IMG/VR virus record: IMGVR_UViG_3300042908_001001
Location: 1 to 64,000 of that record
DNA length: 64,000 nucleotides
Direction: 5' to 3' (one strand)
Source of the DNA: a virus
Notes under the pieces: generated by a model
Told to the model about the DNA's origin: nothing
Databases searched by the model: none
The model's input: the letters and a program-made list of their open reading frames with translations, nothing else
Shown: one piece after another, positions 1 through 64,000 of the stretch
How positions within the stretch are numbered: the first letter of the stretch is position 1
How the letters are laid out: each line of letters opens with the position of its first letter
Made by a program: the position numbers and the translations under genes

Positions 1-398
1 TAGGGACTAGCTTTGAGGGTGCGTACCAACTCCCTGATTTATTGGTAGCGGCGATCATCAAATCCTACGCATACAAAGGAAAAGAAATTGCTCAGGATAT
101 TGATTCAATATTAGGAGCCATCGGATTACGGGTTTATATTCAAAACTCACTTGGATGGTCACAACCTGAAAAACAAGTTGAAACTTCCACAACCACAAAA
201 TGGATGGTAGAGCGTTACCTAGAGCTAGGTCAATTAGCTTCCGACCTGTTAGATGAAAACGAAGCTCTCAAGGCTGGTAACGCGAACCTAAGCGCGATTA
301 CTCCCTATCTAGACATGGTGAATCGGTCAGTCAATACCACTCATGCCCTGATACTCCAAACCAAAGCGATCGCCGAAAATATCAAAGCCTATGCCTAA
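1..398 (+). CDS. partial unknown protein, open at left edge
   Basis: The frame is open from base 3 to the stop at 398, so the gene begins outside the window and about 131 C-terminal residues are visible. The TTG at 42 is only an internal codon. The visible part has a hydrophobic helix-rich start (AIIKSYAYKGKE) and a heptad-like C-terminal half rich in Leu and Asn. I recognise no family. The stop is followed by about 100 bases with two HIP1 octamers before the next gene. Confidence 0.6.
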   Translation, partial: GTSFEGAYQLPDLLVAAIIKSYAYKGKEIAQDIDSILGAIGLRVYIQNSLGWSQPEKQVETSTTTKWMVERYLELGQLASDLLDENEALKAGNANLSAITPYLDMVNRSVNTTHALILQTKAIAENIKAYA

Positions 399-497
399 AC
401 CGCTTTGCTTTTTGAATCCTAAAAATCAAATAGCGATCGCCCATCTACCAAGAAAACTGCGATCGCTACTATTAAACCAAAAGAGAGGTCTAAAACC

Positions 498-875
498 ATG
501 ATATGTCAAAAATGCCCATTTTTCCAAGAGTCCGATATTTCTACTCAGTTCGGTGTGTGTGATGACGTTGAATTTACCCCAGTACGCCGTAATTGGGAGT
601 TTACCGCTATCTGTGAATCCAAGCTCAAAGGTTTTAAATTCGTCAAGTCCCCTATGAGTTTTGCCTTAGAGCGTGGCGATTGGGAGATAAGCATCCCTGT
701 TTTCGGTAACCGCTACGTTGTCACCAATCGTGAATTAAGAATCGGTGTAGAGTTTGATCTGTTGTCAGAAGCCATTGGTTATTGTGATAAACACGATCAA
801 CGGGAAAGACTGGAAAATCCTGTATGGGAACCATTAAAACAAGGTGAATTAGCCTATATTGGGAGTGAATTTTAA
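498..875 (+). CDS. hypothetical protein with N-terminal Cys pairs
   Basis: This is a 125-residue protein of unknown function. It opens with a CxxC pair (MICQKC) and has further Cys at about residues 21 and 39, which could bind a metal. The middle is beta-rich (IPVFGNRYVV). The ATG follows a GAGAGG ribosome site. It is the first of a collinear run of small + strand genes reaching to 3.3 kb. Confidence 0.6.
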   Translation: MICQKCPFFQESDISTQFGVCDDVEFTPVRRNWEFTAICESKLKGFKFVKSPMSFALERGDWEISIPVFGNRYVVTNRELRIGVEFDLLSEAIGYCDKHDQRERLENPVWEPLKQGELAYIGSEF

Positions 876-919
876 TTTAATTTGTGCTAAAATAATTAAA
901 ACATTCATAAGAGGACAAA

Positions 920-1294
920 ATGAGTTTTGAAAATTACAAAGTAGGTCAAAAGATAGGAGTGATGAGTAATGGCTACGACTCGGACGGAGCTACAAAAATA
1001 GGAGAAATAGTTGACGAAACCCCTACGCTTTGGATTGTTAAGTGGGGGAACGAAATTGGACAACAAAAAAGATTTAATAAAAAGACTGGTTACAACTCTC
1101 CTAAAAACGAACATTATTGCGACAACCTGTATTTATGCTCTGAGCAAGAGGCTATTGACACTCTCAGAGATTACCGACAAAGAAAGGATCGCGAACATTG
1201 TGAATGGCAAGCCAAAAATCTTGGCTGTACCTACTCCCAAGAGTTCCAAGACGACTTGTTAAATTTAATCAAAAAACATAAGAGGACAAAGTGA
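920..1294 (+). CDS. hypothetical protein
   Basis: A 124-residue protein of unknown function with a good ribosome site (AAGAGGACAAA before ATG). The N-terminal half (YKVGQKIGVMSNGYDSDG) looks like a small beta-barrel or SH3-like fold. The C-terminal half is charged and helical. Its TGA overlaps the next ATG (TGATG at 1292-1296), so translation is probably coupled. Confidence 0.65.
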   Translation: MSFENYKVGQKIGVMSNGYDSDGATKIGEIVDETPTLWIVKWGNEIGQQKRFNKKTGYNSPKNEHYCDNLYLCSEQEAIDTLRDYRQRKDREHCEWQAKNLGCTYSQEFQDDLLNLIKKHKRTK

Positions 1295-1497
1295 TGCACT
1301 ACGGAAAATATGAATTATGGATTTCTACTGGTTTTGCTGGACATAATCACACCGAGACTATCGATGTGTCCAAAGATTTAACAGAGGATGAATGGGATGA
1401 AATGACTGAAGATAAACAGTCTGATTACATTCAAGATTATTTACAAGAATTTATTAATGAAAAAATCGAATCAGGATGGAATGAAGTCGATGAATAA
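1294..1497 (+). CDS. small acidic phage protein
   Basis: 67 residues, strongly acidic. It begins with a hydrophobic strand (YELWISTGFAGH) followed by an acidic helix rich in D, E and W. Proteins with this pattern are common in phages and have no assigned role. I start at ATG 1294, which overlaps the upstream stop, rather than at the GTG three bases earlier. It overlaps the methyltransferase downstream. Confidence 0.65.
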   Translation: MHYGKYELWISTGFAGHNHTETIDVSKDLTEDEWDEMTEDKQSDYIQDYLQEFINEKIESGWNEVDE

Positions 1498-2470
1498 CTC
1501 AACATTTGCTAGTTTATTTACAGGATTTGGAGGGGCTGACTTAGGGGCTATTGATGCTGGTTTAGTTCCTATTTGGGGGATTGAAAAAGACCGCGATATT
1601 GGGATAGTTGGACAGTCCAACCTTTACAAAAATCATTGCATTACTTTTGGCGATATTCGTGATGTTGCTTTCTCAAATGTCACCAATAAACCAGACTGGC
1701 TTCATGCCTCACCCCCTTGTACGACTGCTACTGTGGTTAATAAAAAAGGAGAATCACAGGAAGATATTGAGCTTGCGGAAGCGGTTTGTAGAGCGATTGA
1801 GATTCTACAACCTGAATATTTTTCCTTAGAAAATGTTGCGGGGTATCTTAATTACAAGTCTTTTGATTTAATCCGAAAACAGTTATTCGTAAATAATTAT
1901 AATCGTTCTACTGTTGTTTTAGATTGTTCTGATTATGGAGTTCCACAAACTCGAAAGAGATTGTTTTTGATTGCATCTAAAAATGAATCTATCTTTGATT
2001 GGAATGCGAGATTAAAGCCAGTAGAAAAGAAAATTAGTTGGTATGACGCGATCACTGACTTAATCCCTACTCTCCCAGAATGGCATTTAACTGATTCTCA
2101 AAAAGAACGATTAACCGAGTATTTTAACCAAGACATTACTCAAGATAGTTTTAAGATTCCTAATCTTGCAATTCAAAACGCTGGGAATCGTAAAAAGGAT
2201 GGTGAACAAAATCATACTATTCGATTTGCTTACAAGCCTGTATTTACACTTAAGGCTATGTCTGGCAATATTCGAGTTAATCCCCATCAGGTAACTTTAG
2301 TGGTTGATGGGAAAGTATTGCGTACTACTATTGAATGTTATGCCCGTTGGCAATCTTTCCCTTATAACTATCAGTTTAGTGGTGATTTTAAGCTAGATAT
2401 GCGCGGTGTTGGCAATGCCGTTCCGCCGTTAATGTTTTCTCAAATTGTAAGGAGCGTTTTAAATGCTTAA
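1481..2470 (+). CDS. DNA C5-cytosine methyltransferase
   Basis: A 329-residue SAM-dependent enzyme that should methylate C5 of cytosine in DNA. The family motifs appear in order: motif I (LFTGFGGADLG, residues 12-22), motif IV with the catalytic Cys (SPPCTT, Cys about 80), motif VI (ENV, about 117-119), motif VIII (QTRKRLF, from about 156) and the C-terminal GNAVPP. The motif IV sequence departs from the usual PCQ (PCT). I start at ATG 1481, preceded by AGGA; ATG 1490 is also possible. It could protect phage DNA from host restriction or supply 5mC for further modification. No partner restriction enzyme is seen. Confidence 0.92.
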   Translation: MKSMNNSTFASLFTGFGGADLGAIDAGLVPIWGIEKDRDIGIVGQSNLYKNHCITFGDIRDVAFSNVTNKPDWLHASPPCTTATVVNKKGESQEDIELAEAVCRAIEILQPEYFSLENVAGYLNYKSFDLIRKQLFVNNYNRSTVVLDCSDYGVPQTRKRLFLIASKNESIFDWNARLKPVEKKISWYDAITDLIPTLPEWHLTDSQKERLTEYFNQDITQDSFKIPNLAIQNAGNRKKDGEQNHTIRFAYKPVFTLKAMSGNIRVNPHQVTLVVDGKVLRTTIECYARWQSFPYNYQFSGDFKLDMRGVGNAVPPLMFSQIVRSVLNA

Positions 2471-2672
2471 ATCTGAAATTGAAGCAAACGAGGAAATAAA
2501 CAAAATAGGATACACCGATCCCTTTTTAAGGAATCAAGCCTATAAAACTTTATTGCATTACTTAAGATTGTTTAACGGTGAATATCCACGACTTCCAAGA
2601 AAATTCAAAAAGAAATATCCAGTGTATGCAAACACAATAAAAGCAAGAAAAAGGAGTGTTTTAAATGGCTAA
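2463..2672 (+). CDS. hypothetical small basic protein
   Basis: 69 residues, basic C-terminal half (PRKFKKKYP). The start lies inside the end of the methyltransferase gene (8 bp overlap), after AAGGAGCGTTTTAA. This is the first of three genes here sharing a near-identical ribosome-site block. Function unknown. Confidence 0.6.
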   Translation: MLKSEIEANEEINKIGYTDPFLRNQAYKTLLHYLRLFNGEYPRLPRKFKKKYPVYANTIKARKRSVLNG

Positions 2673-2856
2673 ACCATACTGCAAAATCGAAACCAACAAT
2701 CAATCAATTCACGACGCTGTAATGGCTACACCGTATTTATTAAAAGCATTAGTTGATTATCAAAGAGCTAATCCTTTAATGACTGATAAAGATCGTGAGC
2801 TTTTTAATGAAGCACAAACCGCTATTGATATGGCACTAAAAAACTATAAGCCTTAA
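2665..2856 (+). CDS. hypothetical small protein
   Basis: 63 residues, helical, with no recognised family (HDAVMATPYLLKALVDY, then DKDRELFNEA). The start overlaps the preceding gene by 8 bp and is preceded by AAGGAGTGTTTTAA, nearly the same block as for the gene at 2463. Confidence 0.6.
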   Translation: MAKPYCKIETNNQSIHDAVMATPYLLKALVDYQRANPLMTDKDRELFNEAQTAIDMALKNYKP

Positions 2857-2868
2857 AGAGTGTTTTAA

Positions 2869-3078
2869 ATGGAAACTAAGTTTATTAGTAAGTTTTGTTT
2901 GTTTGATGGAATTTTAGTAAAAAGAGGAAATTCTTGGTCATCGCATCCTCTTATGATTGAAGATTGCTATATTCACGACACGCTAGAAGAAGCCAAAATC
3001 AAGGCTGAACAAATGCGTTTAGCTGAGATTGAAAAGCTACAATCCAAACTTACTAAATTACAAGAGTTGAGGTTTTAA
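2869..3078 (+). CDS. hypothetical small coiled-coil protein
   Basis: 69 residues. The second half (EEAKIKAEQMRLAEIEKL) is a likely coiled coil. It follows an AAAGAGTGTTTTAA ribosome-site block like its two upstream neighbours. Function unknown. Confidence 0.6.
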   Translation: METKFISKFCLFDGILVKRGNSWSSHPLMIEDCYIHDTLEEAKIKAEQMRLAEIEKLQSKLTKLQELRF

Positions 3079-3080
3079 TT

Positions 3081-3284
3081 ATGATTGTCGAAGCTAAACA
3101 ATTAAAGCGGGGGATGATTATTTATTCTACCTATGCAAAAATCTGTTTAACAGTTCAAGGTGTTTATCATCGAACTTGTGATGACGTTTTGCTCGTATAT
3201 TTTATGGAAGATGATCGCCCAATGGGTTTTATAAATCATGAACGTACTTTTCCTGTCATCGGTCAATCAACTATTTTAACTTAG
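3081..3284 (+). CDS. hypothetical small protein
   Basis: 67 residues, beta-rich (GMIIYSTYAKICLTVQGVY). The start is 2 bp after the previous stop, preceded by GAGTTGAGG. Function unknown. It is the last of the small-gene run before the large tail gene. Confidence 0.6.
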   Translation: MIVEAKQLKRGMIIYSTYAKICLTVQGVYHRTCDDVLLVYFMEDDRPMGFINHERTFPVIGQSTILT

Positions 3285-3316
3285 TTAATATCTATTAAAG
3301 AGTTTTTGAAATAGAT

Positions 3317-6148
3317 ATGGCACAGGCGGCGATAGGATTAGGAATATCTACAGGCTTAAGTTTGCTAGGAAATAGCCTTAAGCCTGTTTCTCGTAGTTAC
3401 AACGAGGTAAATAAATCAGATAGCCTTATCCTGCCAAAATCGGGATCGGGCTTCACTCTATCACGTATCTATGGCAAGAAAAAAATAGAATCCTGTTTTA
3501 TTTTTTGGGCAGTCGATAAAATTAATCGTCCGACAACCAGTACCCAAACTTCTGGTAGTAAAAAAAAAGGGAATCGATCATCAGTAACTACTACTACTAA
3601 TAATTATTTTTATACCTTTGCGGTGGCAGTTTGTGATGGGTCAAATAATAGCGTTTCAGAAATTAAACAGATTTATTTTAATGGGAAGATTTGGTATAAC
3701 GCAGAGGGTGAACTAGAGGGAACTGCACAAAATAATAGCTTTATTCTGTCTCAACATTTAGAAATTTATTTAGGAACCAGTGGGCAGGGGAAAAGTCCCA
3801 CCATTGAATCCTATGAAGGGAGTCGCAGAACACCTCCACTAAAGCATACTTGTTATTTGGTTTTTAAAGAAATTCCTGAATCGGTAGTCGGAACATGGCC
3901 TCCGACAATATCCGTCACAATCCAAGGATCAAAGGATAATCTATACACCACAATCAATGATGTTTGCGAATCGGCAGGATTAATAGAGTCGGTTCATTTT
4001 CACGCTGGTACGGTAGGGAATATCACAGTCACAGGAGCCGAATTTAAGCAGGACGGGGGGACTTATTCTGATTTTTTGGATGAACTACTACAGCGTCACT
4101 TTGTAATGGCTAGAATCGCAAATAATGGTAGTTATGGAGACTATAACGGAGCAATTCAATTCCTAAGACAGAATGATGAGGGGTTGACGACTCATACACT
4201 AACTGCCGACGATTTAAGGGCTAGAGAAGTCGGGTCTGGTGAAGACATAGAACCCTACAAAGAAATCTTTGAAGACGCTTTAAAATTACCGTCCGAAGTA
4301 TCAGTTACCGCAGTTGATCCTAACAATAAATTTAAAGCCATTTCGAGGTCTGTAATTAAACATGGCTTAACCCATAGGAATGTTCTAAACATTAACACCA
4401 ACCTTGCAATGACAGAGGGAATGTGTGATGAACTAGCCTATAAAAAACTCAAGCAAGCGTGGATTGAAAGGCGAGAATATGAAGAAATAACATTACTTCC
4501 CCACTGGTTAGACGCTGGTATGATCGCAGGGGATAAGCTGGTTTTGCCATTGGAATCAGGCGATAATGTGACGCTACAAATAACAGAGATTAATATCGGT
4601 GCTAATTTTCTTTTAAACATTAAAGCCAAGGCATTTGAAGAAGATTTATTTACTCAAGTTCCGACTAGAGAATTTAGCAACATTGTAACGGCTTCCACTA
4701 CGATTCAATTACCACAAACTAATTTAGTTAGTTTTACGTCATTAACTAATGCCGATGGAACTGTTGAGTATGAAAAAGATGTTGATTATTCAATCAATCT
4801 AGAAACGGGTGTAATTACCCCTATAGGAGCCGCTATTACATCGGGAAGTAGTTTAGTCGCAAACTATCAATCGGGTGTAGATACGACTACTGTAATCACG
4901 AATGATCCTACTTTAGAAACTCCAAACTATCCTGATCCTGAATTGGTTCTTTTGGATATTTATAAACCTAAATCAACAGATAGAGAAGGTTTATATATTG
5001 CGATTAAAAGCAATGGAGATTTTACGGATACGGGTATTTTTGCGAGAGAATCGGGGGGGACTTTTCAGCAAATTTCGGTTATCTCAAGCTTATCAACTGT
5101 TGGAACCATTTCAAATTCATTGCCCTTGGTGACGGGGGAAGATTTAACCAGTACATTAACGATTGTTTTAGACAATGGAACTATTGACCCTTTAAGCGAT
5201 ACTGATTACGGAAATAATGTTGAGGTATTGTTAATTGGAGATGAACAAGTCTGTATTAAAAACAAAACTTTAACGGCTCCTAATACTTACTCTTGTACGA
5301 CAATCAAGAGGGCTTTAAATGGAACTGTACCAGCTAGTCATGCGATTGGGACTAGGGTGATAATGCTTAAAGGTAATAATGACTTACCCTTGATTGAATT
5401 ACCATCAACTCAAATAGGTAAAACACTGGAATTTAAAGCGGTCGTGGTTGGCAAAACAATTAGTCAAGTTGCGACACAATATTCAATCAATTTTACTGGG
5501 AATGCTTGGGAATGTTTACCCGTTTCAAACGTCACAGCAACCAAGGATCAGGGTGGGAATATTTATATTGATTGGACAGGAAATAATAGAGGGACTGGGT
5601 TAGTATTACCAGAAAAATATGAAATAGATATTATCGATTCGGGAGTTATTAGAACACTAGAGACTTCTGTTAGTAATTGCGTTTATTCTTATACGGATCA
5701 AGTAACTGATTTTGGTAGTATTCAATCCACAATAGAGGTTATTATTTATCAGGTTTCTAGTGAAGTCGGTAGAGGTATTCCCTATGCTATTTCGCTTACT
5801 CCTAGTTTAGTTTCTATTATTCCAACTATTACGGATTTTTCTCCAAGGTCAGGATTAAATGGACAAATTACCATCTACGGAAACGGATTTACTGGATCTA
5901 CTGATGCAAGTATTAACGGTGTTTCAATCACTAGCTTTACTGTGGTTAGTGATGGGGTTATTACTGGGGATATTCCAACAGCCACGACAGGAAAAGTTAC
6001 CGTCACCAATTCAACGGGTACTGGTGAAAGTTTAACGGATTTCTTTATCACAAGTGGCTCTGTTTCTTGGGGTGAAATAGGGGGGACTGTTGGAACTAAT
6101 CCGTCACTTGAATATCAATTATTAAAAACATTTTGGATTTATTCTTAA
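3317..6148 (+). CDS. tail tip / central hub protein (J-like) with C-terminal TIG domain
   Basis: 943 residues. The N-terminal third resembles hub (host-specificity J / GTA gp15-type) proteins: a hydrophobic glycine-rich start, then GFTLSRIYGKKKIES and a metal- and aromatic-rich hub domain. The middle holds beta-sandwich repeats. Residues about 835-915 form an IPT/TIG immunoglobulin-like fold (PTITDFSPRSG ... ITIYGNGF). It probably closes the tail tip and contacts the receptor. Two small structural genes follow closely, so this looks like one late tail-tip transcript. The J-like call rests on N-terminal pattern, size and position; the TIG call is firmer. Confidence 0.75.
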   Translation: MAQAAIGLGISTGLSLLGNSLKPVSRSYNEVNKSDSLILPKSGSGFTLSRIYGKKKIESCFIFWAVDKINRPTTSTQTSGSKKKGNRSSVTTTTNNYFYTFAVAVCDGSNNSVSEIKQIYFNGKIWYNAEGELEGTAQNNSFILSQHLEIYLGTSGQGKSPTIESYEGSRRTPPLKHTCYLVFKEIPESVVGTWPPTISVTIQGSKDNLYTTINDVCESAGLIESVHFHAGTVGNITVTGAEFKQDGGTYSDFLDELLQRHFVMARIANNGSYGDYNGAIQFLRQNDEGLTTHTLTADDLRAREVGSGEDIEPYKEIFEDALKLPSEVSVTAVDPNNKFKAISRSVIKHGLTHRNVLNINTNLAMTEGMCDELAYKKLKQAWIERREYEEITLLPHWLDAGMIAGDKLVLPLESGDNVTLQITEINIGANFLLNIKAKAFEEDLFTQVPTREFSNIVTASTTIQLPQTNLVSFTSLTNADGTVEYEKDVDYSINLETGVITPIGAAITSGSSLVANYQSGVDTTTVITNDPTLETPNYPDPELVLLDIYKPKSTDREGLYIAIKSNGDFTDTGIFARESGGTFQQISVISSLSTVGTISNSLPLVTGEDLTSTLTIVLDNGTIDPLSDTDYGNNVEVLLIGDEQVCIKNKTLTAPNTYSCTTIKRALNGTVPASHAIGTRVIMLKGNNDLPLIELPSTQIGKTLEFKAVVVGKTISQVATQYSINFTGNAWECLPVSNVTATKDQGGNIYIDWTGNNRGTGLVLPEKYEIDIIDSGVIRTLETSVSNCVYSYTDQVTDFGSIQSTIEVIIYQVSSEVGRGIPYAISLTPSLVSIIPTITDFSPRSGLNGQITIYGNGFTGSTDASINGVSITSFTVVSDGVITGDIPTATTGKVTVTNSTGTGESLTDFFITSGSVSWGEIGGTVGTNPSLEYQLLKTFWIYS

Positions 6149-6157
6149 GGAGATTTT

Positions 6158-6514
6158 ATGGCTTCAACAATTAGTGATCCGCTATTTAAGGCGGTTGTTT
6201 TAAATAGTACGCTAACAACAGAGTTATTAAAAGCCGCTACAGGTACTAGGATAAAAATCACTCATATTACTATCAGTAACGGCGCAACGGCTGGCACTAT
6301 TACGCTAAGTCGTCTTGATAGTTCAAATTCGGTAGTAGCTAGGATTTTAAACGCCGCTCCTATTTTAGGAAATGCTTCTGTTTCGGGTAGTGGTTTTCCT
6401 CAACCGTTTGAATTTACAGAGTTTTATCTAGAAGCTGGCGATGAATTAAGAGGCGGTGCGACGACTACTACAGATGCCGAAATATCAATCGATTATTACG
6501 TTATTACGCTATGA
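6158..6514 (+). CDS. putative tail-tip decoration protein
   Basis: 118 residues, beta-rich, threonine/serine-rich and without charged clusters, like small virion decoration or fibre-adaptor proteins. An AAGGAG site precedes ATG. Its stop overlaps the next start by 4 bp (ATGA). Placed between the hub and a LamG protein, so a structural role is likely; no family recognised. Confidence 0.55.
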   Translation: MASTISDPLFKAVVLNSTLTTELLKAATGTRIKITHITISNGATAGTITLSRLDSSNSVVARILNAAPILGNASVSGSGFPQPFEFTEFYLEAGDELRGGATTTTDAEISIDYYVITL

Positions 6515-7542
6515 GTTTTCGCAATGTTATTTCTGATAAAGGTAGTAAATTTAGGACTGGATTAGATAAAATAAGTCCGTCTAATACCTCTGTTGTTATT
6601 GACAGTAATGTAGGGAATAATTCAGTTAGATTATTTAGAAGTGGGCTAGGAAAAAGTCAATCCGTAACAACGGTTGATCAGTCAATAATTGAGATTGTTC
6701 GACCCCAACTTTTTAGGAATGGATTAGGAAAATCTAGTCCTGTTGTGACAACTACAACTCAGCCAGTTATTGAAGTTGTGCGTCCTCAATTATTTAGAAC
6801 GGGATTAGGTAAAAGGGATGGGGGTGGCGCGATCGCAGATCCCTTAGAATCCCTAAAAACCAACTTAATAAGTTATTGGAATTTAGACGAATCTAGTGGT
6901 ACTAGAAACGATTCTTTTGGGACTAATCACTTAACTTTATCTGGTACGGTTGACAATAAGTTTAATGGAGCAAATTTTAACAATAGCCCTAGTAATCGAC
7001 TTGCAAAAACTAGTAATTCAGACTTACAAATAAATGGCAGTAGTTTTACTGTTTGTTGTTGGGCATGGTTGCGATCAAAAACAAGTTATAGGGGATTTAT
7101 TACAAAAGATGACATTAGTTCTGGGCGGGAATTTAACATAGCTTACATCGCGTCAGAAGGTGCAATATTAGATAAAATAGTTTTTAACGTTTTTAATTTA
7201 GCCGTAGGAACTGGCGGGGCATCTGCGATCGCGTCAACATTTGGGAGTCCTCCAACGGAACAATGGATCTTTGTTGTTGGGCAATATGATTCAGTTAATA
7301 ATTTAGCCTATATTTCTGCAAATAACGGAGCAAAAAATTCTGTCTCTACAGCAGGAATTTCGGTCGGTGCTGGTAATGCGGATTTTACGATTGGATCTTG
7401 GAGTGGTGGGGTTTTTTCTCTTACTAATGACGGAGGAGTAAAACAAGCAGGATTGTGGAAAAGACTATTAACAGACGATGAAATAACTTTGCTTTATAAC
7501 AATGGACTAGGGAGAAAGTATATAGGATCTAGCTTTGTTTAA
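6511..7542 (+). CDS. LamG-like receptor-binding protein with FRxGLGK repeats
   Basis: 343 residues. The N-terminus carries four copies of a short motif (FRTGLDK, LFRSGLGK, LFRNGLGK, LFRTGLGK) at residues about 14, 41, 67 and 94, a period of 26-27. Residues about 115-335 are a concanavalin A/LamG-type sandwich (LISYWNLDESSGT ... QAGLWKRLLTDDEI), a fold used for glycan binding. It probably sits at the tail tip; the repeats may be virion-anchoring units. A second LamG protein is at 30476-31474. Confidence 0.75.
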   Translation: MSFRNVISDKGSKFRTGLDKISPSNTSVVIDSNVGNNSVRLFRSGLGKSQSVTTVDQSIIEIVRPQLFRNGLGKSSPVVTTTTQPVIEVVRPQLFRTGLGKRDGGGAIADPLESLKTNLISYWNLDESSGTRNDSFGTNHLTLSGTVDNKFNGANFNNSPSNRLAKTSNSDLQINGSSFTVCCWAWLRSKTSYRGFITKDDISSGREFNIAYIASEGAILDKIVFNVFNLAVGTGGASAIASTFGSPPTEQWIFVVGQYDSVNNLAYISANNGAKNSVSTAGISVGAGNADFTIGSWSGGVFSLTNDGGVKQAGLWKRLLTDDEITLLYNNGLGRKYIGSSFV

Positions 7543-7877
7543 GCACAAGTCACAGCAACGCTTACCTCTAAGTTTCGCGCATCATAAATAATCGTGTTAG
7601 GAGTAGGATCGCCCACTCCACTTCCTGAAGCCTTTGCTATCGAAAACGATATAGGAACGCCTACTAAAAAAGAGCCAAAATTAATTGAGTTACTATATCT
7701 TTTCCATCCAATTTCATTCATGCCAATTCCCACTACAACCCTTTTATTATATTGAGTCGCTATCAATACCAATGGGTAATTATTAGATGGATCAAAAGGA
7801 ATGTTTTCGTCAGACACCCATCGCAAATCGCCAGAAATTTCAAGAATAATATTCTCATCGGCATAGGAAACATACTG
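7539..7877 (-). other. open frame continuing the DUF2460 gene after an in-frame TAA
   Basis: The minus-strand frame of the upstream tail gene stops at TAA (7880-7878) and then stays open in the same frame for 113 codons, to a stop at 7539. There is no ATG near its beginning; the first usable start is a TTG at 7826 with no clear ribosome site. The encoded sequence is beta-rich (GIGMNEIGWKRYSNSINF), like a fibre or tip domain. It may be reached by stop readthrough, be a separate TTG-started gene, or be a tail lost by nonsense mutation. Confidence 0.5.
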
Positions 7878-9398
7878 TTACGCACCTTGAGTAAATTCAA
7901 TAGTAACAGGATTGGCTACATTCATAGCCCCCCCCGCATTCATAAGCATATAAATTGGTTGGACTCCTGATTGCCATCCTGGTGTATCCTTACAAGTAGT
8001 TGTATGGTAAACACCCCCCTGATTGATCGCTTTATTAATCACGGATTGATTCGGGGCAGGGGTTCCAGAGCTAGCCCCTCCAGTGGGAATTAATCTTTTC
8101 TTTTGTCCATTCCACATTAGAGTAGCAAAAGATCCATCTACCTCGTAAGTTGCAGTTGAGTAAATACTGCTTTGAACATCAGCATTTGTTGGATAATCTT
8201 CTCTCATAAAAGAAAAAGGAGTAAGAGTTTTAAACACCCAACCTCCACCACACGAATTGTTAGGCCACATTTCACCGCCTTGAGCCGTTCCTGCATAAAA
8301 AGTTACGTTTACGAAAAACCGCCTCAACCTGATCTTAATACAATGACACAAAGTATTGACTTTTGGAGCTTCATGCACAATCGATTGCTTTAAATCAATC
8401 CCTGCAAAGTCCCATCCAAAAGACCTATAAGAACACTTAAAAATATCACTATCAAACCGATAAGATTGACCGCTATAATTAAAAGCGCATTTTCTACCCT
8501 TGGCAACCATAAACAAGGTATAAATCGCTTTTAATTCTTTATCTAACAATCCATTTTGCCCTAGCTTACGAGTTGCTTTTCCTGTTGACTGAATAGCTCT
8601 TTTTTCTTTCTTACTCTGAGTGGTTTTAATCCGAGTAACAGTAAAAGTCCCTTTAGTTATTTCTGGTAACGGGTCGGGAATAAAATCATAATCTATATCA
8701 TCAAAGTCACTCGCAACATAATTATTAAATTTATCATAACTATCTTCAATTAATGCAAATTGTAAAACTTGATAAACGTCATTTGCAGAATGGAAGTTAC
8801 TGTCATTTTCTACTACTTTATGATTTAGCTGATCCTCATCCATGTCAAATCGCATGGGCAAGTCATACTCACAACTAACCGTCAAAGTACCGCTAGGAGT
8901 AAAGCTAAAAGTAACTATTCCCGCATTGATATTTACTGACCATCCAGACGTTAATTCAACTCCATTTGAGTAAACTTTAACCGTACCATTAACAGGCTTT
9001 TTAATCGTCTTATAGGTGTTAGTCCCATTAACGTGATAACGCTTTAAAATCTGGTAGGTTAAACCAGATTTTTGTACTAAAATCCCTTGCTGATAAACCG
9101 TAGTATCACTTGAATAATATTCAGGGGATTGCGTCAAGGTATAGTCTAATTCGTTCTTAAACCTAAACCCTTCATACTTTCCATTTCTAGCGTCAAAAAA
9201 AGCCTTTAGATAGCTAAACTCATCAGCATTTAATAGCATTCCATCGGCATTGATAGAAGTTAAAGATTCCGTGATTCTACAAAATCGTTGCTCCCTACCC
9301 GCCCCGTCTTCCAGTGCCAAGGTATCAAAAGCTGTATCGATCTGCCAGTTGGTTTTAAACAGGTTTAGTCGCGTTTCGGTAAATGGATTTAGGGACAT
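7878..9398 (-). CDS. tail-tip protein, DUF2460-like (GTA gp12-type)
   Basis: 506 residues. Residues 1-220 match the DUF2460 pattern seen in siphovirus and gene-transfer-agent tail tips (a REQRFCRI strand, then FKAFFDARNGKYEGFRFKN-type segments). A second, related part follows at about 230-350 (IDSDIFKCSYRSFGW-like region). The C-terminal 150 residues are different and glycine-rich, possibly exposed. It is convergent with the hub block and ends at a TAA that is followed by more open frame in phase. Confidence 0.72.
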   Translation of the reverse strand: MSLNPFTETRLNLFKTNWQIDTAFDTLALEDGAGREQRFCRITESLTSINADGMLLNADEFSYLKAFFDARNGKYEGFRFKNELDYTLTQSPEYYSSDTTVYQQGILVQKSGLTYQILKRYHVNGTNTYKTIKKPVNGTVKVYSNGVELTSGWSVNINAGIVTFSFTPSGTLTVSCEYDLPMRFDMDEDQLNHKVVENDSNFHSANDVYQVLQFALIEDSYDKFNNYVASDFDDIDYDFIPDPLPEITKGTFTVTRIKTTQSKKEKRAIQSTGKATRKLGQNGLLDKELKAIYTLFMVAKGRKCAFNYSGQSYRFDSDIFKCSYRSFGWDFAGIDLKQSIVHEAPKVNTLCHCIKIRLRRFFVNVTFYAGTAQGGEMWPNNSCGGGWVFKTLTPFSFMREDYPTNADVQSSIYSTATYEVDGSFATLMWNGQKKRLIPTGGASSGTPAPNQSVINKAINQGGVYHTTTCKDTPGWQSGVQPIYMLMNAGGAMNVANPVTIEFTQGA

Positions 9399-9426
9399 AT
9401 TGGTGTTTTACTCAAATAATAACCTA

Positions 9427-9455
9427 TTGACATTTTAAAAATCTTGACATAATAT
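9427..9455 (+). promoter_or_regulatory. sigma-70 promoter for regulator gene
   Basis: TTGACA (9427-9432), 17 bp spacer, TAATAT (9450-9455). A second TTGACA lies in the spacer at 9444. Drives the gene at 9491. Confidence 0.7.
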
Positions 9456-9490
9456 CGAATTATCTTTAAAGTTTTTAAAACAAATTTAAT

Positions 9491-10192
9491 ATGGCTAGAC
9501 AAAAGAGATCCGTTTCTAATGATTATGTCAATAAATTGAAAGCAGTTGCTACAAAGGTTTTAGAAGATTGGGAAAAAAGCCCGTCATCCTATGCTGAGTG
9601 CAACATCCAAAAGATAACCTTAGAACGTTGGCGAAAAGGAGATAATTTACCTAGTATCCGTTCAATAGAGAGCTTTTTAGGATTTCTCAGACTCACGATG
9701 AATCGGTGGGATGAATATCTGGACGACAAAATAGATTTTGATACCTTTTGGGGATTAAGGGGGAAAGAACTCGAAGGAAGGGTTATCACTTGGGAATCCG
9801 TAGTAAACGATGCGAGAACCCTAACCCACGAAGAAAGAATGAAAATCGTTCAAGAGTTAGCCATGATAACGGCTGATACCATCGAAAAAGTCGAATTATT
9901 TTCATTGACTAATCAGCAGTTAAAACGTCTTAATACTTTGCTGATTACCTCAAGAGGGAATTTAGGGGATGACGATCTAAAGACGTTTGAAACCATTATT
10001 AATAAAGGCGTTAGTCAGTCTTTAGTTGCCAGTATTATTGATCAAAAAATCATTGGGCTTCCTAAAAAAGAATTTGATATACTGGCAACATTTTTGTTAA
10101 AACCTAGCAGATGGGTGGGTGATACCCTGCTAGGTGTAACAAATCAATTCCTAACTAATTTCGAGGATTTAATTGATGCGCTAGGATCGTAA
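9491..10192 (+). CDS. putative HTH transcriptional regulator
   Basis: 233 residues. The N-terminal 75 residues look like an XRE-type helix-turn-helix (ITLERWRKGDNLPS ... IESFLGFLRLT). The rest is all-helical without a recognised family. It is monocistronic behind its own strong promoter and diverges from the tail gene, as a phage repressor or early regulator often does. DNA binding is inferred from pattern only. Its end overlaps the end of a minus-strand gene by 49 bp. Confidence 0.55.
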   Translation: MARQKRSVSNDYVNKLKAVATKVLEDWEKSPSSYAECNIQKITLERWRKGDNLPSIRSIESFLGFLRLTMNRWDEYLDDKIDFDTFWGLRGKELEGRVITWESVVNDARTLTHEERMKIVQELAMITADTIEKVELFSLTNQQLKRLNTLLITSRGNLGDDDLKTFETIINKGVSQSLVASIIDQKIIGLPKKEFDILATFLLKPSRWVGDTLLGVTNQFLTNFEDLIDALGS

Positions 10193-10590
10193 ATACCGAT
10201 CACTTTAGTCACAATAATTTGAGGGTCTGTATCATAAATTTTGTTACAGACCTTTATTGTTTTTTCTTGGTCATAAATCTCAATATTGCCATCAATGTAT
10301 AGCCTTGGCTTTTGAATTGAGGGGAAGTCATAATCTTTGCCTAATACCTTTTTGGCTGGTAGGTTAAGGTATTTTTGGGCAGGATTAGTAAAGGGAGATG
10401 AGACAATTGCGGGTTCCCTGTAATTATTAATTTCTTCACACAAAATATCGAACTGAATATTAAATAAGGCTTTTTCTTTTTGAGTAGAACACAATCCAAT
10501 TAACTTTCTTGATTCGGATTTTGCCTTATAATGAAAAAGACCGTTTTTAGAAATCAAAGTCAATAAAAATCCGCAAAAAGTTTGATTCAC
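10144..10590 (-). CDS. hypothetical protein
   Basis: 148 residues with a GTG start preceded by AAAGG. No family recognised. It lies directly downstream of nothing on its strand except the rep gene's 3' end side, and its stop runs 49 bp into the convergent regulator gene. Mixed alpha/beta composition. Confidence 0.5.
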   Translation of the reverse strand: MNQTFCGFLLTLISKNGLFHYKAKSESRKLIGLCSTQKEKALFNIQFDILCEEINNYREPAIVSSPFTNPAQKYLNLPAKKVLGKDYDFPSIQKPRLYIDGNIEIYDQEKTIKVCNKIYDTDPQIIVTKVIGIYDPSASIKSSKLVRN

Positions 10591-10646
10591 GACTAAACCT
10601 TTTGAAACAACTATAATAATTTAACACAGAACAAATGTTTTAACAA

Positions 10647-13600
10647 CTAAGTTATCAACATTTCAGTGTTTTCACTTGTACCTAAGTTAAAAATACTAAA
10701 ACAACTTAGGAATGAAGACGCGATCGCGTCCTTTTTGTTTACTGGTAAGCAAGAAATGGCCTTGGTGAACAACTCAGAACCATAGGACTGGATAAATACC
10801 CCTATCGAATTAGCTATCTCAGCATCAATATCGGATTGAGGGGCATCGGACTTAGCAACCGAGTCTAGGTAAGGGATGGCGGTGTTCTGAATCTCGTAGA
10901 GTTGAGCTATTTCAGAATCGGTTAATCCGTCATATTTTATTACCGACTCTTCTTTATATACTAGAGACAGTAATAACTTCTTAAAGACCTCGAAACCTTT
11001 ACCCTGTATATCTTTCACGTTTTCGGTAACGTATTGACTGATCCATTTCGATACAGCCCCTTGGGTCACCCCTAAAGCTTGCACAAAATCCTTCATACCC
11101 CCTTTATCTAAGGCTTCCTTGCCTTTTTTGGCTAGTCCTAGACCGATCTGGAATACCTTGGTTTTGACCTGCTCGGACTTAGAACACAAATCGAGGCTGA
11201 TGTCTTTGCATTCGATTTGCTCAAATCGATGGCCTAGTAACTCTAGCCATGAGAGATCGCCGTCTCCACAAATCCAGTAATGCAACTGCTCATCCCCCCG
11301 TCTGTTAGCCCTTAGCCGCCCAATCTCTTGAATTACCTCTGTTCGTACCAAATGTTTGTAGTAGTCGGTAAATGCGCGGTTAAAATGCCCTTTGGAGTAT
11401 TTAAAATTGCGATCGCCCGTCATGGTGATATAGTTCGATACCGCCGATCCGATGTGAGGGAAAGGGATACCGTAAGAAACGACTGATTTTTTTTCCTGAA
11501 ATAAATTAGAGCCGCGACCATCAGCAAAATGAGTTAGATTTTCCCCATCAGCAAAAGCCTTATAGTCAATTTCACCTAAGCAATCTTGCGTAATTCCATC
11601 GGTAGAGAGAATGTATTCTCGCATGATTGCCTTTTTCTTCTCACTCGCTTCTTTGTCCCGTTGCTTATTAAAAACTCCAAAGCCATTAGTAACTTGAGTA
11701 ATCAATAGATTTTCAGGAGTTTCCGAGTATTTAGCGAATACCATCAATTGATTTTTTTCTATACCTAACTGCAAACATAGCCAATCAGGGTTTACCGTAG
11801 CCGATTGCATGATGGAAGTGTTGGTGTTTTTTATACCATCGATCATGCGCTGGTTCTTAAATTGGATAGCGATTTTACTGTCGCTGAATCTTAAAGAGCC
11901 GTTTTCCCTTCCACTCCAGATACCCGCGATCCGTCCGATACCTAGTGCATTGATTAATTCAGTCCGTTTTTTCTTAACTAAATCCCCTAAATCGGGACGG
12001 GACAGAACCTCTATCCTTTCAATTCGCTTCAATAAATCATCAACATTATCGGGAACATCCCCCAACCCTGAGCAAACATCTTTCAACCCAAAAAGAATAT
12101 CATGATTTTCTAGTCCGTAAATCGGTAATTTTTTGCATCCTAGAACATTTTCGACTCCTTTAAAAAAGCCATCAAAATCGGCTCTTAGAGTAGGGTCATG
12201 CTGATTTGATGCGTTCAAAAAAGCGATATAGTCGTTACTGCCAAAATGAATCGTTTTTGCCCATTCATAATTTCCTGAGTCAATTTCATCAAATACTCCT
12301 ATCGTTTTCTTCGTGAATAAATTCTTAGAGATTAATTGAGGTGAGGTACTGGCATATTGCCAAGTCATGGCCTCATGATATTGATATAAAAATCCGTATC
12401 CATCACCCATACCCGTCTTACATTTTTTAAAAAACTCGCAACTTCCGCAAACCTTCTCAGGATCGCGCCCACTGGCATAGATTTGATTAATGGGGACTGT
12501 TAAATGACAGTTAGATTGTGTTCTGAGTTCTGGGATAGTTTCTTCTGTGGCCCGTACTCGGAACGGATTCCCTAAAGCGGTTTTCTTGTCATAATCCAAT
12601 TCATATCCGTCATGACGGGCTGGCAGATCGGGAAAATTTTCTTCGATACCCTTAACCGTTGGATTCCGATGCCCAGGCATTGATAGGATTATCTTGTGAA
12701 ATTCTGACTTAATTTCTTCCCCTTCCATTGGTTCAGGAATTTCAAAACAATTGTTAATTTGAAGCTGACCAGCAACATGGGATTTTCCCGATCCCGTACT
12801 CGAAACATCTAGGGCATACTGCCATTCAGGATCACGGCACACCCGTTCATAAAATTCTTGATAGAGTTCATCCGATACAATCACCATCCGACCTGCCAAT
12901 TGTTCTTTGGTTGGAAGATCTCCGCCCGTGTAGTAATAGTTAATTGGCTTATTGAAAACAAAATCAGCATCTTGCATCATTTTATTGCTTTCTTCCATAA
13001 TCGCCTTAGCAAAGCCAGTTAGGAAGGTCATCAGGGATTTATTTTCTATGCAATCCTTAGCGACTTCTTTAATTTTGGGCATAGTCCCCTTAACGTACTG
13101 AGTAACTTTTTGTTGCCATGATGGTTTATTGATTTTTGGGAATTTAAAACCGTACTCTTTCCCGTAATAAAAAACCGTCCCGATATTGCAGGTTGATCGG
13201 GCCTTGTCATTACTATTAGCAATTTTGTCAATATACCATCCTATCTTTGGATTCGTAGGACTCCAACGTTCTAGCATAGCGATCGCAATGTTTCTTGGGA
13301 TGCCGCTATTCAATACCCCAAATGCAACCCGAATCTGGAAATGGTATTGGTTAGCCCCTTTCATCGTCCGAGGTGGGATACGGTCTAAACAACCTTGGAT
13401 TAAGGTGATTTTTTGATCCTCATCTTGCTCAAAGTTTAAAAAGCTTGGTAGTTGAGCAAGCATCTTTCTCGCTTCTGCTTTTTCTTTTTCTTCTGCTTTC
13501 TTAATTTCTAGCGACGCGATCGCATCATCTACATATTTTTGGGGTAAAGGAACTGCATTCTCATTTTTCCATCTCCACGCACTAGGATCATTATTCCCGT

Positions 13601-14126
13601 AAAATCCACGCCCACCCTCAACCGCCGCAAGGTCTAACCCTGGGTAGTCGTCAACAAACCTAAATTTCATTTCTTCATAAATTTCTAGGGAGACGGGATT
13701 CTCAAAAACAATGATCGCCCGAAAACGAGGCCAGTCTGGTTTTGAACTACAGGTTTCACAGACATAGGCGGTATATTTCTGATGTAATGGAGAATTTAAG
13801 ATACTCCACTGGGTATTTTCAATTTTTTTTATCTTTTGATCTTCCTTTTTCCCTTTTTCGTTGACAACCTGAATAGTTTCGGTATTGTCAAAATCTAACG
13901 CGACTCCATATATAAGGTCAATATTTTCCTTATTCCTTCTTCCATCCCCTTTATAGGTAGCCATAGAGTACGAGAAGCCCATAGACTCCGCCTCTATCAG
14001 GTCATCTATCGATCCTTGGTACGGCTGAAAACCAGCAGTAAACTTCTCATGCTGAGTCGTTTTATTGATAACTAGCGAGTTTACCGAAAATTTGAAGTTA
14101 TCTAGGGATTGAGTAACATTTAGCAT
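10647..14126 (-). CDS. replicative primase-helicase (AEP-like primase plus SF2 helicase)
   Basis: 1159 residues. Residues about 70-180 fit an archaeo-eukaryotic primase core (GVALDFDN with DxD at 78-80; RFRAIIVFENP; RGFYG). Residues about 240-320 look like a PriCT linker. A helicase follows: Walker A SSTGSGKS (442-449), Walker B DEID (613-616), motif VI QEIGRLRANRR. Between Walker A and B are four Cys (about 540, 560, 563, 569), the arrangement of the XPD/DinG iron-sulphur domain. A HTH-like segment (VTQGAVSKWI) and an unusual hydrophobic tail end the protein. It probably initiates replication. Cyanobacterial plasmid CyRepA-type proteins are a possible relative that I cannot check. Confidence 0.8.
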   Translation of the reverse strand: MLNVTQSLDNFKFSVNSLVINKTTQHEKFTAGFQPYQGSIDDLIEAESMGFSYSMATYKGDGRRNKENIDLIYGVALDFDNTETIQVVNEKGKKEDQKIKKIENTQWSILNSPLHQKYTAYVCETCSSKPDWPRFRAIIVFENPVSLEIYEEMKFRFVDDYPGLDLAAVEGGRGFYGNNDPSAWRWKNENAVPLPQKYVDDAIASLEIKKAEEKEKAEARKMLAQLPSFLNFEQDEDQKITLIQGCLDRIPPRTMKGANQYHFQIRVAFGVLNSGIPRNIAIAMLERWSPTNPKIGWYIDKIANSNDKARSTCNIGTVFYYGKEYGFKFPKINKPSWQQKVTQYVKGTMPKIKEVAKDCIENKSLMTFLTGFAKAIMEESNKMMQDADFVFNKPINYYYTGGDLPTKEQLAGRMVIVSDELYQEFYERVCRDPEWQYALDVSSTGSGKSHVAGQLQINNCFEIPEPMEGEEIKSEFHKIILSMPGHRNPTVKGIEENFPDLPARHDGYELDYDKKTALGNPFRVRATEETIPELRTQSNCHLTVPINQIYASGRDPEKVCGSCEFFKKCKTGMGDGYGFLYQYHEAMTWQYASTSPQLISKNLFTKKTIGVFDEIDSGNYEWAKTIHFGSNDYIAFLNASNQHDPTLRADFDGFFKGVENVLGCKKLPIYGLENHDILFGLKDVCSGLGDVPDNVDDLLKRIERIEVLSRPDLGDLVKKKRTELINALGIGRIAGIWSGRENGSLRFSDSKIAIQFKNQRMIDGIKNTNTSIMQSATVNPDWLCLQLGIEKNQLMVFAKYSETPENLLITQVTNGFGVFNKQRDKEASEKKKAIMREYILSTDGITQDCLGEIDYKAFADGENLTHFADGRGSNLFQEKKSVVSYGIPFPHIGSAVSNYITMTGDRNFKYSKGHFNRAFTDYYKHLVRTEVIQEIGRLRANRRGDEQLHYWICGDGDLSWLELLGHRFEQIECKDISLDLCSKSEQVKTKVFQIGLGLAKKGKEALDKGGMKDFVQALGVTQGAVSKWISQYVTENVKDIQGKGFEVFKKLLLSLVYKEESVIKYDGLTDSEIAQLYEIQNTAIPYLDSVAKSDAPQSDIDAEIANSIGVFIQSYGSELFTKAISCLPVNKKDAIASSFLSCFSIFNLGTSENTEMLIT

Positions 14127-14160
14127 ATATTTTACGCTCCTAAATACATTTTAACGATAA

Positions 14161-14200
14161 ACACAACAAAACCCTCACACCGTGTAGAGCAGGTGAAGGG
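14161..14200 (-). terminator. intrinsic terminator 2 in rep leader
   Basis: Read on the minus strand: stem CCCT-CACC paired with GGTG-AGGG (plus coordinates 14172-14200, small bulges, 10-base loop), followed by a U-rich run TTTTGTTGT. It lies 35 bp upstream of the rep start codon. Confidence 0.6.
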
Positions 14201-14305
14201 CTGAAAGCTTTGATGGGCAAGGATCGGACTAAATCTTGGATATGGCATAAGGATAATACTTGTCAGGTTAATCCAATAATAACATACATCTTATAAAGGA
14301 TCAAA

Positions 14306-14332
14306 CAAAAAATACCTCCCTTGAGAGGAGGT
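14306..14332 (-). terminator. intrinsic terminator 1 in rep leader
   Basis: Minus strand: ACCTCC paired with GGAGGT over a short loop, then six U. It sits between the minus-strand promoter (14460-14488) and the rep gene, so rep transcripts must read through it. Confidence 0.7.
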
Positions 14333-14402
14333 GAATAATAACCTAACAAAGAGAATCCAGACGCGAACTTAAATAGAATTTATCATAATAAGGAGCGTAT
14401 AA

Positions 14403-14451
14403 GGCTTTGACGGGGATCTATCATTGTGTGAGCAATTAAAGCATCAAAGCC
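14403..14451. repeat. inverted repeat in rep leader
   Basis: GGCTTTGA (14403-14410) and TCAAAGCC (14444-14451) form a perfect 8-bp inverted repeat. A partial third copy (GCTTTGATGG) lies near 14206. The 450 bases between rep and the divergent gene hold no ORF. Confidence 0.55.
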
Positions 14452-14459
14452 ATATCCTT

Positions 14460-14488
14460 AAGATACACTTAAAACAAAAATATGTCAA
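14460..14488 (-). promoter_or_regulatory. promoter of rep leader
   Basis: Minus strand TTGACA (14488-14483), 17 bp, TATCTT (14465-14460). It diverges from the + promoter at 14511; the two -35 boxes are 22 bp apart. Drives the leader and rep. Confidence 0.65.
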
Positions 14489-14510
14489 GAAAAATGTTTT
14501 AATAATTTTA

Positions 14511-14539
14511 TTGACTTTTTAAAATAGATCATTTATGAT
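14511..14539 (+). promoter_or_regulatory. promoter of replication/sigma operon
   Basis: TTGACT, 17 bp, TATGAT, preceded by an AT-rich block (GTTTTAATAATTTTA) shared with several other promoters in the window. Drives 14576 and probably the genes to 18.2 kb. Confidence 0.7.
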
Positions 14540-14575
14540 TAGGTCATACCTCAAAAAACAAAGGAGATTTAACCC

Positions 14576-14815
14576 TTGACTACATTTTCCGAAGCGTTTA
14601 AAACCATTGACAACTTGACCAGCTACCTACAGTCCCAAGGTATTAAAAACCAAGTTAAGGCTCTTGATACAGCCCGCACTCTTGTAGGTTTTTTGCTTGA
14701 GGGGAAAGAATTACCCGCTAAGTCAGAACAGGCCGAACTACCCTTGGTCGCTCCCGCTTGCCCCGCGCCCGTATCGGAAGAAACGGAAGACGAAGAAGCC
14801 GACGAAGACGAATAA
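14576..14815 (+). CDS. small protein with acidic tail
   Basis: 79 residues, TTG start preceded by AAAGGAGATTT; no ATG alternative fits. The first 55 residues are helical. The last 14 are almost all Glu/Asp. First gene of the divergent + operon. Acidic tails of this kind occur in DNA mimics and binding-partner proteins; function unknown. Confidence 0.6.
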   Translation: MTTFSEAFKTIDNLTSYLQSQGIKNQVKALDTARTLVGFLLEGKELPAKSEQAELPLVAPACPAPVSEETEDEEADEDE

Positions 14816-14939
14816 TCTTGAACAGAGGTAAAACAAAATGAAAACTTATTACCTCTGTTTACTCCTCATTCACTTTTTACTTTTGACTAAAGTTCTGAAA
14901 CGTTTTTGCAAACTTAAAACAAATTAACTAATTACGATT

Positions 14940-16145
14940 ATGGCTGAAATTAAATTCGATCTCCAAACCTTTGCTGACTTTACTGAATTTCCTCAAGGTC
15001 TAACCGAAGACGGAAACCCTATCAAATACCGAAGATTTTCCATCGCTGAATTAGAACATTACGGACTTCACTATATCCCTACTGTTTTTTTGTTGCTTGC
15101 TGAATCCTTAGATACTGGTATTGAATTTTGGAGTACAGGGGTACTGCCAGAATCGCTCGACTCAACCAAAGGATTGTTAAAACTTGCCTACGATGAAAAC
15201 GGAATGCCAAACGCATTATATGGCCCAACGATTTGTCGAAACGGTAATCAGCTTGTTTTATCCTATGGTGATTTTGAGTTTCCAGTAAACAATGAAAAAA
15301 ATACTTTAATCATTGGAGGATTACAAGGAAACTTTGAAATCGAAAAAAATCAAGATGGTTCCAAAAAATTCCTAAAAGCACGATTAGCTGACAAAGATTA
15401 CGCCACTGGGGAAGAATTTGTTATTTCTTGCCTATTGGAAGATTGGGAAAATCCCCCAACACTTTCAGAGTTAAATGGCAAGTTAAATAAAAACGAGTCC
15501 ATCGTTGAATTATTCAAGCCCTTGATGCCTCCGATCACTTTAATGGATGAATTGCCTAATGGAGATTACAAGGTAATCAAAATTGGGGAACCCAAAGAAG
15601 GTCAGTATGGCTTAAATGTTGTGATTAATTGTGAGGGAATGTCAACGTTTCTACAAAAAGGGCATCCGTCCCACATGAAAGCAACAAAAGATTTTACTCC
15701 CACAACTAAAGAGACTAAAGACAAATATGCCAAAATCCAAAAAGAATTACGTAATGCTACAGACGAAGCCACTAAATCCGAACTAAAAAAAGAACTTTTA
15801 GTTCTTGCTATGGCAATGGGCGACTGGCAAGTAATTAATTTCCATATTGAAGAAAACAATAAGGAATGGATTCTACGCATCGTTGACGGTGGACTTAAAA
15901 AAACTGGTGTCAACAAAGGGAAGCCCAAAAAGAATAGCCAATTAATTCCTGCTTCTCAATCTTTTCCATCTACTCCAAAAGAAGCCCCCTTAATGCTTTC
16001 TGCAAGCGTTGAAACCGTTCCTTTTGAAGAAGTTGTTAAAGATGCTCAAGCGTCTTTATTCTCTCCTGAAAAAGAGTTAGTAACGGCTGGCAAGTCTGGC
16101 AAAAAAACAAAAGATAAACCCTCTGAAATTGAGCCTCCATTCTAG
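14940..16145 (+). CDS. hypothetical replication-operon protein
   Basis: 401 residues, no recognised family. The N-terminal 250 residues are mixed alpha/beta; residues about 250-280 are a lysine/glutamate coiled coil; the C-terminal 80 residues are low-complexity and basic. It ends SEIEPPF, resembling the acidic-(x)PF tip with which SSB proteins recruit partners. A single-stranded DNA binding role is possible but not shown. It lies between the divergent rep promoter and the sigma factor. Confidence 0.6.
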   Translation: MAEIKFDLQTFADFTEFPQGLTEDGNPIKYRRFSIAELEHYGLHYIPTVFLLLAESLDTGIEFWSTGVLPESLDSTKGLLKLAYDENGMPNALYGPTICRNGNQLVLSYGDFEFPVNNEKNTLIIGGLQGNFEIEKNQDGSKKFLKARLADKDYATGEEFVISCLLEDWENPPTLSELNGKLNKNESIVELFKPLMPPITLMDELPNGDYKVIKIGEPKEGQYGLNVVINCEGMSTFLQKGHPSHMKATKDFTPTTKETKDKYAKIQKELRNATDEATKSELKKELLVLAMAMGDWQVINFHIEENNKEWILRIVDGGLKKTGVNKGKPKKNSQLIPASQSFPSTPKEAPLMLSASVETVPFEEVVKDAQASLFSPEKELVTAGKSGKKTKDKPSEIEPPF

Positions 16146-16148
16146 CCT

Positions 16149-17018
16149 ATGCTATTTTTAATCATGCCCACGAACCCAAAAAGTAAAGTCGATCAAAAGA
16201 TTCTAATGGATCAGTTTTTAGCTCTACGTTTACTAATGGAAGAGTCGGGCATGATTAAATGGGTAAGCAAGAATGGCAAAAAGAATTTAGAGATTGAACC
16301 CAATTGTATCAGTCAACTAAAATCTCTTTACCCTGATAAAAAAAGAGAAATTCATTTAGGAGAAAAAGCAAAAGACATTTTAGTAATGTCTGTTAAGGGG
16401 ATGGTAATCGAAGTCGCTAGATACTATCTAGCAAAGATGCGCTTAGATAATTCAAAGCTAGATGAATTGATTCAGATGGGCTACTTAGGGGCTACTTATT
16501 CCCTCTATAAGTTTAATCCAACAAAAAATATCAAATGGTCATCTTATGCTTATCTTTGGATAAAAGCCAAAATCTCTAGAGGTTCTTATCAGGATTATCT
16601 AATAAAAGCTAATTTGAAATATGAAGCCTTAATATTGACAGTCCCTCAAAGGATAAAACGTTTTGATTTACTGGCTTTTTCTACGGACTTACTTTGGATT
16701 TATCTTTCCCAAAAGACAATCTATCCTACTTATCCTTTTAAGTTTTATTCGGAAAGTCCACAGGCAGATGACGGGTATACTTCTAGTATTTTTGACACTC
16801 TCCCATGTGAAAATAACAGAAATTTAGTTGATGAAATTCATTTAATTTTATCTCAGGACGAAATTGATATTCTAATGTCAGACGATCAAACCACAAAAAA
16901 GAAAAAAGACAATGTAGGTATTCTCGAAATGGCATTAATGCAAGGGATACCGTTAGACAATTTTTACGACAAAAAACAACAAATCATCAACAAAGTAATG
17001 GAGCGTATTGAATTATGA
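16149..17018 (+). CDS. divergent sigma-70-family factor
   Basis: 289 residues. Residues about 77-150 match sigma-70 region 2: a helix with VIEVARYYLAKM, then DELIQMGYLGATYSLYKF (region 2.1-2.2, core RNA polymerase contact) and KWSSYAYLWIKAKI (region 2.3-2.4, -10 melting and recognition). A region 4 is not clear; the C-terminal 60 residues keep only weak similarity. ATG 16149 and ATG 16164 (MPTNPK) are both possible. It probably redirects host RNA polymerase to a class of phage promoters. Operon member; stop overlaps the next start (ATGA). Confidence 0.8.
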   Translation: MLFLIMPTNPKSKVDQKILMDQFLALRLLMEESGMIKWVSKNGKKNLEIEPNCISQLKSLYPDKKREIHLGEKAKDILVMSVKGMVIEVARYYLAKMRLDNSKLDELIQMGYLGATYSLYKFNPTKNIKWSSYAYLWIKAKISRGSYQDYLIKANLKYEALILTVPQRIKRFDLLAFSTDLLWIYLSQKTIYPTYPFKFYSESPQADDGYTSSIFDTLPCENNRNLVDEIHLILSQDEIDILMSDDQTTKKKKDNVGILEMALMQGIPLDNFYDKKQQIINKVMERIEL

Positions 17019-17725
17019 TTGCATCTCAAGTAATGATGCCTACTAATGAATATATTTTATCTGGTTTTAACAAAAAATATGGACAGTCAGCATTATTAAT
17101 TGACGGGGGGTATGATTCCGATATTGGAATATATCATTATCAAATCCATAAGATTAATAAGTACGATAAGGTTAACGGAAAGGTTTTTCTGGAAAACATA
17201 GGTTCATACGTTCCTGATGAACAAGGAAATCTCCCATTTAACATGAAGTATGGATTCTCTTTTTTTGAGGGATGTCAACACAAAGGTGTCCCATTTTATC
17301 CAATTTCAAGAAGCACTGTTGCAAGAATATCAATAGAGTACAAACAAACTTCTTACACGGCCTATGGTGGCTGTAGTTCTTGCGAAAACATATTTGAAAG
17401 GTTTTGGGTAAAAAGCTTTGATAATCTACTAAAAAACTGTCCACAAGAATCATTGTCTGTAAAAGATTTGGTGATTTCAGAAATAAAGAAATTGTCCAAT
17501 ATAGCAGTTATGCGTGATTATTCTCGCAATTGGGTGTATTACAAATTTATGGACAAAGTACAAACAATAGACCAAAAAATAAATAATGAAATATTACAAA
17601 ACACTCCATATTACTACTCATCTCAACTTGCTTATAACCAATTTTCTTGGGGCTTAGTACAGTCATCAACAAAAGACAAAAAGAAAGATGATGAAAGATT
17701 GTTTGATTCTTTTTATCGGGTATGA
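17015..17725 (+). CDS. hypothetical protein in sigma operon
   Basis: 236 residues, aromatic-rich (many Tyr), no recognised family. A CSSCE motif near residue 120 could bind metal. It overlaps the sigma gene and the next gene by 4 bp each (ATGA), so it is translationally coupled to both. Confidence 0.6.
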   Translation: MIASQVMMPTNEYILSGFNKKYGQSALLIDGGYDSDIGIYHYQIHKINKYDKVNGKVFLENIGSYVPDEQGNLPFNMKYGFSFFEGCQHKGVPFYPISRSTVARISIEYKQTSYTAYGGCSSCENIFERFWVKSFDNLLKNCPQESLSVKDLVISEIKKLSNIAVMRDYSRNWVYYKFMDKVQTIDQKINNEILQNTPYYYSSQLAYNQFSWGLVQSSTKDKKKDDERLFDSFYRV

Positions 17726-18078
17726 TCAACATGAAAAAGCAATTCTTTAAATGGCTAGAAAGTCGCATTATTAAATGCTCAGTCTTTATTCGTAACCTAT
17801 GGACTGGTAAAAATACTTGTGTTATTGCAAGGCTAGTAGTCGATGATGACGGCGATCAATTTGTTCAATATATTAATCGCATTTCTGATACTGGCATTGG
17901 GTATGGATTCTCTTGCAAATTGATTGATGCTAAATGGTATGAATCTCCCAAAAAAGCATTAGAGGATATCGTCAAGCTACCATCTTTGTATAGCTCACAA
18001 AACTGGGAGATTTTCTCTATTAGCGAATATGATGAAAACTCGATTAAAGAAGCTTTATTAAAAGGGCAGGTTTGGTAA
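17722..18078 (+). CDS. hypothetical protein
   Basis: 118 residues, start overlapping the previous stop (ATGA). Beta-rich middle (TCVIARLVVDDDGDQF). ATG 17722 or 17731. The stop overlaps the next small gene. Function unknown. Confidence 0.6.
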   Translation: MINMKKQFFKWLESRIIKCSVFIRNLWTGKNTCVIARLVVDDDGDQFVQYINRISDTGIGYGFSCKLIDAKWYESPKKALEDIVKLPSLYSSQNWEIFSISEYDENSIKEALLKGQVW

Positions 18079-18236
18079 TGGAAATAAAGATTAAGCTAAA
18101 CGTAATATTCTTGGCATTTTTTTGTATCTTGTCTATTTTTATTCCTTGGAAAACTATTCTTTTGTGGTGTGGTGCAATCTACTTATTGACAGCCATTAAT
18201 GACTTGTTTGCATTATTACAAGAGGTGAAGAAATGA
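18078..18236 (+). CDS. small two-helix membrane protein
   Basis: 52 residues; ATG follows GGTA with a TAATG stop-start overlap. Two hydrophobic segments (about residues 8-22 and 28-46) separated by PWK, so it is probably an inner-membrane protein. Function unknown. Confidence 0.6.
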   Translation: MEIKIKLNVIFLAFFCILSIFIPWKTILLWCGAIYLLTAINDLFALLQEVKK

Positions 18237-18403
18237 CACTAGGACGGCAATCATATCGAGCCATTATTACTCGCTATTCAAATCTTAAGCTTGACGATAA
18301 TATTCCCGCGATCGCAAGTCACCCGCTCAACCAATTCCCTGAAAATATCTCTCAACTCGAAATTAGTGGCAAGTCCCCAGAAATTAGGGTCGGATGTCGC
18401 TAG
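18233..18403 (+). CDS. possible short ORF truncated by the recombinase gene
   Basis: 56 codons from an ATG that overlaps the previous stop (ATGA) and follows GAGGTGAAG. All but the first 15 codons lie antisense to the recombinase 3' end. It may be the remnant of an operon gene cut by insertion of the recombinase, or chance. Confidence 0.3.
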   Translation: MTLGRQSYRAIITRYSNLKLDDNIPAIASHPLNQFPENISQLEISGKSPEIRVGCR

Positions 18404-19654
18404 TAAATGCTCACTTAATAAATGATTATTTCTTTCTCCATATTGAGCATTAATCAAATTACTTAATTTAGTTTCATCTGCAAGAATAATATCATTCAGT
18501 CTAGGATCGTTTAACGATTTTAGTTGAGTGATATTCTTTCTTAGTTCTCTAATTTCTGGACTTTCTACAATCTCAGATTCACCCTCACATCCCCATTTAG
18601 CAACCTCCTGGGAGCGTAAAATCAAGGCGTCTATCACAGCATCAATATAATCTTGAATCTTTAGTCCGTAACTGGTTCTTATGCCACAAGTCGCACTTTT
18701 TCCGCATCTTGGGTAAGCTCCGTTACAGTACAGATAATAGGCTTGTTTTCGTGCATTGATAACCGATTTGGCTGACATACGACTTCCACAAGTACAAAAT
18801 ATAGACCCTGCTAACGGATTTCTCAATGTATCTGATTTTTTCGTTGTTTTGCTTGAATCTAATATGTTTTGAATATTTAGCCATTCTGATACCGTAATCA
18901 ATGGTTCATGATGATTAGGAATTTCAATTCTTTTGTTTTGTTTCTTTGGAAAATAAACCAACGTACCAATCAATGACGGGTTTTTTAGCCAGTCAATAAA
19001 AGCCGATTGGGTGTGAGGGAAATCATCCTCATGCGCCCTTAATCTCTCAGTGCCAAATCGTTTACACAATGCCCTAACCGTTCCTGAAGCTGTTTGAATT
19101 TCATAAAAGGTATCAATCGCTATTCTTACGACTTCTGGGTAGGTTATTCCCGTATCTTTGTATAGATTCCTATTAATAATTAATTCATCATTCACCATCA
19201 AATAACCAAAACAGGGTTTAAGCGGTAAATGTTTTGATCTGCGGTGTTGCATCCCTTTTAACGCTTGCTCTTGATTTAATCGCCTCTGAAAAGCATCGGT
19301 AGCCGCGATCACACTACTGGTATAAATCCCTACTGCCGATGTAATATCAAGCTTCCCTCTGTCCAAAGAAATCATCGTCACTCGCATTCTTTCGCATCGA
19401 CTTCTCAAATCAGCCCATATCATTTCATCCCTAGCCAGTCTTGATTGCAAAGGAAAAATTAATTCATCCCCTTCTCTCAAGATTTTCATCACAAAATCCA
19501 AACCAGCCCGCCCCATCTTGCCGCCACTGATAATATCGTAATAAATATTTTCAGGCTCCACCCCCGCCGCGATCAATTCCTTGGTGTATCGCTCGCTCGC
19601 ACTATTGTCTTCAAATTGATGTAACGTTGATTGTCTCCAGTAACCGATTTTCAT
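18278..19654 (-). CDS. large serine recombinase, XisF-like (probable integrase)
   Basis: 458 residues from ATG 19654, which has an AGAGGG site; an upstream ATG at 19732 adds 26 residues with no support. The N-terminal catalytic domain has YWRQSTLHQ with nucleophile Ser9 and Arg7, and the SRLARDE motif. A recombinase domain follows, then a Cys zinc ribbon (FCTCGSRM ... YLYCNG), then a coiled coil. The sequence recalls the cyanobacterial fdxN-element recombinase XisF. It probably integrates or excises the phage. A 20-bp palindrome lies just upstream. Confidence 0.88.
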   Translation of the reverse strand: MKIGYWRQSTLHQFEDNSASERYTKELIAAGVEPENIYYDIISGGKMGRAGLDFVMKILREGDELIFPLQSRLARDEMIWADLRSRCERMRVTMISLDRGKLDITSAVGIYTSSVIAATDAFQRRLNQEQALKGMQHRRSKHLPLKPCFGYLMVNDELIINRNLYKDTGITYPEVVRIAIDTFYEIQTASGTVRALCKRFGTERLRAHEDDFPHTQSAFIDWLKNPSLIGTLVYFPKKQNKRIEIPNHHEPLITVSEWLNIQNILDSSKTTKKSDTLRNPLAGSIFCTCGSRMSAKSVINARKQAYYLYCNGAYPRCGKSATCGIRTSYGLKIQDYIDAVIDALILRSQEVAKWGCEGESEIVESPEIRELRKNITQLKSLNDPRLNDIILADETKLSNLINAQYGERNNHLLSEHLLATSDPNFWGLATNFELRDIFRELVERVTCDRGNIIVKLKI

Positions 19655-19680
19655 GGCTGTCCCTCTATTTGTGATTCCAT

Positions 19681-19700
19681 TATACAGCCCACCCTGTATA
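19681..19700. promoter_or_regulatory. 20-bp palindrome upstream of recombinase
   Basis: TATACAG, six bases, CTGTATA: a perfect 7-bp inverted repeat, 27 bp upstream of the recombinase start and 25 bp upstream of the divergent gene at 19725. It could be an operator or part of a serine-recombinase attachment site. Confidence 0.6.
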
Positions 19701-19724
19701 TTCAATGCACAAATAGACTGAAAC

Positions 19725-19931
19725 ATGGACAAGGAAAGGCTTCTGGCAAAATCAGCTTATCTCAAAGCAGTTAATACGATGCTACTCATAGGCATTGAAT
19801 CGCAATTTTTTCCGATAGCCGAAACAACCAGTTATGAATTTGCGATCGCGCTTTTGGAGTGCATCAAGTTGTCAAAAAATTTAGCTGAGGATATTTTGGA
19901 AATAATTGAAACGGGAGTAGACGAATATTGA
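19725..19931 (+). CDS. small helical protein divergent from recombinase
   Basis: 68 residues, helical and acidic, no recognised family. It is divergent from the recombinase across the 20-bp palindrome. The position suits a recombination directionality factor or a small regulator, but no motif supports either. Confidence 0.5.
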   Translation: MDKERLLAKSAYLKAVNTMLLIGIESQFFPIAETTSYEFAIALLECIKLSKNLAEDILEIIETGVDEY

Positions 19932-19934
19932 CCA

Positions 19935-19960
19935 ATAAAAAACCGCCCTAAACGGACGGC
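19935..19960 (-). terminator. terminator after terL
   Basis: Minus strand CCGTCC-GTTTA-GGGCGG (one G-U pair) followed by TTTTTTATT. It lies 75 bp beyond the terminase stop. Confidence 0.7.
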
Positions 19961-20034
19961 TCCATTTTAAGCTACAGTTTGACATAAAAACCGATCTGAT
20001 TCCTCCATAAAATTATGATCGTATTCAGTAAATA

Positions 20035-21714
20035 TTAACCATAAAAATCAATCACCCAAGATGGATCGTAACCTTCCACAAAACTAAGAACCAAAGCATC
20101 TAAATCGTCAGGAGAGGATAAACCACGCTTTTTCATATCGTCTTTACTTTCAATCAAAATTTTACCAGTAGTGGTGTATTTTGTGATTGGTTGGGACATT
20201 TGATTGATTAAGCTTCCATCATTAGGAATTGACAATAATTCATCCAAGGGATGGTTTTTGATCCCATGAATCACCTCATAGGTTTTCTTGGCACGTTCTC
20301 TGATCAAATACAATCCCTCTGCTCTACAGTTCCTAAATTTCTCCTTACTGGTTTTCCCTTCCCCTTCCCACACCACGTCATCGGACGGTGTACCATTTCC
20401 ATGAAAAGCCGTTACATTGTATGGTCTGTTTTCAATATTCTCGAAAGGATGAGCGCATCCCTCGCCCACTCCGTCCGAGTCAAAAGCAATTTTTTCTAAT
20501 TCAAATTCTCTCATCAACTCATCAGACTTGAAAACGGTAGGAGTAGGCTTTAATCCCCGCCAACGGATCAACGGTTGAACCACGCAACCAACCCGATGAC
20601 AAAAGACGGTTTGATCGCCTTTTTTGCTTACCGATACGTCTAACCCAGCCGCTTTGGTGCTAGACGCTTCAGCTAGTCCGTCAATGCGTAAATGGCTATT
20701 CACACACGCCATGACATATTCAGGGGGGATAACAACGCCTTGGACAGAGCTTGTGAAGTCCATATCGTATTCCTGCGCCCAAATGAGATCCCCTACTTCC
20801 CTACGCTTGGCAATCTCAAAGGGGTAAACGGCTCCTAATGGAGAATCCCAACCCCAACCAGCATCCCATTCATCCTGATTATTTATAGCCCTTTCGTAAC
20901 CATCTATCATTTCTTGATCCCATACAATCTTTTCTCTTTTGGGAGCAAACCATCTTCCCTTAATAGGGTGATCTTTCCAGTGATAACTGAATACAGGGTA
21001 ATCCCCCGATGTCACCTGCTCATAAAATTTATGGGCAGTCCCATAAACCGTTGACACAAAAAAGACATTATCAGCAACCGCACTAAGGGCTGAAATTTTA
21101 GCGTCTGGACGCTCGCAGTGATTCCACTCATCAATAATTACTTCCGTAGCCCGACCGCCGCGACCAAAACTATCGCCTCCAATTCCTGCTATTTCAGACC
21201 CATTGATGGGATTCTTAATAAATCCTGTTTTGTTATTTTCACGACTATCCCATCCCTCTGGTTGCATCCATTTAGGGAGTCGATTTAAAAGCATCCTATA
21301 TTTCTCCATAATGCTCTTAGAACTACCTTTTTCGTCAACGGTAGAGATTACGTTAGCACCGACCCATCCCACATAATAATCAGTGAAAAGCCATGAATGA
21401 ACCTGATTAATCGCTCCTAATACCCAAGTTGCCCCAATATCCCGTGATTTGGGAACACACGCCCATCTGACTTGTCCCTCCACGCGATCGCGTTTCATGG
21501 CATCTACCCAGTTCAATAGTTCCCGTTGCCTTGGGTATAGGATGAACGGGCTAAACGGGGGTGATTCTCTAGGATTAAAAGCAGTTACAAAATTATCACA
21601 CCACCATAATTTGTCACGTTTACACATCTCTAGGCACAACTGCCTAAACTCTAAATCTTTCTCGCATTTATCTATGATTTGATTACGGATAATCAGGTTT
21701 TGTATAGTGTTCAT
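20035..21714 (-). CDS. terL: terminase large subunit
   Basis: 559 residues; the packaging motor that translocates DNA into the prohead and cuts it. The ATPase domain has a variant Walker A (PKSRDIGATW, about residue 88), Walker B (VIIDEW) and a coupling STVYG segment. The nuclease domain has the acidic positions expected in an RNase H fold (GLDVS, FDSDGVGEG, SPDDLDALVLSF). Length is typical. It is downstream of the ParB-like, TerS-like and glycosyltransferase genes on the same strand but separated from them by two + genes. Confidence 0.92.
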   Translation of the reverse strand: MNTIQNLIIRNQIIDKCEKDLEFRQLCLEMCKRDKLWWCDNFVTAFNPRESPPFSPFILYPRQRELLNWVDAMKRDRVEGQVRWACVPKSRDIGATWVLGAINQVHSWLFTDYYVGWVGANVISTVDEKGSSKSIMEKYRMLLNRLPKWMQPEGWDSRENNKTGFIKNPINGSEIAGIGGDSFGRGGRATEVIIDEWNHCERPDAKISALSAVADNVFFVSTVYGTAHKFYEQVTSGDYPVFSYHWKDHPIKGRWFAPKREKIVWDQEMIDGYERAINNQDEWDAGWGWDSPLGAVYPFEIAKRREVGDLIWAQEYDMDFTSSVQGVVIPPEYVMACVNSHLRIDGLAEASSTKAAGLDVSVSKKGDQTVFCHRVGCVVQPLIRWRGLKPTPTVFKSDELMREFELEKIAFDSDGVGEGCAHPFENIENRPYNVTAFHGNGTPSDDVVWEGEGKTSKEKFRNCRAEGLYLIRERAKKTYEVIHGIKNHPLDELLSIPNDGSLINQMSQPITKYTTTGKILIESKDDMKKRGLSSPDDLDALVLSFVEGYDPSWVIDFYG

Positions 21715-21735
21715 TTAATTTGTTTTATAATTTTG

Positions 21736-21764
21736 TTGACATTTTCGTTGAGTTGCCCTATTCT
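21736..21764 (+). promoter_or_regulatory. promoter with AT-rich upstream block
   Basis: TTGACA, 17 bp, TATTCT, preceded by TGTTTTATAATTTTG. Same family as 24831 and 38232. Drives the two small genes at 21794 and 21967. Confidence 0.7.
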
Positions 21765-21793
21765 TGGAATAACCTATAAGAGAGGCAATCGCC

Positions 21794-21961
21794 ATGACCA
21801 CATCACAGTTATTTAAAGAAAAAGACAAAGAATATCAGCTTGCTTATGCTTCTTATATGTCGGGAAGTATGGGTTTTGAAGACCTTAAAAAAATAGAGCG
21901 AGAACGTAGTAACTTGCTTTCCAAAGTCAAAAAAGAAATCAAAAAGAGAGTTAACAAATAA
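21794..21961 (+). CDS. small basic helical protein
   Basis: 55 residues (MTTSQLFKEKDKE ...), helical with a very basic C-terminus (KKEIKKRVNK). Start preceded by AGAGGCAATCGCC. It is 5 bp before the next gene. Function unknown. Confidence 0.6.
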   Translation: MTTSQLFKEKDKEYQLAYASYMSGSMGFEDLKKIERERSNLLSKVKKEIKKRVNK

Positions 21962-21966
21962 TAGCC

Positions 21967-22251
21967 ATGAATACAGGATTGCCTAAAGACTACTCAAAAA
22001 GAAATTATCCTATTTCTAAAGAGCAAAACACTAAATTCACACAAGCTAAATCAATAGAATTTGAATCATTCAGTATTGTCAAGTCATTAAAAACACCATT
22101 ACTTGTGGAGATTGTGGAAAAGATAGAATCCGTAAACTCCAAAAAAGAATGGGATTTGATTTTATCTACTTACGGGCATGACGCAATTCAATATATCCAA
22201 GATGAATACTTAACAGATAAAATCAATAACAAAATATCGTCTTTTTGTTGA
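21967..22251 (+). CDS. hypothetical protein
   Basis: 94 residues, helical, no family recognised. Convergent with the glycosyltransferase: the two stops abut at 22251/22252. Confidence 0.55.
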   Translation: MNTGLPKDYSKRNYPISKEQNTKFTQAKSIEFESFSIVKSLKTPLLVEIVEKIESVNSKKEWDLILSTYGHDAIQYIQDEYLTDKINNKISSFC

Positions 22252-23124
22252 TTATTTTTTCTTGTATTTTTCGTCAATAATACAAGGGACTGCATTACTC
22301 CATATTGGGAAATGATGTAGTCTTTTGTGTGTTACTCCCATCATACGAATACACACAAAAGACGGAGAACAAATAAGAGTATAAAAGCTCTTAACATACG
22401 TTCCAGACATCTTATATAAATCCGACATTCCCCCTTCCGACTCCTGAGTAGTTGCCTGATTAATAGATATTAGTGGGATTGTCAAAAATACATTACCCAC
22501 AGAACCCAGTCTAGTATAGGTATTTACGTCTTCATTTATCCTGCCAAAAAACTTAAATGGGCGTTTTGTTGAGCAAATAAAACTGTTCATACACTTTCTT
22601 TTTATAAATGGATATTTCCCGTTTTTATACCCAAAGTTATTCCCCCCACCGATAAAATCACCCCTCTGAGAAAATGCAATAGACAATACTCTATCATCAA
22701 CATCAAAATAGTTAATTAAAGACAAAATAATTGAATCTATATTTTTTATTTCTCTCTGTTTAAAAACACCGTTCTCATCTTCTGTAAAAGAGAAATTACT
22801 ATAGTCATCATCTAACTGCATAAAATAAGCTATGCCTAGATTCTTTGCAATATCAAAACAGGCGTTTCTAGCATAAATAATCGCCCTTCTATCTCCAAAA
22901 TTATCAAACTCGTCAAATGTTTTCGAGATAGCTAACTTGTCAAACATAATGACATTTTCTTTTCCAAAATTCTCATAATACTTATCGGCTGTTTTATCCT
23001 CATTATCTATCACAATATAAACACGCCCAGTGTATCCACATCGTTGTAATGTGCGGCAAGTCTTTACATTATCAGGTCTTCCGTGAGTGAGGATAAAAAT
23101 AGCAAAGTCTTCTAGTTTACTCAT
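22252..23124 (-). CDS. glycosyltransferase-like protein (TET-associated GT type)
   Basis: 290 residues. The N-terminus (IFILTHGRPDNVKTCRTL ... YIVIDNEDKTADKYYENF) and a DxD-type metal/nucleotide-sugar motif (QLDDDY, about 105-110) fit the phage TAGT-like glycosyltransferases, some of which are encoded beside DNA-oxidising TET enzymes and predicted to glycosylate modified bases. I start at the second ATG (23124), which has AGGA 8 bp upstream. It overlaps the ParB-like gene. Target (DNA base, protein or surface sugar) cannot be told from sequence. Confidence 0.7.
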   Translation of the reverse strand: MSKLEDFAIFILTHGRPDNVKTCRTLQRCGYTGRVYIVIDNEDKTADKYYENFGKENVIMFDKLAISKTFDEFDNFGDRRAIIYARNACFDIAKNLGIAYFMQLDDDYSNFSFTEDENGVFKQREIKNIDSIILSLINYFDVDDRVLSIAFSQRGDFIGGGNNFGYKNGKYPFIKRKCMNSFICSTKRPFKFFGRINEDVNTYTRLGSVGNVFLTIPLISINQATTQESEGGMSDLYKMSGTYVKSFYTLICSPSFVCIRMMGVTHKRLHHFPIWSNAVPCIIDEKYKKK

Positions 23125-23986
23125 CACCATAATCCTCTAAATATTGGTTAGCAATTTCTTCTTTTAATTTGACATAACCAAGTCTCAACGCTTTGTCAAA
23201 ATCAATAATAACTAAAGCAGAATCTTCCATTAGAGATTGAACTTCTTTGTTTGAATGTGCATAAAAATCCGCTATATCTTGATAATTAAAAACAATATGC
23301 CTAGTCGCACATTTTATTAAAAATTCTTTTTCTTCTTTTGTAATATTAGATTCTTGAATATCATTGATCAACTCATTGTATCTGGTGTCATTATAAAGAT
23401 TTTGTATTAATGGCTTATCTTCACTCGGTTCATATATTGGAGCGTCTATTTTATGGGAATATTGACTATCTAAAACATTATTATTTTCTTCTTCCGTAGA
23501 ACCGACTACATTATTGTTGACATTATCCCCAATAACTTGACTACCTTGAAACTCAGTTCCATTCTCCTCATCATTATTAAACCCTGCTAACAAACCAGAT
23601 AAATCATTAGAGTTAAAACCCGTAAAATCAAGATTATAATCATTCAATTGTAATGATTCAAACTCAATCTTTAATAGTTCATTATCCCACCCTGATAATT
23701 CACCAGCACGATTATCCGCAACCCTAGCCGCTTTGACCTCAATCGGTGCTAAATCATCCCTAACAATAACAGGAACCTGTTTAAGAGCTAATTTTAGGGA
23801 AGCTAAACGTCTTCCATGCCCTTTGATAATGACATTTTTAGAATCGACAACAATGGGAACATCAAAACCAAATTCTGCAATCATACTAGCAAGCGTTGTT
23901 ATTTGCTCATCAGAATGCGTCCTAGTATTATTCACATAGGGAATTAAATCTTTCGGATCACGATATTCAATCTTTACTTGGGACAT
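23117..23986 (-). CDS. ParB-like N-terminal domain protein
   Basis: 289 residues. Residues about 1-95 are a ParB/sulfiredoxin-type domain (DLIPYVNNTRTHSDEQ, IIKGHGRRLAS, VPVIVRDDL). The GHGRR motif is the expected nucleotide/phosphate-binding loop. The rest is Asn-rich and unlike methyltransferases that are often fused to this domain in phages. Placed between TerS-like and glycosyltransferase genes. Roles in packaging or DNA modification are both known contexts for this domain. Confidence 0.8.
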   Translation of the reverse strand: MSQVKIEYRDPKDLIPYVNNTRTHSDEQITTLASMIAEFGFDVPIVVDSKNVIIKGHGRRLASLKLALKQVPVIVRDDLAPIEVKAARVADNRAGELSGWDNELLKIEFESLQLNDYNLDFTGFNSNDLSGLLAGFNNDEENGTEFQGSQVIGDNVNNNVVGSTEEENNNVLDSQYSHKIDAPIYEPSEDKPLIQNLYNDTRYNELINDIQESNITKEEKEFLIKCATRHIVFNYQDIADFYAHSNKEVQSLMEDSALVIIDFDKALRLGYVKLKEEIANQYLEDYGDE

Positions 23987-24261
23987 TGCAATAAAAGCTC
24001 CTGATATTTTTCTCTTGAATCTTGCTCAATCTTTACCCCTTTTTCGATATTAGAAGTTAGTTGAGCAAATAACTTTCCATAATCATCGGTCTTGATTTCA
24101 TTATTTTTTAACTTAGTCAAAACCTTCAGACCTTCCGATTGCAAAGCCCGACCTAATTCGATTTGTTGCTTTACCGATGACATGGTTTCATCATAGAAAG
24201 CTTGTCTAACTATCAACGGCGCGATCTCCGTAGCCCTTAACTGCCTTTCTGAAATTGCCAT
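23974..24261 (-). CDS. hypothetical helical protein of packaging operon
   Basis: 95 residues, all helical (RQLRATEIAPLIVRQAFYDE ...), overlapping the ParB-like gene by 13 bp. It may be a terminase accessory protein by position; no family recognised. Confidence 0.55.
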   Translation of the reverse strand: MAISERQLRATEIAPLIVRQAFYDETMSSVKQQIELGRALQSEGLKVLTKLKNNEIKTDDYGKLFAQLTSNIEKGVKIEQDSREKYQELLLQCPK

Positions 24262-24301
24262 AAATGAATAAGTAGAATTGTTTTAATAATAGCACAACAT
24301 T

Positions 24302-24805
24302 TTAACCCTGTAATTTCTTCGTCAATTCTTGCATCAATTCATTTTGAGTCATTTCAGAATAATCCTTTTTCCCTCCCTCTTTTTTCTGCTCAAACTCAGT
24401 CAATAACCTGACATTGATAGTATCCATCCCTAATAATCCCTGTAAATGCTTAGTGATAACCGTCATTTGACTGATAGCGGCTGTCTTAGCCCTCATGAAG
24501 GCTACTTTATCCTTTGGACTCTCACAGTCTTTTATTTCATCCTTTATCGTCTTTATATCCTCACAGCAAGCTTCGTATTGACTGTTGTAACGTTCCCACA
24601 ATACAAAAAACTGAGTAGCACCGTCCCCCGCGTCAGGATTAATATTTGCTTTGATATGTAAATTTAGATAGCGGTAAATTCTCCAAAGTTCATCTTCTGG
24701 CAGTCCGATGTAATCGGCGATCGCGGCGTGACTCTTGCCCTCAACGTATAGCTTCCATATTTCACCACACAGACTTAAGCTAGGCTCTACCGTAATCTCA
24801 CTCAT
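24302..24805 (-). CDS. putative terminase small subunit
   Basis: 167 residues. The N-terminus carries a helix-turn-helix (LYVEGKSHAAIADYIGLPED) followed by a helical oligomerisation region and an acidic/basic C-terminus, the usual TerS plan for recognising packaging sites. First gene of the minus-strand packaging operon that continues to TerL. Assigned by architecture and position. Confidence 0.6.
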   Translation of the reverse strand: MSEITVEPSLSLCGEIWKLYVEGKSHAAIADYIGLPEDELWRIYRYLNLHIKANINPDAGDGATQFFVLWERYNSQYEACCEDIKTIKDEIKDCESPKDKVAFMRAKTAAISQMTVITKHLQGLLGMDTINVRLLTEFEQKKEGGKKDYSEMTQNELMQELTKKLQG

Positions 24806-24830
24806 AAAATAAAATGTTTTATAAATTTTG

Positions 24831-24859
24831 TTGACATTTTAATAGTAACCCTGTAAAGT
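24831..24859 (+). promoter_or_regulatory. promoter of nucleotide-metabolism operon
   Basis: TTGACA, 17 bp, TAAAGT, preceded by TGTTTTATAAATTTTG. Drives the clamp, dcd, MazG-like and thyA-like genes. Confidence 0.72.
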
Positions 24860-24888
24860 TAATAAAGATTCAATTTTAGAGGTATCTA

Positions 24889-25092
24889 ATGCCAAAAGTT
24901 TATAGTATCGGAACTCCTGAAAAAACATTGCTTGACAACGTTTCAGGTATTGCAAAAAACAGATTTATTGAGCAAATATCTTCCGAAGACTTCTCTATCG
25001 GCTACGCTGTATCAGTTTCCAATATGGACGGAAAAACACTGATTGTCACAGATAATCACGTTTTAGTAGTTAATCCCGTAGAGGCCGAATAA
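24889..25092 (+). CDS. hypothetical small protein
   Basis: 67 residues, beta-rich C-terminal half. ATG follows AGAGGTATCTA. It ends immediately before the clamp gene, so the two are coupled. Function unknown. Confidence 0.6.
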   Translation: MPKVYSIGTPEKTLLDNVSGIAKNRFIEQISSEDFSIGYAVSVSNMDGKTLIVTDNHVLVVNPVEAE

Positions 25093-26223
25093 ATGTTAAC
25101 AATCAATGCCAGTGTTTTATTAGAGGCAATAAAAACCGTATCCCCCGCCGTTCCATCCCGTCCTACCCATCCTATTCTAGGAAATATTATCGTAGAGACA
25201 AAAGGCAATCAAGTAACCTTAAAAGCCTTTGACTTATCCACTGGCATTATTGTTACAATCCCCAACATTGAAGTGACAGTTGAAACCGTGATCGCATTAC
25301 CCGCAAAGTTATTTGAAAGCATTGTTGGAAGCCTTGAAGGTGATGTTACTTTTGTTTTTGTCGATATTGATCCCGATAGTCAAAACAAACAAATCGGATT
25401 AAAGGATAAAGATTCATACTCAAAAATCAGCTTTTTATCTGCTGATGAGTTTCCAGAGTTGCCTGAAGTTACAGAAAACTCAATTGAGTTTGATACTGAA
25501 ATCTTTAAGGCCTTAGCGAGTGCAACTCTTTATTCCTGCTCTACCGATGAAACAAAACAAGTTTTAACGGGTGTTCATATTGATTCACAGCCCCAAAAAA
25601 TTGAATTTGCTTCGACCGATGGACACCGTTTGACTAAGGCTTCACACACTTGGGAAGAACCAAATACTAGCGAACCAGTAGCATTAACAATCCCTGCAAA
25701 ATCAATTTCATCCATTCTCAAGGTAGTTGATAGTACAAAATCGTTTACCCTGTTTTTTGATGATAATCAAATCGGTATTAAAACCGATAACAAAACAATC
25801 ACTACTCGCAAATTAGAAGGGGCTTACCCTGCCTATAATCAATTAGTCCCTGCACACTTTGAAAAGAAGGCAATTTTTAACACCAAGGCATTCACAAAAG
25901 CCCTTAATTTTGCTTCCCTTGCAACGGATGATAAGAATCAACTTATTGTACTTTCTTTTCGGAAGGGAAAAGACATCTGCACTATTTACGCTCAAAATCA
26001 ATCGGTAGTTTCTAACCAGTCAAATTGCCCCACTGAAGTGACTGGAATTGATGATATTTTTGAAATTGCTCTTAACTATAAGTACGCATCAGAAGCAATT
26101 AAAAACCTTAAATGTGGTGAGTTTACCTTGAATATGAATCTTGATATTCAACCCGTCACCATGACCCCGTTAGGCGGAGCGAATATTACCGCTTTAGTTA
26201 TGCCTGTAAAAATAGTGAGATAA
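25093..26223 (+). CDS. dnaN: DNA polymerase III sliding clamp (beta)
   Basis: 376 residues, normal length for the three-domain clamp. It has the clamp signature TDGHRLTKA (about 177), a GAYPAYNQLVP segment, and the C-terminal ITALVMPVKI end. It should encircle DNA and tether a polymerase. The host enzyme would be the client unless a phage polymerase lies outside the window. A phage-carried beta clamp is uncommon. Confidence 0.92.
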   Translation: MLTINASVLLEAIKTVSPAVPSRPTHPILGNIIVETKGNQVTLKAFDLSTGIIVTIPNIEVTVETVIALPAKLFESIVGSLEGDVTFVFVDIDPDSQNKQIGLKDKDSYSKISFLSADEFPELPEVTENSIEFDTEIFKALASATLYSCSTDETKQVLTGVHIDSQPQKIEFASTDGHRLTKASHTWEEPNTSEPVALTIPAKSISSILKVVDSTKSFTLFFDDNQIGIKTDNKTITTRKLEGAYPAYNQLVPAHFEKKAIFNTKAFTKALNFASLATDDKNQLIVLSFRKGKDICTIYAQNQSVVSNQSNCPTEVTGIDDIFEIALNYKYASEAIKNLKCGEFTLNMNLDIQPVTMTPLGGANITALVMPVKIVR

Positions 26224-26226
26224 TTT

Positions 26227-26799
26227 ATGATTTTACCTGATTGGATGATTACAAGTTTATGCAAAGGTTTTATCCCCTTTGCAATAATGGAATATTGCGA
26301 AAATATTGGGTATAGCACGGGCAAAAGCTTGGAAAAGCCAATGGTGACACCGTTTGATCCTGAATTAGTTAATCCTGCTTCCCTAGATATTCGGGTTGGC
26401 AATACGGCTAAATTAAGGACTCAAAAAGGGTACAAAGATATTGATTTGTCCAAGTATTCAAAAGAATCACCCTACGCATTAAAACAGAGCGATCGCGTCT
26501 TGATTGACTCCCTAGAGACATTTAAGCTTCCTAACTTTATATGCGCTCAATTCAGGCTTAAAAGCTCAAGAGGGCGCGAATGGTACGAACACATGGAAGC
26601 GGGTTTTTGTGACCCAGGATGGCACGGTTCAAAGTTGACAATGGAAATTATCAATATGGATTTAGAGCCATTACCGCTTTACACAGGGTTAAGAATGGGT
26701 CAATTAATCTTTAGTTTGATGCTTGCAATTCCCGAAAAAGATTATTCTCAAACGGGAAGATATAACAATGATGAAAAAGTACAGGAGAGTAAGGGTTGA
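26227..26799 (+). CDS. dcd: dCTP deaminase / dUTPase-family protein
   Basis: 190 residues. The family core is clear: SLDIRVGN near residue 57, FRLKSSRGREWYEH, then FCDPGWHGSKLTMEIIN with the DPGW turn and catalytic Glu, and a C-terminal QTGRYNND. It deaminates dCTP to dUTP, feeding dUMP to thymidylate synthase. Three bases after the clamp stop. Fits the ThyA-like and MazG-like genes downstream. Confidence 0.88.
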   Translation: MILPDWMITSLCKGFIPFAIMEYCENIGYSTGKSLEKPMVTPFDPELVNPASLDIRVGNTAKLRTQKGYKDIDLSKYSKESPYALKQSDRVLIDSLETFKLPNFICAQFRLKSSRGREWYEHMEAGFCDPGWHGSKLTMEIINMDLEPLPLYTGLRMGQLIFSLMLAIPEKDYSQTGRYNNDEKVQESKG

Positions 26800-26801
26800 T
26801 T

Positions 26802-26957
26802 ATGATGACAGCAGATGAATGTCCAGATAAAGCTAGTCATACACCATGCCCTGAAACCTATCGTAGCTTTGTTGCATGGGCTGATAATATATCTAAAACT
26901 CATAAACAAATCAAATGTCCGACCTGTAATTTATTTGCTATTTGGATACTAAAATGA
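26802..26957 (+). CDS. small zinc-ribbon-like phage protein
   Basis: 51 residues with HTPCPETY and a QIKCPTC pair followed by a W-rich end (FAIWIL). This Cys/Trp pattern is frequent in small phage proteins. The TGA overlaps the next ATG. Probably binds zinc; role unknown. Confidence 0.65.
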   Translation: MMTADECPDKASHTPCPETYRSFVAWADNISKTHKQIKCPTCNLFAIWILK

Positions 26958-27325
26958 CAAATCTATCCATTCCCGAACCCCCGCCTATCCCTAATGACAA
27001 TCCTAGTATTCATGATTTAGTCGTGGAGGATTTAAAAAAGGATACTTACATTGTCCTAACAAAAGATATTTTAGATCGTAAAGCTTTTGGGCTTAAAAAG
27101 TATGGAGTTCCTTTACAGCAAGGCAATAGCCGAAACCCGTTAAGAGATGCTTTTCAAGAAGTATTGGATGCGATCTGTTACATCAAACAAGAAGCAATGC
27201 AGTCTAATAGTTTGGAGTCAAAAACGCTTTATTTTAAACTGATAGATATAGCAGAAGACCTTAAGGATTTAATCGAAAATAAACCAGAACAAGGAACAAA
27301 TATTTCAGTATTAGGAGATAAGTAA
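26954..27325 (+). CDS. MazG-like nucleotide pyrophosphohydrolase
   Basis: 123 residues from ATG 26954. The pattern LDRKAFGLKKYGVPLQ ... PLRDAFQEVLDAICYI matches all-alpha NTP pyrophosphatases of the MazG type found in phages. It could remove unwanted dNTPs or the alarmone-like pools. Overlaps both neighbours (ATGA at each end), in the nucleotide operon. Confidence 0.65.
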   Translation: MTNLSIPEPPPIPNDNPSIHDLVVEDLKKDTYIVLTKDILDRKAFGLKKYGVPLQQGNSRNPLRDAFQEVLDAICYIKQEAMQSNSLESKTLYFKLIDIAEDLKDLIENKPEQGTNISVLGDK

Positions 27326-28149
27326 TGAACGTAAACAACGAATATCAACGCCTATTAGCTACCATCTTACATGGCGGCGATCGCGTTACAACCCGTAACC
27401 ATGATTGTATTAGTGACATTGACGGGATAAAGGCAAGTTTTGATTATTTCCCATTAGTTACTCTCAGGAAAATTGCGCCGAAAAAGGCTATTCGAGAAAT
27501 GGAATGGTTCATAAGTGGAGATACTAAATGCCCTGATGAATTGCTTGATTGGTGGGATGGACAACTGAATCCCGATGGGCATTATATACATGGATATGGA
27601 CATCAATTAAGAAATTTTAATTATGGATTTGATCAAATTGCCTTTGTAGCTAAAGCATTAAAAGAACACCAAAATAGTCGCAGGATTGTAACGACAACTT
27701 GGAATCCTGAAGAAATGGCAGAAATAACAGAAATAAATCAAAATCCAAACACACCCACGACTTGTCACGGAACTGAAACTCAGTTTTTTGTAAGGAATGG
27801 CAATCTATCAATTCACACTGTTCAACGGTCAGGTGATATACTCTTAGGAGTACCCCATAATTGGGTACAGTATTGGGCTTTGCTGTTGTTTTTTGCCCAT
27901 CATTCAGACTTGGGAGTAGGGAAGTTAGTTTGGACTTTCGGGGATGCCCACATCTATGATGATCCGAGCCATTTAGATTGTGCTAATGAAATTTTAAACG
28001 GTCAATCTTCAAAGGAAAAACCAGACTTAATTTATAAATATTCTGGGGGAGTTGATCATGTTGGATTGCCCGCTTTCAAGGCTTCTGATTTTACTATTGT
28101 CGGGACTATTCCTAAACCAGTAACCACAATTAAGCCAATATTATTTTAA
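27325..28149 (+). CDS. thyA: thymidylate synthase family protein
   Basis: 274 residues. It keeps the fold motifs: catalytic Cys147 (TTCHGTETQFF), QRSGDILLG with Arg168/Ser169, VPHNW with Asn179, FGDAHIY with His209/Tyr211, and SRR near 118-120. It departs from classical ThyA: the CH-xxx-QF active-site loop has one extra residue, and the usual PFN is PHN. It makes dTMP from dUMP, or possibly a hydroxymethyl-pyrimidine as phage homologues do. Asn179 favours dUMP over dCMP. Confidence 0.85.
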   Translation: MNVNNEYQRLLATILHGGDRVTTRNHDCISDIDGIKASFDYFPLVTLRKIAPKKAIREMEWFISGDTKCPDELLDWWDGQLNPDGHYIHGYGHQLRNFNYGFDQIAFVAKALKEHQNSRRIVTTTWNPEEMAEITEINQNPNTPTTCHGTETQFFVRNGNLSIHTVQRSGDILLGVPHNWVQYWALLLFFAHHSDLGVGKLVWTFGDAHIYDDPSHLDCANEILNGQSSKEKPDLIYKYSGGVDHVGLPAFKASDFTIVGTIPKPVTTIKPILF

Positions 28150-28161
28150 GAAGACTTGTTT

Positions 28162-28224
28162 ATGGAATACCTCGTTCTAGCTATCATATTCTTTGTTGCC
28201 GCTTTTATCTACATGGAAGCTTGA
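28162..28224 (+). CDS. possible 20-residue membrane peptide
   Basis: ATG preceded by AAGAAGAC; encodes a 20-residue almost wholly hydrophobic peptide ending MEA. Such micro-proteins occur in phages, but the length gives little statistical support. Confidence 0.3.
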   Translation: MEYLVLAIIFFVAAFIYMEA

Positions 28225-28263
28225 TCGATAAAAACGCTATAATTATTTTAAGGAGATAAAACG

Positions 28264-28530
28264 ATGATTGAGATTGAGCAACCACAACCCCATAAAATAT
28301 CTGTAAGCCTAGACTCGTTTAGCCCGTCATCAAAAAATATTGTAATGATTGATGATAAGGAGATTATAGCGAGTGAGATAACGATAAAAACTGCAATCAA
28401 TAAGCCAACATCAGTTACGATTACAATGCCTTATTGTGAAGTTCAAGCATTGATTAATTCACGATCAAATATTGCCTTGATTCCAAAAGTTAAATCAACT
28501 TTTGATAAAGTTGAAACTTGCAATCAATAA
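28264..28530 (+). CDS. hypothetical protein
   Basis: 88 residues, beta-rich, AAGGAGATAAAACG before ATG. No family recognised. Between the nucleotide operon and the fibre genes. Confidence 0.55.
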   Translation: MIEIEQPQPHKISVSLDSFSPSSKNIVMIDDKEIIASEITIKTAINKPTSVTITMPYCEVQALINSRSNIALIPKVKSTFDKVETCNQ

Positions 28531-28602
28531 AGCATCGCCAGAATTGCGGGAATGCTTAAATCACGCAAAAAGATTTGTCTAGGCATTAATCTGAATTATT
28601 TT

Positions 28603-28633
28603 AAATCCTGTTATTATTAAGGTAACAGGATTT
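28603..28633. terminator. hairpin upstream of fibre gene
   Basis: AAATCCTGTT and AACAGGATTT form a perfect 10-bp stem with an 11-base loop, followed by only GTCTAAAT. It may end the upstream transcript or act as a processing site. The motif GATTTGTCTA flanks it twice. Confidence 0.5.
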
Positions 28634-28668
28634 GTCTAAATAAAATGTTAACGGGCTAAGGTTTAACA

Positions 28669-30474
28669 ATGACAGAAAATATTACAATAAGACAAGGGGA
28701 AACTTACTATTTTCCACCATTTGAGATTGATGGTGACTGGACAGGAGGGGTCTGTCGTGGACAAATCAGGGATGATTATAAGTACCTTGATGGTTCAGTC
28801 TTGGCTTATTTGCAATTTGAGGCTTTAACCTATGATCCTGCTACAGAGAAAACAACGGTAAAGCCTTATATTGATCATCAGTTCACATCGTCAATTCCGC
28901 CGCATCCCAAGTGGAAAAGGGGGAGTATTCTTTCGGAAAAAAACGCTTACTTGCTCGACATTGAAATTGAAAAAGATGGGGTAGTTACGAAAACTGATAC
29001 CAACCTTGTAGAGATTATTCCAGAGGTAACAGATAACTCAATCGTAGTTGATCCCCCGATTATTTGGGACGGAAGCATTGATCGTGTTGAATTGACAGAA
29101 GCTAATGGATTGATCAAAACTTATACGGTTTGGGGGACTCCAAACGAAACAGTCAATCTTGGAACCTTTGATGTTGCGGATGGACAAGATGGTGAGGATG
29201 GAGAAGATGGTGAGGATGGAGAAAACGGCGTAGGGGTTGAGTCGGTAACTTATAACGAGTCAACGAATACATTGACTGTTACTTTAACCGATGGAACCTT
29301 AACTGAAACGGGAAGCTTAAAGGGAGGCAAAGGAGATCAGGGTGATAGTATTGACAGCGTTGATTTGTCTGAAACAAATGGATTAATTAAAACTTATGAA
29401 ATAACCAGCAACAACCAGGTTATTGGTACGTTTAATATTGCAGATGGTGCCGATGGTAATAATGCTGATTTAGATCCGTTAACGATTAAAACTCGTTACG
29501 AATCAAATGCAAACACTAACGCTTTTACTGATGCTGAAAAGACTAAACTTGCAAATTTAGAAACGACCCTTAGTGCAAAAGCTGATTTGATTGGGGGTGT
29601 AATTCCTAATAGTCAAATTCCTAGTATTGCAATTACTGAATTTTTAGGAGAAGTTGCTAATGAATCGGCAATGCTTGCTTTAGTCGGACAAAAAGGAGAT
29701 TGGGCTATTCGCGTTGATACAAGCTCAATGTGGATTTTAACTGGCAATACTCCCTCAAGTTTGGATAATTGGTTAGATGTCCCTACGCCTTCCAGTGGGG
29801 TTGCCAGCGTTAATGGTCATCAAGGGATCGTCGTTTTAAGCTATTCAGACGTAGGGGCGGCAAGCTCGGCACAAGGCACAAAAGCTGATACAGCTTTACA
29901 GCATGGTGATATTGGAGTTTCTGTTCAATCCTATAACGTAAATACCGTAATTGATGCGTCTTATGTTCGTACCGACAATAATTATACAAACACTGAAAAG
30001 ACTAAGCTCGCAGGAATTGAGTCGGGCGCACAGGTAAACGTCCGATCTGACTGGAACGCTACTAGTGGTAATGCCCAAATATTAAACAAGCCTACTCTAG
30101 GAACGGCGGCGGCAACAGACACATCAAGTTATGCTACTGCGGCGCAGGGCGCGAAAGCTGATACGGCTTTACAACCAAAACAAAAAAATGTTGTGTCTGT
30201 TAATTCAACCGTAAACCTAACATTAAACTCAGTTTATTATCAGTTTTATACCCCGACTGTTGCATCAGTTGACGTGATTTGTCCTGCCCTAACAATCGGT
30301 GATAATTTTGAGATTGAAATCTTTAATAAGCATGAAACAAATGCTTTGGTTATTAAAGATAGTGCATCTAATACATTAGGAACCTTAAGCCCAACGTCTA
30401 TTACGGAAGATCGTAGTTGTCGTCTTTTTTGGGACGGTGCTGATTTACATTACTTGCCTTTAGGAGGTTATTAA
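28669..30474 (+). CDS. tail fibre with collagen-like segment
   Basis: 601 residues. Residues 1-110 resemble virion-attachment domains; at about 172-190 there is a Gly-x-y run (GQDGEDGEDGEDGENG) that should form a collagen-like triple helix; two or more copies of a fibre repeat follow (FTDAEKTKLANLET, YTNTEKTKLAGIES), as in many trimeric fibres. The C-terminal 90 residues are a beta domain likely to be the distal tip. A LamG protein follows two bases later. Host adsorption. Confidence 0.8.
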   Translation: MTENITIRQGETYYFPPFEIDGDWTGGVCRGQIRDDYKYLDGSVLAYLQFEALTYDPATEKTTVKPYIDHQFTSSIPPHPKWKRGSILSEKNAYLLDIEIEKDGVVTKTDTNLVEIIPEVTDNSIVVDPPIIWDGSIDRVELTEANGLIKTYTVWGTPNETVNLGTFDVADGQDGEDGEDGEDGENGVGVESVTYNESTNTLTVTLTDGTLTETGSLKGGKGDQGDSIDSVDLSETNGLIKTYEITSNNQVIGTFNIADGADGNNADLDPLTIKTRYESNANTNAFTDAEKTKLANLETTLSAKADLIGGVIPNSQIPSIAITEFLGEVANESAMLALVGQKGDWAIRVDTSSMWILTGNTPSSLDNWLDVPTPSSGVASVNGHQGIVVLSYSDVGAASSAQGTKADTALQHGDIGVSVQSYNVNTVIDASYVRTDNNYTNTEKTKLAGIESGAQVNVRSDWNATSGNAQILNKPTLGTAAATDTSSYATAAQGAKADTALQPKQKNVVSVNSTVNLTLNSVYYQFYTPTVASVDVICPALTIGDNFEIEIFNKHETNALVIKDSASNTLGTLSPTSITEDRSCRLFWDGADLHYLPLGGY

Positions 30475-30475
30475 A

Positions 30476-31474
30476 ATGGGAAATATTATTTATTCAAGAC
30501 AGCAACTTGTTACGGGTTCTACTTCTATTGCTAACATGACCCCCCAAGGGGTTAGATCAACTGATTTTACGGCTACAGCTAACTCAATTTATGACATTAC
30601 GGCTAGTTGTAGAATGACCTTACCAAGTAATCCTAGTATTGGCGATAGAGTAGCTTTTATTCTTACCTCAAATGCTATTTTTGACATCACATCTACCGAT
30701 AGAATTGATGGCAGAGTATTGGCAACAGATTTTGTTAGAAGAGTACAAGTAACAGGTATTTGGTTTGTTTGGACTTATTCTGGATCAACTAATGGATGGA
30801 TTTGGAATAGTGTTTACACCTCAAGCATAGGTGAGGTTTATGTTGGCACAGGTGACGCTAATACTGTTTTATACCTCAAATTTGATGAAGCTACTCCAAT
30901 AGATTCTTCTGTAATTCCTAAAACCTTAACGGTTGTAGGTACTTCTCAAAATACGAGTGACAAAAAGATTGGTACTTCTAGTCGTTCTTTTGCACAAAGT
31001 AACAGTTATATCACCGTAAACCACCCTGATTTGACTTTAGGGACTGGTAATTTTACGATAGAATCGTGGGTTAAATATTCTTCATTTTCTGGTTCATCTG
31101 CTAGAGGTTTATTTATGGTTAATACTGAGGGTTTAGGTGGGCCAGGGCAATTAAATATAAATCGTCAGGCTAATATGTTTCTTCAAAGTACGGCTATCCC
31201 CGAAGTGAGTGTTAGTAATACATTTGCTCCTATAAATACATGGCATCATTTGGCAATTACAAGGAGTGGTAACACCTTTACTATTTGGGTTAATGGGGTG
31301 GCTCGCGGCTCGACAACAAGCACGTCTAACTTAACAGGTACATTTTGGGCAATTGGGACTTATAATACTTCAAGCTATTGTTGGGGTGGGTTAATTGATT
31401 CTTTCCGAATTACAAAGGGTATTGCGCGATATACAGGTACGTTTAACCCAGAAACGGATACGGGGCTTACTTAG
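30476..31474 (+). CDS. LamG-domain receptor-binding protein
   Basis: 332 residues. Residues 1-115 form a beta-rich attachment region; residues about 120-330 form a LamG/concanavalin A-like sandwich (VLYLKFDEATPIDSS, GNFTIESWVKYSSF, WHHLAITRSGNTFTIWVNG). Likely glycan or surface binder, partner of the collagen-like fibre immediately upstream. Similar domain to 6511-7542. Confidence 0.75.
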   Translation: MGNIIYSRQQLVTGSTSIANMTPQGVRSTDFTATANSIYDITASCRMTLPSNPSIGDRVAFILTSNAIFDITSTDRIDGRVLATDFVRRVQVTGIWFVWTYSGSTNGWIWNSVYTSSIGEVYVGTGDANTVLYLKFDEATPIDSSVIPKTLTVVGTSQNTSDKKIGTSSRSFAQSNSYITVNHPDLTLGTGNFTIESWVKYSSFSGSSARGLFMVNTEGLGGPGQLNINRQANMFLQSTAIPEVSVSNTFAPINTWHHLAITRSGNTFTIWVNGVARGSTTSTSNLTGTFWAIGTYNTSSYCWGGLIDSFRITKGIARYTGTFNPETDTGLT

Positions 31475-31520
31475 TAATTGATTTTGTAAGTGCCAATGGG
31501 TTTGGAGATTGTTCTTTTGC

Positions 31521-31745
31521 CTAAACCCCTTCTTTAGCATATCGTTCTAATCTTTTTTCCAACATTTGCAAATACTTACTGGGATTATCTTTCCAGTATT
31601 TTTTTTGCCTCTCGTTTCTTAATTCTTTAAATTCATCCCTACTTGCGACGCATTTTGAACAGACTCCCATTTCATAAGTAGTCTTCCCTTGTAATCTTCT
31701 ATCGCAAATCTGACAAGTTTTTACTGGTATGTATTTTTTAGTCAT
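31521..31745 (-). CDS. small zinc-finger basic protein
   Basis: 74 residues. Two Cys pairs (CQICDRRL ... GVCSKCV) form a treble-clef-like finger, followed by a basic helix (RQKKYWKDNPSKY). The basic N-P/W repeat resembles those in the proteins at 48033 and 54970. It stands alone on the minus strand between fibre and portal genes, typical of HNH-like mobile inserts that have lost the catalytic part. Confidence 0.6.
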   Translation of the reverse strand: MTKKYIPVKTCQICDRRLQGKTTYEMGVCSKCVASRDEFKELRNERQKKYWKDNPSKYLQMLEKRLERYAKEGV

Positions 31746-31785
31746 TGTTATTATTTAGATATGTATATTAATTAATAACAATGAG

Positions 31786-33270
31786 ATGGAAAATATTAAA
31801 ACAGATAGCGGGTTGACCGATGTGATGGACAGGGCAAATATCCCCATCAAAGAATCCGACTTAAGCTTAGGGATGATAATTGACGATGTTACGACATTGG
31901 AGCTATATCGCAGTTCTAGCCTTATTAAAAAGATTATTGACGCAATCCCTGAAGCCGCTACAGAGAAGCCCTTTAATATCGATTTAGGGGCATCATCGAG
32001 CGAAGGCGTTGATATTTATGGTGAACTCGAAAAAATACCCTGTTCTATTCATCGAAACGGATTTAGAGAAGAATTTCATGGAGTTAATGAAGCCTTTTTT
32101 GAAGCCGATCAAATGGCTCGATTATTTGGTAACTCCTATATTTTTATGGGTATCAATGACGGTCAAACAAACGATCAACCTGTCAATATAAATAATATTA
32201 CTTCGATTGATTATTTATACGTTTTATCGCATCAACAGTTAACGTCAGACGGGGCTAATAATCGCTATTTCTATTCATACAATATCAATGGACATGAGGG
32301 ATTAAAAGAAACAAATTATATTCACCCTAGTAGGGTATTAAGATTTTACGGCTCTAAGATTCCATCGGGAATAAGTATTGGAACTTATCAAGATGATTCG
32401 ATTATTCAATCTGTTTACAATTCATTCATCAGGATGTCAGGGGCTGTAGGGGCTTCTCACGATATGCTTCAAAAGCATTCGGCTTTTATTTATGCAATTA
32501 AAGGATACGAGAGTGCAATTGGTTGGCAGGAAACAAAAAGGGATTATTGGTTTAAAGGGATATTTAAGGGGGTTTTAGACGCAGTAGGTCGGACTGGGGG
32601 AATATTAATGGACGCGGGATCAACAGCTAGTTTTATTAATAGAAACTATGGAGGTGTTGATACTCTTGTAAATCTATTAATGGGTTGGTTTGTAGCACAT
32701 TCAGGATTGCCAAAATCTATGTTACTAGAAAGTAGTGAGTCATCAGCTTTTAGTGACAAGGGTTTTTCTGATAGGGTACAGTTTGCGCGTTCTACTAGTA
32801 GTTATCAATCAAATCACTATAAACCTAAATTAAAAACATTAATTAGTTATTATTTAGCGTCTAAACAATCCATTATTAAAAAAGTAGATAAGCTTGACAT
32901 TTCATTCCCTAGCGTCTTAGTTTTGACTCCAAAAGAGCAAGCGGAATTAGAGGGGATATATTCCAAAAATGATGACCTTTATATGAAGAATGGGGTATTA
33001 ACCGAAAATGAAGTTAGGCAATCTCGTTTTTCAGGGACTAACTTTGGTACAAGTATCACCCTAGATATTAATGTTACATCCGATTTAATCGAACAAAGGA
33101 GACAAGAAAAGATGACCAACCAAAACAAACTTAATCAACAGCAACAGCAACCAATTATTAAGACGGATTCGGGTGACAAAATAATTATCAATGGCGTTGT
33201 ATTGCCCCTGTCTGAATATGAGTCTATGTACGACATTGAAGAAATGGAAAAACTTGAGGACAAAAAATAG
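31786..33270 (+). CDS. portal protein (DUF1073 family)
   Basis: 494 residues. The DUF1073 portal pattern is clear: NIPIKESDLSLG start, a charged wing region, and GLPKSMLLESSESSAFSDKG near residue 305-325, then a Gln/Asn-rich C-terminus. Twelve copies should form the head vertex through which DNA passes. Minor head gene follows; capsid genes are 10 kb away on the other strand. Confidence 0.85.
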   Translation: MENIKTDSGLTDVMDRANIPIKESDLSLGMIIDDVTTLELYRSSSLIKKIIDAIPEAATEKPFNIDLGASSSEGVDIYGELEKIPCSIHRNGFREEFHGVNEAFFEADQMARLFGNSYIFMGINDGQTNDQPVNINNITSIDYLYVLSHQQLTSDGANNRYFYSYNINGHEGLKETNYIHPSRVLRFYGSKIPSGISIGTYQDDSIIQSVYNSFIRMSGAVGASHDMLQKHSAFIYAIKGYESAIGWQETKRDYWFKGIFKGVLDAVGRTGGILMDAGSTASFINRNYGGVDTLVNLLMGWFVAHSGLPKSMLLESSESSAFSDKGFSDRVQFARSTSSYQSNHYKPKLKTLISYYLASKQSIIKKVDKLDISFPSVLVLTPKEQAELEGIYSKNDDLYMKNGVLTENEVRQSRFSGTNFGTSITLDINVTSDLIEQRRQEKMTNQNKLNQQQQQPIIKTDSGDKIIINGVVLPLSEYESMYDIEEMEKLEDKK

Positions 33271-33444
33271 ATGCTTAATTTCTTATTTGGTGTGTTAATT
33301 GGATTCGCGATCGCCTATTATGTTTTAACAAAATTAGCCGCTAGACTCGTCATTCTTTCGACTGTTGACATACTCCAGAAAATAGCAGACTCGGAAGGGA
33401 AACAACCTATTAATTTTAAACATGAACAATCAAATAGAAATTAA
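33271..33444 (+). CDS. small single-pass membrane protein
   Basis: 57 residues, ATG immediately after the portal stop. Residues 2-20 are a transmembrane helix (FLFGVLIGFAIAYYVL), then a short amphipathic tail. Overlaps the next start by 23 bp. A HIP1 octamer lies within it. Function unknown. Confidence 0.55.
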   Translation: MLNFLFGVLIGFAIAYYVLTKLAARLVILSTVDILQKIADSEGKQPINFKHEQSNRN

Positions 33445-34090
33445 AGAAGACGCTAAAACTAGGGATGATTTAATCTGGAATGATAAAGAAAAAATCTACT
33501 ATCACGCTAACGGTAGGAAAATTTCTCAATATCAGATGCTTCAGTTAATTAGGCGTGAACAAAAAGCGTTTAATCAAGATATTGACGTTTACACTAGAGG
33601 GTTATTAAATAAGGCTATAAGTTTTGAAGATTATCAAAAGTTAGTTAAGGAGTCTGTCAGGGATTCTCATGTTCAAATGATGCGATTGGGTCGCGGTGGG
33701 AAGGAACGGACGGCGGCTATCCATTATCTAGACGTTGCCAACGAATTAAGGGAAAATCAATACCCCCCGTTGAGGGATTTATTTCAACAGTTAGCCGATG
33801 GTAAGCTTTCGGAAGCTCAACTCAAGGCAAGATTAAAAGCATACATCAAGGCTTCCAAAATCAGCTTTGAGCGGGGTAGAGAAAGCCAGCAAGCCATGAT
33901 TAAGCCGATGGAGGTTAGATTGTTAGGCTCTACCGATAGGCACTGCTCAGATTGCATTTATTACGCAAGTAGGGGTATTCAACCATTGGGGACGTTGCCA
34001 GTCCCAGGGCAAGCTTGCCAGTGTCGTCAAAACTGCCTTTGCTCTAAGATTTTTGGGACTCTTGAGGAGTTGGTAAAAAGATTAGCTTGA
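33422..34090 (+). CDS. minor head / head morphogenesis protein
   Basis: 222 residues. A helical N-terminus leads to a Cys-rich C-terminal block (HCSDCIYY ... QACQCRQNCLC) like that ending SPP1 gp7/Mu F-type head proteins. It follows the portal, the usual place. The stop codon overlaps a strong downstream promoter. Confidence 0.7.
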   Translation: MNNQIEIKEDAKTRDDLIWNDKEKIYYHANGRKISQYQMLQLIRREQKAFNQDIDVYTRGLLNKAISFEDYQKLVKESVRDSHVQMMRLGRGGKERTAAIHYLDVANELRENQYPPLRDLFQQLADGKLSEAQLKARLKAYIKASKISFERGRESQQAMIKPMEVRLLGSTDRHCSDCIYYASRGIQPLGTLPVPGQACQCRQNCLCSKIFGTLEELVKRLA

Positions 34091-34115
34091 CAAAAATTAA
34101 AACATTTATTATGAT
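34087..34115 (+). promoter_or_regulatory. strong promoter of non-coding RNA region
   Basis: TTGACA (34087-34092), 17 bp, TATGAT (34110-34115). Both boxes are near consensus. It overlaps the stop of the minor head gene and points into a 500-bp stretch with no credible ORF. Confidence 0.8.
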
Positions 34116-34427
34116 TTTAGATAAGGTGATCAAGGCTAGTGAATCCCGAATGGGTGTACCGTTCAGTGACCCACGAGCGTAGTAAGAACGATAAGAGTTG
34201 CACTTATCCATTTATACGGATAAGTCTAGTAATGATCTCCTTTAACGGGCGGAATAGAAAGTGGATTCTCTCGGAATGATCAACCGAATGGTATGTCACA
34301 TCCGTCCATTCCCGTTTTCGGGATACATGGGAGAGATGATAGGGAGTACCCTAAAAAGTGCGATGAACTATCACCACTCCAGCCTAGTGAAGTGTGTCCC
34401 GTTTTCGGAAAAACAAGGCGATCAAAA
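34116..34427 (+). ncRNA. structured non-coding RNA segment
   Basis: No ORF here has a ribosome site. Inverted repeats include a perfect 8-bp hairpin ACTTATCC/GGATAAGT (34202-34225), GAATGG/CCATTC, two CCCGTTTTCGG hairpins (near 34311 and 34398), and GATAG/CTATC. At 34247-34308 a short cloverleaf can be drawn: 7-bp acceptor GGGCGGA/TCCGTCC, a 4-bp D arm and an anticodon arm with loop ATGATCA (GAT), but no room for a T arm. It may be a degenerate tRNA. Confidence 0.5.
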
Positions 34428-34526
34428 GCGGCTAATGGCGGAAATATGAGAGACGCGCTTGATTTTATCAGGTTCTTATCCCCTTTTTGAGGGTAAGAGT
34501 CCAGTTGCAAGTTCTGGTTAGCCGCG
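34428..34526 (+). tRNA. degenerate class II (Leu-like) tRNA
   Basis: Acceptor GCGGCTA (34428-34434) pairs perfectly with TAGCCGC (34519-34525). D stem GCG/CGC; the stretch GGCGGAA ... GACGCGCT is characteristic of tRNA-Leu. A long variable arm (TCTTA-CCC/GGG-TAAGA) and a T arm CCAG/CTGG with loop TGCAAGT follow. Defects: no GG in the D loop, G at T-loop position 55, and an anticodon arm with a 5-base loop, or a 7-base loop reading TTT if G-U pairs are used. Probably not a standard tRNA. Confidence 0.6.
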
Positions 34527-34539
34527 ATCGCCTTTAATT

Positions 34540-34610
34540 GGGGAGTTAGCAAAGAGGTAATGCAGGGGAGATTCGTCCCCGACACTCAGGTTCGAGTCCT
34601 GAACACCCCA
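34540..34610 (+). tRNA. tRNA-like gene with 6-base anticodon loop
   Basis: Acceptor GGGGAGT pairs with ACACCCC at 6 of 7 positions; D stem GCA/TGC with a GG-containing loop; T arm TCAGG-TTCGAGT-CCTGA is perfect; variable loop 5 bases; discriminator A. The anticodon stem GGGGA/TCCCC closes a loop of six bases (GATTCG) instead of seven. Identity (TTC, Glu?) is therefore uncertain. Confidence 0.65.
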
Positions 34611-34612
34611 TT

Positions 34613-34792
34613 TTATTTATCCTTAACCGAATTTTGCCCTGTAAGGTATCCGAGTATTCCCCCGATGCCTACCTTGGCAATATCCCCCGCAATGGGAAGG
34701 GATTCAATCGGGTTTTCCCAAGGTTTAGACGATAGCCAAATCACGACAATGGCAGTCACCACAAAGATAGGCAAAAACTCAGCAAGTTTCAT
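34613..34792 (-). CDS. small membrane protein
   Basis: 59 residues. ATG overlaps the stop of the upstream gene (ATGA). One clear transmembrane helix (FLPIFVVTAIVVIWL) and a second weaker glycine-rich one (VGIGGILGYL). Size and topology would suit a holin-type protein, but nothing specific supports it. Last gene of the minus-strand oxygenase operon; it ends just beyond the tRNA-like gene on the other strand. Confidence 0.6.
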   Translation of the reverse strand: MKLAEFLPIFVVTAIVVIWLSSKPWENPIESLPIAGDIAKVGIGGILGYLTGQNSVKDK

Positions 34793-35046
34793 TTAATATT
34801 CCTGTTATTTTTAATGACAAGTAGAGCTATTTTAGGGATTGTAACCCCCATCCAAAAAAGATTAAGCCATGTCGATGAATAAGCACCGTAAAACCCAGTA
34901 TAAATTACAAGAAACAATCCCCCTAAAAAATTAGAAATAAGATATGAAAACGAGTCTGTTGTGATTTTTTTGTTAAAACTTAAATAATAAGACCCTAATA
35001 CTAAAATCGTTCCAATCCACCCAAGAATATCAATTAATAGTTTCAT
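34789..35046 (-). CDS. three-helix membrane protein
   Basis: 85 residues, three hydrophobic segments (ILGWIGTILVLGSYYLS; FLGGLFLVIYTGFYGAY; FWMGVTIPKIALLVI), resembling the CBU_0592-like family of small bacterial membrane proteins. Start overlaps the oxygenase stop (TAATG). Function unknown. Confidence 0.6.
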   Translation of the reverse strand: MKLLIDILGWIGTILVLGSYYLSFNKKITTDSFSYLISNFLGGLFLVIYTGFYGAYSSTWLNLFWMGVTIPKIALLVIKNNRNIK

Positions 35047-35963
35047 TATTCCTCAATATAAATATCGTACCCTATAATATTTCTAATCCCTTGCACAGGA
35101 GAACCATCCGATTCAATTGGTTCAACGTCATGCCATAAAGGGGAACCCACATCAGCTTGAAAAATAGCATCGCCTTCTAACAATAAAGTCCTTAGAAGTT
35201 CGGTTTTTTTGTCATCATCATAGACAACGCTTTCACCTCCAATTATGCCTTTTCGTTCTACTACTAAAGCAGAAACAATATAGTCACATCCATCTTGGTG
35301 AATACCTTCAGGAGCATTAGATTCTTCCCGATTATCATCAGGCTTAGAAACAATTCCCACTTGTTGGCAAATGATTTTTATTTTTTTAGTTTCCCCCTTT
35401 TCGGCAATATCCGTAAACGTTGCTAGGTAAGCCAGTATTTTCCTGAATTCATCATTGCTAGTTACTTCTACAGGAGATGGGGGGAATGATCTTGGTAAGT
35501 TTCGGTAATCAAGTAAAACGTCAGACGTTTGGCGGTACGGGACATAAGGCAACTGCTCAATACTCCATTCAAAGTCTTCACCACTTTTCCCCAATAAAAA
35601 GCTAGATATACCCCGTCTTCGATAGGGTTGAATTTCTTCAAAAGCCGCAATATCTTCTTTGTCAAATCGATCAACAAAACGCCTTAAATCCGACAATGAA
35701 ATTATATCCGCAAAATAATCAGGCAAAAAAGTTTCTAGAAAAAACTCTCTTAACCAAGGAAACTTTTCGATCAGGAAATCTACTTGATCACGCTTAACTA
35801 AATACATATCCCAAGGAAGAGATTCGTAGGTTGGGCATATGTTCTGTAGTTTACCTAAATCAATTCCAACATCTCGCAAATTAAATTTAAGTATTGGATA
35901 TTCTGTATTTAGTTTTTCAACTAATGAATTTGCCAAGGTCAAGGTCTTGTAATAACTGATCAT
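35046..35963 (-). CDS. 2-oxoglutarate/Fe(II)-dependent oxygenase (PF10014-like)
   Basis: 305 residues. The C-terminal third holds the catalytic core: PEGIHQDGCDYIV with iron ligands His222 and Asp224, GGESVVYDD, distal ligand His278 (LWHDVEPI) and 2-oxoglutarate Arg294 (GIRNIIGYDI). This order and spacing match the 2OG-Fe dioxygenase family that includes bacterial amino-acid (isoleucine) hydroxylases. The first 200 residues are not recognised and are longer than I expect for the family. Substrate unknown: free amino acid, protein or nucleic acid. It leads an operon with two membrane proteins. Confidence 0.82.
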   Translation of the reverse strand: MISYYKTLTLANSLVEKLNTEYPILKFNLRDVGIDLGKLQNICPTYESLPWDMYLVKRDQVDFLIEKFPWLREFFLETFLPDYFADIISLSDLRRFVDRFDKEDIAAFEEIQPYRRRGISSFLLGKSGEDFEWSIEQLPYVPYRQTSDVLLDYRNLPRSFPPSPVEVTSNDEFRKILAYLATFTDIAEKGETKKIKIICQQVGIVSKPDDNREESNAPEGIHQDGCDYIVSALVVERKGIIGGESVVYDDDKKTELLRTLLLEGDAIFQADVGSPLWHDVEPIESDGSPVQGIRNIIGYDIYIEE

Positions 35964-35999
35964 AATGTTTATGTTTTACTAATAATAACGAATATAATT

Positions 36000-36599
36000 T
36001 CATCCGATATTACCCTCATCTGAATGAATATCATAATTGTGTGGATTTGAATCCCTGCGGCGAACTTGTATAGGAGGAACTGATACCCCATATTCCCCAA
36101 AGGCATTCTGGAGAGCTTGGTTAACTCGTTCAACTACTTTTTCTGAGTTTCTTTCCTGATTATTTAAGTTTTTATGAACCTCATCAAATCGCCTAGCTAC
36201 TGATTCTTTATGGCTTTCATGATTTTTGTTCATGTTGTGAATTTCTGTAGTCAAATTTTCTATGCTGTTTTGAATCCCTAATAAAATATTTTGCAATTCT
36301 AATCCTTTTATCTTTTCGTTAGCCGCTATTTTTGTGTCAACGATTATGGTTACTTTTTCTAGTATTCTGTTTTCAAAATTTTGCTTATCAGCTTCACTTA
36401 CTTTTTTACTTCCCCCTATTATCATCCCACCTGCGTAACCAACAAGCGCGATAACAAAACCAGCTACAACAGTCGATATAAAAGTTTCCCCAACATACCA
36501 AGGTTTCTCAGGAGTATTCGCCTGTTTTGATTGGGCATAACTAGGAGATACGCCCATCAACAAAACGACTAACCAAGTTTTTATAATAGTTTTTTGCAT
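36000..36599 (-). CDS. membrane-anchored coiled-coil protein
   Basis: 199 residues. A signal-peptide-like start (KTWLVVLLMGVSPSYAQS), then a transmembrane helix (STVVAGFVIALVGYAGGMI), then about 90 residues of coiled coil (IQNSIENLTTEIHNMNK). The plan resembles envelope-disrupting or spanin-like lysis proteins, but that is inference from topology. Upstream of the oxygenase operon on the same strand. Confidence 0.6.
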   Translation of the reverse strand: MQKTIIKTWLVVLLMGVSPSYAQSKQANTPEKPWYVGETFISTVVAGFVIALVGYAGGMIIGGSKKVSEADKQNFENRILEKVTIIVDTKIAANEKIKGLELQNILLGIQNSIENLTTEIHNMNKNHESHKESVARRFDEVHKNLNNQERNSEKVVERVNQALQNAFGEYGVSVPPIQVRRRDSNPHNYDIHSDEGNIG

Positions 36600-36691
36600 A
36601 TTACTTAAATAAAAAATTATACCTAAGCAATATTAACTAACGCTATTTTAAAATGTATGATAGAATAATATTAAAACAATTCGAGGTAATT

Positions 36692-36889
36692 ATGTCTTTC
36701 GCGGAACCAGTTGACGGATTAATTGACGAGGTAAATGATATTGGTTTATTGTTTACTGAGAATAAAGGCAAAATACAGATACAGCCAAAATCAGAAATAA
36801 TGCCCCGAAGAACGAATCCAATTCAAGAAAAAATGGATACACTGTTACTTTATCTTACTCATCCCGAATCCCTTGAAGACGACGAATAA
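36692..36889 (+). CDS. hypothetical small acidic protein
   Basis: 65 residues from ATG 36692, which follows TCGAGGTAATT; an upstream ATG at 36653 has no ribosome site. Acidic end (SLEDDE). Shares the GAGGTAATT leader with the next gene. Function unknown. Confidence 0.55.
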   Translation: MSFAEPVDGLIDEVNDIGLLFTENKGKIQIQPKSEIMPRRTNPIQEKMDTLLLYLTHPESLEDDE

Positions 36890-36903
36890 AAACTGAGGTA
36901 ATT

Positions 36904-37137
36904 ATGAAAGAATCCAATATGAGTATTGAACAACTTTGGGAATACGCAAGCAAGAATCAGCAAGTAGGTTTCAACGGAGGGTATTACTACATTGAAACCA
37001 TAACTCAAGATTTCTATCCTAATATCCCCAGATTGGTTGTAATTCTTTCAAATAAAAATGAAGATGAAAAAGACTGGAAAACAATAGAGGTAACAAAAAA
37101 AGAAGATTTAGATAAAATAAGCTTTCCTTTTTACTAA
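36904..37137 (+). CDS. hypothetical small protein
   Basis: 77 residues, same TGAGGTAATT ribosome site as the gene before it. Beta-rich. Its stop overlaps the nrdB stop by 4 bp, convergent. Function unknown. Confidence 0.55.
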   Translation: MKESNMSIEQLWEYASKNQQVGFNGGYYYIETITQDFYPNIPRLVVILSNKNEDEKDWKTIEVTKKEDLDKISFPFY

Positions 37138-38162
37138 ATCTCATCCCATCCTGTAATCCCTGACGACATCACATAACTGGTTACGGTTGCCTCAAAGAAA
37201 TTAGCTTTGGTGTGACCTTCTTTTTTTGTATCTGAAAAGCGTTCTAAGTGAGTGTAACAGGACTTAGTGTATTGTTCACCCGTATAAATAGGCTCTAATC
37301 CTATCGCCTTCAATCTCATGTTTGCGAGATATTTGGTGTATTGATCGGTTGATTGTTCTGTCATTCCTAAGATGTTATTACCGATTCGATGGTTAGTCCA
37401 ATTAATTTCTTCTTGCACCGTTTTATCGGTCATCTCATTGATTTGATCAACGGAGTGAGGGAATACTTGCATGGCTTCAGGAATAAGCTTTTGATACAAT
37501 CTAACATGGCTCAATTCGTCCCTGTTAATCATACGAAAAACATCAGCACTCCCAGGCATCAGCATCCGAGATGCAAGATTATAAAAACTGATAAATCCAT
37601 TGTAAAAATAAATACCTTCTAACAGGTAATCCGCTACTAACGCAACAAAATAATTTTCTTTACTGGGATTATCTACAAAAGCTTGATATAGACTCGCAAT
37701 ATGCTCACACCTTGCTTTTAATACCTTGTCTTCTCTCCAAAGTTCATAAATACTATCTCTTTTTTCGGTGGGGATGATCGTGTCAATCATGAATTGATAC
37801 GATTGATTGTGCATCCCTTCTTGACTTATCTGTTCAGCCATACAAAGACTTATTTCAGGGGCGGTAATATAGTTTTTGATGTGTGGGATGTTTGTTGTCT
37901 GGATAGAGTCTAAATAGGTCAAATAACCTAACATCCCATCAAAAGCATATCGCTCATCATTGGTTAGATTATTGTAGTCCGTCACATCTTGAGTCAGATC
38001 GAGGCGTTGCGGAATCCAGAAGTTCTCTCTCATCTGAGAATACAATCCAACTGCCCAAGTATATTTTACGTCATTGAGTTGCATCAGGTTTGTGGTATTG
38101 CCAAACCAGATTTGGCGATCGCGGTCATCCCCAGACGGGTTAAAAATGGGAGTCGGTTTCAT
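37134..38162 (-). CDS. nrdB: class I ribonucleotide reductase small subunit
   Basis: 342 residues. Dinuclear-iron ligands are all present: Asp85 (YLDSIQ), Glu115 and His118 (EGMH), Glu182 (LLEGIYF), Glu216 and His219 (DELSH), with radical Tyr122 in EGMHNQSY. It supplies the radical for NDP reduction to dNDP. The large subunit NrdA is not in the window. Preceded on its strand by no close gene, so it has its own promoter or a long leader. Confidence 0.93.
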   Translation of the reverse strand: MKPTPIFNPSGDDRDRQIWFGNTTNLMQLNDVKYTWAVGLYSQMRENFWIPQRLDLTQDVTDYNNLTNDERYAFDGMLGYLTYLDSIQTTNIPHIKNYITAPEISLCMAEQISQEGMHNQSYQFMIDTIIPTEKRDSIYELWREDKVLKARCEHIASLYQAFVDNPSKENYFVALVADYLLEGIYFYNGFISFYNLASRMLMPGSADVFRMINRDELSHVRLYQKLIPEAMQVFPHSVDQINEMTDKTVQEEINWTNHRIGNNILGMTEQSTDQYTKYLANMRLKAIGLEPIYTGEQYTKSCYTHLERFSDTKKEGHTKANFFEATVTSYVMSSGITGWDEI

Positions 38163-38231
38163 GAAATGCTTACTGTATAAGGGTTATGTCTAGATTATAG
38201 CACATCATTTTAAATTGTTTTAATTTTTTTG

Positions 38232-38292
38232 TTGACATTTTATAGGGATTCAGTTTATTATTATTTTTAATGGCTAAAGAAAAAGCCAAGTT
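38232..38292 (+). promoter_or_regulatory. promoter and attenuator-like leader
   Basis: TTGACA (38232), 18 bp, TATTAT, preceded by TTGTTTTAATTTTTTTG. Just downstream an 11-codon ORF (ATG 38270, MAKEKAKFLLH) overlaps a 5-bp hairpin TGGCT/AGCCA followed by AGTTTTTATT, which looks like a small intrinsic terminator before the gene at 38318. Confidence 0.55.
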
Positions 38293-38317
38293 TTTATTAC
38301 ATTGAGGATAATTAATC

Positions 38318-38605
38318 GTGAAATCTACAACGCTTTCGGCTAGTTCTATGCTGGCAATGTTTATTATCTTTACTTCTGTTAGCTCTGTGATCAGTTCATT
38401 TCCATCTACTTATTTAGTAGAATTTTCTACCTCACAACTAAATGGCTGTCGAGTCGTAATTGACAATCCATTAGCAAGAACTGGATTAGGTGTCGTTGGA
38501 ACATGGGGCGGCGGCGTTGGTTTTTGGGGCGGAGCTATTGCTAAAGTCGTGGAATTAACAGTTCCTAAGACTTCTGATATTTTTCGTGGTGACATTTGCA
38601 AATAA
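38318..38605 (+). CDS. putative membrane or exported protein
   Basis: 95 residues, GTG start after TTGAGGATAATTAATC. N-terminal hydrophobic helix (MLAMFIIFTSVSSVI) and a glycine-rich second hydrophobic part (GVVGTWGGGVGFWGG). Function unknown. Confidence 0.5.
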   Translation: MKSTTLSASSMLAMFIIFTSVSSVISSFPSTYLVEFSTSQLNGCRVVIDNPLARTGLGVVGTWGGGVGFWGGAIAKVVELTVPKTSDIFRGDICK

Positions 38606-38613
38606 CTAAAGTC

Positions 38614-38868
38614 ATGACAACAGCAACACTTGATTTAGAACCCGCGATCGCGTCCGAGGTAATCAATAATTGGTATCCAAGGGTCAAAGAATACCCCTGT
38701 ATTTTCTTGACCAAGGAAGCTGATTTATTGTCCAAAGGAGAAACAACCCACGTTTTTATTGATTTTGATTGTGGATACGAAGCGGTTATGTCTGCATTCG
38801 TACCAGTCAAAGATTATCTATTCCATCAAATAAATTATCAAAAGGAGTTGAATGATGATTCAAATTGA
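38614..38868 (+). CDS. hypothetical protein (paralogue of 39327)
   Basis: 84 residues from ATG 38614. The C-terminus (SAFVPVKDYLFHQINYQKEL) resembles that of the gene at 39327 (TAFVPLTAYLHWQQIYYDKK), pointing to a local duplication. Overlaps the next gene. Confidence 0.55.
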   Translation: MTTATLDLEPAIASEVINNWYPRVKEYPCIFLTKEADLLSKGETTHVFIDFDCGYEAVMSAFVPVKDYLFHQINYQKELNDDSN

Positions 38869-39346
38869 ATTTACCGATAGTCAACTCCGTGACATCTTAT
38901 CCCTTGTTGTATATGCTAAAAACAAGTATGGAGGGGAGTCATATCAAATTATTGCCAACCAAATAATAGAGAAATTAAAAATGATTGAGAATATAAACGA
39001 CTTACTCGCAACTGTGCGACTACAAAACGAATCAAAGCGTATCATTGACAGCTTAAGAGGTGTCAAAGCTGAAAATGAAGATCAGGACGCAAAAAATCTA
39101 CGAGATCTCTTTTTCCATCAACGTCTTTTTGATGAACTTCAAAATAAAATTGATGAGTACAAAAAATCTAAGCCTAAAACGATTCAGATTGAATTTACTG
39201 AAGATAAACTACGCTCTTTGATCATGCACTTCAAAGACTTTATTAATCAGCAAGGTTGTGACGGAGCGCATCCCGACGAGCTGGCTACAAAAATTGAGTT
39301 TCTTAAGCAATTTGAGGACGCATTAAATGAATCAAAACAATCCTGA
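38852..39346 (+). CDS. hypothetical protein with internal repeat
   Basis: 164 residues, AAAGGAG ribosome site. Two copies of a short module: IQIEFTDSQLRDIL at residue 3 and IQIEFTEDKLRSLI near residue 112, each followed by a helix. A single-copy relative is at 39683. Middle is coiled coil. Function unknown. Confidence 0.6.
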   Translation: MMIQIEFTDSQLRDILSLVVYAKNKYGGESYQIIANQIIEKLKMIENINDLLATVRLQNESKRIIDSLRGVKAENEDQDAKNLRDLFFHQRLFDELQNKIDEYKKSKPKTIQIEFTEDKLRSLIMHFKDFINQQGCDGAHPDELATKIEFLKQFEDALNESKQS

Positions 39347-39581
39347 TTATTCTTTTCCCGTTGCCAACTTTGTTTTATTAAAATTCAAAGGCATTGAAGG
39401 CAATTCTACCTATGTCGATAAAGCTCATCCGATGGACGGAAAAGACTTTGTAAATATCAATTACGACAATTCTATCTCTGGTATCAAAGGGACTGCATTT
39501 GTACCCCTAACAGCTTATCTACACTGGCAACAAATCTATTATGACAAAAAGAAAAAGGAGTTAGAAAATGCAATCATCTAG
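39327..39581 (+). CDS. hypothetical protein (paralogue of 38614)
   Basis: 84 residues, overlapping the previous gene by 20 bp. Shares the AFVP ... YL ... Q ... YY ending with the gene at 38614. Function unknown. Confidence 0.55.
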   Translation: MNQNNPDYSFPVANFVLLKFKGIEGNSTYVDKAHPMDGKDFVNINYDNSISGIKGTAFVPLTAYLHWQQIYYDKKKKELENAII

Positions 39582-39696
39582 CAGATTAATTGTCAAGCCT
39601 ATAGTCATTAAAACAGGCTGTATGAACATTGTTTTTGACCAGTTAAGGAAGTCTAGCAAGCAACTAAAGGAGTCTCTAGAAAATGCAATCAATTGA
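39568..39696 (+). CDS. very small ORF
   Basis: 42 residues, AAAGGAGTTAGAAA before ATG, overlapping both neighbours by 14 bp. The next gene starts with the same AAAGGAGTCTCTAGAAA-ATGCAATCA arrangement, so this looks like translational chaining. Confidence 0.5.
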   Translation: MQSSSRLIVKPIVIKTGCMNIVFDQLRKSSKQLKESLENAIN

Positions 39697-39880
39697 TTTT
39701 ACAAAAGAAGAAATTAGCTTAATCCTTGTAATGTCAACAACTGCTTACAAACAACTTGCCAAATTAGATGAAGACGATTTAACCGAGCAAGTATTGAACA
39801 CAACAGAAGCCATTATTGACAAAATAAAAAAACATCTAGGAGACAATCAAAATGATAACAGCCAAGTGCCTAACGATTAG
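39683..39880 (+). CDS. small helical protein related to 38852
   Basis: 65 residues; SIDFTKEEISLILVM resembles the IQIEFT module of the gene at 38852, followed by a helix. Ribosome site AAAGGAG. Function unknown. Confidence 0.55.
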   Translation: MQSIDFTKEEISLILVMSTTAYKQLAKLDEDDLTEQVLNTTEAIIDKIKKHLGDNQNDNSQVPND

Positions 39881-39915
39881 TTTCTTGATTTATCTTTACA
39901 CCCTACATTTTATTT

Positions 39916-40230
39916 ATGGAAACTAAGCAAAAACCACTAGAAGAAAGAATCGATGACTTTCTTGTAACCCAAGGAATTGACGACAGTAATATTGATGAAT
40001 TTCTGAAATCACGCCGTCTTAATTCTCGTTACTTTTACTACGACTATCGAAGTCATGGAGAAAACAGGAGTCATCGTTTTGATGCTCCTAACAATCCCAC
40101 TATCCTGATAGGAAAATCAAACAGAATCACCATAGGAGAGCCTACAAAATGCCCCAAAAGACTAAATCGGAAAGCAGTGAGCAAGCGTCGTTCGTGTCGT
40201 GGTTCAAAACGTTCCAACCGCGCTATTTAA
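39916..40230 (+). CDS. hypothetical basic protein
   Basis: 104 residues with an acidic start and very basic end (KAVSKRRSCRGSKRSNR). It overlaps the nuclease gene by 82 bp, so either its C-terminus or the overlap is unusual. Function unknown. Confidence 0.4.
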   Translation: METKQKPLEERIDDFLVTQGIDDSNIDEFLKSRRLNSRYFYYDYRSHGENRSHRFDAPNNPTILIGKSNRITIGEPTKCPKRLNRKAVSKRRSCRGSKRSNRAI

Positions 40231-40523
40231 TCTTTGCTATCCCTAATGGTCATGTACTCCTGTCTCGCATGGGAAAAGCTATTGTAGAAGGGCTATTAAA
40301 GGGCATCCCTGATATTTGTATCTGTGTCGATGGAGGACGGGCTATCTTTATTGAAATGAAGAAGGCAGGAGAAAAACCTACCCCCGAACAATTCAAGATT
40401 CACCTGATTTTAAAACGTTTAGGTTTCCCTATTTTTGTTTGTTACTCCGATATGGAAGCCCGTACCACTTTCTTGAGGTTTATGAATGAAAAGAATAAAG
40501 TCAGTCAACAATCCACCCCGTAA
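40149..40523 (+). CDS. VRR-NUC domain nuclease
   Basis: 124 residues, a complete stand-alone VRR-NUC PD-(D/E)xK nuclease: SEQASFVSWF helix, GIPDICI (catalytic Asp), FIEMKKAGEKPTPEQ (catalytic Glu and Lys), and a final strand. In phages such proteins resolve junctions or assist recombination. ATG preceded by AGGAGAGCC. Confidence 0.82.
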   Translation: MPQKTKSESSEQASFVSWFKTFQPRYLIFAIPNGHVLLSRMGKAIVEGLLKGIPDICICVDGGRAIFIEMKKAGEKPTPEQFKIHLILKRLGFPIFVCYSDMEARTTFLRFMNEKNKVSQQSTP

Positions 40524-40626
40524 AGGTCAATTAATCAAAAGAGAGATTTTATTCTCTCTCGTTAAATGGGATGGTGATAAACATTCCAGATTACTCAATA
40601 ATCACTTATTTACTTTGGAGAATTAA
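40486..40626 (+). CDS. small basic ORF
   Basis: 46 residues, basic (MKRIKSVNNPPRKGQ). It starts inside the nuclease gene after TTGAGG and ends 2 bp before the next ATG. Plausible by chaining, otherwise unsupported. Confidence 0.4.
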   Translation: MKRIKSVNNPPRKGQLIKREILFSLVKWDGDKHSRLLNNHLFTLEN

Positions 40627-40628
40627 TT

Positions 40629-41033
40629 ATGTCTGAGCAAGCAGAAAACCTCTATGATTTCGCTACTCAATGGCTAAAAAATAAAGGATGTAAATTTATC
40701 GATCATGGTGGGTGGGAAGTAACAGAATCTTCGGACTCAAGCCATTGTGATCATCTTGAAGGATACCCTCAAATTGTCATGGGTTGGACTGGACAAAATA
40801 GCAAACGAATTGACTGTGTAAATATTGGTACAAGGCTTTGGGTTAACGATGCTTACAACATTGAATCAAGGGTAAAAAAAATAATCACTTGCTACAGTAA
40901 AGCAGAAGTAATCGCGGCTCTTACCGCTTTACATGAATCATTGTGTCAAGTCAATGAAATGCTTTCTCGGATAAGCAAAAAAGAAGAAAAAGAAGAATTG
41001 TATAAGGAGATGGTTAGTCACTTAACCCCTTAA
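40629..41033 (+). CDS. hypothetical protein
   Basis: 134 residues, TTTGGAGAATTAATT before ATG. Mixed alpha/beta with HGGWEVT and several His/Cys. No family recognised. Convergent with the head operon, 5 bp from its last stop. Confidence 0.55.
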   Translation: MSEQAENLYDFATQWLKNKGCKFIDHGGWEVTESSDSSHCDHLEGYPQIVMGWTGQNSKRIDCVNIGTRLWVNDAYNIESRVKKIITCYSKAEVIAALTALHESLCQVNEMLSRISKKEEKEELYKEMVSHLTP

Positions 41034-41038
41034 ATCGC

Positions 41039-41812
41039 TCAAGGCAGAGGGGCAAAATTCCCATCGGTATAACACCCTCCCCAATGGCCAAGAGCGTTAA
41101 AATGGTCATTGCAAGTTGAATCTGTGCCATTGCACCCAGGGTATATTGTAACCTTGTCCCCAATCTCCCAAGTATAGGGCGCATTAATTTGTAGCCCTAT
41201 TCTTCCGTCATTTTGGACAAAATCAATCCAAAACTTAATCCCAATGTTATCGCCTGAATCAGCTATTAAATAACCACCTCCAGACGTTGCATTAAAGATG
41301 TACGGATCGCCTATATTTTGGTCAAAATAAAACTGTTTTGAACTAACAATATTATTGATTATCCCTGTTATTTTTAGTTGGTTTATATCTTTAGGGCATC
41401 GTTCATCCTCTAGCCTTTTTGTCCATCTACAAACATTAGTAAATTTCTGCAATGCGTTGTTACTTAATAGCGCATCTTTCGTATTAATCTCAAAAAAGAA
41501 AGTATCACCACTTACTTCATACTTCCCTATGTTGCCTTTTGTAACTGCTAATCCATCCTCAAGAGTTGCAGGTAAATTAGCATAATCGACAATTGCCTTA
41601 ACAATTTCAGCCCCATCATAGAGTCCCGCTCTAATATCAACATCACGAATTAGCTCAGAGTCTAGGAATAATTCAACCTCAAAATTATCAGGAGTCAATC
41701 CTATTTGTTTCCTAAGAGCAGTCGGATCAATCGCTGTATTAGCACGATAAGTAATCCCATTAATTACTAAATCATGATCATGGGAAGTAAACCCAATCCA
41801 TTCATCTGTCAT
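41039..41812 (-). CDS. tail-tip protein, DUF2163-like (GTA gp13-type)
   Basis: 257 residues. It has the DUF2163 N-terminal pattern (WIGFTSHDHDLVINGITY) and the C-terminal phage_BR0599 pattern (IYPGCNGTDSTCNDHF ... LGHWGGC), with conserved Cys. In gene transfer agents this protein partners the DUF2460 and hub proteins at the tail tip. Here it sits at the end of the head operon, 32 kb from its usual partners. Start overlaps upstream stop (ATGA). Confidence 0.78.
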   Translation of the reverse strand: MTDEWIGFTSHDHDLVINGITYRANTAIDPTALRKQIGLTPDNFEVELFLDSELIRDVDIRAGLYDGAEIVKAIVDYANLPATLEDGLAVTKGNIGKYEVSGDTFFFEINTKDALLSNNALQKFTNVCRWTKRLEDERCPKDINQLKITGIINNIVSSKQFYFDQNIGDPYIFNATSGGGYLIADSGDNIGIKFWIDFVQNDGRIGLQINAPYTWEIGDKVTIYPGCNGTDSTCNDHFNALGHWGGCYTDGNFAPLP

Positions 41813-42177
41813 CCTTGTAACCCATATCCTATTGCAATATATTGATCAAGTATTCTTTTTAGCCGTTGTCCATAGGTAGTTGATAGCCAACTTCCTAGAT
41901 CGGAACTATTCACAGCAAACTCAACTTTATTGTTTTGGGTTTCTACTGTTTTTAGTTGCCCAAATTTCAAAGGATCAACATTCTCTGATGAAAGATTTTC
42001 TGACAAGAATAAATAATGCGCGATCGCCAAACAATATGCTTGCTCTTTTTGAGGCGATTCAATATATTCATAATTCAATTCAATCAAAGTATTTTCGATT
42101 AACTTGGAAACAATATCAGAATCGATTGACTCAAATTCTGGAAACTTATCAATAAAAAAATTGTAGTCAATTGTCAT
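41809..42177 (-). CDS. head-tail connector, DUF4054-like
   Basis: 122 residues. FIDKFPEFESID at the start and QAYCLAIAHYLFLSE near residue 52 match the DUF4054 connector family. Would add to the portal ring as a head-completion protein. Overlaps both neighbours. Confidence 0.7.
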   Translation of the reverse strand: MTIDYNFFIDKFPEFESIDSDIVSKLIENTLIELNYEYIESPQKEQAYCLAIAHYLFLSENLSSENVDPLKFGQLKTVETQNNKVEFAVNSSDLGSWLSTTYGQRLKRILDQYIAIGYGLQG

Positions 42178-42395
42178 TATTCAGCCTCTACTAAATTTCT
42201 TAAAACCCCGTCTTTTTGAGACAATCTTAACCGTACTCTAGAATCAGGGATAATCATTTCAGTCCCGTATCTACCCTTCCAAAGACTATCGGAATTAACG
42301 TCAAGTCCGTCTTGTTTCTTGATCATGGTGATACCGTGTAAAGTGTGTTTTACGGTACTACCGAGGGGAATATGGACACTTTTACTCATAGACAA
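42177..42395 (-). CDS. small head-operon protein
   Basis: 72 residues, beta-rich and basic, ending at the TAATG overlap with the connector gene. Probably a minor head or stabilising protein by position; no family recognised. Confidence 0.55.
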   Translation of the reverse strand: MSMSKSVHIPLGSTVKHTLHGITMIKKQDGLDVNSDSLWKGRYGTEMIIPDSRVRLRLSQKDGVLRNLVEAE

Positions 42396-42451
42396 AAAAA
42401 ATAATTGGCTACTAAATAATAACCAATTAATAAAACAATTTTATTTTGTTT

Positions 42452-42745
42452 TTAAGCTACTTTTGAAACTTTGGTATTGACAATAGCTATCGGTTCATCA
42501 GTTGCCTTGTTTTCTGTTACCTTAAACCCTTCTAATTCACCTTTTGCGGTAGGCTCTTTTGTCAAAACAACCAAAGTTCCCTCTTCAAGGTGATGATTAA
42601 AAATAGGGTGCTTCTTAAGATGGTCAATATCATCGTCAGGGATTGCAATATTAACCCCAGGCAACAATTCGATTCGACTAATGCCTTTCCCGTTGGAATA
42701 GTCGATAGTCATTCCAGCCGCTTTGTTATTTTTAATTTGTGCCAT
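42452..42745 (-). CDS. small head-operon protein
   Basis: 97 residues (IELLPGVNIAIPDDDIDHLKKH), a pattern seen in small structural proteins downstream of capsid genes. 50 bp after the capsid stop. Function inferred from position. Confidence 0.55.
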   Translation of the reverse strand: MAQIKNNKAAGMTIDYSNGKGISRIELLPGVNIAIPDDDIDHLKKHPIFNHHLEEGTLVVLTKEPTAKGELEGFKVTENKATDEPIAIVNTKVSKVA

Positions 42746-42795
42746 AATTTTACCAAATAAAAGTTAATAGATAGGGCTAAAGGTAGCCCATAAGA

Positions 42796-43716
42796 CTAAA
42801 TACCATCAGCATATAACATTGATTGAACTTTGATTAATTGCTGACCACCGCAACGGGTTAAACAGGGAGTGGTATATTTCCGTTTTTCATACTCAGTAGG
42901 CATAGTCATAAATCCAATCGGAACATGAAAACGAATCTTCTCAGAACGGGGCATATAGCCGACCATAATAGAAGTTCCATTAGTCCCCAAACCCTTAAGA
43001 TAAGGGACTGGAATAATCCGTTTTACACCAAAAGGATTTGATACTTGAGTCTTCAGGAAAAAGCTCAAAATCGTTTCGGTTGCCGTACTGTCAGGATAGG
43101 GAGTTTCTGAAATTAGAGAAAAATTCTCATCATCCATCAAAATCACTTCTGAAAAATGGGCATTCTTGGTATCAATGCGAGTCTTCCGAGCAAAGTTAGT
43201 TAAGTCACGGTATCTCTGCGCGGCCGTCTTGCTTGCCCACGTTGTACTAGAGCTAGTCCCGTCATTGGGGATAGTGTAGGTAGGTACGTTAGCATGACCG
43301 ATAAAACCCATCAGATTATCCTGAGAACTACCACGCCAACCCACGTTATCAAGCGTTTGCTCAATGATTTCACGGGCGGTTAGTGCTAGGGTGGAATCCA
43401 AAGGTACGTTAGCCTGTTGAGCATACTGCATATCCTCCCAAGAATAAGAATATTGATTCCCGATGGTCTTGATCACGCCATAGCGACTTTCCATAAAAGC
43501 CGAAACTTCAGGAAAATCATCGGAGCCGCTAGACATAATCTTGGCAGAACCTAGAGAGGTATAAAGCGAGTATTGGTAGGTCTTAGCCCATGCTGGCAAT
43601 TCAGAGCTAATGGGAACCAGTGAACCGTTAGCCATTTGTCGCTCAGGAAAATCCTGTTTTACGACAATATTTTGGACAGCCCGCAAGCTATTTTGAGCAA
43701 AAAGAGTCATTGACAT
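42796..43716 (-). CDS. major capsid protein (DUF2184 family)
   Basis: 306 residues. DUF2184-type HK97-fold capsid features: IMSSGSDDFPEVS, SYSWEDMQYAQQAN, AREIIEQTLDNVGWRG, and ARKTRI followed by ILMDDENF. Strong ribosome site (AGGAGG). The most abundant virion protein in this scheme. Preceded by the decoration and protease genes in a minus-strand operon. Confidence 0.85.
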   Translation of the reverse strand: MSMTLFAQNSLRAVQNIVVKQDFPERQMANGSLVPISSELPAWAKTYQYSLYTSLGSAKIMSSGSDDFPEVSAFMESRYGVIKTIGNQYSYSWEDMQYAQQANVPLDSTLALTAREIIEQTLDNVGWRGSSQDNLMGFIGHANVPTYTIPNDGTSSSTTWASKTAAQRYRDLTNFARKTRIDTKNAHFSEVILMDDENFSLISETPYPDSTATETILSFFLKTQVSNPFGVKRIIPVPYLKGLGTNGTSIMVGYMPRSEKIRFHVPIGFMTMPTEYEKRKYTTPCLTRCGGQQLIKVQSMLYADGI

Positions 43717-43728
43717 AATAAAAACCTC

Positions 43729-44487
43729 CTATAGTAATTCGAGTTCAGCTAAACCAGCCGCCGCCGTTTTGCTAACCCAACGGGCAGTAGTAACTTGATC
43801 GGCGCGTGCAATAGTACCTGACTCTGACCCGCTTGCGATATTTGCGTTAGTCAGAGCAAAAGTGAACGTGGTAGTAGTCGGGGTCGCTACAATCGTGCGA
43901 GTCCCGTTTAAAACCGTATTAGTTGCCAATCCTGCGATCACGACAGATTGACCAACAGCGAAACCATGCGCGGCGGATGTCGTAATAGTGGCAACATTTG
44001 AAGTCAATGCAGTCGTCGTAATAGTTGCGGCATCAGCATCCTTACGAAAGTTACCCGCGATAGATGTACTGTTAGTAATGCCACGCAAATAAACATCATC
44101 GGCAGGGCTAACAGCTTGCTCGGAATAGACCCAAATACGACCACGTGATCGCACAGTGATTTCTTCTTTTTCCCGATAATTGACATCCTGAGTGCCTGTA
44201 ACAACCGTGAGAAAGTCAGGATTATCCCAAGTGTCTTTTTGGACTCGTTTAGCGACTCCCATAAACTTCCCACCAGTTGCGGTAGGAACCTTTACTTTAG
44301 GACTAGAACCCACATAGGTAGAGTCGCGGGTGAACGTGCCACCATTAGCGGAATCGTAAACCAAACCAACTCCAAAATCGACAGCCAAATCAGCAAAGGC
44401 TGAAATATCAAATCGAACCCCCTCCTCCAATGCTTGCCCTTTTAAGGCAACATCGTGATCCCATACAACAGACGTTTGAATAGGCAT
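43729..44487 (-). CDS. capsid decoration / cement protein (DUF2190-like)
   Basis: 252 residues with GQALEEGVRFDIS and MGVAKRVQ-type segments of DUF2190 proteins. Residues about 155-230 are a Thr/Ala-rich beta insertion (TTALTSNVATITTSAAHG) repeated in many phage surface domains. AGGAGG before ATG. Probably decorates the capsid. Confidence 0.65.
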   Translation of the reverse strand: MPIQTSVVWDHDVALKGQALEEGVRFDISAFADLAVDFGVGLVYDSANGGTFTRDSTYVGSSPKVKVPTATGGKFMGVAKRVQKDTWDNPDFLTVVTGTQDVNYREKEEITVRSRGRIWVYSEQAVSPADDVYLRGITNSTSIAGNFRKDADAATITTTALTSNVATITTSAAHGFAVGQSVVIAGLATNTVLNGTRTIVATPTTTTFTFALTNANIASGSESGTIARADQVTTARWVSKTAAAGLAELELL

Positions 44488-44499
44488 TTAACAAACCTC

Positions 44500-45681
44500 C
44501 TATTTTAAAGTAATTAAATTTTTAGAACGACTAGAAACATCACCACGAATGGAATCGGTTCTAACCTCATCAGGCGTTAATCCGTCAAGATGTTTTTTGG
44601 TTTCTTCCGTGTGATTCTTGGGAGAATTTTGAGATTGAAACCAAATCCCTTCAATAAAATCAGGCGACTTTTCATCCAACTTGACATCAGGGTACAAAGG
44701 AGCCAAGTAAGCTTTTTTCAACCCCAATTCGTCAAGGTCAAACGGATCGACAGAATCGGAAGTAAAAACGTCTTTGACTTTCTCAAACGTTTTAAGCCAA
44801 GATTTAATAGAAGATGAATCCATGCGGGTATTTTTAGCCGATTCAAGGTCAGATTCAAGCTTTTGAATCTTGGACTCAAGAGCGACTTTTTCACCATCCA
44901 AAGAATCGTACTTAGGCTTAAGCGAATCAAGCTCACTCTTTACCCGTTCACCTAATTCGTATTCCTTGGTAAGCGACGATTGAAGCGAGTCCAAAACAGA
45001 CAAAATCTCAGGCGATTCATCTGTCTTAACTTCATACTTCTCGCCCGTCCGAGGGATAGTATAATTTTTAATAGTTGTTACAGTCATAGATTTTTTGCTT
45101 TTTGAAACAGAATCTATTTTAATAATAACATCTGTTTCTTCACTGTCAAATCGTGCGTTATCCCCAGCCCTAGCTTTTTCGACTAACGCGATATGATTGC
45201 CTCCAATGTCTTCTTGCTCAACATCATATTCATATTCTTTTCCGATTATCCCCATCACGCCTAATTCATCCTTCCATATTCCAGAATCTTTTTTAAGGGT
45301 ACAGGTATAACCACAAGACAACTGTCTATGGGTTGCGATTGCGGCGTTGATAGCGGTTTTGTCAGTGATATGTAGTTTTGCATGAATCCAACCATCATCA
45401 CCGTAATAGCAATCAGGCACAAACCCTTTCTGATGTTGACTAGCATTGTCAGCCGTTACCAATTCTTTAGGATGGTCAAGAGTTACCAGTGAATTTCTAA
45501 AGCTATCAACAGAAGCCTTGACGTTTTCAGGCCTTCTCAACTCTCTAACCAGCTTCCCATCTTTCCAATAATTTTGAACACCGACACGGGCGACCCGCGC
45601 ATCCTCAATAGACAAAAATCCCTGCGGAGTCCATTTAGCACTCTTAGGGATTTTTACGGTATCGTATCTTAATTCACTCAT
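44500..45681 (-). CDS. head maturation protease-scaffold (DUF2213 family)
   Basis: 393 residues. Residues 1-190 match the DUF2213 protease: GFLSIEDARVARVGVQNY, LVTLDHP (candidate His), QLSCGYTC (candidate Ser), GGNHIALVEKARAG. Residues about 235-290 are a long coiled coil, as in scaffold domains. One polypeptide probably provides both scaffold and protease. First gene of the minus-strand head operon. Confidence 0.78.
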   Translation of the reverse strand: MSELRYDTVKIPKSAKWTPQGFLSIEDARVARVGVQNYWKDGKLVRELRRPENVKASVDSFRNSLVTLDHPKELVTADNASQHQKGFVPDCYYGDDGWIHAKLHITDKTAINAAIATHRQLSCGYTCTLKKDSGIWKDELGVMGIIGKEYEYDVEQEDIGGNHIALVEKARAGDNARFDSEETDVIIKIDSVSKSKKSMTVTTIKNYTIPRTGEKYEVKTDESPEILSVLDSLQSSLTKEYELGERVKSELDSLKPKYDSLDGEKVALESKIQKLESDLESAKNTRMDSSSIKSWLKTFEKVKDVFTSDSVDPFDLDELGLKKAYLAPLYPDVKLDEKSPDFIEGIWFQSQNSPKNHTEETKKHLDGLTPDEVRTDSIRGDVSSRSKNLITLK

Positions 45682-45767
45682 AATATTTACCTATAGTTTT
45701 AAGTAAATATTAACCTGTTTATTGTGCTATCATTAATTTATTCACGCTATCAATACTAAGATTTTTA

Positions 45768-45803
45768 ACCGCCACTTAGATGCAACTATGGCGGTCTTTT
45801 ATT
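45768..45803 (+). terminator. terminator hairpin before head operon
   Basis: ACCGCCA and TGGCGGT form a perfect 7-bp stem (45768-45795), followed on the + strand by CTTTTATT. The U-rich side faces the + strand, against the flanking minus-strand genes, so it may block antisense transcription. Confidence 0.5.
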
Positions 45804-45805
45804 GT

Positions 45806-46054
45806 TCATAAAAAATCAATCAATTTCAATCCTAATTCCTTCCGATTGTCTTCGCACTTTTTACTCTGACAACGAAAACGACTTAGCTTACCTTGCAAAG
45901 CCTTATCTTTTCTTTCTTGTAGTGTATTCCCGCACAAAGGGCAATCTCGCTTTTCTATTTTTTGAATCTCTAAATATTTAGATTCATTAAATATTAAATC
46001 TTCCCATTCAGGATCGGGGATTGATACTTGTTTAATTAATTCTTGAGTGACCAT
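45806..46054 (-). CDS. zinc-ribbon protein
   Basis: 82 residues with CPLCG and, 20 residues on, CQSKKC, a four-Cys zinc ribbon. Adjacent to the adenine methyltransferase (6 bp). Function unknown. Confidence 0.6.
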   Translation of the reverse strand: MVTQELIKQVSIPDPEWEDLIFNESKYLEIQKIEKRDCPLCGNTLQERKDKALQGKLSRFRCQSKKCEDNRKELGLKLIDFL

Positions 46055-46060
46055 GATTAA

Positions 46061-46738
46061 TTACCCTAAAAAGCTAATAGGACTATTCGGATTTTTGCCC
46101 TTTTTAATACAGAAAACAGCGTCCGATTCCTGTCTTCCACTACACATAACAGGCTTACCATTCTTAAATTGTGGAACCCCGTCAATTTCTTTCTGGCATT
46201 TACTCATAGGAACCCCGTCTTTTAAATAGTCAATACGCCAAGGAATAATGTATTGTTCTGCGATATGACAATCTAGTTCTTTAAGCTCTTTTGACCTTCC
46301 TTGACTACTAAAAAAAGATATAGGAAGCAAAAATAATAAACGACTTTCGGGCTTATCATTTAACAGTGGTAATGAATATTTAATGCCTTTGATTGCGTCA
46401 TCAAATGGAGGATTTGTTATGATCAAATCATAACTGTGAAGTTTGATAGAACGGTCAGGAAGAAAGAAATTTGAACAAGAAAAAACAATCTTCTTTCTGA
46501 GAATATCATTGTGGAAATATTTATTAAAAAAGCAATGATACCTTTCTTGATTTACTTCATTAAAATAGAGTTCAGGAATATTTAATTGATTATCTATTAA
46601 ATGCTTAATAATTGCATCAAATAAATAACCTCTTCCTCCAAACGGCTCTAAAATATTCTTATCCGTTGGCAATACTAACTTAGCCATTAAATTAGCTTCT
46701 CTTGGCGGAGTTTCATAGTCGCTTTTGTTCCAATCCAT
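46061..46738 (-). CDS. N6-adenine-type DNA methyltransferase
   Basis: 225 residues. Motif I ILEPFGGRGYLFDAI (residues about 29-43) and catalytic motif IV DLIITNPPFDD. No target-recognition domain is obvious, so it may be non-specific. Its own promoter lies 30 bp upstream. Close to a D12-class methyltransferase. Confidence 0.78.
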   Translation of the reverse strand: MDWNKSDYETPPREANLMAKLVLPTDKNILEPFGGRGYLFDAIIKHLIDNQLNIPELYFNEVNQERYHCFFNKYFHNDILRKKIVFSCSNFFLPDRSIKLHSYDLIITNPPFDDAIKGIKYSLPLLNDKPESRLLFLLPISFFSSQGRSKELKELDCHIAEQYIIPWRIDYLKDGVPMSKCQKEIDGVPQFKNGKPVMCSGRQESDAVFCIKKGKNPNSPISFLG

Positions 46739-46764
46739 AGCTTTTTATTGGTTTATTTTCTATT

Positions 46765-46794
46765 ATTTTAATCTAAAACATTTTAATTTGTCAA
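46765..46794 (-). promoter_or_regulatory. promoter of methyltransferase gene
   Basis: Minus strand TTGACA (46794-46789), 18 bp, TAAAAT, preceded by TTGTTTTAATAACTTTC. Same AT-rich family as other phage promoters. Confidence 0.6.
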
Positions 46795-46802
46795 GAAAGT
46801 TA

Positions 46803-47993
46803 TTAAAACAAATTAAGTTGACCTGATACATTAAAGCTAATCGCCTTTTGTTGCTTCCGAATTAATAACAACTCAGTGCGTTTAGGTCGTGTTTTAGTTT
46901 TGGAGTTGCGAGTAATACCCGCGCTACTGGCTACGGTTTCTTTATAGTGGCGATCCCAATTTTCTTCAGGATAAAGCTCATCTAGCAAGTCGTTAGGATA
47001 ATAGGAAACAATCGCACCCGCGCATTCTACTTCGTTCAATGTTTTAGCCAGTCGATAGTGCATTTCTAGGGTATCATCCTTTGATTGCTTGGCATTGTAC
47101 GAATAATATTTTTCGCAGTTTAGGTACGGGGGATCTGCGTAAAACAAGGTTTCAGGAGTTGCCCAACGCTCGATTACTTTAATGGCATCGTCGCACTCTA
47201 AATAGACTTTTTTAAGGTCGTTTAGGTTTTCTTGCAAGTGTGGGGATGCTGTCAGGATTCGGGAGGGAACGGAGTTATGTACCAATGTTGGGCAAGCGTC
47301 TCCGCCATTGTCATTGCTTGGGATTGTATGCCGATCAGTTCTCCATCCATCCGATCCCCTAAATGACTGCCAATTATCAACCAAATACCGTCTAACTCGT
47401 TCAATCCGAAAATCAACATCAGGCTCTACGAATTGCCTACCCACAGCATTCAGGCAAGCATAGGGATTAATCGCCTCCGATTCCCCTAAATGCGGCGCGG
47501 CGGTTAGGATTCGGGATGGGAGATTGGCAAATCCATCTGGTGATTGTAATGCCCCGATTTCTTCCCCCGTCCTAAATGCCCACCCCTTTGATGGTTCTCC
47601 TCCCATAAATGTCTGAGTGTGACCTACTAAATACTGCCTAGCATCTTCTAAGCGATCGCCGCTTCCCCTTGATTGTGAATCCTTATGTTCTGCCCGACTG
47701 TAGGGAGTGAAATAGACAGAATAGGCTAACAATTCAGGATAATCGCGAACCATTTTATAGAGATTCATTATCTCTCTGTCAGCATCATTCAGAACCGCCC
47801 GAAAATGACGACCCCGCGCTTTAACCTGTTCTGGTATCCCTTCATTTAAAAGGTAAAAATACGTCGCCGCGCTTCCACAAAACGGTTCACAATAAATGCT
47901 GAAATTATGCTCTTTAATAAATTGCAAAATCCAAGGGGCTAATCTTGCCTTACCGCCCACCCGTCCGATCACTGGTTTGATTTTAGTTTTCAT
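46803..47993 (-). CDS. D12-class adenine DNA methyltransferase with internal duplication
   Basis: 396 residues, Dam-like. Motif I YCEPFCGSAA (35-43), motif IV DPPY (287-290). Residues about 114-172 and 197-256 are a tandem duplication: each has a YLV ... F.G segment followed by PSRILTA(A/S)PHL. The second copy is in the normal position before the catalytic motif. The first makes the protein about 85 residues longer than I expect. It may have altered sequence recognition. Confidence 0.82.
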   Translation of the reverse strand: MKTKIKPVIGRVGGKARLAPWILQFIKEHNFSIYCEPFCGSAATYFYLLNEGIPEQVKARGRHFRAVLNDADREIMNLYKMVRDYPELLAYSVYFTPYSRAEHKDSQSRGSGDRLEDARQYLVGHTQTFMGGEPSKGWAFRTGEEIGALQSPDGFANLPSRILTAAPHLGESEAINPYACLNAVGRQFVEPDVDFRIERVRRYLVDNWQSFRGSDGWRTDRHTIPSNDNGGDACPTLVHNSVPSRILTASPHLQENLNDLKKVYLECDDAIKVIERWATPETLFYADPPYLNCEKYYSYNAKQSKDDTLEMHYRLAKTLNEVECAGAIVSYYPNDLLDELYPEENWDRHYKETVASSAGITRNSKTKTRPKRTELLLIRKQQKAISFNVSGQLNLF

Positions 47994-48032
47994 GATTAAT
48001 AATAAAACATTTTAATTTTACATATAAAACGA

Positions 48033-49082
48033 TTAAGTGAATGTGAGGGATAGCGTCATTTGAGTTGGTAAAGCCCCGTGTTTTTTAGTGTAAAGCTTTT
48101 CGGCTTTTGTGCGATAAGGTTCATCTAGTTTTTTTAGCCAATCAGAGAAAGTTGATTTACTTTTTCTAACATTGCAGGAATAACAACAAATCACAACATT
48201 GCTTTCAGAGTGCAATCCCCCTCTTGACAAGGGAATTAGATGATCTAGGGTTTTTAGTCTCCCCCTATCGTGTGCCTTATCAGCCATTTTTATCCCACAG
48301 TAAACACACAGGCTTGTCTCACAAAAAAGCTTTGTAATAACTTCTGGAGTGAGAGAGCCATCGCTCTGACTATTTATTCTCTCACGTCTTTTCCCTTGAT
48401 TGCTATTAACTTCTTCCCTGTGAGTATGACGATAAATCCTTGCGTATTCAACGATCTTTTCTTTATTGTTTTTTCTGTACTCCTGATTATATTTATTTAT
48501 TGTTTCTTTATTCCCATAGTAATACTCTTTGCTTTTTTGGTTAAGAGCTTCTTTATTTCTTACATGATATTCTTTACTTTTTGCCAGCATTTGCTCTCTA
48601 TTCCTATAATGATGATTAAGAGAGGATTGTCTTCTTTTTTCTTTGTTTTCCTCATAGTCCACTTTGCGCTTTTCTGTCAAAACGGATTTATTCTTTTCGC
48701 AGTACTCTTTTCTTTTTTGTGCTAGAGACTCTTTATTTGCTTCACAATATCTCTTGTGAGACTCCGCATTTCTTTCTTTGTTGACTTCATTGTATTTTCT
48801 TTTTCGTTCTTTTATGTTTTCTTTGTTTTTTTCGTAATACTCTTTTCTTTTTTCTGCCAATACTTCTTTGTTGTTTTCGTAATACTCTTTTTTCTTTTGA
48901 CAAACTTTTTCTTTGTTGTTTTCTTTATACCTCCGATGAGACTCTTTTTCTTTTTCTTTATTCTTTTTATAATACTCTTTTCTTTTTTCCTTATTCTTTT
49001 CCCTGTATAGCTTGTCTGATAGTCGTTTTGCTTCTTTTCTTTTTTCTATCTTATCAATGTCGTTTTGTGCTAGAATATCCAT
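48033..49082 (-). CDS. HNH endonuclease with 15-residue Lys-rich repeats
   Basis: 349 residues. Residues about 28-237 are some 14 tandem copies of a 15-residue unit beginning NKE and ending in KEYYEK-like residues, probably a long charged helix. The C-terminus is an HNH domain: CVYCG, LDHLIPLSRGG, NVVICCYSCN. Typical HNH proteins keep only one or two such units. Probably a homing or free-standing endonuclease. The antisense frame is open only because of the repeat composition. Confidence 0.85.
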   Translation of the reverse strand: MDILAQNDIDKIEKRKEAKRLSDKLYREKNKEKRKEYYKKNKEKEKESHRRYKENNKEKVCQKKKEYYENNKEVLAEKRKEYYEKNKENIKERKRKYNEVNKERNAESHKRYCEANKESLAQKRKEYCEKNKSVLTEKRKVDYEENKEKRRQSSLNHHYRNREQMLAKSKEYHVRNKEALNQKSKEYYYGNKETINKYNQEYRKNNKEKIVEYARIYRHTHREEVNSNQGKRRERINSQSDGSLTPEVITKLFCETSLCVYCGIKMADKAHDRGRLKTLDHLIPLSRGGLHSESNVVICCYSCNVRKSKSTFSDWLKKLDEPYRTKAEKLYTKKHGALPTQMTLSLTFT

Positions 49083-49190
49083 ATTGACCTCTGATACAGG
49101 TTAGTCGAATCCCAGACCCTGCAAGGTCGTGGGGTTCTCTTTTATTATAGCTTATTTTAGATGTTTTTAACAAACTAAGACAATTTATTT

Positions 49191-49820
49191 TTATTGGTAA
49201 AAAGCTTCCCAATCTTCTTTTGTGGCAAATTTGCGGTCATATTTTTGATTGTCTAAAATTAGGTGGTATTCATGCCACTCAGCCGTATCATCTCCAATCC
49301 ATTGAACTTGTTTGGAATGAGTGCGTAAAACAGGATAATCATCTATTAATTGGTTAGACTTTTCGAGATAACTAAACCCGTCATCGTCTTTTTCCCAGTG
49401 CCATTTCTTCCCACCAGTCCATTCAATCCCTAATGACTGAATGAAGGGCTTTAAAATAGCGTTACCATGATTCATTATCTGTTCAAAATTTTGATAACTA
49501 TACCCATTTTTATTGATGAGATTAATCAATCTTCCATTATGAATAAAGTTGTGGCAGGGATGACATAATGCACAAGTGCCAACGTATTCGACTCTACCAG
49601 TTGAATAGTTTATGTTATAGGACTCATGGGCTTCTAACCAACTTCTCATTTTTGCTTTGGACTTATGAACACCACAAGCCCAGCAATGATCATTAAATTT
49701 AGCTTTGCATTCTTTTTTGGTTTGTTTCCACCACTTATTCCCCTTAATTGTCCGAGGGTTTAAGGTATGCAATGGCTTGGGAATATTTGGATGACAAAGG
49801 AGGATAGGGAAGGTTTTCAT
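49191..49820 (-). CDS. HNH-like nuclease
   Basis: 209 residues. CWACG, LEAHESYNIN, then CALCHPCHNFIH: a treble-clef His-Cys arrangement of the HNH superfamily. The C-terminal half (GKKWHWEKDDDGFSY) is Trp-rich and unrecognised. Overlaps the upstream small gene by ATGA. Role unknown; could act on foreign DNA or at phage ends. Confidence 0.7.
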   Translation of the reverse strand: MKTFPILLCHPNIPKPLHTLNPRTIKGNKWWKQTKKECKAKFNDHCWACGVHKSKAKMRSWLEAHESYNINYSTGRVEYVGTCALCHPCHNFIHNGRLINLINKNGYSYQNFEQIMNHGNAILKPFIQSLGIEWTGGKKWHWEKDDDGFSYLEKSNQLIDDYPVLRTHSKQVQWIGDDTAEWHEYHLILDNQKYDRKFATKEDWEAFYQ

Positions 49821-49969
49821 TTAGGACTATTGTTTAATGCACAATAAAAGAACTTTATATTAAAGTAAAAATCACGCCTTGATGGAAGACTATTCATAAT
49901 CCATTTTCTTCTGTTAAAGGCAATCTTACACCGAGTAAATCCGTACATAAAATCTTTTATTTTATCCAT
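49817..49969 (-). CDS. small basic protein
   Basis: 50 residues, basic and aromatic; TTGAGGATTGAAC ribosome site, stop overlapping the HNH-like start (ATGA). Too short for family assignment. Confidence 0.55.
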   Translation of the reverse strand: MDKIKDFMYGFTRCKIAFNRRKWIMNSLPSRRDFYFNIKFFYCALNNSPK

Positions 49970-49991
49970 GTTCAATCCTCAACTTTTTATT

Positions 49992-50020
49992 ATCTTCTCA
50001 TCATTCCTGATAATTGTCAA
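49992..50020 (-). promoter_or_regulatory. promoter of small gene and HNH gene
   Basis: Minus strand TTGACA (50020-50015), 17 bp, GAAGAT, preceded by TTGTTTTATAAACTTTC. Weak -10 but same family. Confidence 0.5.
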
Positions 50021-50038
50021 GAAAGTTTATAAAACAAT

Positions 50039-50404
50039 TTAAGCAGTACCGACCAAGATCCCTCGGAGAGGAGTACCAAACCATTGACTCCCCACAAGGC
50101 GATCGCTGGGGCTTGGTAGGGCATAAAAGCGGCCCGTCTTGGTCTCCCCTTGTAAGTCTATCTGTATGGGATAGAATTCGTGCGCTTTGAGGGCTACAGT
50201 CCCTTTTTGGTTGCCAGATAGTTTACAGATTATATTTTCGACACCAGGAAGATCGTAAACGGTCGGATCGCTGTCAGTCTCTAAACTTGCCTCGATAGTT
50301 GCCGTTGTCTCACTAAATATCGGTTCACCCGTCACCTCGCTAAACCCTATAGGTTCACTGGACGCGATCGCGTAGGTTATTCGTGCATTTATCTTCCCTA
50401 GCAT
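50039..50404 (-). CDS. putative minor structural protein
   Basis: 121 residues, beta-rich, no Cys, acidic. The composition resembles head-completion or neck proteins, but no family is recognised. Isolated from the head operon by 4.4 kb of methyltransferase and HNH genes. Confidence 0.5.
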   Translation of the reverse strand: MLGKINARITYAIASSEPIGFSEVTGEPIFSETTATIEASLETDSDPTVYDLPGVENIICKLSGNQKGTVALKAHEFYPIQIDLQGETKTGRFYALPSPSDRLVGSQWFGTPLRGILVGTA

Positions 50405-50459
50405 TCATTTTCCCTCAATTTCTACTCAATATTAACCATTGCACGGGGTTTTGATGGTA

Positions 50460-50476
50460 CATAGATGGTTTCTATG
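50460..50476. repeat. 17-bp palindromic repeat, copy 1
   Basis: CATAGATGGTTTCTATG (6-bp arms, 5-base centre). An identical copy is at 54779-54795. It lies about 100 bp upstream of the gene at 50578 and suggests a shared operator. Confidence 0.6.
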
Positions 50477-50577
50477 GTAACTATAGATAGATTTTATGGA
50501 TACTTATCTTAAAATGTTAATCAGTTTATAAAATATATGTTATGATGGATTTATTGAAAGTTTAAAAGGTTTATTTT

Positions 50578-50982
50578 ATGTCAGACAAAAAAAGGTTTAC
50601 TTTTTATGTAGAACGTGGACTGCTGGAAGAGGTTGAATCAATTTCTGTATTGAAAGATTGTTCGGTCGGTAGCATAGTTTGCAATGCGCTTGAATACTTT
50701 ACCGACAATCAAAATGAAGTAGAGCGTTTTTTGTTAATCAAAAAATTAAATGCTTTACAGGAAAAGGCTGAATTAAGACTTAAAGAAATTGAAAATAATC
50801 GCCTTGAATTGTCGTCTGATTCATACGTTGACTTGGTTTTAAAAAACCTTGAGTCATCCATTGAAAATGGGCTACTACTAAAAGCACTTAAGTCTTTTTC
50901 GGAAGAAAAAAAAGAAGCGATCGCGGATTCGTTTTTAACTTGTTTCAATATTTTTAACTTAGGAGCTACCGAAAATGAATAA
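50578..50982 (+). CDS. ribbon-helix-helix-like protein with rep-type C-terminal tail
   Basis: 134 residues. The start (KKRFTFYVERGLLEEVESIS ... SVGSIVCNALEYF) fits a ribbon-helix-helix DNA-binding fold; a coiled coil follows. The last 25 residues (EAIADSFLTCFNIFNLG) are almost the same as the last residues of the primase-helicase. This points to a common partner or common descent of the tails. ATG follows AAAAGGTTTATTTT; overlaps the next gene by 8 bp. Confidence 0.65.
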   Translation: MSDKKRFTFYVERGLLEEVESISVLKDCSVGSIVCNALEYFTDNQNEVERFLLIKKLNALQEKAELRLKEIENNRLELSSDSYVDLVLKNLESSIENGLLLKALKSFSEEKKEAIADSFLTCFNIFNLGATENE

Positions 50983-51955
50983 CGAGTCACTAAATGAACG
51001 ATTAGAAAAATTAGAAACTATGTTTTCTATTCTCAGTACCAAGGTAGATAATGACCTCAAGAAAGTAGTCGAACAAAGCTTGCCAGATAAAATCAAAACC
51101 GATATTTTGGAGGCAGTCGGTCTTGATGGATTGGTTGAAAAAGCTCTTGAAAATTCAGTCCCTATTCAAGAGATAAAACGGATCTCAAGAATTACTCATG
51201 AAACAAAAAAGGATTTATTCACCACTAAAGTGGAAAATCGTACCCTAAAACAAGATGCTGACTTTAAAAAATATGGAGTTGATCCTTATCGCATCAAAGT
51301 TGACGGACTAGAGAGCGAATTAAGGACGATGACAGAAAAACTCATTGCACTCAAAAAGCAACATGAGTTGGTATTGAACAATATTCAGGCTCAGGTATTG
51401 GAATTGTTCAAATACTTATACTCAAAAGACAGCGAATTTACCATGTTTAGCGACACGATGAGTGCCATTGACAAGGCTTTACAGCAGGCGATCGCGGCTA
51501 ACAGGGAATCAGAGATAAATCCCGTCATGACAGTAAACAATGAAATTGTCACAGTGTACCGTCAAGACATTGAGAACCAAGGGGAAATCACTATTTTCAT
51601 GAAAGATTTCAAGCGAAAAGCCTACAGGGATATGTTGGAAAATTACGGTATCTCAAGAAACTCACTTGCGAGGCTCTTGGATGTATCTCCTAATACCCCA
51701 GACCGTATCAAGGGACGGATACAGGATTATATGGCAGAAAAACATCCGTCTATACCAGTTCACGTCAAAATCCGTCTATCCAGATATGGAATTAAGGGGG
51801 ATGACGTTACTATGTTTTTCCCATTGGAGGAAACCCGAAAATCCAACCTGAGATTCTTCTTACCTGAAAAGTTAAACCCTTGGGAGCCTCGAATCAGACA
51901 AGCAATACTGAAAGGAACCGCAAACATAGTCGACAAAAAAGACCAAACACATTGA
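50975..51955 (+). CDS. coiled-coil protein with C-terminal HTH
   Basis: 326 residues. Residues 1-170 are mostly coiled coil; residues about 215-260 carry a helix-turn-helix-like segment (ENYGISRNSLARLLDVSPN). Coupled to the RHH-like gene upstream. The pair could act as a regulator or a replication/partition accessory. No ATPase is nearby, so a ParA-type system is not supported. Confidence 0.6.
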   Translation: MNNESLNERLEKLETMFSILSTKVDNDLKKVVEQSLPDKIKTDILEAVGLDGLVEKALENSVPIQEIKRISRITHETKKDLFTTKVENRTLKQDADFKKYGVDPYRIKVDGLESELRTMTEKLIALKKQHELVLNNIQAQVLELFKYLYSKDSEFTMFSDTMSAIDKALQQAIAANRESEINPVMTVNNEIVTVYRQDIENQGEITIFMKDFKRKAYRDMLENYGISRNSLARLLDVSPNTPDRIKGRIQDYMAEKHPSIPVHVKIRLSRYGIKGDDVTMFFPLEETRKSNLRFFLPEKLNPWEPRIRQAILKGTANIVDKKDQTH

Positions 51956-52026
51956 AACATAAGGGATTCAGCTTATTCTATGCACTAGAAATATTTCAGT
52001 CCATAAAGATGGATCACCTTTTTTGG

Positions 52027-52173
52027 TCTATTGACCATTACAACCTATACACAGAAGCCGATCCAATGGGGTCAAAAAGTTATTACTAAGGCTAAAAAGA
52101 TATTATATCCAAAGTAATAACTTTCTAAGGGGCTTGGATCGGCTTCTACACAAGACTCTTAACGGTCAATAGA
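52027..52173. repeat. large nested inverted repeat
   Basis: Three perfect arm pairs nest within 147 bp: TCTATTGACC (52027-52036) with GGTCAATAGA (52164-52173); AGAAGCCGATCC (52053-52064) with GGATCGGCTTCT (52136-52147); AAAGTTATTACT (52076-52087) with AGTAATAACTTT (52113-52124). A GATAT/ATATC palindrome is at the centre. The outer arm also forms a local hairpin TGGTC-TATT-GACCA. The 525-bp gap 51956-52481 has no credible gene. Could be an origin, a cruciform, a terminator or an RNA hairpin. Confidence 0.8.
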
Positions 52174-52417
52174 TTAAAATACCCGATCCCCACTTTTTTC
52201 ACTCACTATCTTGACTCATATTTCATCCTCACACCATAGCCATGTCAATCATTGACACAAGAAAACTCACTCATTTAAGCCCGTCCCCTATCTCGCTATA
52301 GTTTCTGCCTTCCGACTACCTAGCCCGCCTAGAATTTAATCCTATGGCCAAATGGTGAGACATTGAGTAAAGCGATCGCATTACAGGTTCACTCTAAAAA
52401 TTAATTTGATTAAATAC

Positions 52418-52460
52418 TTGACAAGTACAAAATATATTGATAGACTTGGGATATACCAAG
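52418..52460 (+). promoter_or_regulatory. accessory promoter and operator, copy A
   Basis: TTGACA, 17 bp, TAGACT, then CTTGG-GATATA-CCAAG at the expected start site (52445-52460). First of five related elements. Confidence 0.75.
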
Positions 52461-52481
52461 AAAACAAGAGAGGACGTAGTA

Positions 52482-52664
52482 ATGACTACCAAATTTAACA
52501 AGTCTGAAATTAAATTGATTAATCAAATCAAAAAAGCAGGAGAGTTGATCATTTACAATGAACCTAAATTTTGGGATAAAGTGCAAAGAATGATAGATAA
52601 GAGTCCTGATGCTTTTTGCTACGAAGTTCTAAATTCTGGATTAATAGTAATAACCCTTGCATAA
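52482..52664 (+). CDS. small accessory protein
   Basis: 60 residues from ATG 52482 (AAGAGAGGACGTAGTA before it); an in-frame TTG further up lies at 52437 within the promoter. Helical N-terminus, hydrophobic end (SGLIVITLA). First of a series of small genes each following this promoter type. Function unknown. Confidence 0.6.
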   Translation: MTTKFNKSEIKLINQIKKAGELIIYNEPKFWDKVQRMIDKSPDAFCYEVLNSGLIVITLA

Positions 52665-52678
52665 CCACCACCGCGATC

Positions 52679-52700
52679 GCCTATCTCGCTTCTGATAGGC
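52679..52700. repeat. HIP1-linked hairpin, copy 1
   Basis: GCCTATC and GATAGGC around an 8-base loop; the 5' arm begins in a HIP1 octamer (52673-52680). No U run follows. Confidence 0.65.
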
Positions 52701-52731
52701 AAATTAAAACAATTTTATGGAGAGTAAAGCA

Positions 52732-52920
52732 ATGTTTAATTATGTCGAGATTGATTGTTTCCGTCTAGAAGACAGTAAATTGTGTGTTGTCGACAAAGGC
52801 AGTGAAGGCTATTTTATGGTGATTACCTCTTTGTCAGGAGAGAACATCGAAAACGAAAAGCATAGACCCATAAATCAAGCATTGTATTACGCTTTACTGG
52901 AAAGCAACCAAGATGATTAA
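52732..52920 (+). CDS. hypothetical small protein
   Basis: 62 residues from ATG 52732, with GGAGAG upstream; ATG 52717 is the alternative. Beta-rich. Stop overlaps the next gene start region. Function unknown. Confidence 0.55.
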   Translation: MFNYVEIDCFRLEDSKLCVVDKGSEGYFMVITSLSGENIENEKHRPINQALYYALLESNQDD

Positions 52921-53152
52921 ATGTCCTAAATGCGATCGCCCCTACCGATGCCCTAGATGCGGCGGCGATCGCTTATGGCTTGCTGGTTTTGTTTACGATA
53001 CCGCAAAATTTATCTGTAGTGATTGCAAATTCAAGTCTGCTCACTGTTTCTCCTGTAAAAAGGAAAAGCAGGAAACCGAGGCAATCAAAGCAGAGCTAAA
53101 GAAGCGAAAACCTTCTAAACCTAAACGCCGATGGGGAAACACAGGATTCTAA
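52913..53152 (+). CDS. double zinc-ribbon protein
   Basis: 79 residues: CPKC, CPRC, CSDC and CFSC pairs make two four-Cys ribbons, followed by a Lys/Arg-rich tail. Two HIP1 octamers lie in it. Likely binds nucleic acid. Overlaps the preceding gene by 8 bp. Confidence 0.65.
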   Translation: MIKCPKCDRPYRCPRCGGDRLWLAGFVYDTAKFICSDCKFKSAHCFSCKKEKQETEAIKAELKKRKPSKPKRRWGNTGF

Positions 53153-53172
53153 AAATTAATTTGACTAAATAC

Positions 53173-53215
53173 TTGACAAGTATAAAGTATATTGATAAGC
53201 TTGGGATATACCAAG
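53173..53215 (+). promoter_or_regulatory. accessory promoter and operator, copy B
   Basis: TTGACA, 17 bp, TAAGCT, then CTTGG-GATATA-CCAAG at 53200-53215. The 90 bp around it are nearly identical to copy A. Confidence 0.75.
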
Positions 53216-53237
53216 AAAACAAAGAGAGGACACAGTA

Positions 53238-53459
53238 ATGACCACCGCAACTATCCCCGCCAATATTGAAAAGCAAGTAAAGTTTTTAAATCAATCATTA
53301 ATCAAAGGAAAGATTACAGTCGAGCTAATCATTGAATCTGTAAAGACCTATGCCGATTCTGACAACTACGAAAACGAAGACGTACTGGATGCAATGCTTT
53401 TCTGGTTAGAAGAAAAAATGACCCCCGAATCTTACTCAGAACTTTGTGACTCACTTTAG
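53238..53459 (+). CDS. small acidic helical protein
   Basis: 73 residues, ATG after AAAGAGAGGACACAGTA. Helical, with DNYENEDVLDAMLFWLEEKM. Second gene of the same cassette type as 52482. Function unknown. Confidence 0.6.
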   Translation: MTTATIPANIEKQVKFLNQSLIKGKITVELIIESVKTYADSDNYENEDVLDAMLFWLEEKMTPESYSELCDSL

Positions 53460-53472
53460 ATGAACCGCGATC

Positions 53473-53494
53473 GCCTATCTCGCTTCTGATAGGC
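53473..53494. repeat. HIP1-linked hairpin, copy 2
   Basis: Same arms and loop as copy 1 (GCCTATC / GATAGGC), 14 bp after the gene stop. Confidence 0.65.
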
Positions 53495-53523
53495 AGTAAA
53501 TTTATTTTTGAGGATTTAGTTAA

Positions 53524-54327
53524 ATGGAAGATCTGAAGGCTATTTTTAATGACTGGCTTAAACAACAACCTCAATCTTATATGCTGTCTCAACCAGTTAA
53601 AGAATTGTTATTTAAAGCTTTTTTGTTTGGTAACGAAGAGGGTTATAAAAACTTGCCAAAAACCGATCCAGAAAATTACGATCATTTACTTGGCGTGATG
53701 CCCGATTCTGAAATTGCAAAACAATTTTCTATTTCTCGCCACTCTGTTTTATATAGAAGAAAAAAACTAGGGATTCCTGCCTACGATCCCCCTATACCAT
53801 ACGATCATTTACTTGGTACAAAACCAGATTCCGAAATTGCCAAAGATTTTGAGATGTCTGTTACGGCTGTACGCAATAGGAGGATAAGATTAAATATCCC
53901 TGCCTATAAAAACCCACCATTAAACATCCCTATTGATAAAATCCCGCCATCGTATGATCATTTACTTGGCACAATGCCCGACTCGCAAATTGCGAAAGAT
54001 TTTGGCACAACCAGACAATTAGTTCGATACAGAAGGAAAAAAAAAGATATCCCAGCGTTTGATCCTGTCCCAAAAATCGATCATTTGCTTGGCACAAAAT
54101 CCGATCACCAGATCGCCAAGGAGGTGGGAACACCTGTTTGCAATGTATCAAGAAAACGCCGAAAATTAAAAATAGATGTCTATGCCCCAGATTGCTTCTA
54201 TGCCCATTTACTGGGAACGATGCCCGATACTCAAATCGCAAAAGATTTCGGGGTTTCCAGTTCATCCGTTCAGCAACAGAGATCGAAACTAGGTATCCCC
54301 CCTTACAGCAAAAAAACATCAAAATAG
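53524..54327 (+). CDS. tandem array of five HTH repeats
   Basis: 267 residues. After an N-terminal 50-residue helical cap, five copies of a roughly 41-residue unit begin at DHLLG (residues 53, 94, 145, 186 and 227). Each reads as DHLLGTMPDSEIAKDFG, a helix-turn-helix with a variable second helix, then RRKKLGIPAY. One linker is 10 residues longer. Variation lies mainly in the recognition helix (for example SRHSVLYRR, SVTAVRNRR, TRQLVRYRR). This suggests one protein that reads an extended DNA sequence. Confidence 0.8.
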   Translation: MEDLKAIFNDWLKQQPQSYMLSQPVKELLFKAFLFGNEEGYKNLPKTDPENYDHLLGVMPDSEIAKQFSISRHSVLYRRKKLGIPAYDPPIPYDHLLGTKPDSEIAKDFEMSVTAVRNRRIRLNIPAYKNPPLNIPIDKIPPSYDHLLGTMPDSQIAKDFGTTRQLVRYRRKKKDIPAFDPVPKIDHLLGTKSDHQIAKEVGTPVCNVSRKRRKLKIDVYAPDCFYAHLLGTMPDTQIAKDFGVSSSSVQQQRSKLGIPPYSKKTSK

Positions 54328-54336
54328 TCCGCGATC

Positions 54337-54357
54337 GCCTATCCCAACCCGATAGGC
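54337..54357. repeat. HIP1-linked hairpin, copy 3
   Basis: GCCTATC / GATAGGC with a 7-base loop; HIP1 octamer overlaps the 5' arm. 10 bp after the HTH-array stop. Confidence 0.65.
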
Positions 54358-54389
54358 AATAAATTAATTTATTTTGAGGATAAAATCAA

Positions 54390-54611
54390 ATGATAGCCAT
54401 TGACACAGCAATAGTTTTTTCTCTTTACTACATGATAGTCGGAGTCCTTATCAGCACTCATGCGCGAAAAATACTCAAGCCAACAAATCATACAGAAAGT
54501 CTTGGCGCGACTGTCTTGGTAGTTATATGGCCCATCGTATTAATCTTTTATGCAGTCGGATTCATGGAAGGGATGATAAAAGCCATTAAAAGACAAATGA
54601 GAGACCAATAA
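54390..54611 (+). CDS. small two-helix membrane protein
   Basis: 73 residues; two transmembrane helices (IVFSLYYMIVGVLIS; ATVLVVIWPIVLIFYAVG). Follows TTTTGAGGATAAAATCAA. Function unknown. Confidence 0.6.
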   Translation: MIAIDTAIVFSLYYMIVGVLISTHARKILKPTNHTESLGATVLVVIWPIVLIFYAVGFMEGMIKAIKRQMRDQ

Positions 54612-54641
54612 AGCACGAAACCCAAAAACTTAACCGCGATC

Positions 54642-54667
54642 GCCTATCCTCACCCGATAGGCTTTTT
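54642..54667 (+). terminator. HIP1-linked hairpin, copy 4, with U run
   Basis: GCCTATC / GATAGGC followed by TTTTTAAT, so this copy has the full form of an intrinsic terminator. Confidence 0.7.
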
Positions 54668-54747
54668 AATACAATAACCCATAGACAAAATCTATCCCAA
54701 TCCACAAAACCATAGGCATACTAAATAATAGTATCTCATCTCAATAG

Positions 54748-54772
54748 AATGAGAATGATTATCATTCTCATT
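54748..54772. promoter_or_regulatory. Fur-box-like palindrome 1
   Basis: A 25-bp perfect palindrome centred on T54760. Its central 19 bp, GAGAATGATTATCATTCTC, matches the classical Fur box in all but two symmetric positions. Lies in a 358-bp gene-free gap. Confidence 0.65.
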
Positions 54773-54778
54773 TTGTTC

Positions 54779-54795
54779 CATAGATGGTTTCTATG
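54779..54795. repeat. 17-bp palindromic repeat, copy 2
   Basis: Identical to 50460-50476. It lies between the two Fur-box-like palindromes. Confidence 0.6.
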
Positions 54796-54797
54796 AT

Positions 54798-54816
54798 GAT
54801 AATGATAATCATTCTC
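54798..54816. promoter_or_regulatory. Fur-box-like site 2
   Basis: GATAATGATAATCATTCTC matches the 19-bp consensus Fur box at 18 of 19 positions. About 105 bp upstream of the promoter at 54921. Confidence 0.65.
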
Positions 54817-54920
54817 ATTTTTAATACCCTTTACGCTATATATAGGTTAGGGAGCTTGTGTGTATTTGAAAACATTTAGAATCCGAGTAGAAATGTTTTG
54901 AGATTGTAGCCTGTTTTTAA

Positions 54921-54949
54921 TTGACAAGCATATTTTATAATGTTAAGAT
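54921..54949 (+). promoter_or_regulatory. promoter of zinc-ribbon gene
   Basis: TTGACA, 17 bp, TAAGAT. Same -35 extension (AAG) and -10 as the accessory promoters but without the inverted repeat. Confidence 0.7.
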
Positions 54950-54969
54950 GGAAAATAAAAAGGTAGATT

Positions 54970-55248
54970 ATGTTTCAATGCTGTGGCGTTTTGATGGCTA
55001 AGAATGGCCTTACCAAGGGCGGTAATCAAAAGTATCGCTGTAAAGTTTGCAAGAAAACTAAAGTAGATAGTCCTCCCAGACTTAGTCGTGAAGAGTATCA
55101 GAGACGATGGAGGGAAGAAAACCCTGATAAGGTAAGTCAGTGGCAAAAAGACTATTTTAAACGTCATCCCGAAAAGTACGAAGAAAAGAAAAAGAAAGAA
55201 ACTGAAAGACAAAGACTGGCTAGACAAGCTAAAAAACAAGCCAGTTAA
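54970..55248 (+). CDS. zinc-ribbon basic protein (transposase-N-like)
   Basis: 92 residues. CC near the start, then KNGLTKGGNQKYRCKVCKK, the zinc ribbon that opens IS1-type transposases, joined to a basic coil (YQRRWREENPDKVSQW). No catalytic domain. It may be a small DNA-binding protein. AAAGGTAGATT before ATG; ATG 54994 is an alternative. Confidence 0.6.
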   Translation: MFQCCGVLMAKNGLTKGGNQKYRCKVCKKTKVDSPPRLSREEYQRRWREENPDKVSQWQKDYFKRHPEKYEEKKKKETERQRLARQAKKQAS

Positions 55249-55276
55249 TATTTTTTAGGGCATTTAAGGGCATTGC

Positions 55277-55678
55277 ATGGTCAAAGTCATAAGTCACAAG
55301 AAAGAAGTATTAGGACGGTATCAAAGGGCATTTAAAGCAAGTGCCGAGGATTTTGATACCGCCATGACTACCGTGATTAGAGAACCTAGAGACTGGCCGA
55401 GTGGATTCGGGACGACAATCAGGCGTGGCAGTGGTGAAACTGTAGTCGGTAGCTATCGTAATATTGTGGATTATGGCAATTTGAGAGATAGCCAGTTGAT
55501 GAGTGTTGAACAATTTAAGGCGATTTATTCGTGGGATGGTATGGGCGAGACACCCGCCGCTATCGTATTTTTCGGAGCTACCTTGAGAAACGGAACCCAG
55601 ATCCCGCCCAGAGACTGGGTATCAATGGCATTGAGTGAAATTAATTTGAGTGAGAAATTTAAAGACAATTTAGATTAA
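55277..55678 (+). CDS. head-tail joining / tail completion protein (HK97 gp10-like)
   Basis: 133 residues. PRDWPSGFGTTIRRGSG and NIVDYGNLRDSQ match the pattern of HK97 gp10-type tail-completion proteins. First gene of the tail module. Confidence 0.62.
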   Translation: MVKVISHKKEVLGRYQRAFKASAEDFDTAMTTVIREPRDWPSGFGTTIRRGSGETVVGSYRNIVDYGNLRDSQLMSVEQFKAIYSWDGMGETPAAIVFFGATLRNGTQIPPRDWVSMALSEINLSEKFKDNLD

Positions 55679-55682
55679 ATAC

Positions 55683-55726
55683 TTGACAAGGATAAATTAT
55701 GTTGTTAAGATGGTTAGTATAAACCA
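55683..55726 (+). promoter_or_regulatory. accessory promoter and operator, copy C
   Basis: TTGACA, 17 bp, TAAGAT, then TGGTT-AGTATA-AACCA (55711-55726). Confidence 0.75.
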
Positions 55727-55744
55727 AGTAAAGGAATTAATCAG

Positions 55745-55945
55745 ATGACCACTTCAAACGAAATTAAAAAAGCAGTCAAGGCAATCACAGGATTGAAAGT
55801 TAGAATCAAAGATAATAAAAAATTTTATACCATTAGCAACAGCGAAAGTCATCTTCCTAATGGGTTTGGTCACTTTGCGGAAGAATTAAAATCTATGTTT
55901 GCAGTAACCCGTCTTGATGGTTGTTCTTTTGACATTTTGAAGTAA
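55745..55945 (+). CDS. moron gene 1
   Basis: 66 residues, unknown. It has its own promoter-operator (55683) and intrinsic terminator (55966) and is inserted between tail-completion genes: the definition of a moron. The N-terminus is basic (KKAVKAITGLKVRIKDNKK), the end acidic. Morons often modify host behaviour or resist defences; here the role is unknown. Confidence 0.65.
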   Translation: MTTSNEIKKAVKAITGLKVRIKDNKKFYTISNSESHLPNGFGHFAEELKSMFAVTRLDGCSFDILK

Positions 55946-55965
55946 AAACAAAATCAATCAACTTT

Positions 55966-55991
55966 AACCCTTGCCCTAAAAAGTAAGGGTT
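55966..55991 (+). terminator. moron 1 terminator
   Basis: AACCCT ... AGGGTT around TGCCCTAAAAAGTA, then AATATTTTAT. Same design as the terminators at 58010 and 58672. Confidence 0.75.
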
Positions 55992-56022
55992 AATATTTTA
56001 TAAAACAATCCCACCTTGTTTT

Positions 56023-56292
56023 ATGGAATTATCTCAAGCATTAACGCCCTTTATCACGTTCAACGGTTGCCAAGCCTCGCAATTAATGGTTAGGCATTTA
56101 AGGTATGGTGATAAAAGTTTTTATATTGTTAGAAGACAGTTACTCAAGAAAGGGACAAAACCCTATTATGTTTGCGAGATATTCGGGACTAAATTTTGCT
56201 CTATCTCCCTTGAGCAAATATTAAAAGACATTGAAAGCGTTTACCCCTGTAAAAATTATAAATATTATGGCAATAACACCGTTACAGCTTAA
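56023..56292 (+). CDS. hypothetical small protein
   Basis: 89 residues, mixed alpha/beta, no recognised family. Its last 26 bp overlap the next gene. Placed in the tail module, so structural or assembly roles are possible. Confidence 0.5.
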   Translation: MELSQALTPFITFNGCQASQLMVRHLRYGDKSFYIVRRQLLKKGTKPYYVCEIFGTKFCSISLEQILKDIESVYPCKNYKYYGNNTVTA

Positions 56293-56689
56293 GTCCGACC
56301 TTGAAAAAGTATTAGAAGTTACCCGTCATCCCACCACCAAGAAAGTGCTTACCTTTGGATTGGTTGGTAAATACACTTATCAGGCTAACGGATTTATTGA
56401 TACCGCGATCGCGATCGGTTCAGCCAAAAGCGGTGTCACAGTCGAGGGATTAGAGATTGTAATTGATTTTCCTAAAACCGAATCATCTTGTAGTACCGAC
56501 AAATACGTGCAATTAACAGAGAAATTTACCGTTAGGATGATTCAACGTAGTGGCGAGAATTTATACCCTGCTAGGGAGATTATTAAAAGGCTAGGGTTAA
56601 GGGATTATACCGACTCATCTATTATTGGGGATGTGATTGGTAATTATCCCCAGTATGTTTTCAGTTTTAGATACTCGGAAGGATTTTAA
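56267..56689 (+). CDS. putative tail terminator
   Basis: 140 residues from ATG 56267 (MAITPLQLKSDLE), preferred over the in-frame ATG at 56231 inside the preceding gene. Position between the completion protein and tail tube, and beta-rich make-up, suit a tail terminator. No family motif recognised. Confidence 0.5.
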   Translation: MAITPLQLKSDLEKVLEVTRHPTTKKVLTFGLVGKYTYQANGFIDTAIAIGSAKSGVTVEGLEIVIDFPKTESSCSTDKYVQLTEKFTVRMIQRSGENLYPAREIIKRLGLRDYTDSSIIGDVIGNYPQYVFSFRYSEGF

Positions 56690-56744
56690 AAGTTGTGGTT
56701 ATTATTTAATAGCCTATTTTTAAAACTCTAGAGGTAAAATTTTT

Positions 56745-57530
56745 ATGGCTTCCGACTTTGAATTGTTTAGTAATCCGATTACAAGCAAAAACTCAGTTAT
56801 TAATGCAGGATCAAAATTACTATTGTGTGCATTGCCTACTGGGTTTAGCGGTAAGACTGGGCCTCCTGAAATTACTCTCACACAAAAAACATCTACGGCG
56901 GTTTCGGTTGGGGGTACTAGCCTGACGATTACTCCCAGCGAGGATGTGATTTTAGCTGATGGTGTGATTTTGTATTTTACTGGTAACAAAAAATTTGTTG
57001 TTAACGGGACTCAGACCGTTACTGGGACTGATTTTGTGTTGGCAATCGATCCCGCCACAACTGGGAATACCCTTAGCGGTGGTGAAACTTGCCTAACGTG
57101 GGGGGTTTTGGCTTTAAACTCTCCAACCGATATCCCCTTAAACCAAGCCTCCAACATGGAGGGTCGTGGCGATCTTAACTACGGATTCCAAAAAGGGCAA
57201 AATCTGGTTGGTACAACTTTCGCGCCCCAAATTACCTGTTTTACGACTAATGACGATATTGCCTATGATAAGCTTATCAAGCCCTACGATGGGTCTGGTA
57301 ATACTATTTTTGCAATGATTTGGAGGGGGGATGGTCGATGGGCGGCTGGTGAAGCATTAGTCGTTAATCTGACTGAAAACGGGGCTGAATCAACCCAGAT
57401 CAAGCCTACTTTCACGCTTGACTTCCGACCCCCTTGGGTTATGGGGATCAAGTATTCGGAGATGACCGATCCTCAAAAGGCAGAAGCCAACTTGATTATG
57501 AAAAAATCTGGACTGCCCTTGCTTGCTTAA
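56745..57530 (+). CDS. major tail (tube) protein
   Basis: 261 residues. Beta-rich with IPLNQASNMEGRGDLNYGFQ and AMIWRGDGRWAAGEALVVNL, features of siphovirus tail tube proteins. ATG follows AGAGGTAAAATTTTT. It is followed by a terminator and the tail chaperone region. Expected to polymerise around the tape measure. Confidence 0.75.
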   Translation: MASDFELFSNPITSKNSVINAGSKLLLCALPTGFSGKTGPPEITLTQKTSTAVSVGGTSLTITPSEDVILADGVILYFTGNKKFVVNGTQTVTGTDFVLAIDPATTGNTLSGGETCLTWGVLALNSPTDIPLNQASNMEGRGDLNYGFQKGQNLVGTTFAPQITCFTTNDDIAYDKLIKPYDGSGNTIFAMIWRGDGRWAAGEALVVNLTENGAESTQIKPTFTLDFRPPWVMGIKYSEMTDPQKAEANLIMKKSGLPLLA

Positions 57531-57552
57531 GTTTTACTCTTTACCCTCTCTT

Positions 57553-57578
57553 AACCCTTACTCTGTAGGGGTTTCTTT
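57553..57578 (+). terminator. tail tube terminator
   Basis: AACCC ... GGGTT with an 11-base loop, then TCTTTAT. 22 bp after the tube stop. Confidence 0.6.
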
Positions 57579-57606
57579 ATATCTATATTTTATTTTCCCT
57601 AAATAC

Positions 57607-57650
57607 TTGACAAGTATAAAATAAGGGTATAAGATGGTTAGTATAAACCA
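57607..57650 (+). promoter_or_regulatory. accessory promoter and operator, copy D
   Basis: TTGACA, 17 bp, TAAGAT, then TGGTT-AGTATA-AACCA (57635-57650). Confidence 0.78.
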
Positions 57651-57671
57651 AGCAAAGAGAGATTAAAGATT

Positions 57672-57989
57672 ATGGATTTTCAAAAAGAAATCACAATCAA
57701 AGGATGCACCATTAAATTAATCCCATCATCCGAGGTTCCAGTATATGATCGTTGTCAAGGGAAAAGGATTATGGGGGCTGGCTTTTTCCCTATCCCTGAA
57801 ACAAATTTAAAAGCATTATGTGTTTACACTCGGAGTTACGGAAAAAAGAGCTATTCTTTCGACTTTGGAGATACATGGAGTACGGTTAAAGAACACGCTT
57901 TTAGTTATTTCTTGGATTCATTAAAAGCTCAAATCGAAAATGAATTATACAGCACAACAGAAGGGACTTTATACGTCAAAGAAGCCTAA
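57672..57989 (+). CDS. moron gene 2
   Basis: 105 residues, alpha/beta, no recognised family. Flanked by copy D promoter and an AACCCT/AGGGTT terminator between the tube and chaperone genes. AAAGAGAGATTAAAGATT precedes ATG, identical to the leader of moron 3. Confidence 0.65.
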   Translation: MDFQKEITIKGCTIKLIPSSEVPVYDRCQGKRIMGAGFFPIPETNLKALCVYTRSYGKKSYSFDFGDTWSTVKEHAFSYFLDSLKAQIENELYSTTEGTLYVKEA

Positions 57990-58009
57990 AAACAAATCAA
58001 TCAATCCTT

Positions 58010-58041
58010 AACCCTTGCCCTAAAAAGTGAGGGTTATCATT
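58010..58041 (+). terminator. moron 2 terminator
   Basis: AACCCT ... AGGGTT then TATCATTTTTT. It runs into the start of the gene at 58046. Confidence 0.75.
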
Positions 58042-58045
58042 TTTT

Positions 58046-58279
58046 ATGCTTAAACTACAATCACCTAACGGAAAAGTAATTTTATGGGGTGCTACTGTAA
58101 GCGATCGCACTGTATCGGCTGAGATAGCGTTTATCGGGTCGTCAATTCAAAACCCGATGATTCCACTATCAAAACCTAACAGCAAGACTAGGGAGTGTTT
58201 TGTTAGACTGCCAGACAACTTTTTGATGCAAGCTTTGCCCATGAAAGGGAATAATATTACGCTTGAAATTATTGATTGA
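58046..58279 (+). CDS. hypothetical small protein
   Basis: 77 residues, beta-rich (KVILWGATVSDRTVSAEIAF). It starts within 5 bp of the moron 2 terminator and has no clear ribosome site, so its transcription depends on readthrough. HIP1 octamer inside. Function unknown. Confidence 0.5.
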   Translation: MLKLQSPNGKVILWGATVSDRTVSAEIAFIGSSIQNPMIPLSKPNSKTRECFVRLPDNFLMQALPMKGNNITLEIID

Positions 58280-58288
58280 TTAGAATGC

Positions 58289-58332
58289 TTGACAAGTACA
58301 GAATAAGGGGATAAGATGGTTAGTATAAACCA
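58289..58332 (+). promoter_or_regulatory. accessory promoter and operator, copy E
   Basis: TTGACA, 17 bp, TAAGAT, then TGGTT-AGTATA-AACCA (58317-58332). Nearly identical to copy D over 45 bp. Confidence 0.78.
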
Positions 58333-58353
58333 AGTAAAGAGAGATTAAAGATT

Positions 58354-58650
58354 ATGAACGCTAGAAAATACGACGACATTCAAACAAATACAGTTACTCG
58401 CTACGAAATCGCTTTGATGGAAGGCGAAAAAATAATCAAAGTTTTAGGTTACACAGCAAAGAAAACAAAGCAAGCTTTATTCAATACAGTAAGTAATGGG
58501 GATGACTTAACAAAATACTTTCAAGAATCAGAATTAGATTGCGAATATTTTTATGATAAAAAATGGGGGATCGTATTTTGCCCACGATTAAGAGTCGCAT
58601 TTTCTGGTAGAACAGAGAGACAAGTGGCAACAGAAAAAGTATTTGCATAA
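58354..58650 (+). CDS. moron gene 3
   Basis: 98 residues, alpha/beta, no recognised family; SELDCEYFYDKKWGIVF in the middle. Own promoter and terminator, between tail genes. Same leader as moron 2 but unrelated protein. Confidence 0.65.
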   Translation: MNARKYDDIQTNTVTRYEIALMEGEKIIKVLGYTAKKTKQALFNTVSNGDDLTKYFQESELDCEYFYDKKWGIVFCPRLRVAFSGRTERQVATEKVFA

Positions 58651-58671
58651 AAACTAAATCAATCCACTCTT

Positions 58672-58704
58672 AACCCTCGCCCTAAAAAGTGAGGGTTATT
58701 TTGT
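58672..58704 (+). terminator. moron 3 terminator
   Basis: AACCCTC ... GAGGGTT (7 bp), then ATTTTGTTTT. Confidence 0.78.
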
Positions 58705-58753
58705 TTTAATAATTATGGTTATTATTTATTGTCGTTAAATATTTAAAACAATT

Positions 58754-59476
58754 ATGGTACTTGCAGTAAATAGTAATCAGAGAGCGCGATTTGTAAAAAG
58801 TTTAGGGATTGACGAAAATAGTCTCCCTTTTGTATTATTCCCTAAACAATCTTTAATTCAGTCGGTTAGTAACTTAGTGACTGAATCGGTCGCTGGTTTT
58901 GATATTCCCATTATTAATGATTTTACGCCTTCCGAGAAACTCCTTTTTACCGCGATTGATTTAAAAGCCCGTCCTCTCTATATTGAATATCAGGAAGTCA
59001 ATGAGGATCTGGCAGAAGCATTGTCTTTGGTCGTTACCGCCGATGGTTCGCCATTAGTTCCCGATGGAATTGAACCGATTAAATTCATCACTCCTGATTC
59101 TGAATTTGTGCAATCAGAGATTTATACACAAATCACAAAATCACAGTCTTACAAGCGATTTAAACGTGACAACCGTGAGCTATTTGACGATCAGGATCAG
59201 GTCTATACGAAACTGATTATCCTTGACCTCACAATGGGACGTGCCAAAGTTGCTTTATTCCTTTCTACTCGGATTGATACAACTTGGTTTGATCGTGCAA
59301 ACGAGTTAAGTGTTGAGCAAATTAAGGAGATTGTGCAATTTATCCAGAAGGAAGGTAACGGGGGTAAAACGGAAGATGAACCAACAGAAGAAGACGAAAC
59401 TAAAGGAGAGGTAGTTACCGAAAAAAACGACTCCAACAAGAAATCGAAAGATGGTCAGATCACTACTGGGAACTAG
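58754..59476 (+). CDS. tail assembly chaperone (G-type)
   Basis: 240 residues, helical, charged C-terminus (EDEPTEEDETKGE). Position before the tape measure and the overlapping -1 frame identify it as the G-type chaperone. Codon 225 lies in a slippery A-AAA-AAC heptamer (59422-59428), allowing a minority of ribosomes to make a longer GT product. Tail proteins of this class coat and fold the tape measure. Confidence 0.75.
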   Translation: MVLAVNSNQRARFVKSLGIDENSLPFVLFPKQSLIQSVSNLVTESVAGFDIPIINDFTPSEKLLFTAIDLKARPLYIEYQEVNEDLAEALSLVVTADGSPLVPDGIEPIKFITPDSEFVQSEIYTQITKSQSYKRFKRDNRELFDDQDQVYTKLIILDLTMGRAKVALFLSTRIDTTWFDRANELSVEQIKEIVQFIQKEGNGGKTEDEPTEEDETKGEVVTEKNDSNKKSKDGQITTGN

Positions 59477-59835
59477 CGATCGCGCTTCCTAACGATGATA
59501 GATTTGATTATAGAAATTTTGCCAATCAATCACCTAGATTAATTAGGCAAGCACTCAATCAAATCTATCAAAAAAGGAACCTTGACCAGTATTCTACGGC
59601 TTTAGGGATTTCAACTTATGCAAACGCTAATAGAGGAGAAAATAGTCAGCCTATTGAGTTTTATCAATTCTTACCTCATCCATTAGTTTGGAGACAAAAT
59701 AATACTCAGAAGAAAATAAATATTAGTAAGAATACAGCGATTCAATTCTTAGCTGATTACTCTAGCTTTACCTCTGAAATGTTATCCGTCTTTGATGAAT
59801 GGATGGATGAGATAAGAATGACAGCAAGCGGTTAA
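59404..59835 (+). CDS. tail assembly chaperone T extension (-1 frame)
   Basis: An open frame in -1 relative to G, with no start codon of its own. It begins after TAA 59401-59403 and ends at TAA 59833-59835. Frameshifting at 59428 would add 135 residues (RLQQEIERWSDHYWELAIAL ...) to 225 of G, giving a fusion of about 360 residues. The protein-like content (Trp, HIP1-coded AIAL) and position match lambda-type GT products. Confidence 0.78.
   Translation, partial: RRGSYRKKRLQQEIERWSDHYWELAIALPNDDRFDYRNFANQSPRLIRQALNQIYQKRNLDQYSTALGISTYANANRGENSQPIEFYQFLPHPLVWRQNNTQKKINISKNTAIQFLADYSSFTSEMLSVFDEWMDEIRMTASG
59422..59428 (+). promoter_or_regulatory. -1 frameshift slippery heptamer
   Basis: A-AAA-AAC in the zero frame of G (codons AAA at 59423 and AAC at 59426), a canonical X-XXY-YYZ site. 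Both A-site and P-site tRNAs re-pair to AAA after slipping. Confidence 0.75.
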
Positions 59836-59864
59836 CCCTATTATTTATTTGGTAGGGTTTTCTA
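59834..59864 (+). terminator. terminator after chaperone
   Basis: AACCCTA ... TAGGGTT (7 bp, 12-base loop) then TTCT. Starts inside the T stop codon and ends the + transcript before the minus-strand block. Confidence 0.72.
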
Positions 59865-59867
59865 TTG

Positions 59868-60074
59868 TTAAGACGTAATACTTACTACGCAAGCAGAATG
59901 ATAGGGTTTTGCATATATGTAATGGTTCCCGCCTGTATCTGTTTTCTCTCTTAAAAGAAATACAATTTTATCAAACTCTTTCATCCTATCTTTGTCAACC
60001 GAATCAATCGTGTAAAGCTTGTTTCGGATAAAAATTTTATATCCTTCTTTTACTTGCGACCAAGGTACAATCAT
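59868..60074 (-). CDS. hypothetical small protein
   Basis: 68 residues, beta-rich and SH3-like (SQVKEGYKIFIRNKLYTIDSV). Last gene of the minus-strand helicase operon; 2 bp after the previous stop. Function unknown. Confidence 0.55.
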   Translation of the reverse strand: MIVPWSQVKEGYKIFIRNKLYTIDSVDKDRMKEFDKIVFLLREKTDTGGNHYIYAKPYHSACVVSITS

Positions 60075-60076
60075 AA

Positions 60077-60478
60077 TTAAATCCTCTCAATTTGGTTAGG
60101 GTACACGCTTCCTTCCGTCCCGTCTTCATATTTTATATTAATATGGGGGCGAAACGAATCCATCGTAAAATAATCCTCTTTATGAATCTTTTTTAAGCTA
60201 TCATCCCACTCATGACGGGAACCTCTGTAAATACTGACAATGCCTATTTTGCCCGTTATTTTATGCCTTACCCTATCACCATTTGAGACTAGGCTAATAT
60301 CCCATAAAGGATTTTCAGGATTATGGCATATTTTATTCTTTTGGCTTTTAATTCGGTTGAACTCATTTAATTTATCTTCGGGAAGTTGAGATAAAAAATG
60401 AGATAACATACCTTGGGGAATAACATCTAATTGATTGATGTCATTGGTTGCGATCGCACGTTCCAGTAGTTCAATCAT
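60077..60478 (-). CDS. hypothetical protein
   Basis: 133 residues. N-terminal helical half and a C-terminal beta segment (VSNGDRVRHKITGKIGIVSI) resembling small DNA-binding or KOW-like barrels. Overlaps the upstream gene by ATGA. Function unknown. Confidence 0.55.
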   Translation of the reverse strand: MIELLERAIATNDINQLDVIPQGMLSHFLSQLPEDKLNEFNRIKSQKNKICHNPENPLWDISLVSNGDRVRHKITGKIGIVSIYRGSRHEWDDSLKKIHKEDYFTMDSFRPHINIKYEDGTEGSVYPNQIERI

Positions 60479-60804
60479 TTAACTGCTCTCCTTAAAATAC
60501 TTAGTCCAAAATCTGTCTTGGAAAACTCTTTTCCAATCTCTTTGGACTGTTGATTAGTTAATTTTGTTTGATGGTCAACTGTGCCAAAGAATATATCACT
60601 TCCTTTTTTCTTTCTTTGAACCATTGCGACTAATTCAAAATCCCCAAGAATTCCACTACTGACTACTACTCCAACTAGATAAAAGTTAGGGTCTGTAATG
60701 TCTTTTTTTGCCTTATTAGCTATCTCAAAAGCCTTACTATCTTCTAATGCTTTTGTGATGTGCCATTTCTTAACAGGCTGTGTTCCGAAACCTTTAGTGG
60801 TCAT
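60475..60804 (-). CDS. hypothetical protein
   Basis: 109 residues, alpha/beta (FYLVGVVVSSGILGDF). Overlaps the helicase stop by ATGA and the next gene by ATGA. Function unknown. Confidence 0.55.
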   Translation of the reverse strand: MTTKGFGTQPVKKWHITKALEDSKAFEIANKAKKDITDPNFYLVGVVVSSGILGDFELVAMVQRKKKGSDIFFGTVDHQTKLTNQQSKEIGKEFSKTDFGLSILRRAVK

Positions 60805-62717
60805 TTCTTTTTAACTCCTAGTAATGGTCTTGATAATCCGAACTCGTAGGCAATATTTAATAAATCACCATCTACATTGCCTTGTAGTAGTTTTTTCTGG
60901 TAACTATCTTTGATTAACTTTTCCTGAGCATATTTGTGAGTCCCTACAATTTCCCACCATTTAAAAGTTTGTAGATTGTCAATCACAACTCCCTTATACT
61001 GCCTTCCGTTGGGCATATAATAGGTTTTGTCAGGATAACCAAACTCAAGATAAAGAAAGTCCTGAATAAGGTCTTTATGAACTCCCATTAACTTAAGTTT
61101 ATCAGAATAAATTTGATGGTTAATGTCTGAATTTTGGAAGTTAAAAACGGCTCCTATGAACCAGTCAGGATGTGGTAAATATCCCCAACGTTCGTAAAAG
61201 TGTTCATAGATTTTATCGAGTGGTTTGTGATTATCGGTAAAGCGTTTATAGAGTTGATAACGTAGCCATTTATAGGCTTTTTTCTTCTCAGGGGAAAGGA
61301 ACTCAGAGACAATAAATCTTACTTCATAGTCTTTTGGTTCAACCTCTTTTTTAGGGAATTCATAATGGCAATGAGGGCATACCCTAGCAAATATAGGGAT
61401 TGATTTTCCGCATCCTCCATCTTTTTCAGGGCATTCCTTTTCTAATGCCATATTCTCCTTTTCAGGAGGGCATAAAGAAACATGAGATAAGTCTAAAGGA
61501 TCATCAATATCAAACTTTTTGCAGATATGTTTAAAGCATTCCCCAAAATCATAAATCGTTTTAAATGGGATACCGTCAAACTTCCTTAGAACCCGTCCTG
61601 CCATTTGGATAATGAGTTGAGGTGAACGACTCGGACGACCGATCAATTCAACCTCTAGACTGGGATCGTCATGCCCTTCTGTGAACTTTCCAACCCCTAC
61701 TAAAACATCAAAATCATGATTAGAATGCTCTAAGAAAATCCTATCAGCATCTTTATCATTTTCCCCTACTAAATATTTAGCAGATACTCCATTATCTAGA
61801 AATTGCTGACACAAATCCTTTGCTTGATTGACATTAGAAGTGAACGCGATCGCTTTCTTCCCTTTTTCGGCATTGATATAGGTTTCAACTATTTTGGCAT
61901 TGTACTCAGTGTTACAAGCCTTGATGAGTGACCCCATAGTATAGTCACCTGAATCATCCGTTTCTAGATTGTCTGTGACCTCCGTTTTAATGTCTAAAAT
62001 TCTGTCTTGTGCTAAATACCCTTGATTGATTAATTCCCTTGGACTAGGGCATTTAACAACAAACTGGACGTATTTACAATACCCTTCTCTACCTTTATCG
62101 GGTTTTCCGTCAGGCAAGTATAATTTGTTGCCTTGATTGTCGGTAAAATGGACAATTGATTCACTTCTCCAAGGTGTAGCAGTTAGCCACAAAAAGAAGC
62201 ATTTTGAGAGTGCCATAATGCCGCCCGAATAAAAGTTTTCAATTATTCGAGAGAATCGGAAAAAACCGCATATATGCGCTTCGTCGGTAATGACTAAGCC
62301 GATATTTGGAGGCATAGCAGACTCACCTAGCCGCCTGTGACGGGCTTCTAATGTTTGAATCATACAAAGTTGAACACTTTTGCTATGATCGTTAATTGCT
62401 ACGTTTTTTAATGCTTCTATGGGCATTTTTAAGTTAGTTGCAAGCCGTTCGATAGTCATCCCTGAAGCGATGATAGAAATATCATCAACTCCAATATTTA
62501 ATAATGCTTTGACGGTTTGAGCTATTAGCTTTTTGCGATGGCAACAGAACAAAACCCTACGATTTTTTTTAGTTGCATCTTGAATAATTTTTGACGCAAT
62601 AGCTGTCTTGCCTGATCCCGTAGGCCCATAAATTAATCCCTGATGAAAACCTTTCTTAAAAAAACTGTAGGCATCCGAGATGACCTGTAATTGATAATCA
62701 CGATAGGCTATCGACAT
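60801..62717 (-). CDS. SF2 DEAH-type helicase with zinc ribbon
   Basis: 638 residues. Motif I GPTGSGKTAIA (about 31), motif II DEAH (ITDEAHICG), motif III TATPWR, motif VI QMAGRVLR: an SF2 translocase close to the restriction-subunit/RecG-like UvsW group. A four-Cys ribbon follows (CPEKDGGCG ... CPHC). It may handle replication intermediates or act as a UvsW-type branch migrator. First large gene of the minus-strand operon. Confidence 0.85.
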   Translation of the reverse strand: MSIAYRDYQLQVISDAYSFFKKGFHQGLIYGPTGSGKTAIASKIIQDATKKNRRVLFCCHRKKLIAQTVKALLNIGVDDISIIASGMTIERLATNLKMPIEALKNVAINDHSKSVQLCMIQTLEARHRRLGESAMPPNIGLVITDEAHICGFFRFSRIIENFYSGGIMALSKCFFLWLTATPWRSESIVHFTDNQGNKLYLPDGKPDKGREGYCKYVQFVVKCPSPRELINQGYLAQDRILDIKTEVTDNLETDDSGDYTMGSLIKACNTEYNAKIVETYINAEKGKKAIAFTSNVNQAKDLCQQFLDNGVSAKYLVGENDKDADRIFLEHSNHDFDVLVGVGKFTEGHDDPSLEVELIGRPSRSPQLIIQMAGRVLRKFDGIPFKTIYDFGECFKHICKKFDIDDPLDLSHVSLCPPEKENMALEKECPEKDGGCGKSIPIFARVCPHCHYEFPKKEVEPKDYEVRFIVSEFLSPEKKKAYKWLRYQLYKRFTDNHKPLDKIYEHFYERWGYLPHPDWFIGAVFNFQNSDINHQIYSDKLKLMGVHKDLIQDFLYLEFGYPDKTYYMPNGRQYKGVVIDNLQTFKWWEIVGTHKYAQEKLIKDSYQKKLLQGNVDGDLLNIAYEFGLSRPLLGVKKK

Positions 62718-62844
62718 TTCCCCTCATCCGTTCAATCTTGCTGACAAGTTTATCCATATCGGACTGCATGGATGCAAGATAGAAATTGTCGTATTGCAAA
62801 GTTCCAAAACGAAACTTTATGGTCGTAAAAGTGAAAACTTGCAC
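62698..62844 (-). CDS. small protein upstream of helicase
   Basis: 48 residues, GTG start with a strong GGAGG site 8 bp before; its stop lies 20 bp inside the helicase gene. Beta start then helical end. Probably the first gene of the operon. Function unknown. Confidence 0.55.
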   Translation of the reverse strand: MQVFTFTTIKFRFGTLQYDNFYLASMQSDMDKLVSKIERMRGNVDSLS

Positions 62845-62873
62845 TATTTAGTCCTCCGTACTGGCTTGCTCTT

Positions 62874-62903
62874 ATTATAAACACGGTCTTTTTAAAATGT
62901 CAA
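62874..62903 (-). promoter_or_regulatory. promoter of helicase operon
   Basis: Minus strand TTGACA (62903-62898), 18 bp, TATAAT (62879-62874), preceded by TGTTTTAAAAACTTTG. Drives the genes down to 59868. Confidence 0.72.
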
Positions 62904-62971
62904 CAAAGTTTTTAAAACATTTTTAGGTTTTGAGCGTGGTTATTATTCTGTAAGGCTTTTGAGGTTTTGTT

Positions 62972-64000
62972 ATGGCGATCGCACTAGAAGAGTTAATCCT
63001 ACAATTTTCAATCGACTCGGACGGACTAGAGAAAGGTCTGGACTCAGTTTCGGCTAGGGCAAGAGCCAAGGCTAAGGAGATCGAGGGAATGGCGATCGCT
63101 CCTAAAGTCGATTTGAAGGGTTTGCACGACCTTAACAAGCTTTTGGATATAAAACAGAGGCATATAAAGGAAACGGCTGATTTTGCCAAGCGCACCCCCA
63201 TTGTGATGGGTGTGGATGTTAGTCAGGTTAAGGAGGCGAGAAAGGAATTACAGGGATTAAAAGCTGATTTAGGGATGAGTGGAGGTAATCAGACGATCAG
63301 GGTTAAGGTTGAGCATGATTATAAAGTCGATATTCGAGAGTCCAATCGGGATATTGTTAGCGCGATTAATGGGCTAAGAAACGAGTTCAAAGAAGTAGCA
63401 AAATCATCTAAAAAAACAGATACTCCAAAGCAACAAAAAGACCCTAGTAGTGATTTAGCTAAAGAGATTAAGCAGGGCTTTAATCAAATGAAGTCTGGCA
63501 ATATTTTTGAGGGAATTGGCAAAATCGCCTTAAGTCCTGCCAAAGCAATCTTTACGGGATTCTATGAAGGGATAGGTTTAACCGCGTCTTCAAAGCTTAC
63601 CAAGGGTGCTATTAAAAGTATTGAAAGTGAATGGAATTTTACCCTAGATGCACTAGGTAAAGGGACTGGAAAAGCTTTTGGTAGTATCGGTAAGAACGCG
63701 GCTGATTTGTTGTTGCATTCGATGGGGACATCTACAGAACAAATTAATGGGATGTTTGAGGATTTATCCCAAGGCTTTAATGATATTTTTGATGAAAAAG
63801 AAGCTAGAACGCGAATCCAAAATATAGGGGATACTATTAACAAAACCCTAACAAATGCTTTTAAGAATGGCACGTTTATTAGTGACGATATTGCAGAATT
63901 AAAGTCTGCTATCAACGCCTATAAGGGATTAAGGCGGGAAAATATTGACAAAAGAAGAAAGCAGTCTGTAGATGAAACGGCTAGACAGGCAACAGAACAG
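62972..64000 (+). CDS. tape measure protein, N-terminal part, open at right edge
   Basis: 343 codons are open to the window end without a stop. Start ATG 62972 follows TTGAGG. The sequence (LILQFSIDSDGLEKGLDSVSARARAKAKEI) and repeated alpha-helical, Lys/Gln-rich make-up, with DSDGLEK-like and KEFKEV segments, fit a siphovirus tape measure that sets tail length. A HIP1 octamer lies at codon 2. The minus-strand helicase operon sits between it and its chaperone. Confidence 0.7.
   Translation, partial: MAIALEELILQFSIDSDGLEKGLDSVSARARAKAKEIEGMAIAPKVDLKGLHDLNKLLDIKQRHIKETADFAKRTPIVMGVDVSQVKEARKELQGLKADLGMSGGNQTIRVKVEHDYKVDIRESNRDIVSAINGLRNEFKEVAKSSKKTDTPKQQKDPSSDLAKEIKQGFNQMKSGNIFEGIGKIALSPAKAIFTGFYEGIGLTASSKLTKGAIKSIESEWNFTLDALGKGTGKAFGSIGKNAADLLLHSMGTSTEQINGMFEDLSQGFNDIFDEKEARTRIQNIGDTINKTLTNAFKNGTFISDDIAELKSAINAYKGLRRENIDKRRKQSVDETARQATEQ

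What the first reader, a model, noticed from the sequence alone, without database searches (positions are those of the whole stretch)
34087..34615. Promoter-driven RNA region with tRNA-like genes that have abnormal anticodon arms
A near-consensus promoter (TTGACA, 17 bp, TATGAT) points into 500 bp with no credible gene. Inside, 34428-34526 folds as a class II Leu-like tRNA and 34540-34610 as a near-complete cloverleaf. Their anticodon loops are 5 or 7 (G-U dependent) and 6 bases. A third, T-arm-less shape can be drawn at 34247. These could be decoys, resistant copies against anticodon nucleases, charged but non-decoding tRNAs, or decayed genes. Known: phages carry tRNAs that counter host tRNA-cutting defences. 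The specific role here is inference.
Basis: partly seen in the sequence, partly recalled or inferred. Interest (0 to 1): 0.8.

Follow-up and report, generated by a model that had tools for sequence, protein, structure and literature searches.

The report
Phage tRNA-derived genes unable to decode
A virus of cyanobacteria carries, behind a plausible promoter, a Gln-type and a Leu-type tRNA gene whose bodies are well kept but whose anticodon loops are too short to read codons, so they are either non-translating tRNA mimics or eroding tRNA genes.

Summary
The window belongs to a 76.5 kb cyanophage-like virus record. Two tRNA-derived genes are real. Unit E (34539-34611) passes the Rfam tRNA cut-off and is nearest to cyanobacterial tRNA-Gln (z 13.4 against shuffles). 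Unit B (34428-34526) is nearest to tRNA-Leu (z 7.8). Neither can decode: E has a 6-nt anticodon loop, B a 5-nt loop. The 'T-arm-less shape' at 34247 is not supported. Units at 34123-34244 and 34319-34401 fold better than shuffles but are not recognisable tRNAs. The promoter score alone is ordinary for this genome; its position makes it credible.

New here: both units have an 8-bp acceptor stem, with one base inserted on each strand. Against host tRNAs each keeps 19 of 20 pairs, with five compensatory changes each. That argues against neutral decay, but some changes may predate loss of decoding, and no relative of the array was found. Distant relatives carry a different tRNA-like RNA with a closed 6-bp anticodon arm and strong covariation, so the type has a precedent. 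I favour non-decoding tRNA mimics, only level with relics. No function is shown.

The parts
34087..34115 (+). sigma-70-type promoter-like site TTGACA-17-TATGAT, overlapping the stop codon of the MuF-like gene; expected start about 34121-34123
   Evidence: 11 of 12 consensus positions; such scores are near random expectation genome-wide, position is the argument
34123..34244 (+). unit A: structured stretch with closing helix AAGGUGAUCA/UGAUCUCCUU; shares flanks with unit B; not recognisable as a tRNA
   Evidence: fold z -2.9; A-B alignment z 3.35, 0 of 300 shuffles
   Evidence: fold z -0.8; no better than shuffles against host tRNAs
34319..34401 (+). unit D: stretch closed by a 9-bp helix CGGGAUACA/UGUGUCCCG; not recognisable as a tRNA
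   Evidence: fold z -2.3; no better than shuffles against host tRNAs
34415..34534 (+). outer 9-bp perfect inverted repeat AAGGCGATC (34415-34423) / GATCGCCTT (34526-34534) enclosing unit B
   Evidence: fold z of the whole -4.3
34428..34526 (+). unit B: Leu-type tRNA-derived gene, 8-bp acceptor GCGGCUAA/UUAGCCGC, anticodon arm 34458-34472 with 5-nt loop UUUUA, GG of the D loop lost, T loop UGCAAGU, long variable arm
   Evidence: nearest host tRNA Leu(CAG), z 7.8; ARAGORN at 90% threshold
34539..34611 (+). unit E: Gln-type tRNA-derived gene, 8-bp acceptor UGGGGAGU/ACACCCCA with one A.A mismatch, normal D and T loops, anticodon arm 34565-34580 with 6-nt loop GAUUCG
   Evidence: RF00005 42.8 bits, cut-off 29; nearest host tRNA Gln(UUG), z 13.4; ARAGORN

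Best explanation
Units E and B are tRNA-derived, non-decoding RNAs made from the promoter at 34087. They descend from tRNA-Gln and tRNA-Leu genes, keep the tRNA body and have lost the ability to read codons; both gained an eighth acceptor pair. The likeliest way they work is as tRNA mimics outside translation: they bind a host protein that recognises tRNA by its body or acceptor end (a tRNA-cutting defence enzyme, a processing enzyme or a synthetase) and tie it up or redirect it, while the shortened loop keeps them off the ribosome and offers no anticodon to cut. Shown: tRNA descent of E and B, loop lengths, 8-bp acceptors, pairing pattern, placement behind a promoter-like site. Inferred: transcription, selection after the loss of decoding, and the whole binding step.
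For: Relative to the host tRNAs, E and B each keep 19 of 20 stem pairs and show five compensatory double changes; random placement of the same substitutions would break 7.6 and 8.6 pairs (P 0.00015 and 0.00005), and neutral change at the rate seen in the anticodon loops would break 8-10 (P about 0.001 or less). In both units an extra acceptor pair arose by one inserted base on each strand. D and T loops of E are nearly unchanged while its anticodon loop is rewritten. E is far more diverged than any cyanobacterial tRNA-Gln seen: 242 of 244 genomes match the S. salina tRNA-Gln and only 5 give even a weak partial match to E. The array starts about 8 nt behind a promoter-like site and fills an intergenic gap. 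Precedent: distant relatives keep another tRNA-like RNA with a closed 6-bp anticodon stem, paired in all 21 copies with strong covariation.
Against: The compensatory changes may have arisen while the genes still decoded; if the loops changed in one event each, the neutral test weakens to P about 0.05. The pairing comparison rests on hand alignment to a host tRNA that may not be the true parent. A, C and D look like eroded or unrelated sequence. B has lost GG18-19 and U55 and one T-stem pair, E has an acceptor mismatch. No homologue of the array was found, so selection on it is not shown directly. No target protein is known; no tRNA-related enzyme was noticed among the proteins scanned. No transcript data.
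Confidence: 0.4

Rival explanations
1. A decaying phage tRNA array. The phage once had a small tRNA operon; A, C and D have eroded almost completely, B partly and E last. Nothing that matters is made.
For: All five units lack a working anticodon arm; A, C and D are no nearer to tRNAs than shuffles; C has no stable fold; no relative carries the array.
Against: Only one broken pair of 20 in each of E and B; both gained a paired eighth acceptor position; A, B and D fold better than shuffles.
Confidence: 0.4
2. A structured non-coding RNA with a tRNA-like module at the end of a long helix, working like bacterial Y RNA (YrlA), which pairs with Ro60.
For: B sits in a perfect outer helix that pairs its discriminator base and trailer, A has a similar outer helix; this resembles the build of YrlA (recalled).
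Against: No TROVE/Ro60 gene in the virus record or in S. salina, while the same search finds one in a control virus contig and a control genome; no Rfam match apart from tRNA.
Confidence: 0.08
3. Normal or frameshifting tRNAs in which the unusual loops still read codons.
For: E passes the Rfam tRNA cut-off; tRNAs with altered loop size that shift frame are known (general knowledge, 8-nt loops).
Against: Known frame-changing tRNAs have larger loops; 5- and 6-nt loops without U33 cannot present a codon-reading triplet in the usual way (established tRNA knowledge).
Confidence: 0.05
4. DNA-level role: attachment site of the phage integrase, or a tRNA gene that replaces a host tRNA lost on integration (tRNA-dependent lysogeny).
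For: The phage codes for a large serine integrase at 18278-19732; tRNA-dependent lysogeny is known (PMC10865867, with tyrosine integrases).
Against: The 3' half of E is not identical to host tRNA-Gln, the integrase gene lies 14 kb away, and a non-decoding tRNA cannot replace an essential one.
Confidence: 0.03
5. Sequencing or assembly errors in a metagenomic contig shortened the loops of ordinary tRNA genes.
For: Single contig; no second copy was available.
Against: Loop changes include several substitutions, not only lost bases; two units carry paired insertions on both strands; neighbouring reading frames are intact.
Confidence: 0.04

Closest known systems
Phage-encoded tRNA genes and arrays, including those proposed to resist host tRNA-cutting enzymes (PMC10264068, PMC11555353)
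   Same: tRNA-derived genes in tandem behind a promoter; changes concentrated in the anticodon loop
   Different: Known ones keep decoding loops and only change bases; here the loops are 5 and 6 nt and cannot decode
Non-proteinogenic tRNA-Gly of Staphylococcus aureus (PMC4052509)
   Same: A tRNA kept outside translation; loss of GG18-19 as in unit B
   Different: Those keep a normal anticodon arm and lie in a cell with a known user enzyme; unit E keeps GG18-19
Bacterial Y RNA (YrlA) with a tRNA-like module
   Same: tRNA-like module enclosed by a long terminal helix (unit B)
   Different: No Ro60/TROVE gene here; E has no outer helix
tRNA-like RNA between nrdB and a phosphoesterase gene in distantly related phages (found here)
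   Same: Anticodon arm closed to a 5-nt loop while the T arm stays normal
   Different: 7-bp acceptor, short D arm, other gene position; E scores 23.1 bits with that model, members 72-94; homology to E or B not shown

Membership tests
Functional elongator tRNA (Gln, Leu) | cloverleaf recognisable by the tRNA family model or by nearest host tRNA | tested here: met
   E 42.8 bits RF00005, nearest Gln z 13.4; B nearest Leu z 7.8; B itself gives no RF00005 match at E up to 10
Functional elongator tRNA (Gln, Leu) | 7-nt anticodon loop with U33 and a cognate anticodon | tested here: not met
   loops GAUUCG (6 nt) and UUUUA (5 nt)
Functional elongator tRNA (Gln, Leu) | 7-bp acceptor stem | tested here: not met
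   8 bp in both E and B
Nuclease-resistant phage tRNA | still decodes, with changed bases at the cleavage site | tested here: not met
   loops cannot decode; cleavage itself not testable
Selenocysteine tRNA | long variable arm, 8-bp acceptor, UCA anticodon, own Rfam family | tested here: not met
   B has the first two; no UCA anticodon and no match to any Rfam family at E up to 10
Bacterial Y RNA (YrlA) | partner Ro60 (TROVE) gene | tested here: not met
   no TROVE match in the record; control contig and control genome ring; the record may be incomplete
tRNA pseudogene | stems broken as often as loops change | tested here: inconclusive
   one broken pair of 20 in each of E and B, P 0.05 to below 0.001 depending on the loop rate
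Integrase attachment site in a tRNA gene | 3' part identical to the host tRNA gene | tested here: not met
   E differs from tRNA-Gln in T stem, T loop and junction
Non-translating tRNA mimic | transcribed, stable, bound by a host protein | not testable with these tools
   needs RNA and binding experiments

The most novel reading that the evidence does not exclude
Some phages keep dedicated non-decoding tRNA mimics, recognisable by a closed or shortened anticodon arm and in part by an 8-bp acceptor, that act on host tRNA-binding proteins during infection. This array and the covarying tRNA-like RNA of the distant relatives would be two independent examples.
Probability: 0.3. Interest if true: 0.8.

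Novelty: new variant of a known kind. Interest (0 to 1): 0.5.

Why it matters
Phage tRNAs are usually explained by codon supply or by replacing tRNAs cut by the host. tRNA-derived genes that cannot decode but keep their fold would point to a third use, as mimics or decoys. The covarying family in the distant relatives makes that testable in many phages, not only in this single contig.

Tried and rejected
DNA similarity of the array in phages, plasmids and 386 cyanobacterial genomes: nothing. Exact and degenerate patterns in viral contigs for the T arm of E, the D arm of B and an 8-bp-acceptor Gln type: nothing; the 8-bp-acceptor Leu pattern gave 24 stretches, mostly coding chance plus a few odd tRNA-like genes. 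Closest relative by MuF protein (L101, 47%): no array after MuF; its only tRNA-like stretch is a 3' fragment of tRNA-Pro beside what reads like an integrase, probably its attachment site. Portal-based relatives in cyanobacterial genomes: none close. Protein coding in the array: rejected. The T-arm-less tRNA at 34247: rejected. I first drew A, C and D as tRNAs by eye; shuffle tests did not support that. Selenocysteine tRNA, Y RNA and attachment site: tested, not met. ARAGORN below a 90% threshold is useless here (32 and 199 hits in the window at 80% and 70%).

Full report
What the window is. It lies in a virus record of 76,533 bases. It codes for a portal, a MuF-like protein, a head maturation protease, a major head protein, tail proteins, a large serine integrase, thymidylate synthase, a sigma-factor-like protein and DNA methyltransferases. 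Its ribonucleotide reductase small subunit is up to 80% identical to cyanobacterial proteins, best in Synechocystis salina, and the portal and MuF-like proteins point to phages of Synechococcus, Aphanizomenon and Cylindrospermopsis. A cyanobacterial host is inferred. No phage, plasmid or cyanobacterial genome searched holds the array.

Anatomy. The MuF-like gene ends at 34090. TTGACA (34087-34092) overlaps its stop codon and TATGAT ends at 34115, so a transcript would start at about 34121-34123, where the first helix (unit A) begins. The array runs to 34611; two nucleotides further lies the end of a convergent gene for a 59-aa membrane protein. Promoter-like sites this good occur eight times in the genome, near random expectation; a site at exactly this place is what makes it plausible.

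Unit E (34539-34611). It passes Rfam's tRNA cut-off with 42.8 bits. Among 39 tRNA types of S. salina it is nearest to tRNA-Gln(UUG), z 13.4 above dinucleotide shuffles. tRNA-Gln varies little in cyanobacteria: 242 of 244 genomes match the S. salina gene, most listed ones at 86-100% identity, while only five give a weak partial match to E. E has an 8-bp acceptor (one base inserted on each strand, one A.A mismatch), normal D and T loops, and an anticodon arm GGGGA-GAUUCG-UCCCC.

Unit B (34428-34526). It is nearest to tRNA-Leu(CAG), z 7.8. It too has an 8-bp acceptor with one base inserted on each strand, all paired. The anticodon arm is CUUGA-UUUUA-UCAGG, the D loop lacks GG and the T loop is UGCAAGU. 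A perfect 9-bp outer helix encloses it and pairs its discriminator base. It is the most stable fold of the array (z -4.3).

Units A, C and D. A shares flanks with B (alignment z 3.35) and folds better than shuffles (z -2.9). D folds better than shuffles (z -2.3). C does not (z -0.8). None is recognisable as a tRNA, and I do not claim that they are.

Selection or decay. Against the host tRNAs, E has 11 and B 13 stem substitutions, which give five compensatory double changes and one broken pair each; B has one further one-sided change that still pairs. Randomly placed substitutions would break 7.6 and 8.6 pairs (P 0.00015 and 0.00005). Neutral change at the rate of the loops would break 8 to 10 pairs (P about 0.001 or less). 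If the loops changed in single events the test weakens to P about 0.05. The alignments were made by hand on the cloverleaf, the host tRNA may not be the parent, and part of the changes may be older than the loss of decoding. I read this as moderate evidence against neutral decay.

A precedent in distant relatives. Contigs found with MuF and portal alignments carry a tRNA-like RNA of about 70 nt; in the two contigs annotated (L115, L203) it lies between a ribonucleotide reductase beta gene and a phosphoesterase gene. In 21 distinct copies its 6-bp anticodon stem is paired in every copy, with double changes in four of six pairs; the whole structure has 50 cells with a double change against 14.6 in shuffles (for the first ten). 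That alignment was fitted to the model, but the first one was made without it and gives the same picture. The loop mostly lacks U33 and the 'anticodon' varies. Homology to E or B is not shown: E scores 23.1 bits with that model, members 72-94. It does show that phages with related virion genes keep a tRNA-shaped RNA whose anticodon arm is closed.

Mechanism. My best guess is a tRNA mimic that occupies or redirects a host protein which recognises the tRNA body or acceptor end. This is inference. The nuclease-resistant-copy idea requires decoding and fits badly: changing the anticodon or mutating the stem-loops of a phage tRNA-Tyr abolished its rescue effect (PMC11555353), and the resistant phage tRNAs of PMC10264068 are proposed to replace cut tRNAs in translation. 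Staphylococcal tRNA-Gly isoacceptors kept for cell-wall synthesis have lost GG18-19 (PMC4052509), as B has, but keep a normal anticodon arm as far as I know. Decay is about as likely as a kept function.

Verdict. Real, unusual and not explained; a new variant of a known kind. Interest 0.5, because a single contig without relatives of the array cannot decide between function and decay.

Noticed in passing
L115:2564-2634, L203:4173-4243, L243:3712-3781 and about 20 further distinct copies in viral contigs: A conserved tRNA-like RNA of about 70 nt with a 6-bp, always paired and covarying anticodon stem, 5-nt loop, U33 mostly absent and a varying 'anticodon'; in L115 and L203 it lies between nrdB and a phosphoesterase gene. 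Covariation far above shuffles.
   Followed up: partly
L152:2185-2250, L113:2331-2396, L112:2127-2192, L177:1091-1156, L251:3654-3719, L209:4426-4491: A diverged sub-family of that RNA with a reduced D arm and T-loop UGCAAUU or GGCAGUU instead of UUCRANU.
   Followed up: no
L321:500-1060: A 110 kb virus contig (G417) with a Ro60-like (TROVE) gene directly preceded by a tandem of tRNA-like stretches with repeated elements CTTGCCC...GAGCCGA...GGGTTATC; looks like a phage array of Y RNA-like tRNA mimics.
   Followed up: partly
L309:7178-7313, L313:11690-11790, L304 minus strand near 5700: Leu-like tRNA genes in unrelated virus contigs with an acceptor of 8 bp and abnormal central regions without a clear anticodon arm. 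They were selected by a pattern that asks for the longer acceptor.
   Followed up: partly
L262:1955-2037 (G389, minus strand): A 3' fragment of tRNA-Pro(UGG) beside a reading frame that reads like an integrase, in the closest MuF relative: probably its attachment site.
   Followed up: partly
window 54921, 55683, 57607, 58289 (+): Four identical promoter-like sites TTGACA-17-TAAGAT within 3.5 kb: possibly a repeated promoter of one gene region.
   Followed up: no
window 35046-35963 (-): A 2OG-Fe dioxygenase (PF10014, E 3.1e-25), next gene but one to the array.
   Followed up: no
window 22252-23130 (-): A TET-associated glycosyltransferase family protein (PF20691) next to a ParB-like gene: may modify phage DNA.
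   Followed up: no

What the first reader, a model, noticed from the sequence alone, without database searches (positions are those of the whole stretch)
55683..58704. Three moron cassettes inside the tail module
Three unknown small genes (55745, 57672, 58354), each with its own promoter-operator and AACCCT/AGGGTT terminator, are inserted between tail genes. Promoter, 5' leader and terminator are near-identical while the proteins are unrelated. This is a plug-in slot design: cargo changes, frame stays. Morons often encode host-altering or anti-defence functions. The two genes at 52482 and 53238 have the same promoter and a hairpin after them.
Basis: partly seen in the sequence, partly recalled or inferred. 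Interest (0 to 1): 0.75.

Follow-up and report, generated by a model that had tools for sequence, protein, structure and literature searches.

The report
Small gene cassettes among phage tail genes
A virus of cyanobacteria carries three tiny, unrelated genes of unknown function between its tail genes, each framed by near-identical on and off switches, while the neighbouring tail genes carry a different switch of their own; such cargo genes are known in phages, but the repeated frame is an unusual variant.

Summary
Three ORFans (55745, 57672, 58354) each have a TTGACA-17-TAAGAT promoter, an identical 17-nt leader start and a 10-11 bp AACCCT/AGGGTT terminator; shuffled sequence gives none. The homology runs from the promoter to the start codon (73 nt at 93% for cassettes 2 and 3; cassette 1 is less similar) and resumes at the stop codon. 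The ORFs between show no DNA or protein similarity and match no family. The genes at 52482 and 53238 use the same -35 palindrome but another operator-like palindrome and a hairpin without a T-run: cousins, not copies.

New here: structural genes carry a separate late-type element, GGTTA[A/T]TATT(T), upstream of 10 of 101 starts (0.24 expected), including neck, major tail, chaperone and tape-measure genes. The phage also encodes a sigma-70 region-2 protein. The tail region is therefore probably a row of separately promoted units, which would make inserted cassettes largely non-polar.

Cargo exchange between phages could not be tested: no relative covering this region was found. Anti-defence function is unsupported. 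Best filed as moron-like cassettes with a reused regulatory frame, a new variant of a known kind.

The parts
55683..55728 (+). Cassette 1 promoter (TTGACA-17-TAAGAT) and operator-like leader GGTTAGTATAAACCAAG
   Evidence: pattern search, 0 in shuffles
55745..55945 (+). Cassette 1 ORFan, 66 aa
   Evidence: ORF list; no family
55964..55993 (+). Cassette 1 terminator, 11-bp stem
55988..55998 (+). Late-type element GGTTAATATTT overlapping the cassette 1 terminator, 24 nt before gene 56023
57607..57652 (+). Cassette 2 promoter and operator-like leader
57672..57989 (+). Cassette 2 ORFan, 105 aa
   Evidence: no family; no relatives
58009..58036 (+). Cassette 2 terminator, 10-bp stem, abutting the start codon of gene 58046
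58289..58334 (+). Cassette 3 promoter and operator-like leader
58354..58650 (+). Cassette 3 ORFan, 98 aa
   Evidence: no family; no relatives
58671..58698 (+). Cassette 3 terminator, 10-bp stem
52418..52460 (+). Related promoter, TTGACA-17-TAGACT, with palindrome CTTGGGATATACCAAG
52482..52664 (+). ORFan, 60 aa, behind the related promoter; followed by hairpin 52679-52700 without T-run
53173..53215 (+). Related promoter, TTGACA-17-TAAGCT, with palindrome CTTGGGATATACCAAG
53238..53459 (+). ORFan, 73 aa, behind the related promoter; followed by hairpin near 53473-53494 without T-run
55277..55678 (+). Tail completion/neck1 gene upstream of cassette 1; late-type element at 55244
   Evidence: 30% identical to a G002 protein that matches phrog_5; element
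56023..56292 (+). Gene of unknown function, 89 aa, behind cassette 1
56271..56689 (+). Probable tail terminator gene (by position; homologue in G002)
   Evidence: role inferred
56745..57530 (+). Probable major tail protein; late-type element at 56697, own terminator at 57553-57573
   Evidence: 28.7% identical to a G002 protein, role by position
58046..58279 (+). Gene of unknown function, 77 aa, between cassettes 2 and 3
   Evidence: no family
58754..59476 (+). Probable tail assembly chaperone G; late-type element at 58717
   Evidence: position and overlapping frame, role inferred; element
16149..17018 (+). Phage sigma factor candidate (Sigma70 region 2), possible reader of the late-type element
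   Evidence: Pfam E 1.7e-6; also in the relative

Best explanation
The three cassettes are autonomous one-gene transcription units of the moron type, set into gaps between separately promoted tail genes of a probably temperate siphovirus of cyanobacteria. Shown in the sequence: each has a consensus-like sigma-70 promoter, a palindrome at the expected start of transcription, a small ORFan and an intrinsic terminator; the frame is shared between copies up to the start codon and from the stop codon on, while the ORF differs; tail genes lack this promoter but most carry another element, GGTTA[A/T]TATT(T). Inferred: host RNA polymerase with its main sigma factor reads the cassettes early in infection or in the lysogen; a regulator binds the palindromes and sets the timing; the phage's own sigma factor later reads the late-type element, so the cassette terminators separate the two programmes without silencing most tail genes; the unlike ORFs arose by exchange of cargo within a shared frame rather than by divergence of duplicates. 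What the cargo proteins do is unknown; small proteins acting on the host are the likeliest by analogy with other morons.
For: Promoter-leader and terminator copies against 0 in shuffles. Stable terminators. Frame 93% over 73 nt and about 86% over 64 nt between cassettes 2 and 3, with the ORFs at chance level and shared 3' sequence starting at the stop codon. The leader is more conserved than the promoter spacer, as expected of an operator. Late-type element within 60 nt upstream of 10 of 101 genes, shuffled mean 0.24, maximum 3 of 300, kept upstream of the 7878 homologue in L111. Sigma-70 region 2 protein in the phage and its relative. Serine integrase.
Against: No relative covers the slots, so exchange is not observed. 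GC of the cargo (33-36%) is below the tail genes (40-45%) but ordinary for small ORFs of this phage (36.1%, sd 4.8). Gene 58046 starts right behind the cassette 2 terminator and has no late-type element at the usual distance, so it needs read-through. The two-block pattern (own palindrome and hairpin per block) points to local copying. No regulator, start site or cargo function was tested.
Confidence: 0.6

Rival explanations
1. Local duplication and divergence: one ancestral cassette was copied within the genome, the regulatory frame was held by selection or gene conversion for common control, and the ORFs diverged beyond recognition. No cargo was swapped.
For: All copies lie within 6 kb on one strand and come in two blocks, each with its own palindrome and hairpin. 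No copy of the frame was found in any other sequence.
Against: Cassettes 2 and 3 keep about 80-100% identity even in the spacer, the 18 nt before the ATG and the stretch after the stop codon, while their ORFs are at chance level in DNA and protein.
Confidence: 0.25
2. Ordinary phage genes, not added cargo: the cassettes are small tail or late accessory genes with redundant internal promoters, transcribed mainly with the tail genes through leaky terminators or by antitermination.
For: Gene 58046 starts directly behind the cassette 2 terminator and must be reached by read-through. Terminator-like hairpins also follow the major tail gene (57553) and the chaperones (59834).
Against: Genes 55277, 56023, 56745, 58754 and 62972 each have the late-type element close upstream. 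A minus-strand block (59868-62717) lies between chaperones and tape measure, so one continuous operon is impossible there.
Confidence: 0.12

Closest known systems
Morons of temperate phages (Hendrix and colleagues; criteria as listed for Burkholderia prophages in PMC2920897)
   Same: One-gene units between phage genes with their own promoter, operator and terminator; small unknown proteins; lower GC than the neighbouring tail genes.
   Different: Three units share one near-identical frame around unrelated ORFs, and the surrounding tail genes carry a separate late-type element; absence from the same site in relatives is not shown.
PeSL elements of T4-like phages (promoter early stem-loops; Arbiol 2010 and Comeau 2014, cited in PMC4503421; the papers themselves are not held)
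   Same: Repeated promoter and stem-loop sequences beside shuffled small genes; proposed to mediate exchange by homology.
   Different: Here the stem-loop ends one unit and the promoter starts another, usually with a structural gene between; the phage is a siphovirus; shuffling is not observed.
SAS/ESAS sequences of cluster K mycobacteriophages (PMC3203893)
   Same: A conserved element with inverted repeats in front of several unrelated small genes of one phage.
   Different: SAS/ESAS have no sequence likeness to this element and no paired terminator is described in the passages read.
Moron genes 8-10 in the late region of Bacillus phage SPP1 (PMC6316719)
   Same: Moron genes bracketed by transcription signals interrupt the conserved late gene order.
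   Different: One multi-gene insert with a replication origin, not three one-gene units with a shared frame.

Membership tests
Moron | Own promoter, operator and/or terminator | tested here: met
   by sequence only
Moron | Inserted between genes that are adjacent in other phages | tested here: inconclusive
   order neck, tail terminator, major tail, chaperone, tape measure is the usual one, but several roles rest on position; the relative G002 has a scattered order
Moron | Present in some relatives, absent in others | not testable with these tools
   no relative covering the region was found
Moron | GC content different from the phage | tested here: inconclusive
   33-36% against 40-45% for most tail genes, but small ORFs of this phage average 36.1%
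Moron | Expressed independently of the lytic genes | not testable with these tools
   needs RNA data
PeSL of T4-like phages | T4-like myovirus genome | tested here: not met
   siphovirus-type gene set with a very long tape measure and a serine integrase
PeSL of T4-like phages | Composite of early promoter and stem-loop in one intergenic region | tested here: not met
   cassette promoter and cassette terminator lie at opposite ends of the ORF; only the overlap of terminator and late-type element at 55988 is composite
Integron gene cassette | Promoterless ORF with an attC site and an integron integrase | tested here: not met
   each unit has its own promoter and the hairpin has a T-rich tail; the recombinase found is a serine integrase

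The most novel reading that the evidence does not exclude
A phage cargo system in which a standard expression frame, with boundaries exactly at start and stop codons, serves as docking arms for the exchange of small host-acting ORFs, in a tail region made insertion-tolerant because nearly every structural gene has its own late promoter read by a phage sigma factor.
Probability: 0.2. Interest if true: 0.72.

Novelty: new variant of a known kind. Interest (0 to 1): 0.45.

Why it matters
If right, it shows how a phage can take on new small genes without disturbing its late genes: units with a host-type promoter, insulated by terminators, among structural genes that mostly carry their own late promoter. 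The repeated frame would be a sequence handle for finding further cargo genes, which in other phages often act on the host. The late-type element and the phage sigma factor together offer a testable late-transcription switch in an almost unsampled group of cyanophages.

Tried and rejected
Searches for the frame elsewhere: patterns in viral contigs and GTDB genomes, blastn to phages and plasmids. All empty except L085, where the match lies inside a gene on the other strand of an unrelated contig and is chance. Cargo relatives: tblastn in plasmids and phages for all five ORFans and viral-contig scans for cargo 2 and 3: none. Cargo 1 was not scanned against viral contigs. Structure prediction of cargo 2 and 3 from single sequences gave mean pLDDT 43 and 39, so no fold search was made. 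Rfam gave only a sub-threshold match to a microRNA family at 54745-54824, an inverted repeat. Rejected: integron cassettes (own promoters, no sign of attC); an RNA hairpin in the leader (the palindrome spans the predicted start of transcription, so a DNA operator is likelier). The terminator stem shows one covarying pair (U-A, U-G, C-G) in three sequences, in the right direction but no better than shuffles.

Full report
Setting. The window is part of a 76,533-bp virus record. It has 38% GC and 47 copies of GCGATCGC, the HIP1 repeat typical of cyanobacteria (own knowledge), so the host is very likely a cyanobacterium. The ends 1-510 and 76024-76533 are a 95.5% identical direct repeat, so the record is probably close to a full circle. 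It encodes terminase, portal, protease, capsid and tail assembly proteins and homologues of a neck1 protein and a tape measure. A serine integrase makes it probably temperate.

Observation. The three promoter-leader copies (55683, 57607, 58289) and three terminators (55966, 58010, 58672) are real and not expected by chance. They occur nowhere else in the record (for the promoter, for the terminator). The -10 and the next 17 nt are identical in all three, while the promoter spacer is 12/15 between cassettes 2 and 3 but only 7-8/15 to cassette 1. The leader is thus more conserved than its neighbourhood, which suggests a function. It holds TGGTTAGTATAAACCA, a palindrome covering the expected start of transcription, where a repressor site would lie. 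The -35 sits in a second palindrome, TACTTGACAAGTA, perfect at 52415, 53170 and 57604 and one base off at 55680 and 58286.

Frame and cargo. Between cassettes 2 and 3 the frame is 93% identical over 73 nt through the ATG and about 86% over 64 nt starting around the stop codon. The ORFs between are at chance: ungapped identity 80/291, local DNA score 17 against a shuffled mean of 20, protein score at the shuffled mean. In all three the shared 3' sequence begins at the stop codon, TAAAAAC. Exchange of cargo within a shared frame explains this more easily than duplication and drift, since even stretches without an obvious role are still largely identical in cassettes 2 and 3. It remains an inference from three copies in one genome.

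The pair at 52482 and 53238. They share the -35 palindrome but have CTTGGGATATACCAAG as second palindrome and a CCTATC/GATAGG hairpin that follows four genes of that block (52673, 53467, 54331, 54636). Only the last is followed by a T-run. So there are two blocks, each with its own palindrome and hairpin, which points to local copying within each block at some stage.

A second promoter class. Upstream regions of structural genes share GGTTA[A/T]TATT or GTTA[A/T]TATTT. It lies within 60 nt upstream of 10 of 101 starts: 7878-9398(-), 31786 portal, 42177-42395(-), 44500-45681(-) protease, 50039-50404(-), 55277 neck, 56023, 56745 major tail protein, 58754 chaperone and 62972 tape measure. The shuffled mean is 0.24 and the maximum 3 in 300. 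The motif was first spotted in upstream regions of structural genes, so the count is partly post hoc, but whole-genome shuffles also give about 1 against 12. It is kept upstream of the 7878 homologue in the relative L111. The phage and this relative both encode a protein with sigma-70 region 2, the natural candidate reader; the link is inferred. A third repeated promoter, TGTTTTAAAAACTTTGTTGACA, precedes other genes.

How it fits. With late elements of their own, most tail genes need not depend on transcription through the cassettes, so a cassette with its own terminator can sit in the gaps. The minus-strand block 59868-62717 shows that the tail region is in any case not one operon. At 55988 the late-type element is formed by the 3' arm and tail of the cassette 1 terminator, so one sequence may end the cassette and start gene 56023. 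The exception is gene 58046, whose ATG abuts the cassette 2 terminator; it has no late-type element at the usual distance and must rely on read-through.

Limits. Only one close relative was found, a 22-kb contig in which no counterpart of the tail region is seen. The distant relative G002 has homologues of the neck, tail-terminator, major tail and tape-measure genes in a scattered order, so slots cannot be compared. Cargo function is open: no family, no homologue, no usable structure. Anti-defence function is possible by analogy only.

Comparison. The units meet the transcription criterion for morons as listed in PMC2920897; the presence/absence and expression criteria could not be tested. They work somewhat like the PeSL elements of T4-like phages as described in PMC4503421, but are not members: the phage is not T4-like and promoter and stem-loop are not one intergenic composite. 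The reuse of one element in front of unrelated genes recalls the SAS/ESAS sequences of cluster K mycobacteriophages (PMC3203893).

Verdict. Observation confirmed with corrections; interpretation partly supported. A new variant of a known kind: moron-like units with a reused frame, in a tail region built largely of separately promoted genes.

Noticed in passing
9414(-), 31747, 42414(-), 45705(-), 50428(-), 55244, 55988, 56697, 58717, 62938: Late-type promoter element GGTTA[A/T]TATT(T) 15-50 nt upstream of structural genes on both strands.
   Followed up: yes
24815, 38216, 46810(-), 50036(-), 62919(-): Another repeated promoter family, TGTTTTAAAAACTTTGTTGACA followed by a -10; the one at 62903(-) is a 12/12 consensus match.
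   Followed up: partly
54748-54819: Two copies, as an inverted repeat, of a Fur-family-like box (TGAGAATGATTATCA, one base off TGATAATNATTATCA from own knowledge) about 100 nt upstream of the promoter of a zinc-ribbon gene at 54970.
   Followed up: no
53524-54327: Protein of five helix-turn-helix repeats behind the 53238 cassette; it matches HTH families and the PADLOC model Mad1. A possible regulator of the cassettes, untested.
   Followed up: no
59397-59835: Frame overlapping the end of the 58754 gene near CGAAAAAAACG (about 59420), as expected of a tail chaperone G/GT programmed frameshift.
   Followed up: partly
17025-19924 against L111 3111-5804: The close relative has a PhoH-like and a tyrosine-integrase-like gene (by eye) where this phage has the serine integrase: a swapped integration module.
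   Followed up: partly
1-510 of the window and record 76024-76533: Imperfect direct repeat (95.5%) at the record's ends, as from a circular genome assembled from two variants or two gene copies.
   Followed up: no
52673, 53467, 54331, 54636: Four copies of hairpin GCGATCGCCTATC..GATAGGC, each behind a gene; only the last has a T-run.
   Followed up: partly
52011-52189: Large nested inverted repeat (45-nt arms at 52053 and 52103, outer arms at 52011 and 52160) in a gene-poor stretch.
   Followed up: no
48033-49082(-): Protein with many 15-aa charged repeats (45-nt units) and, by eye, an HNH-like C-terminus.
   Followed up: no
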